From: Comamonas koreensis | GTDB lineage: Bacteria; Pseudomonadota; Gammaproteobacteria; Burkholderiales; Burkholderiaceae_C | NCBI RefSeq assembly: GCF_014076495.1 | Contig: NZ_CP043575.1 | Coordinates: 1,426,001 to 1,490,000, forward strand | DNA: 64,000 nucleotides | Direction of reading: 5' to 3' | Shown here: positions 1-64,000 of the stretch, piece after piece | Position numbering within the stretch: the stretch's first letter is position 1 | Layout of the letters: each line of letters opens with the position of its first letter | Notes under the pieces: model-generated | Database searches by the model: none | Seen by the model: only the letters and a program-made list of their open reading frames with translations | What the model was told of the DNA's origin: nothing | Position numbers and translations under genes: made by a program

Positions 1-67
1 TCCAGGTGCCAGGCCATTGTCAGCCAAACCGCTGCTGCGATAGCTGTAAAAGATGTACGGTAATTTA

Positions 68-90
68 TTAGTTTAGTATTATTAAACTAA
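68..90. repeat. AT-rich 8-bp inverted repeat at a sequence junction
   Basis: TTAGTTTA (68-75) and TAAACTAA (83-90) form a perfect 8-bp inverted repeat around a 7-base loop. It sits in an AT-rich patch (about 52-115) exactly where the TonB receptor reading frame begins to be recognisable, so it may mark a recombination or deletion junction. There is no T-run typical of a terminator. What lies in 1-60 is not identifiable. Confidence 0.5.
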
Positions 91-114
91 CTATTGTTCC
101 TATTGCGTTTCGCG

Positions 115-1039
115 TTGGGGCGGGCTGTCTATCGTGTGCCCGGCGCCGACTGGACCACCAACCTCTACAACCCGGTATGGGGCCCGGCTGCCGACTTTGT
201 CGCGCCCCACATCGATGGCGCAAGACCGCGTGCAGCTCACCTTGGGCGTGCGCCGCCAGCAGGTGGTCAGCGACAGCTACAACATCACCTCGGGCGCGCG
301 TACCTCGCGCTATGACGAAAGCGCCACCTCGCCCGCCGCTGCGCTGCTGGTCAAGGCCAGCGACAACCTCTCGCTCTACGCCAACTACATCGAAGGACTG
401 AGCCAGGGCGCCACCGCACCGATGACCGCCGCCAACGCCGGCGAAGTGTTTGCGCCCTGCAAGAGCAAGCAAAAGGAGATGGGCCTGAAGCTCGACCTGG
501 GCGACTTCGCCCACACCGTCAGCGTGTTTGAGATCACCCGGCCCAGCAGCTATACCGACCCTGTGACCAACGTCTTCTCGTTCGGCGGTGAGCAGCGCAA
601 CCGAGGCATTGAGTGGAGCTTCTTCGGCAGCGCCATGCACGGCCTGCGCCTGATGGGCGGCGTGGCCTACACTGCCCCGAAGCTGACGCAAACCGCTGGT
701 GGCGTCAACCAAGGCAAGCTCGCCACCGGCACCCCCAAGTGGCAAGGCAAGCTGGGTGCGGAGTGGGATGTTCCTGGCGTGCAAGGCCTGGCCCTCAGCG
801 CCAACGCCACCGCCGTGTCCCGCCAGTACATCAGCGCCGACAACAGCCTCTGGGCCGCCGGCCGCACCACCTATGACCTGGGCGCCCGCTACATCACCAA
901 GGTGGCCGACAAACCAGTCACCTTGCGGGCATCTGTTCTGAACGCGACCAACAAGTCGTACTGGGGCATGCCCCAGCTGTCCAGCCTGGCGCTGGGCGCG
1001 CCGCGTACGTTTGCGCTGTCGGCGTCGGTGGATTTTTAA
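115..1039 (+). pseudogene. TonB-dependent siderophore receptor, 5'-truncated and frameshifted
   Basis: The C-terminal part of an outer-membrane TonB-dependent siderophore receptor. From about 211 to 1039 one frame gives typical beta-barrel sequence (AQDRVQLTLGVRRQQV, then SLYANYIEGLS, ending in the strand FALSASVDF with a terminal Phe). Just upstream, a different frame (about 121-210) gives equally convincing receptor sequence (VPGADWTTNLYNP, WGPAADFVAP). The two pieces join around 205-220 with a frame change, and the usual linker before the DRVQLTLG strand seems partly missing, so there is a small deletion as well. The signal peptide, plug domain and first half of the barrel are absent. Before about 115 the sequence becomes AT-rich and non-coding. 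The gene should be non-functional. The receptor identity is sure, the substrate is unknown. Confidence 0.8.
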
Positions 1040-1095
1040 TTAAGTTAGTAGCTAGCCCGCTGCAGCGCTTGCCGCTGCGGTGGGTGATGTGAGTG

Positions 1096-1140
1096 AGCCC
1101 AGATTGCTGCTGCCGTTGGCAGGGGGCGTCTGGGCTTTTT
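1096..1140 (+). terminator. Intrinsic terminator after the receptor remnant
   Basis: AGCCCAGA (1096-1103) pairs with TCTGGGCT (1129-1136), the intervening bases can form a smaller CTGCTGCC/GGCAG hairpin, and a T-run follows. It is placed as expected about 60 bp after the receptor stop codon. Confidence 0.75.
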
Positions 1141-1719
1141 GTTGGGTTGGCCCGGTTTGAAGCGCGCAGATGCCGTCAACGCGAGGCACTGTGCAGACGC
1201 AAAAAAACATGCCCTCAGCATGTGTGTAGATAGAGAGAGATCAGGGGAGGGTAGACAGAAGGTCTGGTGGTGCTGGCTTGCCAAACATTGGCAGGGCAGA
1301 GCAAAGGCGTTTTCAGAGACTGGATCGCTGCGCTGCAATGGCGCTATCGAAGCCGGTGTTCATCGCAAAAAAATGCGTGGCTAGTGTGAACCATTGGCTG
1401 GCAAAAACGACTTCCGGACAGTTCCGGTCAGTCGCCCCACGATGAACCTTGGAGTAGCCGCAATTGCTACGCCATGGGTGCAGTATATGATCAATTGAGA
1501 ATCATTCGCAAATAAGCTTTGGGGTTGTGGGGGGATTGGGGTGGGGTGCAGAGAGCCGATGAATCGTAAACGGCAATTCTTGGAGTTCGGGTTGGCGGAG
1601 GCCGGGAGATCTTCAAAGGGGTAGACGTTGCATCGAAGTTGGTATCGAGCTTCTGATGGCAGTGCTCAGCCATTGATCGCTGTTTTAGGCTGGATGCGGT
1701 CTATCAATTTGACTAGGCG
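1141..1719. other. Gene-free stretch with an orphan Fur box
   Basis: About 580 bp with no ORF that looks like a real protein on either strand; the short ORFs have low-complexity, atypical translations. The only recognisable signal is a Fur-like inverted repeat at 1496-1510. With the broken receptor to its left, this reads as eroded DNA. Confidence 0.55.
1496..1510. promoter_or_regulatory. Fur-box-like inverted repeat
   Basis: TGAGAAT-C-ATTCGCA fits the 7-1-7 Fur model with 6 of 7 bases symmetrical. No iron gene follows within 200 bp on either strand (the nearest coding region is the small membrane protein ending at 1720), so its target appears to be lost. Confidence 0.5.
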
Positions 1720-2094
1720 TTATGGCCGCCATCGGGTGGTCGGCAGTCTTGCATCTCCGCCATACATGCGCCCTCGATTCATGTCCTCACTTGCTGGCGC
1801 ATTAGACCGCTTGGCCACCCATGCCATATACAAGATTCCCAGAATGCAAAGAATCAGCGCCGGCCAGCCAACAACAAACACTCCCAAGACCCCTTCAAAG
1901 AAAAACAGCAGACAGATCCATAGCTGTGTAGGCCTGAACCGTCGCAGCGCTTGTTGGTGCATGCGAGCATCATCCTGCTCATCCACTCCGGAACCAGAGG
2001 GATCAAGCACTTCAGCTTCGATAAGGCCTTCACCCAAGGAAGTTTGACTGACGACTTCATCGGTCACGACAAGGAGCTTGTGCTCGTGCTCCAT
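1720..2094 (-). CDS. Small membrane protein of unknown function
   Basis: A 124-residue protein, not recognised as a named family. The N-terminal ~60 residues are acidic and hydrophilic (MEHEHKLLVVTDEVVSQ). A hydrophobic stretch (LWICLLFFFEGVLGV through LILCILGILYMAWVA) then predicts two closely spaced membrane helices, followed by a short basic tail. The ATG at 2094 is chosen because GAAAGG lies just upstream; the longer version has an atypical N-terminus. It is divergent from the XRE regulator gene at 2246, with about 150 bp between them. Confidence 0.6.
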   Translation of the reverse strand: MEHEHKLLVVTDEVVSQTSLGEGLIEAEVLDPSGSGVDEQDDARMHQQALRRFRPTQLWICLLFFFEGVLGVFVVGWPALILCILGILYMAWVAKRSNAPASEDMNRGRMYGGDARLPTTRWRP

Positions 2095-2245
2095 AGCAAT
2101 AAATCCTTTCAGGTTGATGCATAAATGCGGACGCTCGGGTGGCGTGCTTGCAAGCATTCAGAGGGCGGTTTGGTTGCAGAAATAGTCCATTTCAGACTAT
2201 TCCAGAACGGACTTTAACTTGTGAGCAGTTTCATGTCCATCCACC

Positions 2246-2530
2246 ATGTACCGCTCCACCCACAATCCCAACTACCAGCTCTTACTGTCCGTTCTCACTG
2301 CCACGCGCAAGCGTATGGGCGTGTCGCAAGTGGAGCTGGCACAGCGTCTTGGTAACACGCAGACTTTTGTGTCCAAGTGCGAGCGTGGCGAGCGGCGCAT
2401 TGATGCTGTGGAATTGGTGGAGTTCGCGGAGGCGCTTGGTGTGCCACCGTTGGAGGTCCTTGCGGAATACCTCGAAAGACGGGATAGCAACCTATTCGCA
2501 GCTAGCAAGAAGACGAGAAGCCGAAGCTAA
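2246..2530 (+). CDS. XRE-family helix-turn-helix regulator
   Basis: A 94-residue single-domain DNA-binding protein. Residues about 11-68 form a Cro/C1-type HTH: LLSVLTATRKRMGVSQVELA is helix 1-2, LGNTQTFVSKCERGERR carries the recognition helix, and the rest (LVEFAEALGVPPLEVL) matches the last helices of the fold. A short polar tail follows, with no ligand or dimerisation domain. Such lone XRE proteins regulate nearby genes, restriction-modification systems or toxin-antitoxin pairs, but no partner is obvious here. The following 190 bp to 2717 hold nothing recognisable. Confidence 0.8.
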   Translation: MYRSTHNPNYQLLLSVLTATRKRMGVSQVELAQRLGNTQTFVSKCERGERRIDAVELVEFAEALGVPPLEVLAEYLERRDSNLFAASKKTRSRS

Positions 2531-2717
2531 AAGGGGGCAGACTACGCAGCGTTGGGTTGCGGAAAACTGCGTGTGCGAGCGAGCGTGGAGAAAGTCAGAT
2601 AGCCCGGTGTATCTGGTGCCTTTGCCTGTTCTTTCCTGTTAAGGAGCAGAGATAGAGGCTCTCCTCGATTGGAGCGTAAATTCGCCGTAAACCTTCTCCC
2701 TTGAAAGCACCTCACTT

Positions 2718-3125
2718 ATGCCTTTGTATGTGGCTCACTTCCTCATAAAGGAGGAAAACCTTTGGTTGAACAATCAACCACCGTACGAGGTTCTTCGCAT
2801 TGAAGAACATCACTTTCTCGCATTGCATATGTTCGCAGCCGGCGACCCAGAGGCGGCATACAGCCGCGCTTTGGACATGCTCCCTGGCTTGAGCGATGCG
2901 AACCACGAAGGGCCCGGCGATCGAACACATTTCGAAGCGATTGGTATCTTCGATCTCGACGAAGTGTTCGTCGCTGAGGATCTTTCAACCAACCTGAACG
3001 ACATCTATGGTGTTGATATTGGGGTGTTGGACATTGAGGAACTGCTGCATAAGCGATCTAGGGCCAAGCATGAGTTGCGCCTCTTCAAATATCAGACGGG
3101 CTTAGCTGCAACCGCAGCGAGTTAG
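2718..3125 (+). CDS. Hypothetical protein, DUF4288-like
   Basis: A 135-residue soluble protein. The layout MPLYVAHFLIK ... FAAGDPEAAYSRALDML ... HFEAIGIFDLDEV resembles DUF4288: a strand, an 'AxDxEEAYxxA' helix, then 'xGIxDLxEV'. This is a weak by-eye match. Base composition is clearly less GC-rich than the flanking operons, suggesting later acquisition. It has its own upstream gap and no partner gene. Function unknown. Confidence 0.6.
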   Translation: MPLYVAHFLIKEENLWLNNQPPYEVLRIEEHHFLALHMFAAGDPEAAYSRALDMLPGLSDANHEGPGDRTHFEAIGIFDLDEVFVAEDLSTNLNDIYGVDIGVLDIEELLHKRSRAKHELRLFKYQTGLAATAAS

Positions 3126-3205
3126 CAATCTTCCCTAAATCCGCTGGGCCATTTAGCTCGCCGCGTGCAGTATTGACGCGTATCTCTAACGCGCCCGCTA
3201 CCCCC

Positions 3206-4171
3206 TCACCCCAGCGCCGTATCCAACACCATCATCAAAACAAACCCCACCATCAACCCCGTAGTCGCAAAAAACTCATGCCCCTTGCGGTGCGATTCCG
3301 GGATGATTTCGTGGCTGATGACGAAGAGCATGGCGCCGGCGGCGAAGCCCAGGCCCCAGGGCAGGAGCAGGGCGGAGCTGCCGATGATGGCGGCGCCGGC
3401 GACGGCGCCCAGGGGTTCGACCAGGCCGGAGGCAATGCCCAGCAGGACGGAGAAGCCTCGGCTGTAGCCGACGGCCAGCAGCGCGGCGGCAACGACAAAG
3501 CCTTCGGGCACATCCTGGATAGAGATGCCGATGGCCAGCGCATTGGCGCGCATGCCTTCATTGCCGGCGTAGCCCACGCCAATGGCCAGGCCTTCTGGCA
3601 GGTTGTGCAGGATGATCGCAAACACAAAGAGCCAGGTGCGGCGCAGCTGCTGGGCGCTGGCGCCTTCGCGGCCTTTGATGAAATGTTCGTGGGGCAGCAG
3701 GCGGTCCATGGCCAGCAGGGCCAGGCCGCCTAGCAGGATGGAGGTGCCAACCACACCGCCGGCAGCCCAGGCGCTGCCGCCCATCAGGTTGGAGGCGCGT
3801 GCGGCATCCAATGCGGGGATGACCAGCGAGAACGCGCAGGCAGCCAGCATCACGCCGGCGCCAAATCCAAAAAGAGTGTCCCGTGTGCGTTCCGACGGAC
3901 GCTGGGCCAGCAGCACGGGCAAGGTGCCCAAGGCAGTGGCCAGCGCGGCCATGCAGCCGCCCAGCAACGCGTTGCGCACCGAGGGCTGGTTTTTCAAGCC
4001 ATCCCAGATCAGTGCGGCCAGCGCAAATACCCCCAGGGCACAGATCAACAGACCGATGCGGGTTTGCAGCTTGAGCGCCGGTTTGGGCGCAGGGCTGGCG
4101 GTGCTGCGCGATCCGTCATCGCGCGGGTCGGGCTGGTTGTCCATTTCCATCGGTTGGTTGCCTGGGGTCAT
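3206..4171 (-). CDS. ZIP-family metal transporter (GufA/ZupT type)
   Basis: An inner-membrane divalent-metal (Zn/Fe/Mn) importer of 321 residues. After a ~35-residue hydrophilic N-terminus there are about eight hydrophobic helices. The ZIP signature is clear: HNLPEGLAIGVGY in the fourth core helix and QDVPEGFVVA in the next, supplying the His/Glu metal ligands, plus a late SHEIIPESH motif. The His-containing loop between helices 3 and 4 is short (PHEHFIKGREG). It is the last gene of a minus-strand series DUF2325 / OrfX-like / sod / ZIP that starts behind a Fur box. From memory, P. aeruginosa has a similar Fur-controlled sodM-orfX group beside a ZIP gene, so a role in metal supply under iron limitation is inferred. 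Confidence 0.85.
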   Translation of the reverse strand: MTPGNQPMEMDNQPDPRDDGSRSTASPAPKPALKLQTRIGLLICALGVFALAALIWDGLKNQPSVRNALLGGCMAALATALGTLPVLLAQRPSERTRDTLFGFGAGVMLAACAFSLVIPALDAARASNLMGGSAWAAGGVVGTSILLGGLALLAMDRLLPHEHFIKGREGASAQQLRRTWLFVFAIILHNLPEGLAIGVGYAGNEGMRANALAIGISIQDVPEGFVVAAALLAVGYSRGFSVLLGIASGLVEPLGAVAGAAIIGSSALLLPWGLGFAAGAMLFVISHEIIPESHRKGHEFFATTGLMVGFVLMMVLDTALG

Positions 4172-4204
4172 GTGCGTGCTCGCGTGCTCGAAGAAGGGAG
4201 TGAC

Positions 4205-4831
<627 letters not shown>

Positions 4832-4887
4832 ATCGTGTGTCAGTTGTTGAGTGGAGAACAGGGTGGTCAATGCCGGTGCGGCGGCTG

Positions 4888-5382
4888 TCAGTGCAGCAGC
4901 GTGCCCGGCGGCGGGTTGCCCGAAGGCATGGGAACGCTGTGGGCCTGCCGCTCCATCGCATCCTCGCGCTCGCGGGCGGCGCAGCGGTTGTGGTGCTCGG
5001 TCAAGGCGGCAAAGGTGTGGTGCAGGTGCTTGCAGGCGGCCGATCGCAGGTCGGCGCTGGCATGGTCGTCGCGCGTCAAGGCCAGCAGTTGGTGGTGGGC
5101 GCAGTTGATGCACTCGCCCGCTGATATCGGCTGGCTCAAGGTGTTGAAGCAGTCGGCCAGGTTCAGATGCGCGACCACAAAGGCGGCCAGGCGGTCATCG
5201 GCGCAGACCCCGGCCGGCGCATCGTGGAACAGCTGGTGCGCCACGCGTAGCGCATGCTCATGCCAGGCCAGCGCTTGCTCGGGGCGGTTGTCGCGGCTGG
5301 CTTCCACGCCGGTCTGGGTCAGGCGCTCCCATTCGCGCAGCAGCAGCGGGCCCGATACGGAGGACGGAAAACGCGAGCTCAT
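4888..5382 (-). CDS. OrfX-like protein of the sod operon, function unknown
   Basis: A 164-residue soluble, mostly helical protein with no signal peptide. It has conserved-looking Cys/His patches: [24 protein letters not shown] and [20 protein letters not shown]. The layout ([37 protein letters not shown]) looks TPR-like at the N-terminus. A hypothetical gene of similar size (orfX) precedes sod in the Fur-regulated Pseudomonas cluster, and this is probably its counterpart, though only by position and recalled similarity. Its ATG overlaps the stop of the upstream DUF2325 gene, so the two are translationally coupled. Confidence 0.7.
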
Positions 5383-5915
5383 GGCAGCTCCTTGGCGGGC
5401 ACGCTGGCCGCCGTCATCACCCAGGCGTGCGAGGCCTTGGCGGTTTCTGTGGGGACAAAGCCCTGGGGGTCTTCCAGCAGGCAGGTGCTGCCCAGGCGCT
5501 TGCACTGGTCATGCTCGCGCCAGTAGCCGCCGTGGCTGATGCAGCCGGTCTGGCAGATCACCAGGTTGGTGGCATGCTGGCCCAGCTCTTGCAGATAGGC
5601 ATCGGGTGGTGGCGGGGGCACGGCGGCCACTTCCATCGTCGCGGCCGGGTCCACACAGCGGCGCACGGCCGTGACGGCCGCCCGGTTGGCGATGGCCGAC
5701 AGGTGCACCAGGCGGTCTTCGCGCTCCCAGATGAGGGCGCTGTCGCGCATGATGACCTGAGCCCGCAGCTGGGTGACCTGGGCGCGCAGCGCCTCGACTT
5801 CCGCGCGCAGTGCATCGACCTGGGCCGTGCAGCGCGCTTGCAGTGCAGCATAGTGGCGCAGCATCACACCGTGCTCCTGCACCAACGGATGGATGTCACT
5901 GTCTGGGTTTGGCAC
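5379..5915 (-). CDS. DUF2325-type protein with N-terminal coiled coil
   Basis: 178 residues. Residues about 20-60 are a heptad-rich coiled coil (QVDALRAEVEALRAQVTQLR). The C-terminal third has the DUF2325 layout: ATNLVICQTGCISHGGYW, then HDQCKRLGSTCLLED, a small Rossmann-like unit with a Cys-x3-Ser-His pattern. The start is GTG at 5915, preceded by GGAGG; this beats internal ATGs because it keeps the full N-terminus. It is the first gene behind the Fur box at 5993-6007 and overlaps the OrfX-like gene by 4 bp. DUF2325 proteins often sit near metal and redox genes; the molecular role is not known. Confidence 0.75.
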   Translation of the reverse strand: MPNPDSDIHPLVQEHGVMLRHYAALQARCTAQVDALRAEVEALRAQVTQLRAQVIMRDSALIWEREDRLVHLSAIANRAAVTAVRRCVDPAATMEVAAVPPPPPDAYLQELGQHATNLVICQTGCISHGGYWREHDQCKRLGSTCLLEDPQGFVPTETAKASHAWVMTAASVPAKELP

Positions 5916-5989
5916 GGTTGGCTCGCCTCCACGGGATAAACGGAAAACACTTTGCTCGGCATCAAGGCAGCGTCAAATAAAAACATAAT

Positions 5990-6010
5990 AAATGAGAATC
6001 GTTTCTATTC
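5990..6010. promoter_or_regulatory. Fur box upstream of the DUF2325-sod operon
   Basis: AAATGAGAATCGTTTCTATT contains TGAGAAT (5993-5999) with a second half-site ATTCGCA spaced seven bases later. It lies 75 bp upstream of the GTG at 5915 and resembles the repeat at 1496. It fits iron repression of the minus-strand cluster. Confidence 0.6.
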
Positions 6011-6112
6011 GCAAACTCATTTGTATATGGCCTGCCTGCAAGCAGTGGAATAGTGCAATCGGCTGCGCGAGCCTGACGGCCAGAAGGGGACATGGCGGCA
6101 AAGTTAAAATAG

Positions 6113-6128
6113 CTGTATAAAAATACAG
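6113..6128. promoter_or_regulatory. LexA (SOS) box upstream of fan1-helicase
   Basis: CTGTATAAAAATACAG is CTG-N10-CAG with an AT-rich centre and symmetrical CTGTAT/ATACAG ends, very close to the gamma/beta-proteobacterial LexA consensus. It lies 37 bp before the fan1 ATG, where RNA polymerase would bind. Confidence 0.75.
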
Positions 6129-6164
6129 ATCGGCTATCACTCACCCACACCGCATCCGACCCCC

Positions 6165-7973
6165 ATGCTGGCCCCCCACCGCTACTACTACCTGCACAAC
6201 TTCGAGCGCGCGCTGCAGTGGCTGGGGCAGCGCTATGGCGATGTGCTGGACGCGCAGGAGCAGCAGTTTCTGGCGGACTTTGCCCAGGCCCCCATGCCGT
6301 CGCAGGCGCTGATGGTGCGCATGCTGATGCGGCGCGGGCCCTGGTTCCGCGCGGACAAGCTGGTCTACGACGAGATTCCCGATGTACATGCCGCCGCGCA
6401 GCCCTTGCTGGCACTGGGCTGGATCGATGCCGATGCCGATATGGCGTTGGCCGAGCTGTTTGCGCTGCACACCAAGCCCGAGCTGCTGCAGATCTTTGCC
6501 AATGCCGGCTTGGCGCGCTCGCTGCGCAAGGCGGACATGCTGGCCCAACTTGCGCAATGGGCTCAGCAGTCTGATCCAGGTACCGAGCAAGAAGCCCAAG
6601 AGCAGCTGCAGCCCTACCACCGCTGGCATCCGCAAGCCGAACATGCCGCCTGGCGCGTCACCGTCGGCGAGCTGGCCGAGGGCCTGCGCCTGATGTTCTT
6701 TGGCAATCTGCACCAGGACTGGTCAGAGTTTGTGCTGGCCGACCTGGGCATCTTCAAATACGAGACGGTGGCCTTTGATGCGCAGTCGCGCGCCTTCCAG
6801 ACCCGCGCCGATGTGCAGGGCTACCGCCAGCTGCAGCAGTGGCGCCAGGCGGTGGATGAGGACGAAGACCGCCAGGCGCTGATGGACGCGTTGACCACCT
6901 GGCGCAGTGCCAACCCCTGGCTGCAGCAGCGCCATGCCAAGGTGCTGCTGCGCCTGGGCCAGGCCTGTGAGCGCAGCCAAAGCTGGGCGCTGGCCGAGCA
7001 GGCCTATGCTGCCAGCCCCTACCCGGGCGCACGCCACCGCCGCATGCGCGTGCTCGAACGCATGGAGCGCTTTGACGAGGCCCTGGCCTTGGCCAGCGCC
7101 GCTGCGCAGCAGCCCGAGAGCGATGAGGAAAGCCAGCGCCTGGCCCGCATGCTGCCGCGCTTGCGCCGCCACCTGGGCCAGCGCAGCGCCAGCCGCCGCG
7201 CGCTCAAACCCGAGGTGGCGCAGCTGCGTGAGGATGTGGCGCTGGACCGGGTGCTGCGCATGCCACGCATGCAACACGATCTGGCGGCGATGGATGCGCT
7301 GAGCGATGCCGCAGCGTTGGAGGCCGCCTTGCGCGCTGGCGACGCGATGAAAACCGCCGAGGTCACCGAAGGCCTGCGCCTGATGCCTGTGGAATACGCC
7401 TTGCGCGACCACTGGCACCGCGACGATGCGCCGGTGTTTTATGTCGAGAACGCGCTGGTCAACTCGCTGTTTGGCCTGCTGTGCTGGCCGGCGATTTTTG
7501 CGCCTTTGCCAGGGGCGTTTTTTCATCCGTTCCAGGCGGGGCCGGCCGATGTCTATGCGCCCGATTTTGTCGCGCGGCGTGCGGCGCTGTTTGAGGCTTG
7601 TCTGGCGACCTTGGACGACGGCAGCTACGCCGAGGTGATCCGCCAGCGCTTTGCCGACAAGGCTGGCCTGCAATCGCCCTTTGTGTTTTGGAGCACGTTG
7701 ACGCAGGCGCTGCTGGACCATGCGCTGGCCTGCATACCGGCGGCCCACCTCCAACTGCTGTTCCAGCGCCTGCTCGGCAATCTGCAGGCCAACCGCACGG
7801 GCTTTCCGGACCTGGTGCGCTTTTGGCCGCAAGAGCGGCGCTACCAGCTGGTGGAGGTCAAAGGCCCGGGCGACAAGCTGCAGGACAACCAGATCCGCTG
7901 GCTGGAGTACTGCGCCGCCCATGGCATACCCGTGGGCGTCTGCCATGTGCAGTGGCGCGAGGCGGGCGCATGA
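6165..7973 (+). CDS. fan1: FAN1-type structure-specific nuclease (VRR-NUC)
   Basis: Bacterial homologue of the FAN1 nuclease, which cuts 5' flaps and helps unhook DNA interstrand crosslinks; 602 residues, about the size of bacterial FAN1. The N-terminal helical region (HRYYYLHNFERALQWL ... RYGDVL) and a central TPR-like helical part (AEQAYAASPYPGARHRRMRVLERM) match the SAP/TPR layout. The C-terminal VRR-NUC domain carries the catalytic series PDLVRFW ... YQLVEVKGPGDKLQDNQ (about residues 550-580), i.e. the D, ExK and Q residues of the PD-(D/E)XK fold. A LexA box lies just upstream. The stop overlaps the helicase start (ATGA), so the two are coupled. Confidence 0.88.
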   Translation: MLAPHRYYYLHNFERALQWLGQRYGDVLDAQEQQFLADFAQAPMPSQALMVRMLMRRGPWFRADKLVYDEIPDVHAAAQPLLALGWIDADADMALAELFALHTKPELLQIFANAGLARSLRKADMLAQLAQWAQQSDPGTEQEAQEQLQPYHRWHPQAEHAAWRVTVGELAEGLRLMFFGNLHQDWSEFVLADLGIFKYETVAFDAQSRAFQTRADVQGYRQLQQWRQAVDEDEDRQALMDALTTWRSANPWLQQRHAKVLLRLGQACERSQSWALAEQAYAASPYPGARHRRMRVLERMERFDEALALASAAAQQPESDEESQRLARMLPRLRRHLGQRSASRRALKPEVAQLREDVALDRVLRMPRMQHDLAAMDALSDAAALEAALRAGDAMKTAEVTEGLRLMPVEYALRDHWHRDDAPVFYVENALVNSLFGLLCWPAIFAPLPGAFFHPFQAGPADVYAPDFVARRAALFEACLATLDDGSYAEVIRQRFADKAGLQSPFVFWSTLTQALLDHALACIPAAHLQLLFQRLLGNLQANRTGFPDLVRFWPQERRYQLVEVKGPGDKLQDNQIRWLEYCAAHGIPVGVCHVQWREAGA

Positions 7974-10288
7974 GCTACACCGTGGCGGTGCGCGCCTTGT
8001 GCGAGTTCACCGCCCGCGCGGGCGACCTGGATTTGCGCTTTACGCCTGCGCCATCGGCGCTTGAAGGCATCGAAGGCCATGGCCTGGTGCGTGCCCGCCG
8101 GGGCGCCGGCTATGAGGCAGAACTGCGCCTGGCAGGCAGCTTTGAAGACCTGCAGGTACGCGGCCGCGCCGATGGCTTTGACCCGGCTCTGGGTCAGCTC
8201 GAGGAAATCAAGACCTACCGGGGCCAGATCGACAGCGTGCGCGACAACCACCGCGCCTTGCACTGGGCGCAGGCCAAGGTCTACGGCCACCTGCTGTGCC
8301 TGGAGCGGGGCCTGCCCCGCTTGAAGGTGGCGCTGGTCTACTTCAACGTCGGCACGCAGCAGGAGACGGTTCTGGCCGAGCCGTACAGCGCCGCCGAGCT
8401 GCAGGCGTTTTTTGAGCAGCAATGCCGCTTGTTTTTGGACTGGGCGCGCAGCGAGGCCGCGCACCGCAGCGCGCGGGATGCGGCGCTGGCGGCGCTGCGC
8501 TTTCCGTTTGCGCAGTTCCGCACCGGGCAGCGGGCGCTGTCGGTGGCGGTGTACCGCACGGCCCAGGCGGGCTTGCAGGCGGGCGGCGGCAGCTGTTTGA
8601 TGGCGCAGGCGCCCACCGGCATTGGCAAGACCGTGGCCACCATCTTCCCCATGCTCAAGGCCAGTGCGCAAGAGGGGTTGGACAAGCTGTTTTTTCTGAC
8701 CGCCAAGACCACAGGCCACCGGCTGGCCTTGCATGCGCTGGGCCTGTTGCAGACGGCGCTGCAGGGCCAGACGGGCGCGGTGCCGCTGCGCGTGGTCGAC
8801 CTGCAGGCGCGCGACAAAAGCTGCGAGCACCCGGACAAGGCCTGCCATGGCGAATCCTGCCCGCTGGCCCAGGGCTTTTACGACCGCCTGCCCGCCGCCC
8901 GCGCCCAGGCCCTGGCGCAAGAGCCGATGCTGACGCCCGACAAGGTACGTACGCTGGCGCTGCAGCACCAGGTCTGCCCCTATTACCTGACCCAGGAGCT
9001 GGCGCGCTGGAGCGATGTGGTTGTGGGCGACTACCACTACTTTTACGACAGCGCCGCGATGCTGTATGCGCTGACCCAGGCCCACCAGTGGAAGGTGGGC
9101 GTGCTGGTGGACGAGGCCCACAACCTGCTCGAACGCGCGCGCCGCATGTACACGGCCGAGCTGCCGCAGCACACCTTGGCGGCGGCGCGCAAGGCGGCGG
9201 CCGGCCCGGTCAAGAAATCGCTGGATGCCTTGAACCGGCAATGGAACGCGCTGAACAAGGCCCAGCACGAGGGCGGGCAGGACTACCAGGTCTACGCCGA
9301 GCTGCCGCCCGGCCTGCTGGGTGCCGTGCAGCGCGCCGTGGCGGCCATTGCCCAGGCCCAAGGCGACAGCCCCATGCTGCCGGGCGACGCGGTGCTGGGC
9401 TTTTACCTGGAGGCGCTGTCCTGGCTGAACCTGGCCGAGCAGCTGGGGCCGCATGCGCTGTTTGATATCAGCCTATGGGGCAGTGCATCTGCCGGCCGGC
9501 GGGGGCCGATGTCCACGCTCTGCATCCGCAATGTCGTGCCCGCGCCGCACCTGGCCGCGCGCCATAGCGCCGCCTGCGCCACGGTGCTGTTCTCCGGCAC
9601 CCTGGGGCCGCAGGCCTTCTACCAGGATCTTCTGGGCCTGCCACCTGCCACGCAGTGGGTCGATGTGCCCTCGCCCTTCCTGGCCGCACAGTTGCAGGTG
9701 CAGATTGCGGGCCATATCTCCACCCGCTACCAGGACCGGGCGCAGTCGCTCGTGCCGATTGCCGAAGTGGTGGCGGCGCAGTTTGCCCGCCAGCCGGGCA
9801 ACTACCTGTGCTTTTTCAGCAGCTTTGATTATTTGCAGCGCGCGGCCGAATGCATGCAGCGCCTGCAGCCGCAGCTGCCGCTGTTCTGCCAGACCTCGGC
9901 CATGGACGATGCCGGGCGCGCCGCCTTTTTGGCGCGCTTTGACGAGGCCGGGCAGGGCATTGGCCTGGCCGTGCTGGGCGGGGCGTTTTCAGAAGGGGTG
10001 GACTTGCCGGGCAACCGGCTGATAGGCGCCTTTATTGCCACCCTGGGCCTGCCCCAGGTCAACCCCATCAACACGCATATGCAGCAGGCCATGGCCCAGC
10101 GCTTTGGCGCTGCCAAGGCCTATGACTACACCTACCTCTACCCGGGGCTGCGCAAGGTGGTGCAGGCGGCTGGGCGGGTGATTCGCAGTGAGGATGACCG
10201 GGGCGTGGTGGTGCTGATCGACGACCGCTTTCACCGCGCCCAGGTGCGCGCGCTGCTGCCTAGCTGGTGGCAGCCGCAACGGTGGTAG
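7970..10288 (+). CDS. Fe-S XPD/DinG-like DNA helicase with N-terminal nuclease-like domain
   Basis: A 772-residue SF2 helicase. Walker A is APTGIGKT (about residue 217) and Walker B/DEAH is VLVDEAHNLLERA (about 380). Between them, four Cys in CEHPDKACHGESC and VCPYYL (about 284-336) fit the XPD/DinG Fe-S cluster. The C-terminal half holds GNYLCFFSSFDYL and the motif VI region QAAGRVIRSEDD. The first ~150 residues are unlike DinG. ADGFDPALGQLEEIKTY followed by HWAQAKVYGHLL gives a D...ExK...Q pattern of Cas4/RecB-type PD-(D/E)XK nucleases, so this may be a nuclease-helicase. The ATG at 7970 overlaps the fan1 stop. Likely works with FAN1 on damaged DNA; the pair looks SOS-controlled. Confidence 0.87.
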   Translation: MSYTVAVRALCEFTARAGDLDLRFTPAPSALEGIEGHGLVRARRGAGYEAELRLAGSFEDLQVRGRADGFDPALGQLEEIKTYRGQIDSVRDNHRALHWAQAKVYGHLLCLERGLPRLKVALVYFNVGTQQETVLAEPYSAAELQAFFEQQCRLFLDWARSEAAHRSARDAALAALRFPFAQFRTGQRALSVAVYRTAQAGLQAGGGSCLMAQAPTGIGKTVATIFPMLKASAQEGLDKLFFLTAKTTGHRLALHALGLLQTALQGQTGAVPLRVVDLQARDKSCEHPDKACHGESCPLAQGFYDRLPAARAQALAQEPMLTPDKVRTLALQHQVCPYYLTQELARWSDVVVGDYHYFYDSAAMLYALTQAHQWKVGVLVDEAHNLLERARRMYTAELPQHTLAAARKAAAGPVKKSLDALNRQWNALNKAQHEGGQDYQVYAELPPGLLGAVQRAVAAIAQAQGDSPMLPGDAVLGFYLEALSWLNLAEQLGPHALFDISLWGSASAGRRGPMSTLCIRNVVPAPHLAARHSAACATVLFSGTLGPQAFYQDLLGLPPATQWVDVPSPFLAAQLQVQIAGHISTRYQDRAQSLVPIAEVVAAQFARQPGNYLCFFSSFDYLQRAAECMQRLQPQLPLFCQTSAMDDAGRAAFLARFDEAGQGIGLAVLGGAFSEGVDLPGNRLIGAFIATLGLPQVNPINTHMQQAMAQRFGAAKAYDYTYLYPGLRKVVQAAGRVIRSEDDRGVVVLIDDRFHRAQVRALLPSWWQPQRW

Positions 10289-10319
10289 ATTGGGGTTTCT
10301 CAGAGGAGAGCAGGGGTTT

Positions 10320-12515
10320 ATGTACCAAATTTCCCATAGCATCAAACGCTGTAAGAAAATAGCTGCCTCTATGCCGATCCAAGCCTTTTCTCTCTCGCCC
10401 CTGCGCCCTGTGGCCGGGGCCGCTGCGCTGCTGTGCGCCCTGTCCGCCGCCGCGCAGACCGCACCAGCAACCCCCTCCACCGCTGAAACCCCCGCTGCCG
10501 AAGCCACCTTGCCGACCGTGTCGGTGCGCTCGGCCGTTGGCACGGCCGATCTGCTGCAACTGCCGGCATCGGCCAATGTGGTGGAGGGCAGCGAGCTGCA
10601 GGATCGGCAGATGCAGGTCAACCTGTCCGAAGCGCTGGGCAGCGTGCCGGGCCTGACGCTGAACAACCGTAACAACTACGCCCAGGACTTGCAGCTAAGC
10701 GTGCGCGGCTATGGCGCGCGCTCCACCTTTGGTGTGCGCGGCGTGCGCCTGTATGTCGACGGCATCCCCGCGACCATGCCCGATGGCCAGGGCCAGACCT
10801 CGAATGTCGATATCTCCAGTCTGGAGCGGGTGGAGGTGCTGCGCGGCCCGTATTCGGCGCTGTACGGCAATGCCTCGGGCGGTGTGCTGAGCTTTTACAC
10901 CGAAGACCCGCAGGGCCCGCTGAAGCTGGAGACCGGCGTGAGCGTGGGCAGCGATGGCCAGCAGCGCTACAGCCTGAAGGCAAGCGGCCAGACCGATGGC
11001 GGCATGGGCTATGTGCTGAGCACCAGCCGCTTTATGACCGATGGCTACCGCGAGCACAGCGCCGCCGACCGCAACCTGCTCAATGCCAAGCTGGTGATTC
11101 CGCTGGCGCATGACGACAAGCTGACCCTGGTGGCCAACCACACCCGGGGCGATGCGCAGGACCCGCAGGGCCTGACCATGGCGCAGTGGCAGGCCGATCC
11201 GCGCCAGGCCAGCAGCGTGGCCGAGCAGTACAACACGCGCAAATCGCTGGAGCAGCAGCAGCTGGGCGCCACCTATGACCTGCGCATCAATGCCCAGCAA
11301 AGCCTGAGCCTGTCGGCCTACTACGGCCACCGCAGCATGCTGCAGTACCAGTCCATCCCCAAGGCGCCGCAGCTGGCGCCGGGCCATGCCGGCGGCGTGA
11401 TCGACATGGCGCGCGACTATGCCGGCGCCCGCCTGGTCTGGGTGGGCGAGTTCGACACCATCGTGCCGCTGCAGCTAAGCGCAGGGCTGGATCTGCAGCA
11501 GATGACCGAAAACCGCCAGGGCTACGAAAACTTTGTCGGCGGCACCTATGGGGTGCGCGGCCAGCTGCGACGGGATGAGAAAAACAAGGTCAGCAGCACC
11601 GACCCCTTTGTGCAGGCGCGCTGGCAACTGGCCCCGCGCTGGAGCCTGGACACCGGCCTGCGCTACAGCCGCGTGCGCTTCAGCTCGGACGACTACTACA
11701 TCACCCCCGGCAATGGCGATGACAGTGGCAGCAGCCGCCACAGCAAGCTGCTGCCTGTTGCCTCGCTCTCCTACCAGCTCAGCCCGCAGCAGACGGTTTA
11801 CGCCAGCGTGGGGCGCGGGTTTGAGACGCCCAGCATCACCGAGATGTCCTACCGCAACAGCGGCTCGGGCCTGAACACCGATCTGCGGCCCACCAGCAGC
11901 ACGCAGTGGGAGCTGGGCTACCGCCAGCAGCTGCGTGGCGATGCGCTGCGCGGGCTCTGGAGCGCGGCACTGTTCCAGTCGCACAGCAGTGACGAGATCG
12001 TGACCGACCAAAGCGCTGGCGGCCGCACCACCTACCGCAATGCTGGCAAGACCCGGCGCCAGGGCCTGGAGCTGTCGGCCCAGCTGGATTTGATGCGCGA
12101 CTGGCAGCTGCGCGCCGCCTACACCTGGCTGGATGCCCGCTTTCGCGAGGATTCGGGCAGCGGCATCGCCGGCCAGCGCCTGCCCGGCCTGGCACGCCAC
12201 AACGCCTACCTGGGCGCTGACTGGCACTTTGCCCCGACCTGGACCGTCGGCATGGGTGTGCAGGCCAGCTCCAATGTGCAGGCCAACGATGCCAACACCC
12301 AGGCCGCCCCGGGCTACGCCACCACCGCCCTCAGCCTGGGCTACCGCGCACAGATCGCCCCGCGCTGGACCTTGGCCGCCTTTGCGCGGGTCAACAATGT
12401 GTTCGACAAGAACTACATCGGCTCGGTCATCGTCAATGACGGCAACCAGCGCTATTTTGAAAGCGCGATGGGGCGTAACTGGGCCAGCGGCGTTAACGTC
12501 ACTTACCAGTTTTAA
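10320..12515 (+). CDS. TonB-dependent outer-membrane receptor (FecA/COG4772-like)
   Basis: An outer-membrane active transporter, probably for a ferric chelate, 731 residues from the chosen start. A signal peptide (LRPVAGAAALLCALSAAAQ) is followed by the plug: LPTVSVRSAVGT as TonB-box region, NVVEGSELQDRQMQVNLSEA, SVRGYGARSTFGVRGVRLYVDGIP, and LERVEVLRGPYSALYGNASGG. A 22-strand barrel ends in GVNVTYQF with terminal Phe. ATG 10320 has AGGAG upstream; ATG 10371 would also give a signal peptide but lacks a ribosome site. It begins 32 bp after the helicase stop, so co-transcription is possible though functionally unrelated. No Fur box was found next to it; the substrate is unknown. Confidence 0.88.
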   Translation: MYQISHSIKRCKKIAASMPIQAFSLSPLRPVAGAAALLCALSAAAQTAPATPSTAETPAAEATLPTVSVRSAVGTADLLQLPASANVVEGSELQDRQMQVNLSEALGSVPGLTLNNRNNYAQDLQLSVRGYGARSTFGVRGVRLYVDGIPATMPDGQGQTSNVDISSLERVEVLRGPYSALYGNASGGVLSFYTEDPQGPLKLETGVSVGSDGQQRYSLKASGQTDGGMGYVLSTSRFMTDGYREHSAADRNLLNAKLVIPLAHDDKLTLVANHTRGDAQDPQGLTMAQWQADPRQASSVAEQYNTRKSLEQQQLGATYDLRINAQQSLSLSAYYGHRSMLQYQSIPKAPQLAPGHAGGVIDMARDYAGARLVWVGEFDTIVPLQLSAGLDLQQMTENRQGYENFVGGTYGVRGQLRRDEKNKVSSTDPFVQARWQLAPRWSLDTGLRYSRVRFSSDDYYITPGNGDDSGSSRHSKLLPVASLSYQLSPQQTVYASVGRGFETPSITEMSYRNSGSGLNTDLRPTSSTQWELGYRQQLRGDALRGLWSAALFQSHSSDEIVTDQSAGGRTTYRNAGKTRRQGLELSAQLDLMRDWQLRAAYTWLDARFREDSGSGIAGQRLPGLARHNAYLGADWHFAPTWTVGMGVQASSNVQANDANTQAAPGYATTALSLGYRAQIAPRWTLAAFARVNNVFDKNYIGSVIVNDGNQRYFESAMGRNWASGVNVTYQF

Positions 12516-12549
12516 GCCCTTACCACCGCCCTCGCACCCCGGGATGCTT

Positions 12550-12672
12550 AGGGCCGCTAACACGACCCAGCAAACCAAAGGTTTGCGGTTGAGACTAGGC
12601 GCCAGGCCGCAGACAGTACAGTAGTACGGCAAGGCTTGGCAACGACGTATCAAGGGTTGTGTTAACGGCCCT
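12550..12672. ncRNA. Candidate structured RNA or structured repeat
   Basis: A 123-bp element bounded by a near-perfect 14-bp inverted repeat, AGGGCCGCTAACAC (12550-12563) and GTGTTAACGGCCCT (12659-12672), with one C/T difference that still allows an A-C or bulged position. Inside are a CAAACC-AAA-GGTTTG hairpin and a second arm in which GCCAGGCC pairs with GGCTTGGC (one G-U) around a GTAC-AGTA-GTAC tip. The result is a closed, multi-branched fold. No ORF and no T-run. It could be an RNA, or a DNA-level repeat such as a MITE. The rest of the gap to 12878 holds no gene and presumably the DUF2760 promoter. Confidence 0.45.
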
Positions 12673-12878
12673 TATCCACAGCTTGCTGGTGCATCGCACG
12701 GGGGCATAAGGCCAGCCGGTAAAATCCCCGGTATTGCGGGCTGGCCGCCAGCTATAGCGGCTGTCCCCAGCGCCTGCCGCAAACCCCCATTTTTTAAAAC
12801 CACCCGCCTGCGCTCTGCAGCTGCCCCGGCCCTGGCCCCGCAGCCCCCGCGCCCTGGCGGGTGTCTGTTGGTGCCTCC

Positions 12879-13553
12879 ATGAACAACACCCCCCCATCTT
12901 TTTTCAGCCGTATCGCGATCGCGATCGGCAGCTTTTTCGCCATTTTGGGCAATGGCCGCCTGGCGGCTGATGTGCAGCGCGTGCGTGGCGGTGAGCGCCT
13001 GGCGGCCGATGTGCCGCCGCAGGAAGTGCGCGTCGAAGTGCCGGTCGAGAAGATTGTTGAAGTCCGCATCGAGGTGCCGGTCGAGAAAATCGTCGAGAAG
13101 ACCGTAGAGAAGCGGGTCGAAGTACCGGTGGAAAAGCTGGTCGAGAAAGTGGTCGAAAAGACCGTGCAACTGCCCACCGAGACCGCTGCCCTGCAGCTGC
13201 TGGGCCTGCTCCAGCGCGAAGCCCGCTTTGTCGACTTTATCCAGGAAGACGTGGCGCCCTACACCGATGCCGAGATTGGCGCGGCCGCCCGCGTGGTGCA
13301 TGAAGGCTGCCGCAAGGTGCTGCGCGAGCATTTTGCGCTTGCCCCTGTGCGTACCGAGGCCGAAGGCAGCCGCATCACCTTGCAGGCCGGCTTTGATGCC
13401 GCAGCCGTGCGCCTGACCGGCCATGTGGTGGGCCAGGCCCCGTTCACCGGCACCCTGGGCCACCGGGGCTGGCAGGTGACGGAGGTCAAGCTGCCCCAGC
13501 TGACCGACACGGCAGCCGCCAAGGTGCTGGCCCAGGCCGAGGTGGAGCTCTAA
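12879..13553 (+). CDS. DUF2760 protein with PVEK repeats
   Basis: A 224-residue protein. After a hydrophobic N-terminal segment (FFSRIAIAIGSFFAILGNG, a likely membrane anchor) comes an unusual repeat (about residues 50-98) built of VEVPVEKIVE units, with Val/Glu/Lys alternation that should be extended or coiled. The C-terminal half (LQLLGLLQREARFVDFIQED, then VVHEGCRKVL and GWQVTEVKLPQL) is the DUF2760 domain. The ATG at 12879 begins MNNTPPSFF. The stop is 3 bp before the Hsp70 start, so the two are surely one operon. DUF2760 is commonly next to this Hsp70 family; it may act as a membrane-linked partner, but that is inference. Confidence 0.85.
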   Translation: MNNTPPSFFSRIAIAIGSFFAILGNGRLAADVQRVRGGERLAADVPPQEVRVEVPVEKIVEVRIEVPVEKIVEKTVEKRVEVPVEKLVEKVVEKTVQLPTETAALQLLGLLQREARFVDFIQEDVAPYTDAEIGAAARVVHEGCRKVLREHFALAPVRTEAEGSRITLQAGFDAAAVRLTGHVVGQAPFTGTLGHRGWQVTEVKLPQLTDTAAAKVLAQAEVEL

Positions 13554-13556
13554 ACC

Positions 13557-15413
13557 ATGCAAGCACCTGCCCAATTCAGCATCGGTATCGACCTGGGGAC
13601 CACGCACTGCGCGCTGTCCTATGTGGACAAGAGCGCCAGCGATGGCGAACACCTGGTCCAGCATGTGCTGGCCATCCCCCAGCTCACGGCGCCCGCCAGC
13701 ATCGAGGCGCGGCCCTTGCTGCCGTCGTTTTTGTACCTGCCCCATGAGAGCGAGCTGAGCGCCGCCGACATGGCGTTGCCCTGGGGCGCGCAGCAGGATT
13801 TTGTCGTCGGCGAGTTTGCCCGCGCACGCGGCGCGGCGACGCCGATCCGCCTGGTCTCCAGCGCCAAAAGCTGGCTGTGCCACCCCGGTGTGGACCGCCG
13901 CAGCCCGCTACTACCAGCCGATGCCCCGGCCGAGGTGCACCGCGTATCGCCGCTGACGGCCTCGATCCGCTACCTGTCGCACCTGCGCTGGGCCTGGGAG
14001 CAGGCCCATCCCGAGGCGCCGTTTGATGCGCAGGACATCACCGTCACCATCCCCGCATCCTTTGACCCGGCCGCGCGCGAGCTGACGGCCGAGGCCTGCA
14101 AGGCGGCCGGCTTCCAGAAGCTCAGCTTGCTCGAAGAGCCGCAAGCGGCGCTCTACAGCTGGATCCAGGCGAGCGGCGGCGACTGGCGCAAGCAGGTGCA
14201 AAGCGGCGATGTGATCCTCGTCGTCGACGTGGGCGGTGGCACCACCGACCTGTCCTTGATTGCGGTACTCGAGCGCGATGGCAACCTGGCCTTGCAGCGC
14301 GTGGCCGTGGGTGAGCACATCCTGCTGGGTGGCGACAACATGGACCTGGCCCTGGCCTACGCCGTGGCGCGAAAGCTGGCGCAAGAAGGCAAGCAGCTCG
14401 ACGCCTGGCAAACCCGCGCACTGGCCCATGGCTGCCGCGCCGCCAAGGAGCAGCTGCTGTCCGATGCGGCGCTGCAATCCGTACCCGTGGTGGTGCCCAG
14501 CCGGGGCAGCAAGCTGATCGGCGGCAGCATCCGCACCGAGGTGACCCGCAGCGAAGTGCTGGCCACCCTGGTCGAAGGCTTCTTCCCGCAAGTGGCCGTC
14601 AGCGACAAGCCCATCAGCCGCGCGCGTGGCGCGCTGACGCAGCTGGGTCTGCCCTATGCGCAAGATGCTGCGGTGACCCGCCACCTGGCCGCCTTCCTGT
14701 CGCGCCAGGCCGGCGTGACCGAGCAGATCGATGGCCTGCAGGGCACCCAGCCCGAAGGCGCCAGCTTTCTGCACCCCACCGCGATCCTGTTCAACGGCGG
14801 CGTGCTCAAGGCGCCACAGATTGAGCAGCGCATCACCGAAGTGCTGAACAGCTGGCTGGCCGCCGAAGGCGCCGCCCCCGCGCGCCTGCTGGACGGCGCC
14901 AACCTGGACCTGGCCGTCGCCCGTGGCGCTGCCTACTACGGCCATGTGCGCGAAGGCCGGGGTGTGCGCATCCGGGGCGGCACCGCGCAGTCCTACTATG
15001 TCGGCGTCGAATCCAACATGCCTGCGATCCCCGGCATGGAGCCCCCTATGTCCGCGCTGTGCCTGGCACCGTTTGGCATGGAAGAGGGCAGCGAGGCAGC
15101 CCTCGACACGCAGGAGTTTGGTCTCGTCGTGGGCGAGCCAGTGCGCATGCGCTTCTTTGGCTCCAGCGTGCGACGCAGCGATGCCGTCGGCACCATGCTC
15201 GACTTCTGGGGCCCCGAGGAGCTGCTGGAGCTGCAGGAGATCGAGCTGAACTTGCCCGCCGAAGGCCGCGCCAATGGCGAGGTCGTGCCCGTCACCCTGC
15301 ATGCCCGCGTGACCGATATCGGCACGCTGGAACTCAACGCCGTGCCCGTGGGCGGCAGCGAGCGCTGGAAGGTGGAGTTTGATGTGCGGGCGCAGGCGGC
15401 GGCGGAGCAGTAA
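13557..15413 (+). CDS. Hsp70-family protein (non-DnaK type)
   Basis: A 618-residue Hsp70 relative. The actin-like ATPase is complete: phosphate-1 loop IGIDLGTTHCALSYVD, phosphate-2 loop VVDVGGGTTDLSLI (about residue 225), adenosine loop ILFNGGVLKAP (about 410). The remaining ~150 residues make a short beta-type substrate domain (LNLPAEGRANGEVVPVTLHA); the DnaK helical lid and C-terminal tail are missing. It is not DnaK or HscA. It follows the DUF2760 gene by 3 bp and is closed by a terminator at 15453. Its probable partner, a second Hsp70 with a long C-terminal extension, is at 40035. Client unknown. Confidence 0.88.
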   Translation: MQAPAQFSIGIDLGTTHCALSYVDKSASDGEHLVQHVLAIPQLTAPASIEARPLLPSFLYLPHESELSAADMALPWGAQQDFVVGEFARARGAATPIRLVSSAKSWLCHPGVDRRSPLLPADAPAEVHRVSPLTASIRYLSHLRWAWEQAHPEAPFDAQDITVTIPASFDPAARELTAEACKAAGFQKLSLLEEPQAALYSWIQASGGDWRKQVQSGDVILVVDVGGGTTDLSLIAVLERDGNLALQRVAVGEHILLGGDNMDLALAYAVARKLAQEGKQLDAWQTRALAHGCRAAKEQLLSDAALQSVPVVVPSRGSKLIGGSIRTEVTRSEVLATLVEGFFPQVAVSDKPISRARGALTQLGLPYAQDAAVTRHLAAFLSRQAGVTEQIDGLQGTQPEGASFLHPTAILFNGGVLKAPQIEQRITEVLNSWLAAEGAAPARLLDGANLDLAVARGAAYYGHVREGRGVRIRGGTAQSYYVGVESNMPAIPGMEPPMSALCLAPFGMEEGSEAALDTQEFGLVVGEPVRMRFFGSSVRRSDAVGTMLDFWGPEELLELQEIELNLPAEGRANGEVVPVTLHARVTDIGTLELNAVPVGGSERWKVEFDVRAQAAAEQ

Positions 15414-15452
15414 ATTGAACTAGGCTGGCCAACGCAGCACCGCCCAAAAAAA

Positions 15453-15477
15453 ATGCCACCAGGAGGTGGCATTTTTG
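15453..15477. terminator. Bidirectional intrinsic terminator
   Basis: ATGCCACC-AGGA-GGTGGCAT with an A-run on the left and a T-run on the right, between the convergent Hsp70 gene and the IPTL-CTERM gene. It can serve both strands. Confidence 0.9.
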
Positions 15478-15503
15478 CGTCTGGCCGCAGCAAGGCAGCG
15501 CGA

Positions 15504-17591
15504 TCAGGTCGTGCGTCGGCGCATGCGGCCCAGGCCCAGCAGTGCCATGGTGAGCGACAGCGCGCTGACGGCCCAGGTGCCCAGGGTCGGCACTTGCTTG
15601 AGCGTCCCGGCATCGGTGGGGGTGGCGTTAGAGACCAAGGTGTTGGTAATGGTCGCAGTGTTGGCACCAGCGGCAATGGCCGCAGGCTGCGTGTAGCTGG
15701 GTTCGGCCCAACGGTAGCCCGCAGGGGCGGTGGGCAGCGCGCCTTCGGCCACCGTGCAGGCGCTGCCTTGCTGGATGGTGATGGGGGCAGCGCTGCCCTG
15801 GTTGGCCGCCACCACCAGGCTGCCGCTGAAGGACGTTGCCGGGCCGGTGCAGCTCACGGTAAACGGAATCTCACCGGCAAAGGGCGCCGCGCCTGCAGGC
15901 CCGGTGACCACCTTGTTCACGGTCAGCTGCGCAGCGGCGACAGAGCGCAGGTACCAGTTGCCATCGTCTGCGTCACGCACCAGTTCATAGCGGATGCCGC
16001 CGGCGTCCAGGAAACCGTCTGGCAGCGCAAAGACACTGGCCGCCGAGCTGGCTGCGCCGCCGGTCACGCGCACCACCAAAATGCCTTTGCCGGTGGTGAA
16101 GGCCGGCGCGCTGGCCGCATCGGGCAGCACCGAGAGCAGGGTGGGGCTGCCACCTGCCGCTGTCGCATTCACCTGCAGCACATCACTCACCGAGGTGGAG
16201 CCATCGTTGAGCACGGTGTTGAGCACCAGGCTGCCGCCATTGGCGGTGTAGGTACCCGCCAAGGCCAGGGTGTTGTTGGGGCTGGCATCGCTGCGAGCGA
16301 GCGACACGATGCCCCCGGCATTGCTCAGGTTGCCCGTGGCTGCCAGGCTGGGCAGCAAGGAGGCATCGAGCAGCGCATCGCTTTGCAGGTTCAGCACCGT
16401 AAAGGACGAGGCGGCGGTGGCCTCCCACAAGGCGGCGCGGTTCAGGTTCAAGGTCAGCTGACCGCCGCTCGCCAACTGGCTGCTGCCCTTGTAGTGGCCT
16501 TCGTTGCCGGTGTAGGTGGCCGTGCTGGTGGCATCGGCGTTCCAGACCACCGGGGCCGTCGTGGCGGTGACTGCATCCAGGCTGGTACTTCCGCTGGCCG
16601 AGAGGTAGTTGAAAGAGCTGCCCTGCGCGTTGACGACAAGGCCCGAGCCTGCGCTAAAGCTGCCATTGCTGCGCAGTTGCAGGCCAATGCCTGCGGCACC
16701 CGATGCGGTGATGGTGTTGCCCGCCAGCGGCCACCCGGCAACGCCGCCGATGCGGATATCCACGGCTGCAGCACCTGTGCCTGCCACCGTCACGCTGGTA
16801 GCGCCATTCAGGGTGACTTGGGAATTCGTCACCACGACGCCTGGCGTGAGGCCCGAGGCGGCTGCCGTGTTGACCGTGGTGGTACCTGTTACGGTGGTGG
16901 TGCCGCCCTGGCTCCATAGCGGTGCGTAGCTGTAGCCGGCGTAGTAGGTGGATTGGAAATCGAGCGTGAGATTACCGCCCACCGTGACCGTGCCCGCGCC
17001 CACATACAGGCCCGAGCGGGTGCCGCCTTGGCTGGTGATGCTGAGGTCTTTTTGGTAGTTGGCCGTGCCTGCGTTGTTGCGCACTCCATCGCGGGTGTTG
17101 ATTCTGGCCGAAGGCGCTCCGGTGTTGGAACTGACCGTGACATTGCCCTGGAAGGTGACCACGCCGGAGCCGGCTTTCTCAATCCCAGCGGCATTGTTGG
17201 CACCGCTGGGTTTGTTGATCGTGACGTCCTTCAAAAAAGCGCCATTCCCAGCACCAGACAACAGGATGCCCCGGCTGTTGTCGCCGTTGGTGTCGGTGAC
17301 GGTCAGCACGCCATTGACGGTGGTGTTGCCAGTGATTTGCACCAAACCGGTGGCCAGCCATCCATTGACGGTAACGGCCATGGGGTCTGCGGTGTAGACG
17401 CAGGTCAGACCATTGTCCGAAGCCTGCGTGGTGTAAGTCGATGCGCTGAGGTTGGCTGGGCAGGCCAGCGCTATCTGAGGTGCTGCAAACAACCCTGCGA
17501 GCAAGCTGCCATGGAGGGCAGCCTTGCCCAAAGGCGTAACGGAGCGGGACAAGTTCAGATGCGAAGTCGCGGATTCGGAAGCGAGGTGCAT
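15504..17591 (-). CDS. IPTL-CTERM surface protein with beta-helix-like repeats
   Basis: 695 residues, exported. An N-terminal signal sequence (LHGSLLAGLFAAPQIALA) is followed by ~400 residues of Thr/Ser/Gly/Asn/Val-rich strands (TVNGVLTVTDTNGDNS and similar) like passenger beta-helices of adhesins. A DUF5979-like Ig module follows (LTVNKVVTGPAG ... FTVSCTGPATSFSG ... TITNTLV). The end is a classic IPTL-CTERM sorting tail: VPTLGTWAVSALSL, a hydrophobic helix, then RMRRR. No autotransporter barrel is present, so surface attachment should go through the IPTL-CTERM route. The upstream 195 bp is AT-rich and probably holds its promoter. Likely an adhesin or matrix protein. Confidence 0.82.
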   Translation of the reverse strand: MHLASESATSHLNLSRSVTPLGKAALHGSLLAGLFAAPQIALACPANLSASTYTTQASDNGLTCVYTADPMAVTVNGWLATGLVQITGNTTVNGVLTVTDTNGDNSRGILLSGAGNGAFLKDVTINKPSGANNAAGIEKAGSGVVTFQGNVTVSSNTGAPSARINTRDGVRNNAGTANYQKDLSITSQGGTRSGLYVGAGTVTVGGNLTLDFQSTYYAGYSYAPLWSQGGTTTVTGTTTVNTAAASGLTPGVVVTNSQVTLNGATSVTVAGTGAAAVDIRIGGVAGWPLAGNTITASGAAGIGLQLRSNGSFSAGSGLVVNAQGSSFNYLSASGSTSLDAVTATTAPVVWNADATSTATYTGNEGHYKGSSQLASGGQLTLNLNRAALWEATAASSFTVLNLQSDALLDASLLPSLAATGNLSNAGGIVSLARSDASPNNTLALAGTYTANGGSLVLNTVLNDGSTSVSDVLQVNATAAGGSPTLLSVLPDAASAPAFTTGKGILVVRVTGGAASSAASVFALPDGFLDAGGIRYELVRDADDGNWYLRSVAAAQLTVNKVVTGPAGAAPFAGEIPFTVSCTGPATSFSGSLVVAANQGSAAPITIQQGSACTVAEGALPTAPAGYRWAEPSYTQPAAIAAGANTATITNTLVSNATPTDAGTLKQVPTLGTWAVSALSLTMALLGLGRMRRRTT

Positions 17592-17786
17592 GGCGTATTT
17601 GTAATAAATATACTGAATAAGTAATTTCTACAAGATAACCGCAACAATTTAATTACGCTAGAGCGTTGCTCCCCAAACGACTCTAAAAAATGTGAACTTT
17701 AATAAAGTCATTCGGTTTGTTTATGGAGTGTTTGATTTGTGCGTCGGCTGGGGCATGCCTGCGGTCTTGCTCGCCGGTGGCCGCCC

Positions 17787-19013
17787 TCAAAACACCCGCC
17801 CTTCCTCCAAATGCGTCCGCGTGCCATTGAGCACATAGTCCCCCACCACCCGGGTCTTGTGCAGCAGCGGGTTGTGGCTAAAGATGGTGCGCAGGTTGCG
17901 CCAATGCCGGTCTAGGTTCAGCTGGCGCGAGGTGGCGGAGGCGCCGCCCACTTCAAACAGGCGCTCGCCGGCATTCAGCGCCAGGCGGCTGACGACCAGC
18001 TGGGTCTGGGCGGTGGCCAGAGCCCCTTGCAGCACGACATCGTCCGCGCTTTGCGGCGCGTGCACGATGGCATAGGCGCCCTGGTCCAGTTGGCGGGCGT
18101 TGGCGGCGATCAAGGCATCGATCGCATAGCTGGCGGCCGCCAGCTCGCCGATGACGGCCTGCACAAAATGGTCGTCGCGTGAGCGCTCGGCGGGGCTGTG
18201 CATCGCGGGCCTGCCCAGCTGCAGCACATAGTGGCGTGCATCGGCTAGGATATTGCGCACAATGCCGGCGGCAGTCGCCACGAGGATCAGCTGGCGCAGC
18301 GCAGAGGCATGGCGGCCGGCCAGGTGGTTGCGGGCGCCGGGGCTGATTTCGTCGTCATAGACCAGCACGTTGTTCAGCTCCAGGCTGCCGCTGGCGGTCA
18401 GCCGCTGGCCCATGCCATCCCAGTCGTCGAGCACCCGCACGCCTTCGCGCTGCACGGGGATCACGGCATTGACGCCCTGGCCCTCGTCATTGGTGGCAAA
18501 GACGTTGAAGTAATCCGCATAGGCCGTGCCGGTGGCGTAGTACTTCTTGCCATTCAAGCGGTGGTGCAGGCCCTCGCGCAGCAGGGTGGAGGTGCTGATG
18601 CCGGCGCGTGCCGTGCCCAGCTCGGTAAAGGCACCGCCAAACAGCTTGCCCTGCAGGGCCCAGGCGTTCTGGCGCTGGGCCAGCGCCGAGGGCTTGGTCT
18701 CCAGCCGCAGCAGCTCGGTGGTGTTGAAGTGGGTGCGCAGCGCATGGGCCACGTTGGAATCCGCTGCGGCCAGGGTGCTGACCACCTCGACCACATCGGC
18801 CACTGACCCGCCCGGCCCGCCCTGTTCGCGGCCAATGCGCAGGCCGCCCAGGCCCGATGCGCGCAGCAGGTCAAAGGCCGCCCAGGGCGGCTCGCGCAGC
18901 AGCTCGCGCTGCGCGGCGCCTTGGCCAATATCGGCGGCCAGCTGGGGCAGGCGGGCCAGCAGGTCATCGCGGCTGGGGTGGCGGGAGCGCAGGGGGGGAA
19001 CCGAGGCATTCAT
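17787..19013 (-). CDS. SfnB/DszC-like acyl-CoA-dehydrogenase-fold monooxygenase
   Basis: A 408-residue flavoprotein with the acyl-CoA dehydrogenase fold. The N-terminal helical domain contains GLGGLRIGREQGGPGGSVAD. The middle beta domain has FTELGTARAG and LNGKKYYATGTAYADYFNVFA. The C-terminal helical domain has AAGIVRNILADARHYV and FEVGGASATSRQLNLDRHWRN. This subgroup (SfnB, DszC, related hydroxylases) uses reduced flavin and oxygen rather than acyl-CoA, and acts on sulfides, sulfones or sulfonates during sulfur limitation. It is the last gene of the minus-strand series, behind an aldo/keto reductase (18-bp gap) and four ABC genes, and divergent from a desulfinase/LLM operon. Role in organosulfur use is inferred from the neighbourhood. 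Confidence 0.82.
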   Translation of the reverse strand: MNASVPPLRSRHPSRDDLLARLPQLAADIGQGAAQRELLREPPWAAFDLLRASGLGGLRIGREQGGPGGSVADVVEVVSTLAAADSNVAHALRTHFNTTELLRLETKPSALAQRQNAWALQGKLFGGAFTELGTARAGISTSTLLREGLHHRLNGKKYYATGTAYADYFNVFATNDEGQGVNAVIPVQREGVRVLDDWDGMGQRLTASGSLELNNVLVYDDEISPGARNHLAGRHASALRQLILVATAAGIVRNILADARHYVLQLGRPAMHSPAERSRDDHFVQAVIGELAAASYAIDALIAANARQLDQGAYAIVHAPQSADDVVLQGALATAQTQLVVSRLALNAGERLFEVGGASATSRQLNLDRHWRNLRTIFSHNPLLHKTRVVGDYVLNGTRTHLEEGRVF

Positions 19014-19031
19014 GGCGGTGGACCTGTTGGG

Positions 19032-20072
19032 TTAGGCGGCCGCTGGCGCGGGGGCCTGCGTAGCTGCCACATAAGGCACCCGGCCTTCGACCGGGTGGCC
19101 GGGGTCGGTAAAGCCCAGGGTCGAGGGGTGGCCGGCAGCCACCAGGCGGTTGACCAGGGCCTCGTCATCGGCGGTGAACTGGTAGTCCAGCGCGCGGATA
19201 TAGCCATCCCATTGCTCGGGCGTGCGCGGGCCGGCGATGGCGGCGGTCACCAGGCGGTTGTTCAGCACCCAGGCCAGCGCAAAGTCCACCGGGCTGATGC
19301 CACGCGCGTCGGTGTGCGTTTTGATCTCGGCGGCAATGTCGATGGACTCGGGGCGCCACTCGGTCTCGAGCATGCGCTTGTCCAGCCGCGCGGCGCGCGA
19401 GCCGGGCTCGGCCGCTTCCACATTCGGGTACTTGGCCGTCAGCACGCCCCGGGCCAGCGGGCTGTACGAGACCACGCCCAGGCCATAGGCGGCGGCAGCG
19501 GGCAGCTGCTCGGCCTCGGCCGTGCGGTTGACGATGTTGTAGAGCGGCTGGCTGGCAATGGGCCGGTCAATGCCTTCGGCGTCCGCGAGGTGCGCCACCT
19601 CGGCAATGCGCCAGCCGCGAAAGTTGGACAGCCCAAAGTAGCGCAGCTTGCCCGCGCGCACCAGGTCGCCAATCGCGCGCACCGCCTCGCCCAGCGGCGC
19701 ATCAAAATCGGCGCGGTGAAAGTAGAGCAGGTCGATGTAGTCGGTGCCCAGGCGGCGCAGGCTGTTGTCGACCGACTCGATGATCCATTTGCGCGAGGTG
19801 CCGCGCCGGTTCGGGCCCTCACCCAGCGGGTTGCCAAACTTGGTGGCCAGCACCCAGTCATGGCGGTCCTTGGCCAGCGCACGGCCCACCACCTGCTCGG
19901 TCAGGCCCTTTTGGTAGACGTCGGCCGTGTCGATGAAGTTGATGCCCTGGGACTTGCCCTTGGCGATGATGGCGTGCGCGGTCTGCTCGTCGGTCGGGCC
20001 GCCAAACATCATGGTGCCCAGTGCCAGGCGGGAGACTTTGAGGCCGCTGCGGCCGAGATAACGGTAGGTCAT
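19032..20072 (-). CDS. Aldo/keto reductase
   Basis: A 346-residue NAD(P)H-dependent oxidoreductase with the TIM-barrel AKR fold. Catalytic residues are recognisable: Asp and Tyr in FIDTADVYQKG, Lys in WVLATKFGNP, His in LLYFHRADFD. The cofactor end has ALAWVLNNRLVTAAIAGPRTPEQ. It resembles the YajO/Gpr-like group. It lies between the ABC ATPase (22 bp) and the SfnB/DszC-like gene. It could reduce the aldehyde released when a sulfonate is oxidatively cleaved, but this is a guess from position. Confidence 0.85.
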   Translation of the reverse strand: MTYRYLGRSGLKVSRLALGTMMFGGPTDEQTAHAIIAKGKSQGINFIDTADVYQKGLTEQVVGRALAKDRHDWVLATKFGNPLGEGPNRRGTSRKWIIESVDNSLRRLGTDYIDLLYFHRADFDAPLGEAVRAIGDLVRAGKLRYFGLSNFRGWRIAEVAHLADAEGIDRPIASQPLYNIVNRTAEAEQLPAAAAYGLGVVSYSPLARGVLTAKYPNVEAAEPGSRAARLDKRMLETEWRPESIDIAAEIKTHTDARGISPVDFALAWVLNNRLVTAAIAGPRTPEQWDGYIRALDYQFTADDEALVNRLVAAGHPSTLGFTDPGHPVEGRVPYVAATQAPAPAAA

Positions 20073-20093
20073 GGCAAAAGAAAAAACGAAGGG

Positions 20094-21074
20094 TTAGTGA
20101 AAGGAAATCACGGAGGTCTGCGTGCCAGAGGCCGGTGGCAGCTGCGGATGGTGGCAGGCCACCAGGTGGCCATTGCCGCCGTCGCTGAGCAGCGGTTCCT
20201 GCGCAGTGCACAGCGCCGTGGCGCGCGGGCAGCGCGGATGAAAGCGGCAGCCCGTGGGCAGGTTCTGCGGGCTGGGCAGGTCGCCGCCCAACGGGGCGGC
20301 CTGGCGGTGGCGGGTGGGGTCAGGCACGGCATCGAGCAGCGCCTGGGTGTAGGGGTGGCGCGGGCTGCTCCACAGGCTGCGGCGGTCGGCGCTCTCGACG
20401 ATGCGGCCCAGGTACATCACCAGCACCCGGTCGGCAAAGTACTGCACGACCGACAGGTCATGCGAGATGAACAGGTAGGACAGGCCGAACTCGCGCTTCA
20501 TCTCAACGAGCAGGTTCAGGATCTGCGCCTGGATCGACAGGTCCAGCGCCGAGACCGGCTCGTCGCAGACCACCAGATCGGGCTGCAGCATCAGCGCGCG
20601 GGCAATGCCCAGGCGCTGGCGCTGCCCGCCGGAGAACTCATGCGGGTAGCGGCCCAGCGCGTTGCGCGGCAGGCCCACGCGGTCGAGCAGGCGCTCGACC
20701 TGGCGGCGGCGCTGGGCGCGGTCGCCCAGGCCATGCACCTGCAAAGGGGTCTCCAAGATCGTGCCGATGCTGTGGCGCGGGTTGAGCGAGGCGAACGGGT
20801 CCTGGAAGATCATCTGCATGCGCTTGCGCAGGCTGCGCAGCCGCGCGCCTTGCAAGGGCAGAATATCTTCGCCGTCGAGCGCCACCTGGCCGGCGGTGGG
20901 CGTCTCCAGCCGCAGCAGGCTGCGGCCCAGGGTGGATTTGCCGCAGCCCGACTCGCCGACCAGGCCGACGGTCTCGCCCTTGGCAATGTGGAACGACACG
21001 CCATCGACGGCGCGCAGCACGCCCTTGGGCAGTTTGAAATGGGTCTGAAGATCGCTGACAGTCAGCAGGCTCAT
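20094..21074 (-). CDS. Peptide-type ABC transporter ATPase, OppF/DppF class
   Basis: 326 residues. Walker A GESGCGKST, Q-loop QMIFQDPFASLNPR, signature FSGGQRQRLGIARAL, Walker B LVVCDEPVSALD, H-loop FISHDL. The C-terminal oligopeptide-transporter extension (GCRFHPRCPRATALC) carries the Cys pair typical of OppD/OppF ATPases. ATG 21074 is chosen; the longer form would begin with TTG inside the previous gene. It pairs with the next ATPase to power the permease encoded just upstream. Substrate unknown; the organosulfur neighbours suggest a sulfur compound or S-containing peptide. Confidence 0.88.
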   Translation of the reverse strand: MSLLTVSDLQTHFKLPKGVLRAVDGVSFHIAKGETVGLVGESGCGKSTLGRSLLRLETPTAGQVALDGEDILPLQGARLRSLRKRMQMIFQDPFASLNPRHSIGTILETPLQVHGLGDRAQRRRQVERLLDRVGLPRNALGRYPHEFSGGQRQRLGIARALMLQPDLVVCDEPVSALDLSIQAQILNLLVEMKREFGLSYLFISHDLSVVQYFADRVLVMYLGRIVESADRRSLWSSPRHPYTQALLDAVPDPTRHRQAAPLGGDLPSPQNLPTGCRFHPRCPRATALCTAQEPLLSDGGNGHLVACHHPQLPPASGTQTSVISFH

Positions 21075-21081
21075 GGCGGTC

Positions 21082-22077
<996 letters not shown>

Positions 22078-23103
22078 TCAGCGCTCCTGCGACAGACGGG
22101 GGTTGAGGGCGTCGTTCAAGCCATCGCCAATCAGGTTGAAGGCGAGCACGGCAAACACGATGGCCAGGCCCGGAGCCGCAGTCAGGTACCAGGCCGTGCG
22201 CAGCAGGTCGCGCCCCATGCCGATCATGCTGCCCCAGCTGACGACGTTCGGGTCGCCCATGCCCATGAAGGACAGGGCTGATTCCAGCAAGATGGCCGAG
22301 GCCACCATCACCGATGAGGTGACGATGATGGGCGGCAGCGCATTGGGCAGCATCTCACGCAGGATGATGCGGCTGTGCGAGTAGCCCAGCGCGCGGGCGG
22401 CCAGCACAAACTCCTTGTGGCGCAGCGCGCGGAACTCGGCCCGCACCAGGCGTGCCACCGTGGGCCAGGTCACCAGGCCAATCGCGACGACGATGGTGCT
22501 GATCGCAGGCTGGGCAATCGCCACCAGCACCACCAGCAAGATAAAGCTGGGAATCGTCTGGAACAGTACCACCACGCGCTGCAGCAAGTCATCGACCCAG
22601 CCGCCAAAGTAGCCGCTGACGGCGCCAATGCCAATGCCCAGGCTCAGCCCGATCAAGGTAGCCGACACGCCCACCAACAGCGACACCCGCGCGCCATGGG
22701 CAATGCCGGCGGCCACATCACGGCCCATCGAATCGGTGCCGAGCAAATAGGTCCCATCCTGGCCGGGCCAGAGAAAGGGCTGGGCCACCATGTCCAGCGG
22801 GTCACCGGGGAAGAGCCAGGGCGCTGTCAGCGCCAGCAGCAGCACGGCCAGCAAAAAGCCACAGCCCAGCATGGCCGTGGGGTTGCGCAGGAAAACGCGC
22901 AGCGCGCGGTAGCCCTGGCTGCCACTGCCGGCGTTGGCGGCACTGGTGCTGGTGCGCACCGCATCGGGCGCATGCAGATTCGGCCAGGGCGCGGCATCGG
23001 GCTCGGCGTTGCTGGTGGTACTGTGCGCCGCTTGTGCGGCCGCCAGCGGGTGGGCGGCGGCCGGGGGGATCGGCAGCGCCTGGGTAGAGGAAGACAAAGA
23101 CAT
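22078..23103 (-). CDS. Peptide-type ABC transporter permease, DppC class
   Basis: 341 residues. A long polar, Ala/Ser-rich N-terminus (~75 residues) precedes the first helix (MLGCGFLLAVLLLALTAPWL). The MetI-type permease core follows, with ...LGTDSMGRDVAAGIAHGARVSL and the EAA-like loop RALGYSHSRIILREMLPNALPPI. ATG 23103 overlaps the DppB-class stop by a base (TGATG), showing translational coupling. Confidence 0.87.
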   Translation of the reverse strand: MSLSSSTQALPIPPAAAHPLAAAQAAHSTTSNAEPDAAPWPNLHAPDAVRTSTSAANAGSGSQGYRALRVFLRNPTAMLGCGFLLAVLLLALTAPWLFPGDPLDMVAQPFLWPGQDGTYLLGTDSMGRDVAAGIAHGARVSLLVGVSATLIGLSLGIGIGAVSGYFGGWVDDLLQRVVVLFQTIPSFILLVVLVAIAQPAISTIVVAIGLVTWPTVARLVRAEFRALRHKEFVLAARALGYSHSRIILREMLPNALPPIIVTSSVMVASAILLESALSFMGMGDPNVVSWGSMIGMGRDLLRTAWYLTAAPGLAIVFAVLAFNLIGDGLNDALNPRLSQER

Positions 23104-24095
23104 CAACGCACCTCGATTCGGGGATCCAGCCAGGCATGCAGCAGATCGACCAGCACATTGGCGGCGATCACGAGCAGCGAAGAGAGAAACAGCACACCCA
23201 TCAGCACGCTGAAATCGCGGCTGAGCACGGCCTCAAAGGCCAGGCGCCCGAGGCCGGGCCAGCTGTAGACGGTCTCGACGACGACCGCGCCGCCGAGCAT
23301 GCCGCCCAGGTGCATGCCGGCCATCGTGGTGACCGGCAGCAGCGCATTGCGCAGCACATGGCGCACGGTGATGCGCCAGGGCGAGAGGCCTTTGGCCGCC
23401 GCGGTGCGCACAAAGTCCTGCGACTGCACCTCCAGCATCGCCGCGCGGGTGAGGCGGGCATAGATCGCCACATAAAAGAGTGCGAGCGACGTGGCCGGCA
23501 GCACCATGTAGCGCAGCTGGTCGAGCACAGCGGCCAGGCCGCTCAGCTCGGAGCCAATGCTGGCCGAGCCACCACTGGGCAGCCAGCCAAGCTTGACCGA
23601 GAACAGCACGATCAGCATCAGCCCGGTCCAAAAGCCCGGCACCGAATAGAACAGCAGCGACAGCACGGACAGCAGGCGGTCGGGCAGGCGGCCGGCAAAG
23701 TAGGCCATGGCCGTGCCCAGCGCAATGCCCAGGCTCAGCGCAATCGCCAGCGCCAGCCCCATCAGCAGCAAGGTGCTGGGCAGGCGCTGGCCGATCAGCT
23801 CCATCACCGGCATGTTGTAGCGCGGGGAGAAGCCCAGGCTGAAATGCGCCAGGTTGCCCAGGTAGGCCTGCAATTGTTCGAGCACGCTCAGGTCCAGCCC
23901 AAAGCGCGAGCGCAGCGCCGCCAGGGTCTCGGCCGTCGCGGCCCCCGATTCGCCGGCCATCACATCGGCCGCATCACCGGGCGTGAGCTGCAGCAGCAAA
24001 AAGTTCAAAATCGCGACGCCCAGCACCGTTGGCACTGCATATTTGGCATTGAACCAGAGCGATCGCAATAAACGTGGGGTGGTATTCATGCGCAT
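23103..24095 (-). CDS. Peptide-type ABC transporter permease, DppB class
   Basis: 330 residues with six helices. The N-terminal domain is typical of DppB/OppB (AVPTVLGVAILNFLLLQLTPGD), and the EAA loop is AAAKGLSPWRITVRHVLRNALLPV. It is the first gene of the six-gene minus-strand operon (DppB, DppC, two ATPases, aldo/keto reductase, SfnB/DszC-like). No binding protein is encoded in this operon; two are encoded in the divergent operon. ATG 24095 and ATG 24089 are both possible, neither with a strong ribosome site. Confidence 0.87.
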   Translation of the reverse strand: MRMNTTPRLLRSLWFNAKYAVPTVLGVAILNFLLLQLTPGDAADVMAGESGAATAETLAALRSRFGLDLSVLEQLQAYLGNLAHFSLGFSPRYNMPVMELIGQRLPSTLLLMGLALAIALSLGIALGTAMAYFAGRLPDRLLSVLSLLFYSVPGFWTGLMLIVLFSVKLGWLPSGGSASIGSELSGLAAVLDQLRYMVLPATSLALFYVAIYARLTRAAMLEVQSQDFVRTAAAKGLSPWRITVRHVLRNALLPVTTMAGMHLGGMLGGAVVVETVYSWPGLGRLAFEAVLSRDFSVLMGVLFLSSLLVIAANVLVDLLHAWLDPRIEVR

Positions 24096-24525
24096 TATTC
24101 ATCGGGAGGTGACCTGTGCATGATAGGAGCGTTCCTGCGTTATCAACGGTATTTGCAGCATGCCATTTCATATATCAAAAGGCGTAAATTAAATAACAAA
24201 TATCGGTATCTGATTTTTATCGGTTGGTGGCTGCTCGCCAAAGTTTTTTGTGGTGATTCGCACCTGAGACGGCATATTTTGTTTGGCTTGCTGCATATTT
24301 TCGCAAGCTATAAGCGCGGATGGAGGCTGTGCAGAGCGCTGGCATTGCGCCTGCGGCTCTGTTTGTATGCCTGCGCCAATGGCTGATTTTTAAATATGCA
24401 AATGCAAAATCGGCGCAAGAGCGGGGTGGTGATTCATGGGATTATTCAAGCCAATGCGGATGCTGAATAGCTGGTTATCTCAAGGCTGGTTCGGCTTCCT
24501 TTGTATTGACAACCTTGGCCGCCCC
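24096..24525. other. Divergent promoter region of the organosulfur operons
   Basis: About 430 bp of markedly AT-richer DNA between divergent operons, with no convincing ORF. It should contain both promoters and any CysB/Cbl- or SfnR-like site, but I cannot point to a definite box. An in-frame ATG at 24436 could extend the LLM gene by 30 residues. Confidence 0.55.
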
Positions 24526-25710
24526 ATGAACTCTGCAATACCGCTGGAAAAACTCGCTGATAGAGAGACATTCGCCTCACCGCTGGATTTTCCGGACAGC
24601 CCCCTGTCGCAGGCTTTTGCGCAGCCGATTCTGCTGGGCCTGTTTCTGCCGATCCAGGCAGGAGGCTGGAGTGCCTCCACCCTGCCGCGCAGCACCGACT
24701 GGCGCTTTGACTACAACAAGGACCTGGTGCTGAAGGCCGAGAACCTCGGCTTCGATCTGGTGTTTGCGCTGTCGCAGTGGCTGCCCAAGGGCGGCTATGG
24801 CGGGGTGTTCAATGGCGATGCGCTGGACTCCTTTGCCACCACGGCGGCGCTGACCTCGGTCACGAGGCGCATCATGCTGATCTCGACCATCCATGTGCTC
24901 TACGGCCCGTTGCACCCGCTGCACCTGGCCAAGTGGGGGGCTACGCTGGACCATATCTCGGGCGGGCGCTGGGGCATCAATATCGTCACCGGCCACCGCG
25001 AGGTGGAGCACAGGATGTTTGGCTGGGACCAGATCGAGCATGACCGTCGCTATGACCTGGCCTGGGAGTTCATCGAGGTGGTGCAGCGCCTGTGGTCTTA
25101 CGACGAGAACTACTCGTTTGAAGGCATCTCGCCCTGGAAGCTGGGCGGCGGTTTTGTCAGCCCCAAGCCGCGCTTTGGCCGGCCCGCGCTGGTCAATGCC
25201 ACCGGCTCGGACGCCGGCATTGCCTTTGCAGCCAGGCATTCGGACCTGGTCTTTATCACCAGTCCCGGCGCATCGGACTTTGCCCGAGCCATCGAGGTGC
25301 TGCCCACCCATGCCGCCCGCGTCAAGCAAGAGGCGCGCAATGCCGGCCGCACGGTGCGCACCTTGCTCAACCCCATGGTCATCAGCCGCGATACCGAGGC
25401 TGAGACCTGGGCCTACCACGATGCCATCGTCGCCCACCAGGACCAGCGCACGCCCGAGGGCTTTAGCAGCTTGAAGAGCGATGCCCATGCCTGGCGCGGC
25501 CGCACCGCCCTTGATGCCCCCAAGCGCCGCGCCATCGGCGGCAATATCGAAGTGATCGGCACGCCCGAGCAGGTGGTCGAGCAGTTTGTGCAGCTCAAGC
25601 GCGCCGGCATCGATGGGCTGCAGCTGAGCTTCTTCGACTTCAAGCCGGATCTGGAGTTTTTTGGCGACCGCATTTTGCCGCTGATGAAGCAGGCGGGTCT
25701 GCGCTTCTAG
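24526..25710 (+). CDS. LLM-class flavin-dependent monooxygenase (SfnG/SsuD/RutA group)
   Basis: A 394-residue bacterial luciferase-like monooxygenase using FMNH2 and oxygen. Family landmarks: LGLFLPIQAGGWSAS near the N-terminus, LGFDLVFALSQWLPKGGYGG, TLDHISGGRWGINIVTGHREVEHRMFG (flavin-binding region), DRRYDLAWEFIEVVQRLW, FVSPKPRFGRPALVNATGSDAG and IGTPEQVVEQFVQLKRAGIDGLQLSFFDF. These match the group that cleaves sulfones, sulfonates and pyrimidines; sulfur use is preferred from the context. The start is uncertain: ATG 24526 is chosen because homologues begin near here, while ATG 24436 stays in frame. No flavin reductase gene is linked, so FMNH2 must come from elsewhere. Confidence 0.85.
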   Translation: MNSAIPLEKLADRETFASPLDFPDSPLSQAFAQPILLGLFLPIQAGGWSASTLPRSTDWRFDYNKDLVLKAENLGFDLVFALSQWLPKGGYGGVFNGDALDSFATTAALTSVTRRIMLISTIHVLYGPLHPLHLAKWGATLDHISGGRWGINIVTGHREVEHRMFGWDQIEHDRRYDLAWEFIEVVQRLWSYDENYSFEGISPWKLGGGFVSPKPRFGRPALVNATGSDAGIAFAARHSDLVFITSPGASDFARAIEVLPTHAARVKQEARNAGRTVRTLLNPMVISRDTEAETWAYHDAIVAHQDQRTPEGFSSLKSDAHAWRGRTALDAPKRRAIGGNIEVIGTPEQVVEQFVQLKRAGIDGLQLSFFDFKPDLEFFGDRILPLMKQAGLRF

Positions 25711-25842
25711 CCGCAGCACCTGCGCTGCACTGCACTGTGCACCGCACTTATCCACAGACTTTCTCCGTCCCTCCCGTTTTTACTTTGCGCTTTTGCGTGC
25801 TACCCGCGCCTTGTCTGCGCCTTTTCTCCTGGACCATTGCCC

Positions 25843-27432
25843 ATGCGAACTCTCTACAAAAACCTGGCCTGGGGCCTGCTGGCTGCCAGCAGCTTTGGGG
25901 CTGCCAACGCCCAGGCGCCGGCCACGCCCGTCAAGGGCGGCACCGTCACGTCCGTGGTCGCGCAAGAGCCGACCTCGCTGGTGTCCTTTCTCGACACCAA
26001 GACCGACAACCGCGATGTCAGCGCCAAGATCACCGAAGGCCTGCTGCGTTATGACGCCAAGTTCCAGCCCCAGCCCTTGCTGGCAACATCCTGGACGGTC
26101 AGCCCCGATGGCCTGCAGTACCGCTTCAAGCTGCGCGAGGGCGTCAAGTTCCATGATGGGCGCGACTTCAGCTCGGCCGATGTGCGCTATTCCTTCCTGA
26201 CCCAGAAGAAGCTCGGCCCGCGCGGCCGTATCACCTTGCAGAACCTGGAGCGGGTCGATACGCCCGATGCGCACACGGCGGTGCTGGTGCTGTCCAAGCC
26301 CGCGCCGTTTTTGCTCAAGTCGCTGTCATCGGCCGAGCTGCCCATCGTGCCGGCGCACCGCTATGGCGATGGCGACCCGCTGGGCAGCCCCAACGCCAAT
26401 GCGCCAGTGGGCACGGGCCCCTTCATCTTTGAGCAGTGGGTGCGTGGCAGCCATGTGATCCTCAAGCGCAACCCCCACTACTGGCGCCCGGGTGTGCCCC
26501 ATGTGGACCGGGTGGTGATCCGCTTTGTACGTGACCCTGCTGCCATCTCGGCCGCCATCGAAACCGGCGAGGCCGATGTGGCGCAGAACCTGGCCTTGGC
26601 CGACCTGGGCCGCTTGCTGCAAAAGCCCACGCTCAAGCTTGACGCCAGCTATGACGCGTTCCTGAACAATGCCTCCTTCCTGGAGTTCAACGTCGAGAAC
26701 CCGGTGCTGTCCAAGCCCCAGGTGCGCCATGCGATTGCCCATGCGGTGGACCGCAATTTCATCGTCAACAACGTCTACTACAAGCAGGCCGAGCTGGTGA
26801 ACTCGCCCATCCCCAAGGTGCTGGGCGCCTACTACGACGACAGCGAGTTCAACTACGGCTTTGATGTGGCCCGCGCCAACCAGCTGCTCGACAGCGCCGG
26901 CTACCCGCGCCAGGCCAATGGCCAACGCTTTGCGCTCAAGCTCACCTACATCCCGGGCGCGCAGTTCAAACAGACTGCCGAGTACCTGCGCTCGGCGCTC
27001 AACCGCGTGGGCATCAAGGTGGACATTCTGGACGGCGACCTGCCCACCTTTTTGAAGCGCGCCTACACCGCGCGTGAGTTTGACCTGAACCTCAATGGCC
27101 TGGGCCGCTTGTTTGATCCATCGGTCGGCGTGCAGCGCATCTACTGGTCCGACGGCATCAAGAACCCGCTGATCTGGATCAACGCCTCGCATTACAACAA
27201 CCCACAGGTCGACAACCTGTTCCGCCAGGCCGCTGTCGAGGTCGACGAGGCCAAGCGTGCCGCGCAGTTCCGCGAGATTCAGCAGATCGTTGGCCGTGAT
27301 CTCCCCGTCTACCCGATCGCCACCGTGCCCTCTGCGCTGCGGGTACACAGCACGCGGGTGCATGGGCTCAACAACAGCATTGACCTGACGTCTGGAGATT
27401 TTTCTGACCTGTGGCTGGAGGCTAGCAAATGA
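25843..27432 (+). CDS. ABC substrate-binding protein, family 5 (DppA/OppA-like)
   Basis: A 529-residue periplasmic binding protein with a signal peptide (LAWGLLAASSFGAANAQA). Mature motifs of SBP family 5: GGTVTSVVAQEPTSL, ITEGLLRYDAKFQPQPLLA, YRFKLREGVKFHDGRDFSSADV, and NAPVGTGPFIFEQWVRGSHV. It should deliver substrate to the DppBC-like permease encoded divergently. The stop overlaps the amidase start (ATGA). About 50% similar by eye to the second binding protein at 30241, so one may be a duplicate with shifted specificity. Confidence 0.88.
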   Translation: MRTLYKNLAWGLLAASSFGAANAQAPATPVKGGTVTSVVAQEPTSLVSFLDTKTDNRDVSAKITEGLLRYDAKFQPQPLLATSWTVSPDGLQYRFKLREGVKFHDGRDFSSADVRYSFLTQKKLGPRGRITLQNLERVDTPDAHTAVLVLSKPAPFLLKSLSSAELPIVPAHRYGDGDPLGSPNANAPVGTGPFIFEQWVRGSHVILKRNPHYWRPGVPHVDRVVIRFVRDPAAISAAIETGEADVAQNLALADLGRLLQKPTLKLDASYDAFLNNASFLEFNVENPVLSKPQVRHAIAHAVDRNFIVNNVYYKQAELVNSPIPKVLGAYYDDSEFNYGFDVARANQLLDSAGYPRQANGQRFALKLTYIPGAQFKQTAEYLRSALNRVGIKVDILDGDLPTFLKRAYTAREFDLNLNGLGRLFDPSVGVQRIYWSDGIKNPLIWINASHYNNPQVDNLFRQAAVEVDEAKRAAQFREIQQIVGRDLPVYPIATVPSALRVHSTRVHGLNNSIDLTSGDFSDLWLEASK

Positions 27433-28982
27433 CGACGACCATCGACTTTCCCAACGAATCCACCCTGAGCGAGAGCGCAGTAGCGTCGCCCGGCATTGCC
27501 GCCAGCCTGGCCTTTGCCAGCGCCCGTGCGCAGTTGCAAGCGCTGGCCGATGGCCGCGTCAGCGCGGTCGAGCTGCTGGAGCAGGCGCTGGCCCGCATCG
27601 AACGCCATGATGGCGAGCTCAATGCGATCCCGGTGCGGGCGATAGAGCAAGCCCGGCGCGATGCCCAGGCGGCAGACGCCGCCTTGCAGCGGGGCGAGCG
27701 CAAGCCATTGCTGGGCCTGCCGATCACGGTGAAGGAGAACTTTGATGTCGCCGGCCTGCCCACCACCGTGGGCAACCCGGACTACCGCAGCAATATCGCC
27801 CGGCAGGATGCGCCGGCAGTCGCGGCCTTGCGCGCGGCGGGGGCGGTGCTGATCGGCAAGAGCAATGTGCCGCTGGCGCTGAGCGATCTGCAAAGCTACA
27901 ACGCCGTGTACGGCAGCAGCAGCAACCCCTGGGATCTGCAGCGCACACCGGGCGGCTCATCGGGCGGCAGCGCGGCGGCCGTGGCGGCCGGCTTTGTCGC
28001 GCTGGAGCTGGGCACGGATATTGGTGGGTCGGTGCGCATCCCCGCGCACTTCAACGGCGTGTTTGGCCACAAGACCAGCTATGGGCTGATCTCGATGCGC
28101 GGCACCGGCGCGCCGCAAGGGCGCTTTAGCGCGCGTGATCTGTCGGTGGCCGGGCCGCTGGCGCGCACTGCGCTCGACCTGGAGCTGGCGCTGGAGCAGC
28201 TGCTTAACCTTGATCCGCTGCAGGCCAAGGGCTGGCAGGCGAGTCTGCCGCCACCGCGCCACCAGCGGCTGCAGGATTTTCGGGTGCTGGTGCTGGATGC
28301 CTGGCCGGGCCAGGAGGCGAGCCTGTCCGAGCAGCTGGTGATCGCGCGCGTCGTCAGCGCCTTGCAGGCCCAGGGCGTGCAGACCACGCAGTGGCGCGAT
28401 CTGCCGCCTGCGCAGCGCCCTGATCTGAGCGAGCAGCACCGCACCTACCGCAGCCTGCTGGGCTCGTCGGTGGCTAACGCGGCCCCGTTGACCGAGGCGC
28501 AGCAGCAGCGCCTGGCCGAGCTGGAGCCCGACGACCGCAGCGCCGAGGCCGCCTTGCTGCGCGCGCCCAGCCTGCCCCATGCCACCTGGCTGCAGGACAA
28601 CGAGCACCGCCATGCGCTGAGCCACCAGTGGGAGCAGCTGTTCCAGGACTATGACGTGGTGCTGACCCCCGTGGCACCGACGCCCGCTTTTGCGCACCAG
28701 CAGCAGGGCCACAAGGAGGAGCGCCGCTTTCCCGTGGCCTATGCCGATGGGGTGCGCGAGATCGGCTTTCGCGAGCTGTTTTACTGGGCCGGTTTGCCGG
28801 TGCTGCCAGGCCTGCCTGCGACCAGCTTTCCGGTCGGGCTGGACGATGACGGCCTGCCGATCAGCGCCCAGGTGGTCGGCCCCTATCTGGAAGACCGCAC
28901 CACGATTGCCTTTGCCCATGCCTGGGAGCAGGCCCAGGGCGGCTTTGTGGTGCCGCCCCGCTATGCGCAGGGGGATGCATGA
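27429..28982 (+). CDS. Amidase (amidase-signature family)
   Basis: A 517-residue hydrolase. The Ser-cisSer-Lys machinery is evident: Lys in LLGLPITVKENFDVAG, then the Gly/Ser-rich signature PGGSSGGSAAAVAAGF and GTDIGGSVRIPAHFNGVFGHK with the catalytic Ser. It would hydrolyse an amide, perhaps releasing the sulfur-bearing part of an imported peptide-like compound. It is translationally coupled at both ends (ATGA overlaps with the binding protein before and the flavoprotein after), so it clearly belongs to this pathway. Confidence 0.88.
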   Translation: MTTTIDFPNESTLSESAVASPGIAASLAFASARAQLQALADGRVSAVELLEQALARIERHDGELNAIPVRAIEQARRDAQAADAALQRGERKPLLGLPITVKENFDVAGLPTTVGNPDYRSNIARQDAPAVAALRAAGAVLIGKSNVPLALSDLQSYNAVYGSSSNPWDLQRTPGGSSGGSAAAVAAGFVALELGTDIGGSVRIPAHFNGVFGHKTSYGLISMRGTGAPQGRFSARDLSVAGPLARTALDLELALEQLLNLDPLQAKGWQASLPPPRHQRLQDFRVLVLDAWPGQEASLSEQLVIARVVSALQAQGVQTTQWRDLPPAQRPDLSEQHRTYRSLLGSSVANAAPLTEAQQQRLAELEPDDRSAEAALLRAPSLPHATWLQDNEHRHALSHQWEQLFQDYDVVLTPVAPTPAFAHQQQGHKEERRFPVAYADGVREIGFRELFYWAGLPVLPGLPATSFPVGLDDDGLPISAQVVGPYLEDRTTIAFAHAWEQAQGGFVVPPRYAQGDA

Positions 28983-30208
28983 GCGCCGTGCTGCAAGTGC
29001 TGCAGCCGCCACGGGAAGCGGCCAGCCCGGGCCCGGCCTTGGACGAGGCCGCCTTGCTGGCCCGCGCCCAGGCGCTGATCGGCAAGCTGGCCGCACTGGC
29101 GGAGGCGCATGACGCCAGTGGCGCTGCACCGGCGTCGCAGTTTGCGCTGCTGCACCAGGCCGACTTGCTGCGGCTGACCATTGCCCGCGAGGCCGGTGGC
29201 CATGGCGCCGGCCTGGCCAGCGCGCGTGCAGTGATGGGAGCCATTGCCCAGGGCGACCCGGCAGTCGCTTTGATTTTGGCGATGCACTACAGCAACCATG
29301 CGGCGATTGCCCGCTCGCAGCGCGCGGGGCAGGGCGAGTGGCCGCCAGCGCTGGCGGACGAGCTGATCGCAGCCAGCCTGCAAGGCCCCGCCTTGCTCAA
29401 CGCCGCCCAGGTGGAGCCGGAGCTGGGCTCCCCCTCGCACGGCGGCCTGCCAGCGGCGCGGGCCAGGCGCGTGGCCGGTGGCTGGCAGCTGAGCGGCCAC
29501 AAGGTCTATGTGACCGGCGGCCCGCTGCTGGCCTGGATCAGCGTGCTGGCGTTGACTGATGAGCCCGAGCCGCGCCTGGGCAGTTTTGTGCTGCCCCGAG
29601 GCACGGCCGGTGCGCGCCTGGTCGATACCTGGAACCCGCTGGGCATGCGCGCTACCGCAAGCCAGGACCTGGTGCTCGACGGCGCCTGGGTGCCCGACCA
29701 CCATGCGGTGGGCCTGCGCCCAGCCAGCCTGGGCCTGTAGCGCGAGGCCCATGGCATTGCCTGGTACTTCAGCCTGGTGGCAACGGTCTATGACGGCGCG
29801 GCGCGCTCAGCCCGCGACTGGCTGGGCGCTTTTTTGAACCAGCGCCGCCCCAGCGCGCTGGGCGGTGCCAACCTGGCGTCGCTCGCCACTGTGCAGGAAA
29901 AGTTTGGCGAGATCGAGGTATTGCTGCAGACCAGCGACTGGCTGCTGGACAGCCATGCCCGCGCCTACGACAGCGGCACGGCCCCCGATGGCCTGGTTGC
30001 CGTGGCCAAGCATGTGGCGGTGGACAACGCGCTGCGCGCGGTGCAGCTGGCGCTGGAGCTGGCCGGTAACCACGGCCTGGCGCGGCGCAATCCGCTGGAG
30101 CGCCATCTGCGCAATGTGCTGTGCAGCCAGATCCATTCACCGGCCAACAGCCTGATCCGCAGCAACACCGGCCGCGCGGCCTTGCAACGGCACCAGGCCG
30201 CTGCCTGA
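28979..30208 (+). pseudogene. SfnB/DszC-like flavoprotein with in-frame amber codon
   Basis: A second acyl-CoA-dehydrogenase-fold monooxygenase. The first 253 codons (28979-29737) cover the N-terminal and beta domains: FALLHQADLLRLTIAREAGG, ALILAMHYSNHAAIARSQR, GGWQLSGHKVYVTGGPLLAW. Then TAG (29738-29740) interrupts. The same frame continues at once with REAHGIAWYFSLVATVYDGA to QLALELAGNHGLARRNPLER and RNVLCSQIHSPAN, the complete C-terminal helical domain. A single base change (for example CAG or TGG to TAG) explains it. The full length would be about 409 residues, the same as the intact paralogue at 17787. Either a recent mutation, a sequencing error or, less likely, amber readthrough. Confidence 0.85.
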
Positions 30209-30240
30209 GCGCTGCCCTGTTTTTACCCTTGGTACCTCGC

Positions 30241-31863
30241 ATGTCTATTGATTCCGATTTCTCGCTCGCCACGCGCCGCCACTTTATGCTGGCCGCTGCT
30301 GCCTCCGGCATCGGCACGGCAGTTCCCAGCCTGGCCTGGGCGCAGGACAAGCCGCAAAAAGGCGGCACCCTGAACCTGCTGCTCTTTCCCGAGCCGCCAA
30401 CCCTGACGACGATTGCGCACACCGCCGGCTCGTCGGTGACGATCTCGGGCAAGGTCACCGAGGGGCTGCTGACCTATGACTTCAACCTCAACCCGCAGCC
30501 GCAGCTGGCTGTTGCCTGGTCGATCAGCCCCGATGGCCTGGTCTACCGCTTCCAGCTGCGCCAGGGCGTCAAATGGCATGACGGCAAGCCTTTTACCTCG
30601 GCCGATGTGGTGCACTCGATTGCCTTGCTCAAGGAGTTCCACCCCCGGGGCCGCGCCACCTTTGCGGGCGTGGCGGAGGTGCAGGCGCCCGACGCGCATA
30701 CCGTGGTGCTGCAGCTGAGCCGCCCCATCCCCTACCTGATCACGGCACTGGCGGCCTCAGAGTCGCCCATCGTGCCCAAGCACCTGTATGCCAGCGGCCG
30801 GGCCGATACCAACCCGGCGAACAATGCGCCGGTGGGCACGGGCCCCTTTGTGTTCAAGGAATGGTTGCGCGGCAGCCATGTGATCTACGAGCGCAACCCC
30901 CATTACTGGGATGGCGACAAGCCCTATATCGACCACCTGGTGGTGCGCTTTATCCCCGATGCCGCCGCGCGCACGGCGGCCATCGAAAGCGGCCAGGTGC
31001 AGATTGCGCCCAGCTCGCCGGTGCCCTTTGCCGAGGTGGAGCGCCTGCGCGCCAAGCCGGGCCTGCAGTTCGAGACCCGGGGCTACGAGTACATCAACAG
31101 CGTCTACCGGCTGGAGTTCAACCTGGAGAGCGAGCTGCTCAAGGACCTGCGCGTGCGCCAGGCCATTGCCCACGCGCTGCAGCGCGAGAACCTGCTCAAG
31201 GTGGCCTGGTACGGCCAGGGCAAGCTGACCACCGGGCCGGTGCACCCGGCGCTGAAAAAGTTCTATGTGCCCGATCTGCCGGTGCTGCCCTATGACCTCA
31301 AGCGTGCCGAGAAGCTGCTGGACGACGCGGGCCTCACGCGCGGCAAGGCCGGCGGCCAGTGGCGCGCGCGCTTGAACCTGACCCCCATCCCCAACGAGGG
31401 CGGCCAGCGCACGGGTGACTTCCTCAAGCAGGCCTTGGGGCGCATCGGCATCGATGTGCAGATCAACAGCCAGGACTTTGCCACCTACATCAAGCGCATC
31501 TACACCGACCGCGCCTTTGACCTGCATGTGAGCGCGATGAGCAACACCTTTGACCCGACGGTGGGCATCCAGCGCCTGTACTGGTCCAAGAGCTTTCAGC
31601 GCGGGCTGCCGTTCTCCAACGGCTCGCACTACGCCAGCCCTGAGGTGGACCGCCTGCTGGAGTCCGCCGCCGTCGAGATGAACGAGGCCCAGCGCATCCG
31701 CGAGGTGGCCGAGTTCCAGAAACACATCGCTACCGACCTGCCCGACATCACCCTGGTCGCCCCCGACATCTACACCATTGCCGACAAACGCGTGCGCAAC
31801 CACACCGTGGGCGCAGACGGCGTGGCCGGCAACCTGGCCGGCGTCTGGCTGGCCGCGTCCTGA
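30241..31863 (+). CDS. ABC substrate-binding protein, family 5, Tat-exported
   Basis: 540 residues. The N-terminus LATRRHFMLAAAASGIGTAVPSLAWA has the twin-arginine motif and cleavage site of a Tat signal, unlike the Sec signal of its neighbour at 25843. The mature part matches family 5: GGTLNLLLFPEPPTL, KVTEGLLTYDFNLNPQPQLA, YRFQLRQGVKWHDGKPFTSADV and NAPVGTGPFVFKEWLRGSHV. Both binding proteins likely feed the same DppBC-like permease. Tat export means it folds in the cytoplasm, perhaps with a cofactor or simply quickly. Confidence 0.87.
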   Translation: MSIDSDFSLATRRHFMLAAAASGIGTAVPSLAWAQDKPQKGGTLNLLLFPEPPTLTTIAHTAGSSVTISGKVTEGLLTYDFNLNPQPQLAVAWSISPDGLVYRFQLRQGVKWHDGKPFTSADVVHSIALLKEFHPRGRATFAGVAEVQAPDAHTVVLQLSRPIPYLITALAASESPIVPKHLYASGRADTNPANNAPVGTGPFVFKEWLRGSHVIYERNPHYWDGDKPYIDHLVVRFIPDAAARTAAIESGQVQIAPSSPVPFAEVERLRAKPGLQFETRGYEYINSVYRLEFNLESELLKDLRVRQAIAHALQRENLLKVAWYGQGKLTTGPVHPALKKFYVPDLPVLPYDLKRAEKLLDDAGLTRGKAGGQWRARLNLTPIPNEGGQRTGDFLKQALGRIGIDVQINSQDFATYIKRIYTDRAFDLHVSAMSNTFDPTVGIQRLYWSKSFQRGLPFSNGSHYASPEVDRLLESAAVEMNEAQRIREVAEFQKHIATDLPDITLVAPDIYTIADKRVRNHTVGADGVAGNLAGVWLAAS

Positions 31864-31887
31864 TCCCGTTCCCCCAAGGAGAAACCG

Positions 31888-32988
31888 ATGACAAGCCCTT
31901 CCGAAACATCGAACGTACAAGGTCAACAACCCAGCTCCCTTTGGTACACCCGCTGCCCGGTGCCGTCGCCACTGGGCATTGCCGCGCAGCACGGCTGGCT
32001 GCAGCAGGCCTTTGCGGCCCTGGGCATTGGGGTCGAGTCCATCTTTGACTCCAAGGACCGCAGTGTGCGCGAGAGCCATTTTGACCACCGCCTGCCCTGG
32101 TCCTTCCGCCAGGGCGGCAATATTCCGCCGATCTGGGCGCGCGCCAAGGGCAGCGATACACGCCTGGTGGCCATCACCTGGACAGACGAGTTCCAGGCGC
32201 TGGTGACCTTGCCGGGCCGGGGCATCGGCAAGCCCGAGGACCTGGCGGGCAAGCGCTTTGGCGTGCCCCAGCGCGTCAATGACCTGATCGATTTCCACCG
32301 CGCCACCGCCCTCAAGGGCCTGGTCTCGGGCCTGTCGCTGGTGGGCCTGCAGCACAGCGATGTGCAACTGGTCGATCTGGTGATCGAGGAGTCGGTGATC
32401 CAGCAGCATGGCACGCCCAGCCTGTTTGGGCTGCGCCGCCGCCACCCGTACTTCCGCGAGGCGGAGGCCTTGGTGCGCGGCGAGGTCGATGCGATCTTTG
32501 TCAAAGGCGCCGAGGGCCTCTTGGTGGCCAACCTGATCGGCGCGCAGCTGGTGAGCGAATTTGGCCGCCACCCCGACCCGCGCGTGCGCATCAACAATGG
32601 CACGCCGCGCACCTTGACGGTGGACGCCGCACTGGCCGACCAGCGCCCGGACCTGGTGCTGGCGCTGCTGCGCGTGGTGCAGCGCGCCGGCCGCTGGGCC
32701 CAGGCCCATCCCGATGAGACCCTGCGCTTTGTGGCCCGCGAGATCGCCACCAGCGAAGAGGCCATCCTGGCCTCCAACGGCGCCGATGTCCACCGCCATC
32801 TGGGCATCAGCCTGGAGCCCGAACTGGTCGATGCGATCGGCTACTTCAAGGACTTTTTGCTGGAGTGGGGCTTTTTGCCGGCCGATTTCTCGGTCACCGA
32901 CTGGGTCGATGCCCGGCCGCTGAACCGTTTGCTGGCCGAGAATGCGCCCGCGCAAAGCGTGGCGCAGCCCGAGGCGCTGCGGGCATGA
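31888..32988 (+). CDS. DszB-like desulfinase (SBP-fold)
   Basis: 366 residues, with no signal peptide although it has the periplasmic-binding-protein fold. It aligns by eye with DszB (2'-hydroxybiphenyl-2-sulfinate desulfinase, 365 residues). YTRCPVPSPLGIA corresponds to DszB YSNCPVPNALLTA around nucleophile Cys27. ESHFDHRLPWSFRQGGNIPP corresponds to VHFTYDQPAYTRFGGEIPP around His60 and Arg70. Here these are Cys23, His64 and Arg74, with the same 10-residue His-Arg spacing and the following Gly-Gly. Such enzymes release sulfite from sulfinates. It is coupled to the NmrA-like gene (ATGA) and follows the binding protein by 24 bp. A plain SsuA-like binding protein is the main alternative, but lack of a signal and the conserved triad argue against it. 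Confidence 0.75.
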   Translation: MTSPSETSNVQGQQPSSLWYTRCPVPSPLGIAAQHGWLQQAFAALGIGVESIFDSKDRSVRESHFDHRLPWSFRQGGNIPPIWARAKGSDTRLVAITWTDEFQALVTLPGRGIGKPEDLAGKRFGVPQRVNDLIDFHRATALKGLVSGLSLVGLQHSDVQLVDLVIEESVIQQHGTPSLFGLRRRHPYFREAEALVRGEVDAIFVKGAEGLLVANLIGAQLVSEFGRHPDPRVRINNGTPRTLTVDAALADQRPDLVLALLRVVQRAGRWAQAHPDETLRFVAREIATSEEAILASNGADVHRHLGISLEPELVDAIGYFKDFLLEWGFLPADFSVTDWVDARPLNRLLAENAPAQSVAQPEALRA

Positions 32989-33875
32989 GTGCGCACCCGC
33001 ATCCCCGCGTGCTGGTCTGCGGCGCGAGCGGCCGCCTGGGCCAGCTGCTGGTGCCGCGCCTGCTGGCCCGGCAAGCGCGACCCCGGGTGTTCGTGCGCCA
33101 GGCCGCTACTGCGCGGGCGCTGTGGGGCGATACCGTCGAGATAGCGCAGGGCTGTTTTGAGGATGCGGCCACCTTGGGCAAGGCGCTCGTCGGCATTGAG
33201 CGTCTCTTCCTGCTCTCTCCGATCAGCCCTGCGCTGGCCGAGCAGCAACTGCGCGTGGTCGAAGCCGCGCGCGCTGCCGGCGTGCGGCACATCGTCAAGC
33301 TCTCCGGCTCGGACTGGACCATAGCCCCGCCCGGCCATTCGCTGTCCGGCGATGCCCATGGCCGCATTGAAGAGGGACTGCAGGCCAGTGGCATCTCCCA
33401 TGTTGTGCTGCGCCCCAATGCCTGGATGCAGGTGGGTTTGTCGCGCATCGCCGGGGAGCTGCGCACCGGCGTTGTGATCCGCTCCCAGCACCTGGGCGCT
33501 GGTGTCTCCTATATCGATGCCCGCGACATCGCCGATGTTGCTGTTGAAGCGCTGCTGAACCCCGAGGCCGCCCAGCAGCGGCTGGGCGCCCCCGGCCCCT
33601 GGGTGCTGACCGGCAACCAGGCGCTGCGCCCGCAAAAACTGGCCGATATTGCATCGCGCCTGCTGGGCCGGCCCATCACCGCCTCCGCGCCTGTGGCCGC
33701 CCCCGCCGCGGCTGACCCGTTTATCGCGCAAGTGCATGGCGAGTTTTTTGCGTTGATGCGTGCGGGGCATGCGGCTGCGGTGACTGCCACGGTGCAGCAG
33801 GTGCTGGGGCGGGAGGCACGGACGGTGGAGGGGTTTTTGGCGGAGGAGCTGGGGGCTTTGGCTGTGGCAGTTTGA
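32985..33875 (+). CDS. NmrA/atypical SDR NAD(P)-binding protein
   Basis: 296 residues with a Rossmann fold. The dinucleotide-binding motif is VLVCGASGRLGQLLVPRLL; VRHIVKLSGSDWTIAPP, HGRIEEGLQASGISHVVLRPNAWMQ and YIDARDIADVA follow the NmrA/QOR2 pattern, where the usual Tyr-x3-Lys is replaced. Could be a reductase or a redox sensor. The start ATG overlaps the desulfinase stop, so it is the last gene of the plus-strand operon. A second, truncated copy of its C-terminal 80 residues lies at 38011-38262. The 3' end uses many G/T-rich codons. Confidence 0.82.
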   Translation: MSAHPHPRVLVCGASGRLGQLLVPRLLARQARPRVFVRQAATARALWGDTVEIAQGCFEDAATLGKALVGIERLFLLSPISPALAEQQLRVVEAARAAGVRHIVKLSGSDWTIAPPGHSLSGDAHGRIEEGLQASGISHVVLRPNAWMQVGLSRIAGELRTGVVIRSQHLGAGVSYIDARDIADVAVEALLNPEAAQQRLGAPGPWVLTGNQALRPQKLADIASRLLGRPITASAPVAAPAAADPFIAQVHGEFFALMRAGHAAAVTATVQQVLGREARTVEGFLAEELGALAVAV

Positions 33876-34009
33876 GGCGGAGGGAAGTAGGCTGGCAGTG
33901 CCCGGTGTGCATTAACGGCACCCCATCGGTTGGACGGATATCCAACTTGTGGGGATGCTGTTCAATCAGCGGGCAGGTGCCGACCTGCTTGGCATTTGGC
34001 GCCGCCTCG

Positions 34010-34345
34010 TCAGTTGACCATTGCCAAGCAGGCCTTGGAACAGGCCCTGCAGGTTTCCGCACATCGCACGCAATGGTCATGCTGGTGATGGGCGCACTCG
34101 TTCGCGCAGGCGAGGCAGATCTCGCTGCATAGCCTGCAGAAGTGTTTCGCCATTTCGCTGTTGCGCGCCATGGCACCCACGGAGAGCGAGCAGATGGCTG
34201 CGCAATCGACATCCAGCGCCATGCAGCGTGCCATCATCTTGGGATCGTCCTCTTTGAGGCATCCTGCAAAGCATTCGTTGCACGCAATCACGCAGGCGTT
34301 GCATGCGTCAATACAGGCCTGATAAGGGTTGGCGGTGGTGGTCAT
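34010..34345 (-). CDS. Four-helix-bundle copper-binding protein (Csp/DUF326 type)
   Basis: A 111-residue cytosolic-type copper storage protein. It is extremely Cys-rich (about 15 Cys) with repeated C-x3-C spacing: YQACIDACNACVIACNECFAGC, RCMALDVDCAAICSL, HFCRLCSEICLACANEC, CVRCAETCRACSKACL. These Cys line the inside of a four-helix bundle that holds Cu(I). ATG 34345 has AAGGAG directly upstream. No Tat or Sec signal, so it should act in the cytoplasm. Stands alone; the 134 bp to its right neighbour gene contain nothing notable. Confidence 0.9.
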   Translation of the reverse strand: MTTTANPYQACIDACNACVIACNECFAGCLKEDDPKMMARCMALDVDCAAICSLSVGAMARNSEMAKHFCRLCSEICLACANECAHHQHDHCVRCAETCRACSKACLAMVN

Positions 34346-34676
34346 CACAGTCTCCTTTTGCAAAACCTTGTTGTACGGCTTGTGCGCAGCTGAAGCTGTA
34401 GGAGTGACGCGTTCATTTCCTCTGCATCCAGTTCGGCATGCAACTGGCCAAAGGTGAACCGAGGTTGGAGCTGGGGTGGCAGCACTGGGGTCATAGCGCC
34501 ACTTCAACCTATAGCGCTCATTCGGCCTACATAAGTTTCCGGTACCCGCTGAGAGGCGTAGAACTAGCTTCAACGTAGACTGGTGGAAATAACTGCTTGA
34601 AGGATCTGCCGCTGGTAGGGCGTTCCGCACACTCCAGGGTATGAATCCAAAAGACGTATAGCGGTGTATAGCGCAC
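34346..34676. other. Intergenic, no feature seen
   Basis: 331 bp of mixed composition between divergent genes. No plausible ORF, hairpin with T-run or recognised operator was found; it presumably holds the copper-protein and hydrolase promoters. Confidence 0.5.
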
Positions 34677-35585
34677 ATGCCCATTTCTTCTAAACTTTCC
34701 ACCCCCATGAGTCGCCGTCTGAGCCTCCTCGGCATCGGTTCCGCCATCGCAGCGCTGCTGTCCGGGTGTTCTGGTGCCCAAGTACTGGACCACTTGGTGG
34801 CACATGACACCTACCACGGCCCCACCGGCGTGCGCTATGGGCTCGATGCAAGGCATCTGCTGGATGTGTACCAGCCAGCGACAGGCACGTCGCCCGGCCA
34901 TGCACCGGTGGTGCTGTTTTTTTATGGCGGCAACTGGACGAGTGGCGAGCGGGCCGAGTACCGGTTTGTCGGCGAAGCGCTGGCGGCCAACGGCATCATC
35001 GCGGTGGTCGCCGACTACCGGCTGAGCCCCCAGGTGCAGTACGAGGGCTTTCTGGGCGATTGCGCCTTGGCGCTGCAGTGGACCTTCGCGCACGCCGCCA
35101 GCCTGGGTGGCGACCCTTCGCGGGTGATGGTGATGGGCCATTCGGCCGGGGCTTACAACGCAGCGATGCTGGCGCTGGACCCGCGCTGGCTGGCACCTTT
35201 GGGCCTGACACCCGATCGGCTTGCGGGCTGGATTGGGCTGGCCGGGCCCTACGACTTTTTGCCGATTGTGGACCCCCAGGTCCAGGTGGCGTTTAACTGG
35301 CCACACACCCCGGCCGATTCCCAGCCGATCTTCTACGCCGACGCCAAAGCCCCCCGCACCCTGCTGCTGGCCGCACGCAATGACAAGGTGGTGGACACGC
35401 AGCGCAACACCGTCGGCCTGGCAAACCGCTTGCGGGCTGCCGGTACCGACGTGGATATACGGATCTTTGACCACCTCAGCCACGTGACGACCGTCGCCGC
35501 CCTGGCCCGGCCGCTGGACTGGCTAGCCCCGGTACTGCCGACGGTGCTGGACTTTGTACGCGGGGATCCGAAACGGGTGCAATGA
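34677..35585 (+). CDS. Alpha/beta hydrolase lipoprotein (carboxylesterase-like)
   Basis: 302 residues. The N-terminus (RRLSLLGIGSAIAALLSGCSG) is a lipoprotein signal with lipobox LSGC, so the enzyme is probably anchored in the envelope. Hydrolase landmarks: oxyanion region VVLFFYGGNWTSGERAEY, nucleophile elbow VMVMGHSAGAYNAAML, Asp region LLLAARNDKVVDTQ and His in FDHLSHVTTV. It resembles BD-FAE/kynurenine-formamidase-like esterases. An alternative ATG at 34707 (MSRRLSLL) would give a more standard signal length. Substrate unknown. Confidence 0.85.
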   Translation: MPISSKLSTPMSRRLSLLGIGSAIAALLSGCSGAQVLDHLVAHDTYHGPTGVRYGLDARHLLDVYQPATGTSPGHAPVVLFFYGGNWTSGERAEYRFVGEALAANGIIAVVADYRLSPQVQYEGFLGDCALALQWTFAHAASLGGDPSRVMVMGHSAGAYNAAMLALDPRWLAPLGLTPDRLAGWIGLAGPYDFLPIVDPQVQVAFNWPHTPADSQPIFYADAKAPRTLLLAARNDKVVDTQRNTVGLANRLRAAGTDVDIRIFDHLSHVTTVAALARPLDWLAPVLPTVLDFVRGDPKRVQ

Positions 35586-35781
35586 CCCCTCATGTGATAG
35601 CAGCCGTGACCGGTTGTGTCGCGGCGACAAGCTTGCTTAGCAGCCGGTCCCTAGGTTGCTCCATCGTGGCGAGAGTCCCATGCTGACGGGCTGCTGGCGC
35701 TAATATGGCGTTTTCGGCCAGAAACGGCCTTTAGCCACCACCGCGCAACGGTGCCAGCCAGCGCTGCTGTCTACCGCTTCC

Positions 35782-36657
35782 ATGCATCACCTCTACACAC
35801 ACCCCTACCAGGGCAGGTTTGGCAATGGCCTGGCCAAACTGCTCAATTCGCGTCGCTTTGCCAGCTATCGGCGAGCGCTGATGTCTCGTCTGCCCTTCAT
35901 GATCTTGGACAGCGATGTGGTGGATGTGGTCTACATGACATGGCTGGTGGACGAAGCCCTGGCCGCCCCGTTTGCCCCACCGGGCGCGCGCCTCTGGTCT
36001 TACCAAGGTCGCACGCCTCTTACGGTGCTGACCTATCGGCATGGGCATTTTGGTCCTCGGTGGATGGGGCCCTTGAGGCGGTTTATGCCTTCGCCATTGC
36101 AGAGCAACTGGCGTCTGTACCTGGCAGAGCCGCTGGCTGATGCGCCGCCCATTCCCACCGTTGCCTTTGTCTACAACGTGATGGACAGCCTCGCCCATGT
36201 GGCCGGGACGCGCCTGTTCAGTGATGCCTTGCCATCCCATTGGCCAGCTGGCTTCGATTTCCGCGTGAACGCTGATGAGGCCATTGTCGACATCGCGCCC
36301 GGCGATGGCAGCGCGCCGAGATTGGGGGCCAGGGCGGTGAGGGCAGGGGACGCCGTTTTGTCGCCGCCCTGGTCCGGTATGTTCGATGGCTGGTCGGATG
36401 CAATCGTGCGCCTGGCCTCCCAGGACGCTGCGGTGGTGGAGGTGCCAACAGTGGAGGGCGCCCCTGGCAGGTCGGCCTTGGCCACAATTGACTTGCCGGT
36501 GGATGTCGCCTCGGTGCAGCCCTTGCTGCTGGACACGCAAACCCTGGACTGCCCTGTGCTGCAGAGGCTGGATGCGGACCCGGAGGCGCTCTGCTTTCTG
36601 CTGCCCAGCGTGCGCTTTTCTGCCTTGTCCGAACGGCTTTTACGCGCTTCTGTGTGA
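35782..36657 (+). CDS. DUF2071 (YqjF-like) protein
   Basis: 291 residues, soluble. It resembles DUF2071, related to acetoacetate-decarboxylase-fold proteins: RRALMSRLPFMILDSDVVDVV, VWSYQGRTPLTVLTYRHGHFGPRWMGPLRR, and YLAEPLADAPPIPTVAFVYNVMDS. Family recognised by eye with moderate trust. The ~195 bp before it have no feature. It lies upstream of a TetR gene; a TetR operator-like site lies between the two, so the regulator probably does not control this gene. Confidence 0.65.
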   Translation: MHHLYTHPYQGRFGNGLAKLLNSRRFASYRRALMSRLPFMILDSDVVDVVYMTWLVDEALAAPFAPPGARLWSYQGRTPLTVLTYRHGHFGPRWMGPLRRFMPSPLQSNWRLYLAEPLADAPPIPTVAFVYNVMDSLAHVAGTRLFSDALPSHWPAGFDFRVNADEAIVDIAPGDGSAPRLGARAVRAGDAVLSPPWSGMFDGWSDAIVRLASQDAAVVEVPTVEGAPGRSALATIDLPVDVASVQPLLLDTQTLDCPVLQRLDADPEALCFLLPSVRFSALSERLLRASV

Positions 36658-36711
36658 GCTAGGGCTGCTGCGACAGCGTGGCTCGGCCAACAGTCAAAGA
36701 GGCTTGACGCC

Positions 36712-36726
36712 AACCGATCAACTAGT
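36712..36726. promoter_or_regulatory. TetR operator-like site 1
   Basis: AACCGATCAACTAGT, 38 bp before the tetR ATG. The same word with one change (AACCAATCAACTAGT) recurs at 37400, before the next gene. Centred on ACTAGT, which is palindromic. Suggests autoregulation. Confidence 0.7.
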
Positions 36727-36764
36727 AGAATGGCTCATCTTTGAAAGCGCTAGCTGCCCACCCG

Positions 36765-37349
36765 ATGACTGTTGAACTCTCCCCCCGCGCCACGGAATTG
36801 GCAGAACATGCCCGCCAATTGCTGGCCGCTGGCGGCTACAACGGCTTCAGCTATGCGGATCTCTCTGAAAAGGTAGGGATAGGAAAGGCCAGCATCCACC
36901 ACCACTTCCCCAGCAAGGCGGATCTTGTGTTGACGGTGGTTCAACGGCATCGGCAGCAATCTGTGGAGGGCTTGGCAGCGATGCAGCAGCATTTGGGCGA
37001 TGACCCGCAAGCCCAATTGAACGCTTATGTCGATTACTGGGCGCGCTGCATACGCGACGGTTCATCGACGATGTGCATCTGCGCGATGCTGGCCGCAGAA
37101 GCGCCGATGATCCCGGCTGAAATTGCGGCGGAAGTGCGCGGCTATTTCCAGGATCTGACGCAGTGGCTGGCAGCGGTGATCTCGCAAGGCCAGGCTAAAG
37201 CGCAGTTCAAGCCAGAAGCGAATGCGCCGGTAGAAGCGCTCGCCTTGATGTCCACCGTGCATGGCGCGATGCTGACGGCCCGCGCCTTGGGGGATCCCGA
37301 TGCTTTCCAGACGATCGTGCGCGTGGCGATACATCGGCTGGCAGCTTGA
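36765..37349 (+). CDS. TetR-family transcriptional regulator
   Basis: 194 residues. The N-terminal HTH is typical: ATELAEHARQLLAAGGYNGFSYADLSEKVGIGKASIHHHFPSKADLVLTVV. The C-terminal ligand domain contains a Cys pair in STMCICAMLAAEAPMIP, characteristic of a TetR subgroup that includes redox/electrophile-responsive regulators such as NemR-like proteins. ATG 36765 is preferred over a TTG further up. Two near-identical 15-bp sites flank the gene (36712, 37400), so it should repress itself and the membrane protein at 37440. Confidence 0.87.
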   Translation: MTVELSPRATELAEHARQLLAAGGYNGFSYADLSEKVGIGKASIHHHFPSKADLVLTVVQRHRQQSVEGLAAMQQHLGDDPQAQLNAYVDYWARCIRDGSSTMCICAMLAAEAPMIPAEIAAEVRGYFQDLTQWLAAVISQGQAKAQFKPEANAPVEALALMSTVHGAMLTARALGDPDAFQTIVRVAIHRLAA

Positions 37350-37354
37350 AGAAT

Positions 37355-37390
37355 GGCCCGGTCACCCAGGGTGTCGGGCCCTCTATTTTT
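37355..37390 (+). terminator. Intrinsic terminator after tetR
   Basis: GGCCCG...CGGGCC with an inner CACCC/GGTG pair, followed by CTCTATTTTTT. Lies 5 bp after the tetR stop and before operator 2, so the next gene is transcribed separately. Confidence 0.8.
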
Positions 37391-37399
37391 TGCCCATGT

Positions 37400-37420
37400 A
37401 ACCAATCAACTAGTCGGTTG
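37400..37420. promoter_or_regulatory. TetR operator-like site 2
   Basis: AACCAATCAACTAGTCGGTTG, imperfect palindrome around ACTAGT with CCAA/TTG arms, 20 bp before the ATG at 37440, where it would block initiation. Confidence 0.7.
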
Positions 37421-37439
37421 TTTTTAGAAAGACCACCCT

Positions 37440-37931
37440 ATGCCTCATCCCATCTCCTCGCTTGGCGCCTTCCATACCGCCATCAGTGTGCTGCCGCTCG
37501 CTGCCGGCTTGTACAGCTTTGTCCGCTACCGCGCCATTGAGCCGGCCAAGCGCTCGGGTCAGCTGTACCTGGTCGGCATGCTGCTGTCCGTGCTGACGGC
37601 GTTCGGCCTGTCCAGCACCGGAGGATTCAACGCCGGCCATGCCTTGGGCATTCTGGCGCTGTTGGTGATGGGCGGGTCATTGCTCATCCGGCAGCTGCCG
37701 CTGTTTCCACGCCTCGCTCCCTACCTGTCGCAGTTCGGCTTTTCTTTCAGCTTCTTTCTGTTGTTGGTCCCTGCCATCGGTGAAACCTTGACGCGTCTGC
37801 CGGTCAGCCATCCTCTGGCCTCAGGCCCTGAATCGCCTTTGGTGCGCGGCACGGTGCTCGCTTGGCTGGCGATTTTTGTGGTGGGAGCCGCATGGCAAAT
37901 GTGGTGGATGCGGTCACAACGCAAGCGCTGA
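37440..37931 (+). CDS. Four-helix membrane protein under TetR control
   Basis: 163 residues with four predicted membrane helices: FHTAISVLPLAAGLYSFV, LYLVGMLLSVLTAFGLSS, LGILALLVMGGSLLI and FSFSFFLLLVPAIGE, plus a fifth possible near AWLAIFVVGAAWQMWW. No family recognised with confidence. A TetR operator-like site directly upstream makes it the likely regulated target, perhaps an efflux or stress-related membrane protein; this is inference only. Confidence 0.7.
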   Translation: MPHPISSLGAFHTAISVLPLAAGLYSFVRYRAIEPAKRSGQLYLVGMLLSVLTAFGLSSTGGFNAGHALGILALLVMGGSLLIRQLPLFPRLAPYLSQFGFSFSFFLLLVPAIGETLTRLPVSHPLASGPESPLVRGTVLAWLAIFVVGAAWQMWWMRSQRKR

Positions 37932-38010
37932 ATAGGCAGCGCATTTTTTGTCTTGCTTGTCTTGGGATAGGCAGGCCCTTGTTGGCATTGATTGGCTGCT
38001 CCTGCTCTCG

Positions 38011-38262
38011 CACCAGCCCGGCGCGCTGTGTGTGGCCGAGATCACATCGCGCCTGTTGGGCCGGCCGATCATCGCTGGCGCGCCTGTGCCTGCAGCGGCG
38101 CCTGACCCCTTTATCGCCCAGGTACATGGCGAGTTTGCGCTGTTGCGCCCGGGGTATGCGGCTGCTTTGACGGCTACGGCGCGCCAGGTGCTGGTGCGCG
38201 AGGCGTGGACGACGGAGCGCTTTTTGGCGGAGGCGCTGAGCGCACTGGCGGTGGCCGCTTGA
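38011..38262 (+). pseudogene. C-terminal fragment of an NmrA-like gene
   Basis: The frame reads VAEITSRLLGRPIIAGAPVP, DPFIAQVHGEFALLRPGYAA and RQVLVREAWTTERFLAEALS. This matches the last ~80 residues of the complete protein encoded at 32985-33875 (ASRLLGRPITASAPVA, DPFIAQVHGEFFALMRAGHA). The N-terminal Rossmann part is missing. A diverged duplicate left after a deletion, not an active gene. Confidence 0.85.
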
Positions 38263-38660
38263 GGGGGATGATGCGGGATGGGCGGGCGGCTGCGTTGCCC
38301 GTCTGGCTTGCCAATGGCTGGCTGGAGATTGGGAACGGTGCCTTGCTGTCGGTGCCGGGTCGAACTCCTGCTTCATGGTTCCTGGTGCACATCACAAGGA
38401 TGCAACACCCGATGATGCGCGGGCCCTCGCGCAACCGTTTTCAGCGCATTCCCCACGGACTGTGCACATGGTGAAAATTTAAGCGGAAAGGGTGGCCGAA
38501 TAGACGCTCAGCGTGTCTACGGCCAGCCAGGAGCGGCTCTTCGCCCCTGCGGCAGAAACTGGCCAAACTTCGTTATCTAGGCAGGGGCCCGCAACTCAGT
38601 CAGAATGCCGAACTAGGCATTGCACGGGGACACTATCCTCACCCTTCAAAGGAGCACTCC
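38263..38660. other. Gene-free stretch
   Basis: About 400 bp without a plausible gene. A small hairpin (GACGCTCAGCGTGTC) is near 38500. The last bases carry the DUF4287 ribosome site. Appears to be degraded DNA between fragments. Confidence 0.5.
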
Positions 38661-38870
38661 ATGGCCGAGACATCCAAGGTAAAAGGACCTGCCTCGTACT
38701 TTCCTTCCATCGAAAAGACCTACGCCAAGCCAATAACGCATTGGATGGAGATTCTTCAGAATGCGGGTCCGTTGAAGCACATGGAGCTGGTCAATTGCCT
38801 CAAGACCCAGCACCAGATCGGTCATGGGCACGCGAACGCCCTGGTTGCAGCGTTCCTCATGAAGAAGTAG
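38661..38870 (+). CDS. Small DUF4287 protein
   Basis: 69 residues matching DUF4287: SYFPSIEKTYAKPITHWMEIL, LKHMELVNCLKTQHQIGHGH and ANALVAAFL. Entirely soluble and helical. AAAGGAG lies 8 bp before the ATG. Family function unknown; proteins of this kind often occur alone in soil bacteria. The following 309 bp to the transposase remnant hold no gene. Confidence 0.82.
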   Translation: MAETSKVKGPASYFPSIEKTYAKPITHWMEILQNAGPLKHMELVNCLKTQHQIGHGHANALVAAFLMKK

Positions 38871-39179
38871 CACGACTAGAAACCTGCCCCAGGCTGCATC
38901 TGGGCCACAAACGGACACTTCCACCACACATGCATCGCGCCACTGCTTATGCCGCACTCGCTACCGAGCTTGAGCCTATGGACCCAGCCATATGCGGATG
39001 GAGCAGCTCCAAGAGGCGTTAATTGTGCCAATAGGGGAATGAGGCCAAGCGTTGTGGGCACGGCTGCATCCGGCCAGTTGCTGCCGTTCAATCATTTGTT
39101 TACTTCCACAGTAACGAGCTCCTACTAGGAAGGCGTCATGGTTATGTCGCAGTAAGCCACGACTGGTCGGATGATGTGA

Positions 39180-39299
39180 TGAAATCCTGCGCACAGCCCA
39201 CGCCAGAAACCCTCAAGCCAGTGATCAAACGCAAGCGTTTTCCGCTGGAGATCATGCTCATCTGCGTGCGTTGATATTTGGCCTAGCCACTCAGCTTGC
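39180..39299 (+). pseudogene. IS6-family transposase N-terminal remnant
   Basis: From ATG 39180 the frame reads LKPVIKRKRFPLEIMLICVR, then TGA where the family has Trp, YLA, then TAG where it has Tyr, then PLSL. This is the start of IS6-type transposases (KRKRFPxEIMLxCxRWYxAYPLSLR). It breaks off at about 39299; the catalytic DDE domain is gone. Two nonsense mutations plus truncation mean an old insertion scar. It lies 9 bp before a low-GC acetyltransferase gene. Confidence 0.75.
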
Positions 39300-39308
39300 A
39301 TTCAAGAT

Positions 39309-39719
39309 ATGAATGATTCTTTTGATTTTCGTGTCTCAACAAATAAAGACGTCACTGCTGAAGAGTATGCGCAAATCGCTCGCTCTGTTGGTTGGGGAAG
39401 CGAAGAGGACAGCAAATTGTTCGTTGTCTCCAATGCTGCATACCCCTTGGTTGTTCATGCTCGTGAAACTTCAGGACTGCTCATCGGATATTTGTCTGCT
39501 TTCAGCGACGGAGCTTTTAGCACCATGCTCGGTGAATTGATCGTACACAACCAGTTTCAGGGTCATGGAGTTGGGCGGGCGATGCTTGAAGTAGTCGAAA
39601 AGCAATGGCCGGGCGTGCCAATTTATATCAAAGCCCTGGGTGAGGCGAAGCACTTTTTTAAAGCTTGTGGCTACAAAGTTCCGCTGGCTGAAATGACTAT
39701 TCTTTTCAAGCGTCCTTAA
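39309..39719 (+). CDS. GNAT-family acetyltransferase (low GC)
   Basis: A 136-residue N-acetyltransferase. The acetyl-CoA-binding motif A is LIVHNQFQGHGVGRAMLEVV (Q-x2-G-x-G/A), and motif B is around IKALGEAKHFFKACGYKVP. Its composition is much lower in GC than nearby genes and it starts immediately after an IS6 transposase remnant, so it was probably brought in with that element. The acetylated substrate is unknown. Confidence 0.85.
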   Translation: MNDSFDFRVSTNKDVTAEEYAQIARSVGWGSEEDSKLFVVSNAAYPLVVHARETSGLLIGYLSAFSDGAFSTMLGELIVHNQFQGHGVGRAMLEVVEKQWPGVPIYIKALGEAKHFFKACGYKVPLAEMTILFKRP

Positions 39720-40034
39720 ATCAATGCCATTTCCACAATCCTATTTCGGGCTAAGTCGAATTCCAGCTACGGAATAGGCTGAGCGGCAGCATCGGATCGT
39801 TCAGAGACCGTCAGAAGCAACCCATAGGGCTACGTGGATTGAGCCACCACGCCATCAGCCTTCACAGCACCGATCTCCGCCTCTCCCTGTGCTGCTACCG
39901 TGGCGGCACATCCCGATCGCCGCCCATCCCCTGGGCCAGGGTTCTGCAGAGGCCCCCCAGGTCTTTGCAAGAATTGTTACGATTCGCCTACCCGGCAGGC
40001 CTTTGCCGGGTGTTGCCGTCTCGCTTGGCCGTTT
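39720..40034. other. Upstream region of the second Hsp70 gene
   Basis: 315 bp without a credible gene. A strong hairpin, CCCGGCA (39991-39997) with TGCCGGG (40004-40010), lies 25 bp before the Hsp70 ATG; there is no T-run, so it may influence translation or mark the left edge of the original operon. Confidence 0.5.
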
Positions 40035-42908
40035 ATGAATTCCTCGTCTCCCTCCTATGTCATTGGTATCGATCTGGGCACCAGCCACACGGTGGTGGCC
40101 TATGCACCACTGACGGGGACGGGCGAGGAGATTGCGCTGCTGACCCTTCCCCAGCGCAGCAGCGCAGGCGAGATACAGGCCCAAACGCTATTGCCCTCGG
40201 TGCGCTACCAAGCGGCAGAAGGCGAGCTGGGTGATGCCTGGCAGCAGCCCTGGCCCCCGCAAGGCGCGAGCGATGCAGCGCCGGCGGTGGTGGGCCGCTG
40301 GGCCCGGGATTTGGGCACGGCGGTGCCCAACCGCCTGGTGGCGAGCGCCAAAAGCTGGCTGTCGCACACGGGGGTGGACCGCAGCGCGGCCATCCTGCCC
40401 TGGGGCGCGGGTGACGAGGTCGCCAAGATATCGCCGCTAGCGGCATCGGCCTCCTACCTGGCCCATGTCAAGGCGGCCTGGGAGCAGGCGCATCCAGAGG
40501 CGCCGCTGGACGCGCAGATCGTGGTGCTGACGGTGCCGGCCTCGTTTGACGAGGGCGCGCGTGCGCTGACCCTGGAGGCCGCCCAGCTGGCGGGCCTGCC
40601 CCAGGTGCATTTGCTCGAAGAGCCCAAGGCCGCTTTCCACGACTGGCTGGTGCTGCAGGGGGAGCAGCTGGCCGCACGGCTGGCGGACAGCCGGTTGGTG
40701 CTGGTGGTCGATGTGGGTGGAGGCACGACCGACCTGACCTTGATCCAGGTCGAGTCCGCTGCCGATGGCGGCCTGCCCAGCCTGACGCGCACTGCCGTGG
40801 GCGAGCACCTGATGCTGGGCGGCGACAACATGGACCTGGCCCTGGCGCATCAGCTCGAACCCCAGTTTGCACCCGAGGGCCAGCGCCTGCCCGCTGCCCG
40901 TTTTGCGCAGCTGGTGCATCGCTGCCGCATCGCCAAGGAGCAGTTGCTGGCCGCCGATGCGCCCGAGCAGGTGGCGGTGACCCTGCTGGGCGGCGGCAGC
41001 CGGCTGCTGGCGCAAAGCAAGACCGCCCACCTGAGCCGCGCCCAGGTGCAGCAATGGGTGGTTGAAGGATTTTTGCCGCTGGCCGAACGCAGCGCGGTGC
41101 CCGGCAAACGCCAGGGCGCCTTGCGCGGCTTTGGCCTGCCCTATCCGGCCGATGCGGCCATCACCCGGCACCTCGCGCAGTTCTTGGCGCAGCATGCGAG
41201 CAGTGGCGCGGCGCAGGCGCTGCCCGATACCGTGCTGCTCAATGGCGGCGTGTTCCATGCGCATGCGGTGGTGGAGCGGCTGACGCAGCAGTTGTCAGCC
41301 TGGCGCGGCGCGCCGGTGCGCGTGCTGCACAACCCGCACCCGGATTGGGCCGTGGCCCGGGGCGCGGCCGCCTATGGCCTGACCCGTTTTGCGCCCGAGC
41401 CTGAGCCAGCTGTAGCAATGCCCGCAACTGACGATGCAGCAGCGCCGCCTGCGGCCAGCCTGCGCAGCCGTTTGCCGCAGATTGGTGGCGGATCGGCCCG
41501 CAGCTACTGGCTGCTGCTGCCCGGTGCCCAAGGCGCAGCGCCCCAGGGTCTGTGCCTGCTGCCACGCGGCACGCAGGAAGGCGTGCGAATCGTTCTGTCG
41601 GGCCGGCGCTTTGCGCTCAAGCTGGGCCAGGCGGTGCGCTTTGACCTGCTGGCCAACAGCCTGCCCAGCCTGCCGGCCCAGGCCGGGCAGCTGGCAGCGT
41701 TGCAGGGGGAGGGTTGGGTAGAGCTGCCACCGCTCGCCACCGTGCTGCCCGCGCCCGAAGGCCAGAACAAGAGCCAGATCGAGGTGCAGCTGCAAGCCAG
41801 CATGACCGAAGTCGGCACCTTGGAGGTGCGCTGCCTGGCCGTCGATGACCCCCGCCAATCCTGGCTGCTGCCACTCAGCCTGCGCGGCGCCGTGCAGGCA
41901 GCGGATGACAGCGCAGCCACCAATGACAGTGCCGACGATGCACGGGCCAGCGCGCGCCGGGAGCAGGCGATTGCGCAGATCGACCGCATTTTTGGCAACC
42001 AGGCGCAGGCGGTGGACGCCAAGGAAGTACGCCAGCTGCGCCTGGTGCTGGAGCGGCTCTTGGGCCCGCGCACGAGCTGGGACCTGGCCCTGCTGCGGGC
42101 CATGTTTGATGCGCTGCTGGCGCGTGCCAAGCGCCGCCGCCGCACACCCGAGCATGAGCGCGCCTGGCTGAACCTGGCCGGCTGGTGCCTGCGCCCGGGC
42201 CTGGGCGCGCAGCTCGATGCCTGGCGCGTGGAGCAGGTCTGGGCGCTGTACCCGCAAGGCCTGGGCCATGGCAAGGAGCCGGGCAACTGGACGGAATGGT
42301 GGGTGTTCTGGCGCCGCGTTGCTGCCGGGCTGAATGAAGCGCAGCAGATGGAGCTGCTCGAAGATGTGGCCGGCCACATGCAAAAGGCCGTGCAGCAAAC
42401 CGCCCGCAAGCGCGCCGATGGCAGTGGCGGCAAGAGTAGCCATGGCAGCTATGACGACATGCTGCGCCTGTTTGCCGCGATGGAGGCTGTCCCCTGGCAG
42501 TACCGCCAGGAGATGGGCCAGTGGATGCTGCAGCGCTTGAAGCGCGAGGGCGAAACCGTGCAGACCTGGTGGGCCATTGGCCGCCTGGCCGCCCGCCAGC
42601 CAATGGCCGCCAATGCGCACTTGGTGATGCCGCCTGCCGCAGCCCAGGAATTTGTGCAGGCCACGCTGGCCCAGGACTGGCGCCGCAACGAGACCGCCAT
42701 GTTTGCTGCGCTGCAGATGGCGCGCATGACCGGCGACCGCGCCCGCGATCTGCCCGATGCGCTGCGCTCGGACGTGCTGGACAAGATGCGCAGTAGCGGC
42801 GCGCCCGAGCGCTGGATCACGATGGTGAGCCAGGTGGTGGAGATGGATGCCGAAGACCAGCAGCGCAGCCTGGGCGACAGCCTGCCGCCGGGGTTGGTGC
42901 TGCTGTAG
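40035..42908 (+). CDS. Large Hsp70-family protein with DUF3731-like C-terminus
   Basis: 957 residues. The N-terminal ATPase is complete: IGIDLGTSHTVVAYAP, VVDVGGGTTDLTLI (about residue 222) and VLLNGGVFHAHAV. A short beta domain (VQLQASMTEVGTLEVRCLA) follows. After about residue 635, ~320 residues are all-helical: EQAIAQIDRIFGNQAQAVDA, LRLVLERLLGPRTSWDLALL, HERAWLNLAGWCLRPGLG. This matches the DUF3731 extension. ATG 40035 begins right before the phosphate loop; a longer ORF upstream has an improbable N-terminus. Paralogue of the Hsp70 at 13557; the two likely work together though 24.6 kb apart here. Confidence 0.86.
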   Translation: MNSSSPSYVIGIDLGTSHTVVAYAPLTGTGEEIALLTLPQRSSAGEIQAQTLLPSVRYQAAEGELGDAWQQPWPPQGASDAAPAVVGRWARDLGTAVPNRLVASAKSWLSHTGVDRSAAILPWGAGDEVAKISPLAASASYLAHVKAAWEQAHPEAPLDAQIVVLTVPASFDEGARALTLEAAQLAGLPQVHLLEEPKAAFHDWLVLQGEQLAARLADSRLVLVVDVGGGTTDLTLIQVESAADGGLPSLTRTAVGEHLMLGGDNMDLALAHQLEPQFAPEGQRLPAARFAQLVHRCRIAKEQLLAADAPEQVAVTLLGGGSRLLAQSKTAHLSRAQVQQWVVEGFLPLAERSAVPGKRQGALRGFGLPYPADAAITRHLAQFLAQHASSGAAQALPDTVLLNGGVFHAHAVVERLTQQLSAWRGAPVRVLHNPHPDWAVARGAAAYGLTRFAPEPEPAVAMPATDDAAAPPAASLRSRLPQIGGGSARSYWLLLPGAQGAAPQGLCLLPRGTQEGVRIVLSGRRFALKLGQAVRFDLLANSLPSLPAQAGQLAALQGEGWVELPPLATVLPAPEGQNKSQIEVQLQASMTEVGTLEVRCLAVDDPRQSWLLPLSLRGAVQAADDSAATNDSADDARASARREQAIAQIDRIFGNQAQAVDAKEVRQLRLVLERLLGPRTSWDLALLRAMFDALLARAKRRRRTPEHERAWLNLAGWCLRPGLGAQLDAWRVEQVWALYPQGLGHGKEPGNWTEWWVFWRRVAAGLNEAQQMELLEDVAGHMQKAVQQTARKRADGSGGKSSHGSYDDMLRLFAAMEAVPWQYRQEMGQWMLQRLKREGETVQTWWAIGRLAARQPMAANAHLVMPPAAAQEFVQATLAQDWRRNETAMFAALQMARMTGDRARDLPDALRSDVLDKMRSSGAPERWITMVSQVVEMDAEDQQRSLGDSLPPGLVLL

Positions 42909-42965
42909 GCCTAGCCGGGAAAGCGCTTAGGATGCAGCATCGCCTCCCATTTCTGAGCCTTTGTG

Positions 42966-43433
42966 ATGTCCCATCCTTCTTCCCCCTTGGTCATTCGTCC
43001 GCTGGCCCTGTCTGACCTGACGGCGCTGCTGCAGCTCTACACCCATCTTCATCCGCAGGATGAGGCGCTGCCAGCGCAGGACCAAGTGCAGGCCATTTGG
43101 CAAGGCTTGCTGGAAGACCCACGCAACCACTATTTGGGTGGTTTTGTCGATGCACAGCTGGTCAGCAGCTGCCTGCTCGTCGTGATTCCCAACCTCACGC
43201 GCGGCTGCCGCCCTTATGGGCTGATCGAGAATGTGGTCACCGATGGCGGCCATCGCCAACGCGGCTACGGCAAGGCCTTGCTGCATGCGGCGCTGGACCG
43301 GGCCTGGGCCCAGCACTGCTACAAGGTGATGCTGATGACCGGCAGCAAGGAAGAGGCGACCCTGCGCTTTTATGCCAATGCCGGTTTTGACGGCAGCAGC
43401 AAGCAGGCCTTTGTCGCCAGGCCGCCGCAGTAG
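42966..43433 (+). CDS. GNAT-family acetyltransferase
   Basis: 155 residues. The N-acetyltransferase core is clear: VIRPLALSDLTALLQLY at the N-terminus, LIENVVTDGGHRQRGYGKAL as the acetyl-CoA motif A, and LRFYANAGFDGSSKQAFV as motif B. It resembles YhbS/aminoglycoside-like small-molecule acetylases, but no substrate can be assigned. Follows the Hsp70 by 57 bp, GC content normal. Confidence 0.87.
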   Translation: MSHPSSPLVIRPLALSDLTALLQLYTHLHPQDEALPAQDQVQAIWQGLLEDPRNHYLGGFVDAQLVSSCLLVVIPNLTRGCRPYGLIENVVTDGGHRQRGYGKALLHAALDRAWAQHCYKVMLMTGSKEEATLRFYANAGFDGSSKQAFVARPPQ

Positions 43434-43575
43434 GGCGGGCGCGGCTGGCCTTCGCCATCCGAGCAGGATGGGCTCTTGGTTGGCGATAGCCAGGGCCCAG
43501 TGCGCAGCGGGCCGGCTGCGCAATGCAACAATGTCGCCATTTACCGACAAAGCCAATCCAAGGAGTGCCCCGGCC

Positions 43576-44613
43576 ATGCAACAACAAAACCCCCATCACC
43601 ACAAAGCGCAGGGCGCATGGCGTGCCGGCACCGCAGGCAAACGGCGTGTGCTGCTGGCGGCAACGGCTGCGCTGGCATGGGCAGCGGTGGGCGCTCCCCA
43701 GGCCTGGGCACAGGCCAGCACCGCCAACTGGCCGAGCAAGCCCATCACCTTTGTGGTGCCCCAGGCGCCCGGCGGTGCCAATGATGTGATTGCCCGCGCG
43801 ATTGCGCAGGGCCTGGGCCAGTCGCTGGGGCAGCCGGTGATTGTGGAGAACCGGGCAGGGGCCAATGGCAATGTGGGCACCAGCCAGGTGGCGCGCAGCG
43901 CGGCCGATGGCTACACCTTTTTGGTGACCGCGCAAAGCGCCTACACGATCAACCCGGCGCTCTACAGCTCGGTGCCGTTTGACCCGATCAAGGATTTCAC
44001 GCCGGTGATGCAGCTGGCAGTCGCCCCGTATTTGCTGGTGGTGAACCCGAATTTTCCGGCCAAGAACCTGGACGAACTGGTGGCCTATGCCAAGCAGCAC
44101 CCCGGCAAGGTCGAGTACGCATCGGCCGGCAATGGCACCTTGAACCATTTGCTGGGCGAGATGCTGAAAAAGCAAAAGGGTGTGGACCTGCTGCATGTGC
44201 CCTACAAGGGCGCCTCGGCCGCTGCCACCGATGTGGTGGCCGGCCAGCTGCCGATGACCTTTGGCAGCTTTCCCGGCGTGATGCCCTTTGTCAGCAGCGG
44301 CAAGCTGCGGGTGCTGGGCGTGGCCTCGGACAAGCCCACGCAGCTCGCGCCCGAGATCGTGCCACTGGGCAAGGGCCTGGCTGTTACCAGCTGGTATGGG
44401 CTGTTTGCGCCGGCCGGCACGCCCGAGACCGTCGTCGTGCGCCTGCATGCCGCCATCACCAAGGTGCTGGCCACGCCGGTGATGACCGAGCGCCTGAAGA
44501 CCTTGGGCGCCGAATCGGTGGTGTCCACGCCGCAGAGCTTCAAGGCCAGCCTGCCGGCCGAGCTGGCCTACTGGAAGCAGGTGGTGCAGGACTCGGGAGC
44601 GCACATTGACTGA
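43576..44613 (+). CDS. TctC/Bug-family periplasmic binding protein
   Basis: 345 residues, exported by a Sec-type signal (RRVLLAATAALAWAAVGAPQAWA). Bug motifs: WPSKPITFVVPQAPGGANDVIARAIA, VIVENRAGANGNVG, LDELVAYAKQHPGKVEYASAGNGTLNHL and VPYKGASAAATDVVAGQLPM. Bug proteins bind carboxylates, amino acids and other small solutes. ATG 43576 has AAGGAG upstream. It overlaps the peptidase gene start by 8 bp, so its ligand may be a peptide or D-amino acid product. Confidence 0.9.
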   Translation: MQQQNPHHHKAQGAWRAGTAGKRRVLLAATAALAWAAVGAPQAWAQASTANWPSKPITFVVPQAPGGANDVIARAIAQGLGQSLGQPVIVENRAGANGNVGTSQVARSAADGYTFLVTAQSAYTINPALYSSVPFDPIKDFTPVMQLAVAPYLLVVNPNFPAKNLDELVAYAKQHPGKVEYASAGNGTLNHLLGEMLKKQKGVDLLHVPYKGASAAATDVVAGQLPMTFGSFPGVMPFVSSGKLRVLGVASDKPTQLAPEIVPLGKGLAVTSWYGLFAPAGTPETVVVRLHAAITKVLATPVMTERLKTLGAESVVSTPQSFKASLPAELAYWKQVVQDSGAHID

Positions 44614-45700
44614 ACCCCAAGACTCGGCGCCGCTGGCCGCCTGCCAGCAACTGCCCGTGGTCGGCCTGCTGCCTGCGGGCCCGCGCAATGCGATCACCGA
44701 TGTGGCGGGCCTGCGCCTGGGGCACTGCACGGTGGCCGATGGCGATCTGCAGACAGGGGTAACCGTGCTGATACCGCCGCTGGACAACCCCTTTATGCAC
44801 AAATTGCCAGCGGGCCTGGCCGTTATCAATGGCTTTGGCAAAAGCGCCGGCCTGGTGCAACTGGCCGAGCTGGGCCAGATTGAAACGCCGATTGCGCTGA
44901 CCAACACCTTTGGCGTCTCGGCCGTGGTGCAGGCGCAGATTGCGCAGTGCATTGCCGCCAACCCCGAATGCGGCCGCAGCCTGCCGACGGTGAATGCGCT
45001 GGTGCTGGAATGCAATGACGGTTACCTGAGCGATATCCAGCGCATGGCAGTGGGGCCGGAACACTACCAGGCGGCGCTGGACAGAGCCTCACCCGAAGTA
45101 GTGCAGGGCGCGGTGGGCGCGGGCCGGGGCATGTCGAGCTTTCGGCTCAAGGGCGGCATCGGCAGCGCATCGCGCCTGGTCACACTGGGCGAGCAGCGCT
45201 ATACCGTGGGCGCGCTGGTGCTGGCCAATATGGGCAAGCTGGCCGATCTGCGCTGGGGCGGCCAGGCGGTGGGCGCGGCGCTGGAGCGGCGTCTGCAGGC
45301 CAAGCTGGCGGCGGGCATACCAGCTGGCAGCGCAGCGGGCGATGGCGTCGACAAAGGCAGCATCATCATGCTGCTGGCCACCGATGCGCCGCTGGACAGC
45401 CGCCAGCTCAGCCGCGTGGCGCGGCGTGCCGCTGCCGGCCTGGCCAATACGGGATCCTGCTACGGCCACGGCAGCGGCGATATTGCGCTGGCGTTCTCGA
45501 CCGCCTACACCGTGCCGGCCGATGCGGCCGCGCCGATGCCGGCGCTGGCGATGCTGCATGAGGCGCAGCTCGACCCGCTGTTCCGCGCGGCGGCGGATGC
45601 GGTGGAGCAATCGATTTTGAATGCGCTGTGGCATGCGCAGAGCGTGCAAGGGCGTGACGGCCACCAGCGTTGGGGTCTGCAAGAACTGTGCAAGGACTGA
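44606..45700 (+). CDS. P1-family aminopeptidase (DmpA/BapA-like)
   Basis: A 364-residue Ntn-hydrolase that self-cleaves into two chains. The N-terminal part has RNAITDVAGLRLGHCTVADG and LPAGLAVINGFGKSAGL. The autoproteolysis site is likely Gly-Ser in DKGSIIMLLATDAPLDSRQL, with the new N-terminal Ser as nucleophile. Family members release D- or beta-amino acids from peptides. The start is TTG 44606, overlapping the Bug gene; there is no in-frame ATG close by. Followed 5 bp later by an M55 D-aminopeptidase gene. Confidence 0.88.
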   Translation: MTEPQDSAPLAACQQLPVVGLLPAGPRNAITDVAGLRLGHCTVADGDLQTGVTVLIPPLDNPFMHKLPAGLAVINGFGKSAGLVQLAELGQIETPIALTNTFGVSAVVQAQIAQCIAANPECGRSLPTVNALVLECNDGYLSDIQRMAVGPEHYQAALDRASPEVVQGAVGAGRGMSSFRLKGGIGSASRLVTLGEQRYTVGALVLANMGKLADLRWGGQAVGAALERRLQAKLAAGIPAGSAAGDGVDKGSIIMLLATDAPLDSRQLSRVARRAAAGLANTGSCYGHGSGDIALAFSTAYTVPADAAAPMPALAMLHEAQLDPLFRAAADAVEQSILNALWHAQSVQGRDGHQRWGLQELCKD

Positions 45701-45704
45701 GGCG

Positions 45705-46523
45705 ATGAAAGTACTGATTTCTGTCGATATCGAAGGCGTGGCCGGTGTCTACCACCCCGAGCAGGTGCGAGCGGGCAACCCCGAGTATGAGCGCGCGCGC
45801 CGCCTGATGGCCCAGGAGGCCAATGCCGCCGTCGAAGGCGCTTTTGCCGCTGGCGCGCTCGAGGTCTATGTCAATGACTCGCATGGCGGCTTTCGCAATA
45901 TGCCGCCCGATCTGCTCGATGCGCGCGCCCAGGTCATCCAGGGCAAACCGCGCTACCTGAGCATGGTCGCTGGCGTGGAGCTGGGGGTGGAAGCGGTCTG
46001 CATGGTCGGCTACCACTCACGCGCGCAGGGCCGGGGCATTCTGGCCCACACGATCAACAGCTTTGCGTTTGCCAGCATCCATATCAATGGGCAGGAGGCC
46101 AGCGAGGCCAGCCTTTACGGCGCCTTGGCAGGCGCCTATGGCGCGCCGGTGGTGATGCTGGCTGGCGATGATGTGCTGCGCGAGGAGAACCAGGCGATCT
46201 TCCCGCAGGCGGTGTTTGTACAGACCAAGCGCGCCACCGGCCAGGGCAGCGGCATCAGCCTCTCGCCTGAGCAGGCGCAAAAAGCCATCCGCGCCGGGGT
46301 GGAGCAGGGCCTGGCCGGGCGCGGGCGCTGCCAGCCACTGCACACCGCCAGCCCGGTGCAGGTGCAGATTGTCGCCACCTCGCCCGGCATGGCCGATCTG
46401 TTCTGCCAGTGGCCGACGCTGGAGCGGGTCGATGGCCGCACGGTACGTTTTAGCGCGCCGGACATCGAATCGGCGGTGCGCATGACCAATTGCCTCTCGG
46501 CCATGTCCAGCATGCTGCGCTGA
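45705..46523 (+). CDS. M55-family D-aminopeptidase (DppA-like)
   Basis: 272 residues. Zinc ligands of the DppA fold are in place: VLISVDIEGVAG (Asp8, Glu10), VYVNDSHGGFRNM (His), VGYHSRAQ (His) and INGQEASEASLYGA (Glu). The enzyme removes N-terminal D-amino acids, e.g. from cell-wall peptides. It is the third gene of Bug / P1 peptidase / M55, which together suggest scavenging of D-amino-acid peptides. ATG 45705. Confidence 0.9.
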   Translation: MKVLISVDIEGVAGVYHPEQVRAGNPEYERARRLMAQEANAAVEGAFAAGALEVYVNDSHGGFRNMPPDLLDARAQVIQGKPRYLSMVAGVELGVEAVCMVGYHSRAQGRGILAHTINSFAFASIHINGQEASEASLYGALAGAYGAPVVMLAGDDVLREENQAIFPQAVFVQTKRATGQGSGISLSPEQAQKAIRAGVEQGLAGRGRCQPLHTASPVQVQIVATSPGMADLFCQWPTLERVDGRTVRFSAPDIESAVRMTNCLSAMSSMLR

Positions 46524-46601
46524 GCGGCGCTGGGGCAGGCCCCCGGCTGGCATGGCATGAAACCTGCTGGGTAGAGCGCTCAACATCGGTGGTGCGCGTT
46601 T

Positions 46602-47918
46602 ATGAAGTCTTCCCTGCATTTTCTGGTCGCTGCTCGCCAGCATGAGATGGCCGCGCTGGAGCAGCTGGGTAAGGCCTGCTCGCTGGTGGTAGCGATGTCC
46701 TCGCTGGTGCATGCGCTGCAAAAGGAGCGCGGGCTGTCGAACATGGTGCTGGCCAGCGGCGGCGCGCAGGGCGCCGAGCTGCTGGCGCCCCAGCGCCTGC
46801 TGGCGGATGCGCAGATCGCCCACGTGCGCGATGAGCTCGATCGCCTGGGCCCACACCCCTCCGGCGGCAGCGGCGCGCGGCTGTGCAATGCGATTGCCTA
46901 TACCTTGCAAGGCGTGGCGGCGCTGCCTGCGCTGCGCGCCCAGGTGCAGGCCGGGCGGCTCACGCCCTCCGCCTGTACCGACGCCTTTGCGCGCCTGATT
47001 GCCGGCTGTCTGTCCGTCGTGTTTGAGGCGGCCGACAGCGCCAATGAGCCCGAGATATCGCGCATGCTGGTGGCCCTGTTTCACCTGATGCAGGGCAAGG
47101 AGCTGGCCGGGCAGGAGCGCGCCTGCGGCACCAGCGCCTTTGCCTCAGGCCAGCTGCAGCCCAGTGCCCGGGCGCAGTGGCTGCATTTGATCGAGTCGCA
47201 GGAGCGCTGTTTTGAGGTGTTTGCCAGCCTGGCCACGCCGCGCGTGCTGGTGCTGTGGCAGGCCCATATGGCGGGCGACACCGACATGGCGGCGGTGGAG
47301 CGCATGCGCCGCGTGGCCCATACCGCGAGCGGATCGAGCCTGAGCCGCAGCTGGAGCGCCGACTGGTTTGCCGCCTGCAGCCACCGGCTCGATGCCTTGC
47401 ATGGGGTGGAGACCTTGGTCGCGCAGGAGCTGCAGGTGCTGTGCCTGCACAAGCTGCAGGCGCAGGAACAAGCGCTGGCGGCCTTGCAGGCGTTGCCACC
47501 GGGCGCTGAACCTGCCCAAGAGGGCGCAGAGGGCGCTGAGGGCAGCGAAGCCGGCATGGCCTTTTTTGAGGCCTCGGCACCGCCCGATACCTGGTCGCTC
47601 GATGCCGTGGGCGCGCCGGCGCTGGGGCGCGATATCCTGTCGCTGGTGCAGCAGCAATCGCAGCGGCTGCAGACCATGCAGAGCCAGATCCAGGAGGCGC
47701 GCACTGCGCTGCACGAGCGCAAGACCCTGGAGCGCGCCAAGGGTCTGCTGATGGCCCAGCACCAGCTCAGCGAGAGCGATGCCTACCAGCTGCTGCGCCA
47801 GACGGCGATGAACCAGAACAAGCGCATGCTGGAGGTGGCCGAGGCCGTGCTGGCGATGGCGGCCTTGGTGCCCCAAGCCCCTGCAGCGCCCGCAGGCCCT
47901 GCTGCAGCTGAGCGCTAG
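46602..47918 (+). CDS. nasR: NasR-type nitrate/nitrite-responsive antiterminator (NIT-ANTAR)
   Basis: A 438-residue RNA-binding regulator. The N-terminal ~330 residues are the all-helical NIT nitrate/nitrite-sensing domain (LVVAMSSLVHALQKERGLSNMVLA, FARLIAGCLSVVFEAAD, MSVxHLMQGKELAGQERACG-like helix). The C-terminal ANTAR domain is LHERKTLERAKGLLMAQHQL and SDAYQLLRQTAMNQNKRMLE. In Klebsiella, NasR binds hairpins in the nasF leader to prevent termination. Two leaders with hexaloop hairpins and terminators lie downstream here (48086-48186, 51499-51606), before nrtA and nirB, which makes the role strongly supported. Confidence 0.9.
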   Translation: MKSSLHFLVAARQHEMAALEQLGKACSLVVAMSSLVHALQKERGLSNMVLASGGAQGAELLAPQRLLADAQIAHVRDELDRLGPHPSGGSGARLCNAIAYTLQGVAALPALRAQVQAGRLTPSACTDAFARLIAGCLSVVFEAADSANEPEISRMLVALFHLMQGKELAGQERACGTSAFASGQLQPSARAQWLHLIESQERCFEVFASLATPRVLVLWQAHMAGDTDMAAVERMRRVAHTASGSSLSRSWSADWFAACSHRLDALHGVETLVAQELQVLCLHKLQAQEQALAALQALPPGAEPAQEGAEGAEGSEAGMAFFEASAPPDTWSLDAVGAPALGRDILSLVQQQSQRLQTMQSQIQEARTALHERKTLERAKGLLMAQHQLSESDAYQLLRQTAMNQNKRMLEVAEAVLAMAALVPQAPAAPAGPAAAER

Positions 47919-47968
47919 CAGCTTTCCGCCCGCGCACCAAAGCATGGCAGCCGTTGGCCCGCAGGCTG

Positions 47969-47987
47969 CTGCAATGCACCATTGCAG
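47969..47987. promoter_or_regulatory. Candidate enhancer palindrome for the nrt promoter
   Basis: CTGCAATG-CAC-CATTGCAG, a perfect 8-bp inverted repeat about 95 bp before the sigma-54 transcription start, contains the NtrC half-site TGCACCA. A candidate NtrC site; only one half fits consensus. Confidence 0.4.
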
Positions 47988-48054
47988 GGATCCGGGCCGG
48001 TGTGCAGCGCCGGCCCAGGTTGGCTCTTCAGAGGGAAGCACTGCAATTTTTGAA

Positions 48055-48071
48055 TTGGCATGGAATATGCA
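48055..48071 (+). promoter_or_regulatory. Sigma-54 promoter of nrt operon
   Basis: TTGGCATGGAATATGCA: GG and GC are separated by exactly 10 bases, as in the -24/-12 consensus. Start expected near 48082, just before the leader hairpins. Confidence 0.75.
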
Positions 48072-48085
48072 TTGATCTTCCCAAC

Positions 48086-48186
48086 CAGGCCAAAGGCGGC
48101 CTGTTTCCGGTAATCGCGAGTTATTTCGGGACAACGGCGTCCCTTTCCTGATGGTGCAAGCCCTCAGCGAAAGGACGCCGTTTTTT
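48086..48186 (+). promoter_or_regulatory. nrt leader: ANTAR hairpin plus terminator (attenuator)
   Basis: Hairpin CAGGCC-AAAGGC-GGCCTG (48086-48103) has a six-base loop with A first and G fourth, the hallmark of ANTAR targets. A weaker stem-loop (CCGGTAA/TTATTTCGG) follows at 48107-48129. Then AACGGCGTCC-(C)-TTTC (48133-48147) pairs with GAAAGGACGCCGTT (48169-48182), followed by a T-run: an intrinsic terminator 42 bp before nrtA. NasR binding would allow readthrough. Confidence 0.75.
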
Positions 48187-48227
48187 GTTTTTGGAATCTG
48201 CAACGCCTTCGATGGAGTTTGACAAGA

Positions 48228-49523
48228 ATGACGATACGCCCCACCCCTGACACCGCCCCGGCGGCAGAGGCTTCGCCCGCTTCTTCGCCGCTGGCCGGCC
48301 GCCGTCAGTTCTTGCGCCATGGCGCCCAGGCAGCGGCAGCCACCTTTGTCTACAGCGCGCTGGGCCACCAGGGCGTCTGGGCCGCCGGCTCGGATGCGCC
48401 GGAGAAAAAAGAGGTCAATATCGGCTTTATCCCGCTGACCGACTGCGCCAGCGTGGTGATGGCCTCGGTGCTGGGCCTGGACCAGAAGTACGGCGTCAAG
48501 ATCACGCCGACCAAGGAAGCGAGCTGGGCCGGCGTGCGCGACAAGCTGGTCAATGGCGACCTGGACTTTGCCCATGTGCTCTATGGCCTGGTCTATGGCG
48601 TGCAGCTGGGCGTGGGCAGCCCGCAAAAGGACATGGCGGTGCTGATGACGCTCAACCGCAATGGCCAGGCGATCACCCTGTCCAAGAAGCTGGCCGACAA
48701 GGGCGCCGTCGATGCGGCGTCACTGGCCAAGCTGATGGGCGCGGAAAAGCGCGAATACACCTTTGCGCAGACCTTTCCGACCGGCACCCATGCGATGTGG
48801 CTGTACTACTGGCTGGCGAGCGCGGGCATCCACCCGCTCAAGGATGCGAAAGTGATCACCGTGCCGCCGCCGCAGATGGTGGCCAATATGCGCGTGGGCA
48901 ATATGGATGGCTTTTGCGTGGGCGAGCCCTGGGGTCACCGCGCGATCATGGATGGCATCGGCATCACGGCCATCACCACCCAGGACATCTGGCGCGACCA
49001 CCCGGAAAAGGTGCTGGGCTGCACGCAGGACTTTGTCAGCCGCCACCCCAACACCGCGCGCGCGGTGACCATGGCGATTCTGGAGGCGGGCCGCTGGATC
49101 GATGCCAGCTTGCAGAACAAGCAGAAGATGGCCGAGACCATTGCCGGCAAGGCCTATGTGAACACCAGCGTCGATGCCATCAACCAGCGCATTCTGGGCC
49201 GCTACCAAAATGGCCTGGGCAAGACCTGGGACGACCCCAACCACATGAAGTTTTTTGCCGAGGGCGAGGCCAGCTACCCCTACCTGTCCGATGGCATGTG
49301 GTTCCTCACCCAGCACAAGCGCTGGGGTTTGCTCAAGAGCCACCCCGACTACCTGGCTGTGGCCAAGAAGATCAACCAGACCGCCCTGTACAAGGAAGCG
49401 GCTGCGCAGCTGAAGATCGCCGTGCCCAAGTCGGACATGCGCAGCAGCCCGCTGATCGACGGCAAGGTCTGGGATGGCTCGGACCCCGCCAAGTACGCCG
49501 ACAGCTTTGCCATCAAGGCCTGA
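48228..49523 (+). CDS. nrtA: Nitrate ABC transporter, substrate-binding protein (NrtA/NasF)
   Basis: 431 residues. A Tat signal (GRRQFLRHGAQAAAATFVY ... GVWAA) fits the export route known for many NrtA-type proteins. The mature protein matches the NrtA/CmpA family: VNIGFIPLTDCASVVMA, KYGVKITPTKEASWAGVRDKL, LDFAHVLYGLVYGVQLG, and MRVGNMDGFCVGEPWGHRAI. Binds nitrate/nitrite in the periplasm. ATG 48228 lies after the attenuator. First gene of nrtA-nrtB-nrtD-like transport operon. Confidence 0.93.
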   Translation: MTIRPTPDTAPAAEASPASSPLAGRRQFLRHGAQAAAATFVYSALGHQGVWAAGSDAPEKKEVNIGFIPLTDCASVVMASVLGLDQKYGVKITPTKEASWAGVRDKLVNGDLDFAHVLYGLVYGVQLGVGSPQKDMAVLMTLNRNGQAITLSKKLADKGAVDAASLAKLMGAEKREYTFAQTFPTGTHAMWLYYWLASAGIHPLKDAKVITVPPPQMVANMRVGNMDGFCVGEPWGHRAIMDGIGITAITTQDIWRDHPEKVLGCTQDFVSRHPNTARAVTMAILEAGRWIDASLQNKQKMAETIAGKAYVNTSVDAINQRILGRYQNGLGKTWDDPNHMKFFAEGEASYPYLSDGMWFLTQHKRWGLLKSHPDYLAVAKKINQTALYKEAAAQLKIAVPKSDMRSSPLIDGKVWDGSDPAKYADSFAIKA

Positions 49524-49536
49524 CAAGGAGAGCCCC

Positions 49537-50502
49537 ATGCCCGCTGCATTGCGAGAGAGTGTTTCGCCCCTGCCCACGCCGGCCCCGGCCGAGCGCAAAG
49601 TGTTGTCCATCCATGAGCACATGGCGCGGAGTTTGCCGGTGGTAGCGGGCAGCCAGCCTGCTGCTGCCACGCCTGCCGTGCCTGCCGCCGCCAAGCGCGA
49701 TATGGCTGCCCTTTGGCAGCAGCGCTTTGGCGCGCTGGTGCAAAGCCTGCTGCCGCCGGTGCTGGGCTTTGGCCTGCTGCTGGTGCTGTGGTCCATCGTC
49801 GCCCAGGGCAACCCCGGCATTCCGGGCCCGCAGGAGACCTGGGCCCAGGCGCAGGAGATCTTCCGCGATCCCTTCTACCGCAACGGCCCCAATGACCAGG
49901 GCGTGGGCTGGAATGTGCTGGCCTCGCTGCAGCGGGTGAGCATCGGCTTTGGGCTGGCGGCACTGGTCGGCATTCCGCTGGGCTTTGTCATTGGCCGCTT
50001 TGACTTTCTCTCGCGCATGTTCAACCCGGTGATCAGCCTGCTGCGCCCGGTGTCGCCGCTGGCCTGGCTGCCCATTGGCCTGCTGGTGTTCAAGGGCGCG
50101 AACCCGGCGGCAATCTGGACCATCTTTATCTGCTCGATCTGGCCGATGGTGATCAACACGGCGGTGGGCGTGCAGCGCGTGCCGCAGGACTATATGAATG
50201 TGGCGCGGGTGCTGAACCTGAGCGAATGGAAGATTGCCACGACCATCCTCTTCCCCGCCGTGCTGCCCTATATGCTGACGGGCGTGCGCCTGGCAGTCGG
50301 CACCGCCTGGCTGGTGATCGTCGCTGCTGAGATGCTGACCGGTGGCGTGGGCATTGGCTTCTGGGTCTGGGACGAGTGGAACAACCTCAATGTCAAGAAC
50401 ATCATCATTGCGATCTTTGTCATCGGCCTGGTCGGCCTGCTGCTGGAATGGGCGCTGATCCGCCTGGCCTCGGCATTCACTTTTGAGGAGGTCAAGGCAT
50501 GA
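49537..50502 (+). CDS. nrtB: Nitrate ABC transporter permease (NrtB)
   Basis: 321 residues. A hydrophilic ~60-residue N-terminus precedes six helices typical of the nitrate/sulfonate/bicarbonate permease family: VLGFGLLLVLWSIVA, LPIGLLVFKGANPAAIWTIFICS and the EAA loop RVLNLSEWKIATTILFPAVLPY. The nitrate subtype is favoured by WLVIVAAEMLTGGVGIGFWVWD. AAGGAG lies before ATG 49537; the gene overlaps the ATPase gene start by 4 bp. Confidence 0.92.
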   Translation: MPAALRESVSPLPTPAPAERKVLSIHEHMARSLPVVAGSQPAAATPAVPAAAKRDMAALWQQRFGALVQSLLPPVLGFGLLLVLWSIVAQGNPGIPGPQETWAQAQEIFRDPFYRNGPNDQGVGWNVLASLQRVSIGFGLAALVGIPLGFVIGRFDFLSRMFNPVISLLRPVSPLAWLPIGLLVFKGANPAAIWTIFICSIWPMVINTAVGVQRVPQDYMNVARVLNLSEWKIATTILFPAVLPYMLTGVRLAVGTAWLVIVAAEMLTGGVGIGFWVWDEWNNLNVKNIIIAIFVIGLVGLLLEWALIRLASAFTFEEVKA

Positions 50503-51332
50503 CGCCCAATACGCCCAACATTCCCGCGACGCCCCAGGGCAAGTACATCGAGATCCAGCAGGTGGCGCAAAGCTTCAAGACCGCCAAGGGCCTGTTCCAG
50601 GCGCTGCAGGGCATCAACCTGGAGATTGCCCAGGGCGAGTTTGTCAGCCTGATCGGCCACTCGGGCTGCGGCAAATCGACCTTGCTGAACCTGATTGCCG
50701 GCCTCACCAGCCCCAGCGAAGGCACCTTGCTCTGCGCCAACCGCGAGATCAAGGGGCCGGGGCCGCAACGTGCCGTGGTGTTCCAGAACCATTCGCTGCT
50801 GCCCTGGCTCACCTGCTGGGCCAATGTACACCTGGCGGTGGAGCGGGTGTTTGGCGGGCGTGAGCGCAAGGCCCAGTTGGCTGCGCGTACCGATGCCGCG
50901 CTGGCACTGGTGGGCCTCACCCATGCAGCGCACAAGCGCCCCGGCGAGATATCGGGCGGCATGAAGCAGCGCGTGGGCATTGCCCGGGCGCTGTCGATGG
51001 AGCCGCAGGTGCTCTTGATGGACGAGCCCTTTGGCGCCCTCGATGCCTTGACCCGCGCCAAGCTGCAGGACGAGCTGCTGGAGATCGTTGCGCGCACGCG
51101 CAGCACCGTGGTGATGGTGACCCATGATGTGGACGAAGCCGTGCTGCTGTCCGACAAGATCGTGATGATGACCAATGGTCCTGCTGCGACGATTGGCGAG
51201 GTGCTGCCGGTGCCCTTGGCCCGCCCGCGCAACCGGGTCGCCTTGGCCGAGGATGCGCAGTACCAGGCCTGCCGCAAGGCGGTGATCGACTTTCTCTACA
51301 CCCGCCAGGCCCATGTGGAGAAGGTGGCCTGA
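50499..51332 (+). CDS. nrtD: Nitrate ABC transporter ATPase (NrtD-like)
   Basis: 277 residues. Walker A GHSGCGKSTL, Q-loop VVFQNHSLLPWLT, signature ISGGMKQRVGIARALS, Walker B VLLMDEPFGALD, H-loop VMVTHDVDEAV. Single-domain NrtD/TauB-type protein without the NrtC-like binding-protein extension. Coupled to nrtB (ATGA) and closed by a terminator, so the transporter is complete with three genes. Confidence 0.92.
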   Translation: MTPNTPNIPATPQGKYIEIQQVAQSFKTAKGLFQALQGINLEIAQGEFVSLIGHSGCGKSTLLNLIAGLTSPSEGTLLCANREIKGPGPQRAVVFQNHSLLPWLTCWANVHLAVERVFGGRERKAQLAARTDAALALVGLTHAAHKRPGEISGGMKQRVGIARALSMEPQVLLMDEPFGALDALTRAKLQDELLEIVARTRSTVVMVTHDVDEAVLLSDKIVMMTNGPAATIGEVLPVPLARPRNRVALAEDAQYQACRKAVIDFLYTRQAHVEKVA

Positions 51333-51355
51333 TAAAGCCTACTTAGCTAGCAACA

Positions 51356-51381
51356 GGCGCTCTATATGGAGCGCCTTTTTT
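51356..51381 (+). terminator. Intrinsic terminator after nrtD
   Basis: GGCGCTC (51356-51362), loop TATATG, GAGCGCC (51369-51375), then six T. Separates the transport and reductase operons. Confidence 0.9.
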
Positions 51382-51425
51382 GTGCACGCAAATGAGGCGA
51401 GGCGGCGCCTGAGCCGCACAAAAAA
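51376..51425. promoter_or_regulatory. Inverted repeat upstream of nirB promoter
   Basis: TTTTTTGTGC (51376-51385) and GCACAAAAAA (51416-51425) are a perfect 10-bp inverted repeat, with AGGCG/CGCCT nested inside. The TGTGCAC and GCACA words 45-90 bp before the sigma-54 element could form activator (NtrC-like) sites, or the structure is the extended right part of the terminator. Unproven. Confidence 0.4.
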
Positions 51426-51470
51426 TGTGCAGCGCTGAGTTCGGCTGCTGGGCGCTCCCCGCATGTCAAC

Positions 51471-51487
51471 TTGGTATGGAACTTGCA
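51471..51487 (+). promoter_or_regulatory. Sigma-54 promoter of nirBD-nasA-cobA
   Basis: TTGGTATGGAACTTGCA: GG-N10-GC spacing is exact and the TTGC box is perfect. Start expected near 51498, at the first leader hairpin. Confidence 0.8.
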
Positions 51488-51498
51488 TAGTCCTTGGC

Positions 51499-51606
51499 GT
51501 GGCCATGGCGGCCACCGGGTGGCGGTGCACAGTGGCGCTGCCGTCCAAAGACAAAGACGTCTATGCGCGCATGCCTGGCATGCGGCGCCTAGACGTCTTT
51601 TTTTTT
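51499..51606 (+). promoter_or_regulatory. nirB leader: paired ANTAR-type hairpins plus terminator
   Basis: Hairpin 1 is GTGGCC-ATGGC-GGCCAC (51499-51515). Hairpin 2 is GGCGGTGC-ACAGTG-GCGCTGCC (51521-51542): 8 pairs (two G-U) and a six-base loop with A first and G fourth. Then AAAGACGTCTA (51553-51563) pairs with TAGACGTCTTT (51590-51600) and a nine-T run follows: a strong terminator 22 bp before nirB. Layout matches the NasR-controlled nas leader and parallels the one before nrtA. Confidence 0.78.
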
Positions 51607-51627
51607 GTGCTGCCCACGGGAAACGCT

Positions 51628-54138
51628 ATGAAAAAAATCAAGTTGGTCATGGTTGGCAACGGTATGGCGGGTGTGCGTGCGCTCGAAGAGCTGCTGGCGC
51701 TGGCGCCGGATCTGTACGAGATAACGGTATTTGGCGCAGAGCCCCACCCCAACTACAACCGCATCCTGCTGTCGCCAGTGCTGGCGGGCGAGCAGACCCT
51801 GGATGACATCGTGCTCAACGACTGGCGCTGGTACGAGACGCATGGCGTGCGCCTGCATGCCGGCTGCACGGTGCATGCGGTGGACCGCGCCCGCCGCGTG
51901 GTGCATGCCCGCAATGCCGATGGTGAGGCGGTGACGGCCGACTACGACCGGCTGATTCTGGCGACCGGCTCCAACCCCTTCATGCTGCCCATTGCCGGCA
52001 AGGAGCTGCAGGGCGTGCTGGCCTACCGCGATATTGCCGATACCCAGGCGATGATCGATGCGGCCCAGCACTGGCGCCATGCAGTGGTCATTGGCGGCGG
52101 CCTGCTCGGGCTGGAAGCGGCCAACGGCCTGATGAAGCGCGGCATGCAGGTGGCGGTGGTGCATGCCGGTGAGTGGCTGATGGAGCGCCAGCTCGATGAT
52201 CAGGCTGGGCAGCTGCTGAAGAAATCGCTGATCGAGCGGGGCATGCAGTTTTTCATGCAGGCGCAGACGCAGGAGCTGCTGGGCAATGCCGAAGGCCGGG
52301 TGCGCGCGCTGCGCTTTGCCGATGGCCGCGAGATCGACGCCGATCTGGTGGTGATGGCCGTCGGCATCCGCCCCAACACGGCGCTGGCCGAGGCCATGCA
52401 CCTGCATGTGAACCGGGGCATTGTCGTCAGCGACACCATGCAGACCATCACCGACCCGCGCATCTATGCGGTGGGCGAGTGCGCGGCGCACCGGGGCATT
52501 GCCTACGGGCTGGTGGCGCCTTTGTTTGAGCAGGGCAAGGTGCTGGCCAACCACCTGGCCGAGATGGGCATTGGCCGCTACCAGGGCTCGCTCACCTCCA
52601 CCAAGCTCAAGGTCACCGGCATTGACCTGTTCTCGGCCGGGGATTTTCAGGGCGGGGAGGGCACCGAGCAGATCGTGCTGAGCGACCCCTACTCAGGCGT
52701 CTATAAAAAGCTGGTGATCAAGGAAGACCGGCTGGTGGGCGCGTGCCTCTATGGCGACACGGTCGATGGCAGCTGGTACTTCAAGCTGCTGCGCGAAGGC
52801 CGCAGCGTGGCCGATATCCGCGACAAGCTGATGTTTGGCGAATCCAACCTGGGCGATGCCGGCCACCAGGGCCAGAACAAGGCCGTCGCACTGGCCGATG
52901 GCGACGAGGTCTGCGGCTGCAATGGCGTGAGCAAGGGTGCCATCTGCAAGGCCATCAAGGACAAGGGCCTGTTCACCCTGGACGAGGTGCGCAAGCACAC
53001 CAAGGCCAGTGCCAGCTGCGGCTCCTGCACCGGCCTCGTAGAGCAGATCATCATGTTCACCGTCGGTGGCGACTATTCGGCATCGCCCAAGACCAAACCG
53101 ATGTGCAGCTGCACGGAGCACGGCCACCAGGCGGTGCGCGATGCGATCCGCGAGCACCGGCTGCTGACGACTGACAGCGTCTTTCGCTTTATGGAATGGA
53201 AGACGCCCAATGGCTGCGCCAGCTGCCGCCCGGCCATCAACTACTACCTGATCAGCACCTGGCCCAAGGAGGCGCGCGATGATCCGCAAAGCCGCTTTAT
53301 CAATGAGCGCAGCCACGCCAATATCCAAAAGGACGGCACCTACAGCGTGATCCCGCGCATGTGGGGGGGCGAGACCACGGCCGCCGAGCTGCGCCGCATT
53401 GCCGATGTGGTGGACAAGTACCAGATCCCCACCGTGAAGGTGACCGGCGGCCAGCGCATTGACCTGCTGGGCGTGAAAAAGGAAGACCTGCAAGGGGTGT
53501 GGAACGACATAGGCATGCCCTGCGGCCATGCCTATGCCAAGGCGCTGCGCACCGTCAAGACCTGTGTGGGCAGCGAGTGGTGCCGCATGGGCACGCAGGA
53601 CAGCACGCAGATGGGCAAGGACCTCGAACGCGCGATGTGGCGCATGTATGCGCCGCACAAGGTGAAGTTTGCCGTCAGCGGCTGCCCGCGCAACTGCGCC
53701 GAATCGGGCATCAAGGATGTCGGCATCATCGGCGTGGATTCGGGCTGGGAGATGTACATCGCGGGGAACGGCGGCATCAAGACCGAGGTGGCGCACTTTC
53801 TCACCAAGCTCAAGACCGCCGAGGAGGTGCTGGAGTACACCGGCGCCTTCATGCAGCTGTACCGGCTGGAGGGCTGGTACCTGGAGCGCACGGTGCACTA
53901 CGTGAGCCGCGTGGGGCTCGACCATGTCAAGCGCCGCATCCTGGACGATGCCGCTGGCCGCCAGGCGCTGTGGGCCCAGCTGCAGCAGGCGCTGGAAGGC
54001 GAGCCCGACCCCTGGTTCGAGACCGACAAGGCGGCTGTGGATCTGCGCCAGTTCCAGCCGCTGCCGGTGCTGCCCCCACTGCAGGCTACGCCTGCGCTGC
54101 CAGCCCTTTCCTCACCCCTCACCACCGCCGGCGCATGA
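51628..54138 (+). CDS. nirB: Assimilatory nitrite reductase, large subunit NirB
   Basis: 836 residues. Reduces nitrite to ammonium with NAD(P)H. The N-terminal FAD/NAD part has LVMVGNGMAGVRALEELL, PHPNYNRILLSPVLAGE and VVIGGGLLGLEAANGL. A BFD-like [2Fe-2S] domain follows (VCGCNGVSKGAICKAI, SCGSCTGLVEQ, about residues 428-470). The siroheme/[4Fe-4S] half carries VTGGQRIDLLGVKKEDL, CVGSEWCRMGTQDS and SGCPRNCAESG. All Cys ligands are present. First gene after the second attenuator; nirD follows by 23 bp. Confidence 0.96.
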   Translation: MKKIKLVMVGNGMAGVRALEELLALAPDLYEITVFGAEPHPNYNRILLSPVLAGEQTLDDIVLNDWRWYETHGVRLHAGCTVHAVDRARRVVHARNADGEAVTADYDRLILATGSNPFMLPIAGKELQGVLAYRDIADTQAMIDAAQHWRHAVVIGGGLLGLEAANGLMKRGMQVAVVHAGEWLMERQLDDQAGQLLKKSLIERGMQFFMQAQTQELLGNAEGRVRALRFADGREIDADLVVMAVGIRPNTALAEAMHLHVNRGIVVSDTMQTITDPRIYAVGECAAHRGIAYGLVAPLFEQGKVLANHLAEMGIGRYQGSLTSTKLKVTGIDLFSAGDFQGGEGTEQIVLSDPYSGVYKKLVIKEDRLVGACLYGDTVDGSWYFKLLREGRSVADIRDKLMFGESNLGDAGHQGQNKAVALADGDEVCGCNGVSKGAICKAIKDKGLFTLDEVRKHTKASASCGSCTGLVEQIIMFTVGGDYSASPKTKPMCSCTEHGHQAVRDAIREHRLLTTDSVFRFMEWKTPNGCASCRPAINYYLISTWPKEARDDPQSRFINERSHANIQKDGTYSVIPRMWGGETTAAELRRIADVVDKYQIPTVKVTGGQRIDLLGVKKEDLQGVWNDIGMPCGHAYAKALRTVKTCVGSEWCRMGTQDSTQMGKDLERAMWRMYAPHKVKFAVSGCPRNCAESGIKDVGIIGVDSGWEMYIAGNGGIKTEVAHFLTKLKTAEEVLEYTGAFMQLYRLEGWYLERTVHYVSRVGLDHVKRRILDDAAGRQALWAQLQQALEGEPDPWFETDKAAVDLRQFQPLPVLPPLQATPALPALSSPLTTAGA

Positions 54139-54161
54139 TGCTGCGCCACCAGGAGACCGAC

Positions 54162-54590
54162 ATGAATGAATGGATCACCATCTGCGCCATCGATGAGATT
54201 CCGGTGCTGGGCGCCCGCCGCGTCGCCCGCGCCCAGGGCCTGGATGTGGCGGTATTCCGCACCGCCAGCGGCGAGGTGTTTGCGCTGCTCGACCGCTGCC
54301 CGCACAAAGGCGGGCCCTTGTCGCAAGGCCTGATGTTTGGCAGCAGCGTGGCCTGCCCCTTGCACAACTGGACGATTGCACTGGCCACCGGCGAGGCCGC
54401 TGCCCCCGATGAGGGCTGTACCCCGCGCTTTGCGGTACGGCTGGAGGGCAGCGCGGTACAGCTGCGCGCCGATGAGCTGGCCGGGCATGCGCTGGCGCAG
54501 ACCCGGCCTGTAGCAGGGCCGGTGGGCCTGGGGCGCTGCGGTTCTGCCGCCTCCAGTTGCAGCCCGTCGCCATCCTCCGTGGCCGCTTAA
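54162..54590 (+). CDS. nirD: Nitrite reductase small subunit NirD
   Basis: 142 residues. A Rieske-like fold with CPHKGGPLSQ and CPLHNWTIAL: both the Cys-x-His and Cys-x2-His pairs are preserved, so it may bind a [2Fe-2S] cluster, unlike enteric NirD which lacks them. ATG 54162 begins MNEWITICAIDEIP with AGGAG upstream. A Ser/Ala-rich ~30-residue tail is extra. Works with NirB. Confidence 0.92.
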   Translation: MNEWITICAIDEIPVLGARRVARAQGLDVAVFRTASGEVFALLDRCPHKGGPLSQGLMFGSSVACPLHNWTIALATGEAAAPDEGCTPRFAVRLEGSAVQLRADELAGHALAQTRPVAGPVGLGRCGSAASSCSPSPSSVAA

Positions 54591-54616
54591 GGCTGCCCCA
54601 CCGGACGGAGCCGCCC

Positions 54617-57478
54617 ATGCAAGAGACCCGATCGACCTGTCCCTATTGCGGCGTGGGCTGCGGCGTGATCATCACGTCCGACGGCCAGCAGATCACCGCC
54701 GTGCGCGGCGACCCGGCGCACCCTGCCAACCTGGGCAAGCTCTGCACCAAGGGCAGCAGCCTGCACCTGACGGCAGCGCCCGCGCTGGCGCGGCAAAGCC
54801 GCTTGCTGCAGCCGATGCAGCGCCTGCAGCGCGGCGCCGCACCCGAGGCCCGCAGCTGGGACACGGCGCTGGACAGCCTGGCTGCCCAGCTGCTGCAGAT
54901 CCGCGCCGACCATGGCCCCGATGCGCTGGGCTTTTACCTGAGCGGCCAGTTGCTGACCGAGGACTACTATGTGTTCAACAAGCTGGTCAAAGGCTTGCTG
55001 GGCACCAACAACCTGGACACCAACTCGCGCCTGTGCATGAGCAGTGCGGTGGCCGGCTACAAGGCCACCCTGGGCGCGGATGCGCCACCGGCCTGCTACG
55101 AAGACATCGACCTGGCCGGCTGCCTGTTCATCAGCGGCAGCAATATGGCCTGGGCGCACCCGATCCTGTTCCGGCGCGTGGAAGAGGCCAAGGCGCGCCA
55201 TCCCGAGCGCAAGATCATCGTTGTTGACCCGCGCCGCACCGAGACCGCCGAGCTGGCCGATCTGCACCTGGCCTTGCAGCCGGGCACCGATGTGATGCTC
55301 TGCCACGGCCTCTTGCACATCATGCTGGCCCAGGGCTGGGCCGATGCGGCCTTTGTCGATGCGCACACCAGCGGCTTTGCGCAGCTGCATGCGATCGTGC
55401 GCGAAGCGACGCCGGAACGCGTGGCCCAGGTCTGCGGCCTGGCGCTGGCAGATCTCTACCTGGCCGCCCAATGGTTGGCCTGGGGCGGGGCCGATGCGCC
55501 GGGCAGCAATAGCGAGCGCCAGCCCACGCTCAGCCTGTACTGCCAGGGGCTCAACCAAAGCAGCAGCGGCACGGCCAACAATGCGGCGCTGATCAACCTG
55601 CACCTGGCCACCGGCCAGATCGGCAAGCCCGGCGCCGGCCCCTTGTCCTTGACCGGCCAGCCCAATGCGATGGGCGGGCGCGAGGTGGGCGGCCTGTCCA
55701 ACCTGCTCAGCGCCCACCGCGACATGGCCAACCCGCAGCACCGGGCCGAGGTGGCCCAGCACTGGGGCGTGGATGCGGTGCCGGCGCTGCCAGGCAAATC
55801 GGCGCTGGAAATGTTCGAGGCCGCAGCCGATGGCCAGATCAAGGCCTTGTGGATTGCCTGCACCAACCCGGCGCAAAGCCTGCCCGAGCAGGCCATGGTG
55901 CGCCGTGCGCTGGAGCGGGCCGAGCTGGTGGTGGTGCAGGAGGCCTTTGCCCAGACCGAGACGACGGCCTACGCCGACTGGCTGCTGCCCGCCACCACCT
56001 GGGGCGAGAAACTGGGCACGGTCACCAACAGCGATCGCCGCATATCGCGGGTGCGCGCTGCGGTGGCCGCGCCCGGCCAGGCGCGCCATGACTGGCAGAT
56101 TGGCGTGCAGCTTGCCCAGCGGCTCGAGCGCCATCTGCGCCCTGGCCGCCCCAGCCTGTTTGCCTATGACACCGAGCAGGCCGAGCGCGGCTGCGAAGCC
56201 ATCTGGATGGAGCACCGCGACAGCACGCGCGGGCGCGACCTGGACATCACGGGCCTGAGCTGGGCGCTGCTGGAAGCGCAAGGCCCGCAGCAGTGGCCGC
56301 TGCCCAGCGGCGCGGCCCAAGGGCGCCAGCGCCTCTACAGCGATGGCCGGTTTGCCACCGGCGATGGCCGCGCGCGCTTTGATGCCCAGCCCTGGAAGCC
56401 GGTGGCGGTGCCGCGCGATGCGCAGTTCCCCTTCAGCCTCAACACGAGCCGGCTGCGTGACCAGTGGCATGGCATGAGCCGCACCGGTCAGCTCGGCCGC
56501 CTGTTTGCTCAGGCCAGCGAGCCCAGCGTGCAGGCCCACCCGCAGGACATGTGCCGGCTGCAGCTGCATGACGGCGACCTGGTGCAGCTGCACAGCCGCT
56601 ACGGCAGCCTGGTGGTGCCGGTGCAAGCCGATGCCGGCCTGCAGCCCGCGCAGCTGAATCTGCCGATGCACTGGGGCAGCATGCACCTGAGCGGCAGCAC
56701 GGTGGACGGCCAGCGCCTGGCAGGGGTGAATGCACTGACCACACCCGAGCGCTGCCCGCGCTCCAAGCAGCCCGAGTTGAAGCATGTGGCGGTGCAGCTG
56801 GAAAAAGCCGAGCTGCCCTGGCAGTGCCTGGGCATGGCCTGGCTCGATGACCGCCAGGTGCTGGCCACGCGCCAGGCGCTGGCGGCCTTGATGGGCGAGT
56901 TTGACTTTGCCAGCAGCGTGCTGTTTGGCCGGGCCGTGCCGCTCGATGGCGCTGCCGGTCAGGGGCGCAATGGCGTGCAGTTCCGCGCTGCTGCGCGCCA
57001 GGCGCCGCCGGCGGCCTTGCTGGCGCGTTTGCAGCAGCTGCTGCAGCTCGATGGCCCGCAGACCCTGCGCTATGCTGATGCGCAGCGCCAGTGCAGCCGC
57101 GCCATCGCCATGGGCGAGCAGGCGGGCGAGCCGGTGCTGCAGGCCTTTTTGCTCTGCGGCGATGCCAGTGCCGGCCAGTGGCTGGCGCCGGTGCTGCGCG
57201 ATGAGCAACCCACGCGCAGCTTTGGCCGCCTGCTGTTGGCCTCGGGCAGCCAGGCGCCAGCTGCTTTGCCGACCCGTGCGCGCCAGGTCTGCGCCTGCAT
57301 GAATGTGGACGAGGCCGCCATTGGCGAGGCCCTGGCCACGATGGATGGCGCGCCGGAGCAGCGCCTGCTGCAGCTCAAAAACACGCTGGGCTGCGGCACA
57401 CGCTGCGGCTCCTGCATTCCCCAACTCAAGCAGCTGGTGCAGCGCGTGGCCCCAGCCGCATTGGCGCCTTCTGTTTGA
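54617..57478 (+). CDS. nasA: Assimilatory nitrate reductase catalytic subunit NasA
   Basis: 953 residues, cytoplasmic Mo-bis-MGD enzyme reducing nitrate to nitrite. The N-terminal [4Fe-4S] ligands are Cys8, Cys11, Cys15 and Cys43 (CPYCGVGC, GKLCTKG). The Mo site region has NLDTNSRLCMSSAVAGYK with the likely Cys ligand. MGD-binding parts include SGSNMAWAHPILFRR and GQPNAMGGREVGG. The C-terminal dinucleotide domain (RDQWHGMSRTGQLGRL) is followed by a BFD-like [2Fe-2S] module (VCACMNVDEAAIGEALA ... CGTRCGSCIPQLKQL, about residues 889-940), as in Klebsiella-type NasA. It ends 20 bp before the siroheme gene. Confidence 0.95.
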   Translation: MQETRSTCPYCGVGCGVIITSDGQQITAVRGDPAHPANLGKLCTKGSSLHLTAAPALARQSRLLQPMQRLQRGAAPEARSWDTALDSLAAQLLQIRADHGPDALGFYLSGQLLTEDYYVFNKLVKGLLGTNNLDTNSRLCMSSAVAGYKATLGADAPPACYEDIDLAGCLFISGSNMAWAHPILFRRVEEAKARHPERKIIVVDPRRTETAELADLHLALQPGTDVMLCHGLLHIMLAQGWADAAFVDAHTSGFAQLHAIVREATPERVAQVCGLALADLYLAAQWLAWGGADAPGSNSERQPTLSLYCQGLNQSSSGTANNAALINLHLATGQIGKPGAGPLSLTGQPNAMGGREVGGLSNLLSAHRDMANPQHRAEVAQHWGVDAVPALPGKSALEMFEAAADGQIKALWIACTNPAQSLPEQAMVRRALERAELVVVQEAFAQTETTAYADWLLPATTWGEKLGTVTNSDRRISRVRAAVAAPGQARHDWQIGVQLAQRLERHLRPGRPSLFAYDTEQAERGCEAIWMEHRDSTRGRDLDITGLSWALLEAQGPQQWPLPSGAAQGRQRLYSDGRFATGDGRARFDAQPWKPVAVPRDAQFPFSLNTSRLRDQWHGMSRTGQLGRLFAQASEPSVQAHPQDMCRLQLHDGDLVQLHSRYGSLVVPVQADAGLQPAQLNLPMHWGSMHLSGSTVDGQRLAGVNALTTPERCPRSKQPELKHVAVQLEKAELPWQCLGMAWLDDRQVLATRQALAALMGEFDFASSVLFGRAVPLDGAAGQGRNGVQFRAAARQAPPAALLARLQQLLQLDGPQTLRYADAQRQCSRAIAMGEQAGEPVLQAFLLCGDASAGQWLAPVLRDEQPTRSFGRLLLASGSQAPAALPTRARQVCACMNVDEAAIGEALATMDGAPEQRLLQLKNTLGCGTRCGSCIPQLKQLVQRVAPAALAPSV

Positions 57479-57498
57479 TGCTCTTGAAAGGTCTTGCC

Positions 57499-58305
57499 AT
57501 GCATGCCATTGCCACCACTCCCTTTGTCGCCGGCCGCTGCTACCTGGTAGGAGCCGGCCCCGGCGACCCCGAGCTGCTGACGCTGCGCGCCTGGCGCGCG
57601 ATCCAGGCGGCCACCTTGCTGCTGGTGGATGACCTGGTCTCCGCCGACATCGTGGCGCTGGCACCGGCTGCCACCCGCACCATCTATGTGGGCAAGCGCG
57701 GCGGCCGGGCCAGCACCTCGCAGGCTTTTATCGAAAAGCTGATGGTGATGGCCGCCCGCCAGGGCGAGACGGTGGTGCGCCTCAAAGGGGGCGACCCCTT
57801 TATCTTTGGCCGGGGCGGTGAGGAGGTCGCGCACCTGCAGGCCCAGGGGGTGCAGGTGGAAGTCATCAACGGCATCACCTCGGGCCTGGCTGCCGCCACC
57901 AGCCTGGGTGTGCCGCTGACCCACCGCGACTATGCCCACGGCGTGGTCTTTGTGACCGGCCATGCCAAGCCCGGTGGCGCGCCTCTGGATTGGCGGCAGC
58001 TGGGGGCGACGGCAGAGGCGATGTCTCTTAGCTTGGTGGTGTACATGGGGGTGGCGGCAGCTCCTTTGATCGAAGCGGGCTTGCTGGCCGGTGGCCTGGC
58101 GCGGGATACGCCGGTGGCCTTGGTGCAGAACGCCAGTTTGCCGAGTCAGCGGGCGGTGTTGACGTCCTTGTCTTGTTTGGTGAGTTGTTTGCAGGGGAGT
58201 GGGTTGGGGAGTCCTTGCATGATGGTGATTGGTCGGGTGGCTGGGTTGGCGGATGCCAGTCTGTTGTGGCAAGGGTTGGTTGAGCCTCTTGAGCGGCAGG
58301 CTTGA
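57499..58305 (+). CDS. cobA: Uroporphyrinogen-III C-methyltransferase (siroheme)
   Basis: 268 residues. Makes precorrin-2 with two SAM molecules, supplying siroheme for NirB. Motifs: YLVGAGPGDPELLTLRA, ADIVALAPAATRTIYVGKRGG, VRLKGGDPFIFGRGGEE, EVINGITSGLAAATSLGVPLTHR and VVYMGVAAAPLI. ATG 57499 has AAAGG upstream; ATG 57478 overlapping the nasA stop is the alternative. No CysG-like dehydrogenase/chelatase domain. The last ~90 codons switch to G/T-rich synonymous codons (many TTG, AGT, GGG), unlike the rest. Confidence 0.93.
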   Translation: MHAIATTPFVAGRCYLVGAGPGDPELLTLRAWRAIQAATLLLVDDLVSADIVALAPAATRTIYVGKRGGRASTSQAFIEKLMVMAARQGETVVRLKGGDPFIFGRGGEEVAHLQAQGVQVEVINGITSGLAAATSLGVPLTHRDYAHGVVFVTGHAKPGGAPLDWRQLGATAEAMSLSLVVYMGVAAAPLIEAGLLAGGLARDTPVALVQNASLPSQRAVLTSLSCLVSCLQGSGLGSPCMMVIGRVAGLADASLLWQGLVEPLERQA

Positions 58306-58346
58306 TTTTTTGTTTTTCGGCAGCGCTTGTTTATTGGCTCTGGTTA

Positions 58347-58619
58347 CTACTGGCGTAGGGCAGCTGGCCGGGTCTCGCCCCGGCGGGCGAGGTACTTTTC
58401 TTGCTCAGCCAAGAAAAGTACCCAAAAGAAGGCTGCCCCTGCTGCCAGCGACCCCCAAAGCTTCGCGTAGCGAATCTTTGGGGGCAACCTGCGGGGACCA
58501 GAGCATGGGGTGTGCGGCCGAACTCACTACGCGCCAAGGCGCTCCGTTCAAACAGCGGCCGCAAGTCAGTTCACGAAGTTTGGCTGCTCTTCGGCAGCCA
58601 AACCACCCCATGCTCTGGT
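58347..58619 (+). repeat. Structured repeat element, copy A
   Basis: About 270 bp. Hairpin 1: GGTACTTTTCTTG / CAAGAAAAGTACC (58391-58422). Hairpin 2: CCCCCAAAG / CTTTGGGGG with nested TTCGC/GCGAA (58452-58484). Stem 3: ACCAGAGCATGGGGTG (58497-58512) with CACCCCATGCTCTGGT (58604-58619), enclosing a conserved word CACTACGCGCC and hairpin 4: TTTGGCTGC / GCAGCCAAA (58579-58602). Homologous to copy B in the opposite orientation. No coding potential. Confidence 0.8.
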
Positions 58620-58625
58620 CTCCTC

Positions 58626-58762
58626 GGCGCTGGCAAAAGGGGTGATGGACAGCCAACAGCCTTCAGGCCATCGCTGCGCTCGGCCTGTTTGGGGGCCGAG
58701 CGTAGCGATGGCCCATTGGTATTTGGCTGTTGGGGTGTTCGCATTCCCCTTTTGCATGCGCC
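58626..58762. repeat. Long central stem-loop between the two repeat copies
   Basis: GGCGC...GCAAAAGGGG pairs with CCCCTTTTGC...GCGCC, then GCCAACAGCC with GGCTGTTGG, then CATCGCTGCGCTCGGCC with GGCCGAGCGTAGCGATG. Nearly the whole 137 bp folds back with a short loop. No ORF. Confidence 0.75.
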
Positions 58763-58767
58763 TGGGG

Positions 58768-59028
58768 CGTGGTGTTTGCGGGGTGGCGCTGGCACCGAAG
58801 AGTGCCAGCGCTTCGTCAACTAGCTTGCCGCGTCTGTTCGAACGGAGCGCCTACGGCGCGTAGTGAGTTTCGCGGCACACCCCGCAAACGCCACGACACA
58901 GGTTGCCCTTCGCAAAGCGAAGGGTCGCAAGCAGCAGGGGCGACCTTCTTTTGGGTACTTTTCTTGGTCGCCAAGAAAAGTACCTCGCCCGCCGGGCGAA
59001 ATCCGGCCAGCAGCCCTACGCCAGTAGC
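58768..59028 (-). repeat. Structured repeat element, copy B (inverted)
   Basis: Inverted, diverged copy of 58347-58619. Hairpin 1 (58954-58984) keeps GGTACTTTTCTTG. Hairpin 2 is now CCCTTCGC-AAA-GCGAAGGG (58906-58924). Stem 3 is CGTGGTGTTTGCGGGGTG (58768-58785) with CACCCCGCAAACGCCACG (58878-58895), one G-U pair. Hairpin 4 is GCGCTGGCAC / GTGCCAGCGC (58786-58811). The stems differ in sequence from copy A but each still pairs. The remainder up to 59123 holds no gene. Confidence 0.8.
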
Positions 59029-59123
59029 AAACAGCGCCCACGATTAGGCGCTGTTAACAAAGAGCTAGCAGCTCTGCGCCACTAGTAAAACTGAAAATTA
59101 AATAAGCGCAGAGCAGGTACCGG

Positions 59124-59612
59124 TCACTTGACCGGAATAACCGTAGAAGCAGGCACCGCCACCGCCGTCACACTGTTCTGCGGCGAGCCCTCAATGACCT
59201 TGTCCGAATACGTCATGTACACCAAGGTATTGCGCGCCGCATCCACCATGCGCACCACCCGCAACCGCTTGAACAGCAGCGAAGTGCGCTCGCTGAACAC
59301 CTCCTCCTGCTGCTTCAAAGGCTTGTCGATACTGATCGGCCCGGCCTGCACACAGGCAATCGAGGCTTCGGAGCGGTCTTCTGCCAGGCCCAGTGCGCCC
59401 TTGACGCCGCCCGTGCGGGCGCGGGAGACATAGCAGGTCACGCCCTTGACCAAAGGGTCGTCATAGGCCTCGACAACGATCTTGTGGTCGGGGCCGATGA
59501 ACTTGAACACCGTGTCCACCGAGCCGATGGTGTCCGGTTGGGCCCAGGCGGCGGTGGCGGCCAGGCAGCCTGCGGCGGCGAGGGTGCGGCGCCAGGAAGA
59601 GGTGATCAGCAT
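59124..59612 (-). CDS. creA: CreA-family exported protein
   Basis: 162 residues with a Sec signal ([19 protein letters not shown]). The mature part matches Cre[54 protein letters not shown], and [20 protein letters not shown]. It is a conserved periplasmic protein of unknown biochemical role. ATG 59612 is preferred over the longer frame because it begins the signal. It is 65 bp downstream of cphA on the same strand, so may be co-transcribed. Confidence 0.9.
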
Positions 59613-59677
59613 GGAGGGCGTCCGAAAAAGAAGAGAGGGCTGCACCGGCGCGCTGGCCGGTGCATGCGGGGTCCGGA

Positions 59678-62260
59678 TCAGGCCTGAGCGGCGGCTTGGG
59701 CCACGTGGCGCTGCAGGTGCTCGAGCGCTTCTTCGACCTGGTCGACCAGCACCAGGCAGAGGTCGCCCGGTTGCAGGCGTGCGAGCGCGTGGTCGATGGC
59801 GATGAACTCGCCGTGGATATCGGTCACGTAGCTGGTGCGGCTGGCGCCTTGCAGGCCCTGGCGCAGCAGCGCGATGACTTCGCCGTCGGCGCGGCCGCGC
59901 TGGGCGGCATCCTGGTAGAGGATCACATCGTCAAAGGCCTCGCCCAGCATCTCGGTCTGCACGCGGATGTCTTCGTCGCGGCGGTCGCCGGCGCCGCTGA
60001 TGACCACGCTGCGCTTGTTGGCGGGCATGGCTTCCACGGCCTGGATCAGCGCGCGGATGGCATCCGGGTTGTGGCCATAGTCGGCAATGATCGTCGCACC
60101 GCGGTAGTCCATCACATTGAAGCGGCCCGGGGCGTTGTCGCTGTCATTGACAAAGCCGGCGAGGCCTCGGCGGATGGTCTGCCAGGGCAGGCCGGCGGCC
60201 CAGGCGGCGCCAATCGAGGCCATGACGTTCTCGACCTGGAAGGTGATCGCGCCATTGCGGGTGATCGGGATCTCGCGCAGCGGGATCGACTCGCGCCAGG
60301 AGCCTTCGGCGGCCACGATGCTGTCGCCATCGACATACACCACGCGGCTGCCTTGGGCGCGGTGCGTGGCCATCACGGGGTGGTGACGGTCAGCGGCAAA
60401 GAAGATCACCTTGCCGGGGCAGACATGGGCCATCGCGGCGACCAGCGGGTCGGCGGCGTTGAGCACGGCGTAGCCAGTGGGGGCGACGTTCTGCACGATC
60501 ACGCGCTTCAAGACCCCCACATCTTCCTTGGTGGTGATGAAGTTCAGACCCAGGTGGTCGCCTTCGCCGACGTTGGTGACCACGGCCACCTGGCAGCGGT
60601 CAAAACCCAGGCCTTCGCGCAGAATGCCGCCGCGTGCGCATTCGAGCACGGCCGCATCGGTCTCGGGGTGGGCCAGGGCGTTGCGCGCGCTGCGCGGGCC
60701 CGAGCAGTCGCCGCTGTCGATCTGGCGGCCGTTGACGTAGACGCCATCGGTGTTGGTCATCGCGGTGCGCCAGCCGTGCGAGGTGAACAGATGGGCGATG
60801 ACGCGGGTGGTCGTGGTCTTGCCATTGGTGCCGGTCACGGCGACGAGCGGGATGCGGCCGTCGTTGCCGGCGCTGAACATCTCGTCAACCATCGGCACGC
60901 CGACATGGCGCGGCTTGCCGAACGAAGGCGCCAGGTGCATGCGCAGGCCAGGGGCGGCGTTGACTTCGACAATGCCGCCACTTTGCTCTTCGAGCGGCTT
61001 GAGCATGGTCTCGCAAACCACGTCCACGCCGCAGATGTGCAGGCCAATGGTCTGGGCCGCTTCGATCGCGCGGGCGGCAATTTCGGGGTGCACGTCATCG
61101 GTCACATCGGTGGCGCTGCCGCCAGTGGACAGGTTGGCATTGTTGCGCAGCACCACGCGCTGGCCCTGGCCGGGCACGCTGTCGGGGGTCATGCCTTCGC
61201 TGGCAATGCGGGCGATGGCGATGTCATCGAGGCGGATCTTGGTGAGCGCCGTGCCGTGGCCGGTGCCCCGGCGCGGGTCCTGGTTGACCAGGTTCACCAG
61301 CTCGCGGATGGTGTGCTGGCCGTCGCCCAGCACCTGGGGCGGCTCGCGGCGGGCCGCGGCGACCAGTTGGCCGCCCACCACCAGCAGGCGGAAGTCGTGG
61401 CCGGGCAAAAAGCGCTCGACCATGATCTCGTCGCCAAATTCGCTGGCCGTCTTGTAGGCCGCTTCCAGGCCTTCGCGGGTGGTGATGTTGACCACCACGC
61501 CCTTGCCCTGGTTGCCGTCCTGGGGCTTGACCACGACGGGCAGGCCCACTTCCAGCGCCACTCGCCAGGCCTCTTCCACATCGGCCACGGGGCGGCCCAT
61601 GGGCACGGGCACGCCGGCGGCATGCAGCAGGCGCTTGGTCAGGTCCTTGTCCTGCGCAATGGATTCGGCCACGGCGCTGGTCGAGTCGATCTCGGCCGCC
61701 TGGAAGCGGCGCGCCTTGGAGCCCCAGCCCAGCTGCACCAGCGAGCCGCTGGTCAAACGGCGAAACGGGATGCCCCGAGCGACAGCGGCATCGACGATGG
61801 CGCCGGTCGAGGGACCGATGCGCTCGTCTTCATCCAACTCGCGCAGCGCCGCAATGGCGGCGTCGGCATCGAAGGGGCTGTCGTTCAAGGTGGCCTGGAT
61901 CAGCGCTTCGGCCTTTTCCATCGCCAGCTTGCCCACCGCTTCTTCGGTGTATTCGACGACAACCTGGTAGGTGCCGGGCTCAGTGGTTACATGGGTGCGG
62001 CTGAAGGTGACCGGGCAGCCGGCCTGCGCCTGCAGCGACAGCGCGGCGATTTCGAGCACATGCGCGAGCGACAGCGCCTGGTCGGCGCCATGGGGCTGAA
62101 GCGGGGCGATATTGGGGAAGCGCGCACGCAGTTTTTCTTCAAAACCAGGGATGGTGCTGTAGCGCTGTTCGCTGTCTTCACAGCGCACGATGGTCTCGAT
62201 GGCGGTGCTGCGGGTCCAGAGGTTGGGGCCACGCAAGGCACGGGTGCGGGAGAGCTGCAT
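59678..62260 (-). CDS. cphA: Cyanophycin synthetase CphA
   Basis: 860 residues. Polymerises aspartate and arginine into cyanophycin, a nitrogen reserve, using ATP. The N-terminal domain is followed by an ATP-grasp domain ([50 protein letters not shown]). The Mur-ligase-like domain has an intact P-loop, [14 protein letters not shown] (about residue 477), plus [14 protein letters not shown]. The C-terminal Mur domain ends with [19 protein letters not shown] and [11 protein letters not shown]. All catalytic domains are complete. Near the nitrate assimilation genes: nitrogen storage next to nitrogen uptake. Confidence 0.95.
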
Positions 62261-62339
62261 AGTGTTTCTTTCAGATGGAGGGCCCGCTGAATCAGCGGGC
62301 CGTGCATGCTTGTCGTCGTGGAGAGCCGTGTCCGGCGTA

Positions 62340-64000
62340 TCAGGCGTTGTACTCGAAGGTCTTGATACCGGCGCCGATCAGATCGGGGGTGATATCCAGC
62401 GCCCAGGCCGTGGCGATGGCGGCAAGCAGGGCCGAGGTGTCGGGCTTCTTGCCACCCGGCAGGCTCAGCGCATCGAGGGTTCCCAGCACGCGCTCTTGCG
62501 CGCCGGTGGCCAGCACCACATTGTTGCCCTTGATGAGAACGGCGCGGCCGCCTTCGTGCTGGGCTTCGGTGTTGGCGCGGTGGGTGGCCACGGCTTCGTT
62601 GTTCGCATCGGTGGTGTACAGCACCACTTCGCCGTCGCACAGCTCGGCCAGATCGGCCACTTCGGGCAGGTCGGCATTGAGCACGCCGGCGCCATCGCTC
62701 AGCACCACATCGATCTGGGTGCGCATCACGCGGCGCATCTGGCCGGCTTCGAGCACATCGTGGTCCGCCAGGCTCTCAAAGCCTTGCATATCGGTCACCA
62801 CACCGACCAGGCAGCGGTCGTAGGCCAGGCCTTCTTCCAGGATGGAACGGGCCGTCGTCTGGATCACCGCAGCCTGCGCCAGGCGGTTGGTCAGCAGGCG
62901 ATGGGCGCCGGCCCAGTTGGCGGTATTGGTCTTCTGGGTCTGGCGGTTGGACAGGAACATGCCCTCGTCGCTGGCCACGCCGGTGAGCTTGCCCGACAGC
63001 TGCAGCAGCCAGCCTACGAGGCGCGCGATGAACGCATTGTTCTGCGTGCCGACAATGCCGACGATCGGGATACGGCCCGCGCCGGCACCTTCTTCGCGCG
63101 GGAAGAGGTGGTCGGCAATGGCCATGCCGACCGGGCGCGGCGCGCCGCTGGTGGGCTTGAGGTGCATCAACAGGCCCGGGCCAGCGTTGACTTCGAGAAT
63201 CGCGCCCTGGCCTTGCATCGGCTGGGAGACGTCCTTCAGGATCATGTCCATGCCGGCGATGTCCAGGCCGACGATCTTGGCCGCCAGCACCGCGTAGTAG
63301 GCCACATCCGGGTGCACGTCATCAAGGCAGTCGATGGCCATGTTGCCATTGCGTTGCAGCAGCACGCCCTGGCCTTGCGGAATGACCGAATCGGGCGTGA
63401 CATGCTGGCGGTTGAGTTCGAGCTTGACGGCGCCGGCTTCGAGCTTGATCCAGTCGAGCGGGTACTCCTGCTCGGGGCCTCGGCGGGGGTCTTCGTTGAG
63501 CACAGCCACCAGCTCGCGCAAGGTGGCCTTGCCATTGCCGTAGACGCTGACGGTCTCACCCTTGGTGGCCGCGACCACCTTGTCGCCCACCACCAGCAGG
63601 CGGTGCTCGACGCCGTCAATGAACTTCTCGACGATGACGTCCGAGCCTTCGGGCTGGGCCAGCGCAAACGCGGCCTTGATATCGGCCTCTTGCGACAGCT
63701 CCAGGGTCACGCCCCGGGCATGATTGCCGTCAGACGGCTTGACGGTGACGGGGAAGCCGATTTCCTGGGCCACTTCCCAGGCTTCTTCGGCGGTGGCCAC
63801 GATCTGGCCTTCGGGCACCGGCACGCCGCAGGCGGTCAGCAGGCGCTTGGTGAAATCCTTGTCCTGGGCTATGCCTTCGGCAATCGCGCTGGTCTGGTCT
63901 GACTCGGCCGTCCAGATACGGCGCTGCGCAGCGCCATAGCCCAGCTGCACCAGGTTGCCATCGTTGAGGCGGATATGGGGAATGCGGCGCTCGCTGGCGG
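62340..64000 (-). CDS. Second cyanophycin synthetase CphA', 5' end beyond window
   Basis: At least 553 residues visible; the start lies beyond 64000. The ATP-grasp domain is well preserved (VTVKPSDGNHARGVTLEL, DVIVEKFIDGVEHRLLVVGD, ILEVNAGPGLLMHLKP). The Mur-like domain has lost its P-loop: IVGIVGTQNNAFIARL stands where CphA has [10 protein letters not shown]. The protein ends after this domain (LIGAGIKTFEYNA), with no C-terminal Mur domain. This matches the cphA' paralogue that often precedes cphA in Burkholderiales. Probably an accessory or partial enzyme (primer-dependent ATP-grasp activity only, by inference). 79 bp separate it from cphA. Confidence 0.88.
   Translation of the reverse strand, partial: ASERRIPHIRLNDGNLVQLGYGAAQRRIWTAESDQTSAIAEGIAQDKDFTKRLLTACGVPVPEGQIVATAEEAWEVAQEIGFPVTVKPSDGNHARGVTLELSQEADIKAAFALAQPEGSDVIVEKFIDGVEHRLLVVGDKVVAATKGETVSVYGNGKATLRELVAVLNEDPRRGPEQEYPLDWIKLEAGAVKLELNRQHVTPDSVIPQGQGVLLQRNGNMAIDCLDDVHPDVAYYAVLAAKIVGLDIAGMDMILKDVSQPMQGQGAILEVNAGPGLLMHLKPTSGAPRPVGMAIADHLFPREEGAGAGRIPIVGIVGTQNNAFIARLVGWLLQLSGKLTGVASDEGMFLSNRQTQKTNTANWAGAHRLLTNRLAQAAVIQTTARSILEEGLAYDRCLVGVVTDMQGFESLADHDVLEAGQMRRVMRTQIDVVLSDGAGVLNADLPEVADLAELCDGEVVLYTTDANNEAVATHRANTEAQHEGGRAVLIKGNNVVLATGAQERVLGTLDALSLPGGKKPDTSALLAAIATAWALDITPDLIGAGIKTFEYNA

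Follow-up and report, generated by a model that had tools for sequence, protein, structure and literature searches.

Most of what is known of the desulfinase DszB comes from actinobacteria that desulfurise fuel, and Opp-type importers adjoining NtaA-family monooxygenases are known for EDTA. In those parts of PMC11852219 that deal with it, the 4S pathway is described in like terms, as belonging mainly to fuel-desulfurising actinobacteria, and the corresponding parts of PMC12168087 describe the DszB step as slow and product-inhibited.

The locus analysed here lies in a stretch of 64,000 nucleotides of the Comamonas koreensis genome, referred to hereafter as the window. With the 4S pathway of Rhodococcus (dszABC, plus dszD) it shares a predicted DszB-type desulfinase with the catalytic residues, a DszC-type flavoprotein and an LLM monooxygenase. 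It differs from that pathway in that the LLM enzyme is SfnG/RutA-like rather than DszA and the DszC-like proteins fall far under the strict DszC cut-off, and it goes beyond it with a Dpp-type importer, a reductase and a second DszC-like gene. The Pseudomonas sfn/msu systems for dimethylsulfone and methanesulfonate have in common with the window an SfnG-like LLM, SfnB/MsuC-like flavoproteins and sulfone to sulfinate chemistry, but the window has an additional desulfinase and importer, and the SfnG and SfnB equivalog cut-offs are missed. The EDTA genes emo/epp likewise pair an Opp-type importer with an adjoining flavin monooxygenase, but are without a desulfinase and serve a carbon and nitrogen substrate.

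Gene content and organisation

Every gene named in a sequence-only reading of this DNA was found at 17787-33875, in the two divergent operons that it had described:

17787..19013, minus strand: SfnB/DszC-like flavin monooxygenase (DszC1), intact; SfnB and DszC models, PDB matches
19032..20072, minus strand: aldo/keto reductase; PF00248, 217 bits
20094..21089, minus strand: DppF-like importer ATPase; PF00005, PF08352
21082..22077, minus strand: DppD-like importer ATPase; PF00005, PF08352
22078..23106, minus strand: DppC-like permease; PF00528, PF12911
23103..24095, minus strand: DppB-like permease; PF00528, PF19300
24096..24525, no strand: divergent promoter region; contains the 17-bp element 24388-24404
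24526..25710, plus strand: LLM flavin monooxygenase, SfnG/RutA-like, 394 aa; SfnG model, PDB 8t0u
25843..27432, plus strand: family 5 solute-binding protein 1 (SBP1); PF00496, 291 bits
27429..28982, plus strand: amidase-signature hydrolase; PF01425, 301 bits; PRK06170, 552 bits, above the cut-off of 503
28979..30208, plus strand: second SfnB/DszC-like gene (DszC2), interrupted; in-frame TAG 29738-29740
30241..31863, plus strand: family 5 solute-binding protein 2 (SBP2); PF00496, 297 bits
31888..32988, plus strand: DszB-type sulfinate desulfinase relative; PDB 2de2 match; C23/H64/R74/G77
32985..33875, plus strand: NmrA-like NAD(P)-binding protein; PF13460, PF05368

Genes overlap or are separated by about 35 bases at most; the exceptions are the LLM-SBP1 spacing, where SBP1 follows the LLM stop by 126 bases, and the gap between the divergent operons, which measures 340 bases up to the longest LLM ORF. 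That ORF begins at 24436; the likely start at 24526 gives a protein of 394 aa, a length found in many homologues. No flavin reductase or regulator gene was identified in the two operons.

The flavin monooxygenases

The dsz-like label first given to the locus implied a DszA-like LLM enzyme. By model scores and PDB ranking the window LLM is nearest to SfnG and RutA, not DszA: it scored 194 bits against the SfnG model (TIGR04021, cut-off 383), 150 bits against RutA and 137.6 bits against the NtaA/DmoA family model that covers DszA (TIGR03860, cut-off 279.7), and among PDB entries SfnG (8t0u) ranked best with RutA entries second. DszC1 scored 283 bits against SfnB (cut-off 431) and 139.7 bits against DszC (cut-off 850), and matched PDB entries 8cda, 5xb8 (TdsC) and 6u76 (MsuC). 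The SfnB cut-off (TIGR04022, 430.9 bits) was missed by both window genes, at 283 and 73 bits. Two other genes elsewhere in the same genome do exceed it.

The sequence-only reading had overlooked an in-frame TAG at 29738-29740 in DszC2, which breaks the frame at codon 254. The counterpart frame was unbroken in all 14 related loci inspected, 9 of which are the closest Comamonadaceae loci. Because the curated cut-offs for DszC, SfnB, SfnG and NtaA/DszA were all missed, classification of the locus under dsz, sfnB or sfnG was rejected, and it is not a dsz locus in the strict sense.

The DszB-like protein

A PDB sequence search with the DszB-like protein returned two matches, both DszB (2de2, E=3.7e-13). 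The catalytic residues of DszB are given as C27, H60, R70 (of the RXGG motif) and G73 in the relevant part of PMC6100217; their equivalents in the window, C23/H64/R74/G77, were invariant in 226/226 aligned sequences (220 distinct, with identity down to 35%). DszB S25, which tunes H60, is replaced by T21, a conservative hydroxyl change; T21 was invariant in a 40-row alignment and present in more than 97% of the 226 sequences. With one structure prediction, 2de3/2de2 entries took ranks 1-3 (2de3 at the top), followed by TauA/SsuA. As a control from the same genome, ORFs from 8 of 14 NMT1-type loci were without the Cys/His/Arg set, a weak comparison that used a rough added alignment and many spurious ORFs. 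Sequence and model together identify the protein as a DszB-type desulfinase relative with predicted activity. We write relative, and not proven member, because release of sulfite from an aryl sulfinate is here a prediction.

Conservation of the arrangement

A search for the same gene order in other genomes, which the earlier reading had called for, found comparable arrangements in both beta- and alphaproteobacteria, Comamonadaceae included. Loci were picked by desulfinase similarity from the best 80 of 126 relatives, and the set was reduced from 95 to 89 by leaving out six duplicates (L055-L060) and to 82 by leaving out seven loci with weaker desulfinases (L048-L054); some of the 82 lie on one contig or come from near-identical species, and 4 are shorter than 15 kb. 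Importer, aldo/keto reductase and desulfinase occurred together in 67/82 loci, from Comamonadaceae to Rhizobiales, although the presence of the desulfinase is itself no evidence because the loci were chosen by it. Some LLM flavin monooxygenase was present in 82/82 loci (tblastn), compared with an expectation, from family-model counts in six genomes, of about 0.06 LLM genes per 21 kb, but an SfnG-like LLM was close by in only 58. Both DszC-like genes and the full importer set were found in 49/82. Eight genes flanking the operons in the window had no match in the alphaproteobacterial loci (E 1e-10, half length). Together these results make the arrangement more than chance.

Sulfur genes lie close to several relatives: cysteine dioxygenase, a sulfurtransferase and an aliphatic-sulfonate SBP in Variovorax, tauA in Allorhizobium, msuE and a rhodanese in Mesorhizobium, and sulfite oxidase with sulfate importer parts in Sinorhizobium meliloti.

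The S. meliloti locus on pSymA resembles the window in that dppB-C-D-F-reductase diverges from desulfinase, DszC-like, NmrA and monooxygenase genes. It differs in having two desulfinase copies, extra genes and an adjacent sulfite oxidase, and its LLM enzyme belongs to the NtaA/DmoA family (381 bits, above the TIGR03860 cut-off) in place of the SfnG-like LLM. By our assignment of tags it appears to correspond to the divergent operons sma2085-sma2077 / sma2087-sma2101. Both were induced upon deletion of pSymB 635,940-869,642, and the portion of PMC5940162 that reports this names no function for them. A complete sulfate importer lies inside the deleted interval, at about 769.0-772.9 kb, with all four subunits above curated cut-offs, which makes sulfur limitation a plausible trigger of the operons; the interval spans 234 kb with many other genes, so the induction may have another cause. 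SMa2103, which by our placement would be the sulfite oxidase gene next to this locus, is reported to be up-regulated on taurine (PMC3511301).

Importer and substrate

The importer has the composition of the Dpp/Opp type: two permeases, two ATPases with oligo_HPY, and a family 5 SBP. SBP1 matched 6hlx (AgaA) best in the PDB, and the N-terminus of SBP2 reads as a twin-arginine-like export signal. Binding-protein relatives do not point to one substrate class, since they include proteins that bind opines, heme, nickel, peptides or AI-2, and family 5 proteins take opines, heme, nickel or metallophores besides peptides.

The amidase and the importer had led to the proposal of an amide or peptide conjugate as substrate. 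An amidase homologue was present in 13/16 betaproteobacterial loci and in 0/66 alphaproteobacterial (rhizobial) loci, even at E 1e-3; therefore, and with binding proteins not limited to peptides, such a substrate is not supported as a general rule. It may still hold for Comamonas and Variovorax. Against dropping the idea altogether stand other hydrolases near some relatives: a complete or fragmentary gene of the amidohydrolase family, an amidase unrelated to that of the window some 10 kb away, and an M20 aminoacylase next to one LLM homologue. The mechanism calculated for DszB suggests that the sulfinate is borne by an aromatic carbon or one activated in some other way.

Proposed pathway and alternatives

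The gene families, catalytic residues, conserved linkage and sulfur-gene neighbours were computed directly; the order of reactions, the regulation and the role of the reductase we infer. The locus probably encodes a sulfur-scavenging pathway of import, sulfur oxidation, C-S cleavage and desulfination to sulfite, controlled by sulfate shortage. The family 5 importer would take up an organosulfur compound, whose sulfur a DszC/SfnB-type flavoprotein would oxidise, with a sulfone as the end stage. The SfnG-like LLM monooxygenase would then split the C-S bond to give a sulfinate and a carbonyl fragment, which the aldo/keto reductase may reduce, and the DszB-type desulfinase would free sulfite for cysteine synthesis or oxidation to sulfate. 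The pathway is probably turned on under sulfate shortage. What stands of the original 4S-type reading is thus the sequence of sulfur oxidation, C-S cleavage and desulfination to sulfite, tied to a Dpp-type importer; the DszA-like LLM, the strict dsz assignment and the general amide or peptide substrate are not supported. Several observations count against the pathway: the LLM also fits the nitrogen enzyme RutA, the operons show no flavin reductase or regulator gene, the S. meliloti induction may have another cause, the S. meliloti locus has a different LLM and extra genes, the SfnG-like LLM and the pair of DszC-like genes with the full importer set are limited to 58/82 and 49/82 loci, and one of the two DszC-like genes is broken here.

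Nitrogen catabolism, in which a RutA-like LLM opens a pyrimidine-like or amide ring, the amidase frees ammonia and the likeness to sulfur enzymes is incidental, would account for the RutA matches (150 bits; second in the PDB), the amidase and the other amide hydrolases near some relatives. We consider it very unlikely, as SfnG outscores RutA at 194 bits, all 66 alphaproteobacterial loci are without an amidase homologue, the desulfinase residues are invariant and sulfur genes lie nearby. Carbon or xenobiotic catabolism resembling that of EDTA/NTA, with import, a monooxygenase and incidental sulfur, has a precedent in the EDTA importer-monooxygenase pair, and the LLM encoded in the S. meliloti locus does exceed the NtaA/DmoA family cut-off. 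This too seems unlikely, given that the window LLM is far under the NtaA cut-off (138 vs 280 bits), the desulfinase retains its catalytic residues and several relatives have sulfite oxidase or sulfonate genes in their neighbourhood.

The DszB-like protein might instead be merely a periplasmic SsuA-type binding protein, which would remove the desulfinase step. It does give PF09084 and SsuA-family matches, and by our count 37 of the 39 named entries among 120 homologues listed are called transport binding protein, as are homologues in plasmid records. Yet no export signal was seen on it by eye, its PDB sequence matches are solely DszB, the Cys/His/Arg/Gly set is invariant in 226/226, and the homologues listed include two Devosia entries annotated as desulfurisation enzyme B and desulfurase. 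We regard this as highly improbable.

If the desulfurisation pathway is correct, these conserved, importer-tied and mostly mislabelled relatives of DszB, which occur in Comamonas, Variovorax, Rhizobium, Agrobacterium, Devosia, Mesorhizobium and Sinorhizobium, would reveal the natural role of such desulfinases. The S. meliloti expression data would be explained in a directly testable way, and new enzymes would be at hand for the desulfinase step described in part of PMC12168087 as slow and product-inhibited. We put at even chances the broader idea that this little-studied clade is the hub of a widespread, sulfur-regulated and import-coupled desulfurisation among bacteria of soil and roots, with a thioether or sulfone of natural and possibly plant origin as its substrate instead of a fossil-fuel thiophene. 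In that case 4S chemistry would have a common natural role, masked by the annotation 'ABC transporter substrate-binding protein'.

A possible shared promoter element

The 17-bp element (24388-24404) is similar to a sequence found upstream of the other organosulfur cluster in this genome. A matrix built from block B1 of Comamonas orthologues scored highest in the 38-kb sulfur-cluster region, itself selected for its sulfur genes, at 1051328 (18.3 bits), in AT-rich DNA with two weaker matches alongside; the best unrelated site in the window scored 6.7 bits. With blocks B2 and B3, nothing near the sulfur-cluster promoter matched as clearly (12.0 bits for B2 at 1051340, not its best). The 17-bp pattern has two exact matches in the genome, a partly circular result since it was written to fit both sites. 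One-mismatch sites are common across 53 Comamonas genomes, and neither of the two in C. koreensis adjoins a sulfur gene by eye. The link between the two promoters is thus suggestive only. The exact pair occurs in only 5/53 genomes (G000, G007, G017, G031 and G048), and the four besides C. koreensis itself carry desulfinases 94-95% identical to that of the window.

Identity of the desulfinase and layout of the locus

The features of the locus discussed here, in window positions, are:

17787-19013 (-), DszC1, intact SfnB/DszC-like gene
24526-25710 (+), SfnG/RutA-like LLM flavin monooxygenase
28979-30208 (+), DszC2, second SfnB/DszC-like frame
31888-32988 (+), DszB-like protein, the probable desulfinase

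Public annotation mostly calls the desulfinase a substrate-binding protein: 39 of 120 homologues among the matches listed carry a name, and by our count 37 of these 39 are names of transport proteins. Two entries among the 120 matches listed, both from Devosia, already name such a protein as a desulfurisation enzyme: one is called 'Dibenzothiophene desulfurization enzyme B', the other 'desulfurase'. No description of the gene set as a desulfurisation pathway was found in the literature searched, mainly open-access papers.

The DszB-like assignment made in the sequence-only reading was borne out. Both PDB sequence matches were DszB (2de2, E=3.7e-13). The available passages of PMC6100217 give C27, H60, R70, G73 and S25 as active-site residues of DszB and RXGG as a motif of its homologues. 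In the PDB alignment the query keeps the Cys, His and Arg of DszB positions C27, H60 and R70, the first of which is Ser in 2de3; its motif reads RQGG, and the S25 position is Thr in the window desulfinase. C23, H64, R74 and G77 were invariant across 226 aligned sequences, of which 220 are distinct: the query, 120 protein matches and 105 sequences taken from loci, with a minimum identity of 35%. The first structural match of the AlphaFold model (pLDDT 91) was DszB, followed by TauA/SsuA. No export signal was seen when the sequence was read by eye. The Cys/His/Arg set was absent from ORFs taken from 8 of 14 loci of the same Pfam in the own genome, a rough and weak control.

Gene calls and family searches of the window recovered the two divergent operons as first described, within a complete source genome of 5.2 Mb. 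Gene junctions in both operons are tight, with overlapping start and stop codons at several. The DszC2 frame was present where it had been placed, but not as an intact gene: codon 254 is an in-frame TAG, and the C-terminal part of the product would be lost. The frame was uninterrupted in all 14 related loci inspected, nine of which are the closest Comamonadaceae loci. Either DszC2 became a pseudogene recently, or the TAG is an error in the sequence. DszC1 is intact. The named relatives nearest for the locus are Comamonas. Beyond the operon, 34677-37349 encodes an alpha/beta hydrolase, a protein with a weak DUF2071 match and a TetR regulator; among the compared loci, these genes were detected only in close Comamonas relatives.

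Oxygenases and proposed pathway

The LLM scored 194 bits with the SfnG profile, 150 with RutA and 138 with the NtaA/DmoA family, all below cut-offs, and its best PDB match was SfnG. Because of these scores and this match, its assignment as DszA was rejected. Close homologues are called dimethylsulfone monooxygenase in several sources and RutA in one. The PDB matches of DszC1 were an unnamed monooxygenase, TdsC, MsuC and DszC, and the His of its C-terminal WRNLRT...H.P segment aligned with His in all four printed alignments. Proteins of Nostocales cyanobacteria share about 80% identity with the LLM, more than the rhizobial copies do (about 70-75%), which suggests horizontal transfer.

Families, residues and linkage form the basis of the mechanism that we propose. 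A compound would enter through the importer, undergo sulfoxidation and C-S cleavage, and be desulfinated by the DszB-type protein, with the operons presumably under sulfur control. Calculations on DszB favour electrophilic aromatic substitution, according to the available part of PMC6100217; an aromatic or activated carbon is therefore likely to bear the sulfinate, which narrows the substrate without naming it.

Conservation across loci

We compared 95 loci from two genome sets (16 and 79, the larger from the best 80 of 126 relatives) and counted 82, leaving out six duplicates and seven loci with weaker desulfinases. The four importer subunits and the reductase were found together in 67 of the 82, with both DszC-like genes in 49, and with the SfnG-like LLM as well in 35. 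A close SfnG-like LLM (at least 55% identity) was present at 58 loci, and an LLM gene of any kind at all 82, versus about 0.06 expected per 21 kb. The amidase accompanied 13 of 16 betaproteobacterial loci; no homologue was detected at the 66 alphaproteobacterial loci, matches at E 1e-3 included. NmrA was present at 14 of 16 betaproteobacterial versus 16 of 66 alphaproteobacterial loci, and eight flanking window genes had no match when searched in the alphaproteobacterial loci. Among 199 relatives searched, 24 gave a match at E 0.001, and 10 of these, own genome counted, have a desulfinase with at least 77% identity; the locus is thus patchy. Pairs of related desulfinase loci are adjacent on some contigs of Rhizobiales/Agrobacterium (L077/L089, L095/L126, L118/L131).

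Neighbouring sulfur genes

Neighbours in S. meliloti include a sulfate importer ATPase and binding protein and an annotated sulfite oxidase, which is SorA/SoxC-like and below the cut-offs of those models. Variovorax has cysteine dioxygenase, a sulfurtransferase, an aliphatic sulfonate binding protein and an SfnB; Allorhizobium has tauA and further LLM clusters; Mesorhizobium has msuE and a rhodanese. In Burkholderia a lone LLM homologue lies near TauD and a binding protein/ATPase/permease set, and in Nostoc another is close to ssuD and a sulfonate binding protein. The surroundings are not always sulfur-rich: the Ensifer canadensis region also holds AI-2 genes, and that of Rhizobium sp. T136 has additional LLMs, amidohydrolases and an amidase, with no gene named for sulfur among its annotated neighbours. 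A large plasmid region of Allorhizobium ampelinum (pAtS4e 127990-203259; L136, L164) carries many LLM monooxygenases, together with many ABC importers whose annotations name taurine, sulfonates and methionine.

The S. meliloti counterpart

In S. meliloti 1021 the match spans pSymA 1,175,080-1,183,813. Five genes make up its leftward run; for the rightward run, seven are annotated in AK83 versus eight in the available part of PMC5940162. The sulfite oxidase beside the operon is expected at about 1,185,925-1,187,319 by our arithmetic from the AK83 layout, and the accessible part of PMC3687685 places SMa2103 at 1,186,198-1,186,417. From these positions and gene counts, which differ by one for the rightward run, we infer that the match corresponds to the operons sma2085-sma2077 and sma2087-sma2101, described in PMC5940162 as induced on deletion of pSymB 635,940-869,642. 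A scan of the deleted interval located a sulfate importer at about 769.0-772.9 kb. Its sulfate-binding protein and ATPase are 84% and 87% identical to the pSymA copies, and the binding protein, CysT, CysW and ATPase each scored above a curated sulfate-transporter cut-off; in an S. medicae genome the CysT cut-off was passed at only one place. Since this importer lies inside the deletion, the operons may have been derepressed because sulfate could no longer be imported by this route. The word 'sulfur' is absent from the main text of PMC5940162, and its available passages do not offer sulfate loss as an explanation. The accessible part of PMC3511301 reports higher SMa2103 expression on taurine, as data not shown.

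A second organosulfur cluster in the own genome

The own genome has a second organosulfur cluster (C1:1051413-1066543; L154), with two SfnB proteins above cut-off, three LLM matches and binding proteins that we read as MetQ/NlpA-like. Its DszC-like paralogue is 36% identical to that of the window. An AT-rich 17-bp element, in a pattern written from both sites and with no further exact match in the own genome, is common to both organosulfur promoter regions (window 24388-24404 and C1:1051334-1051350).
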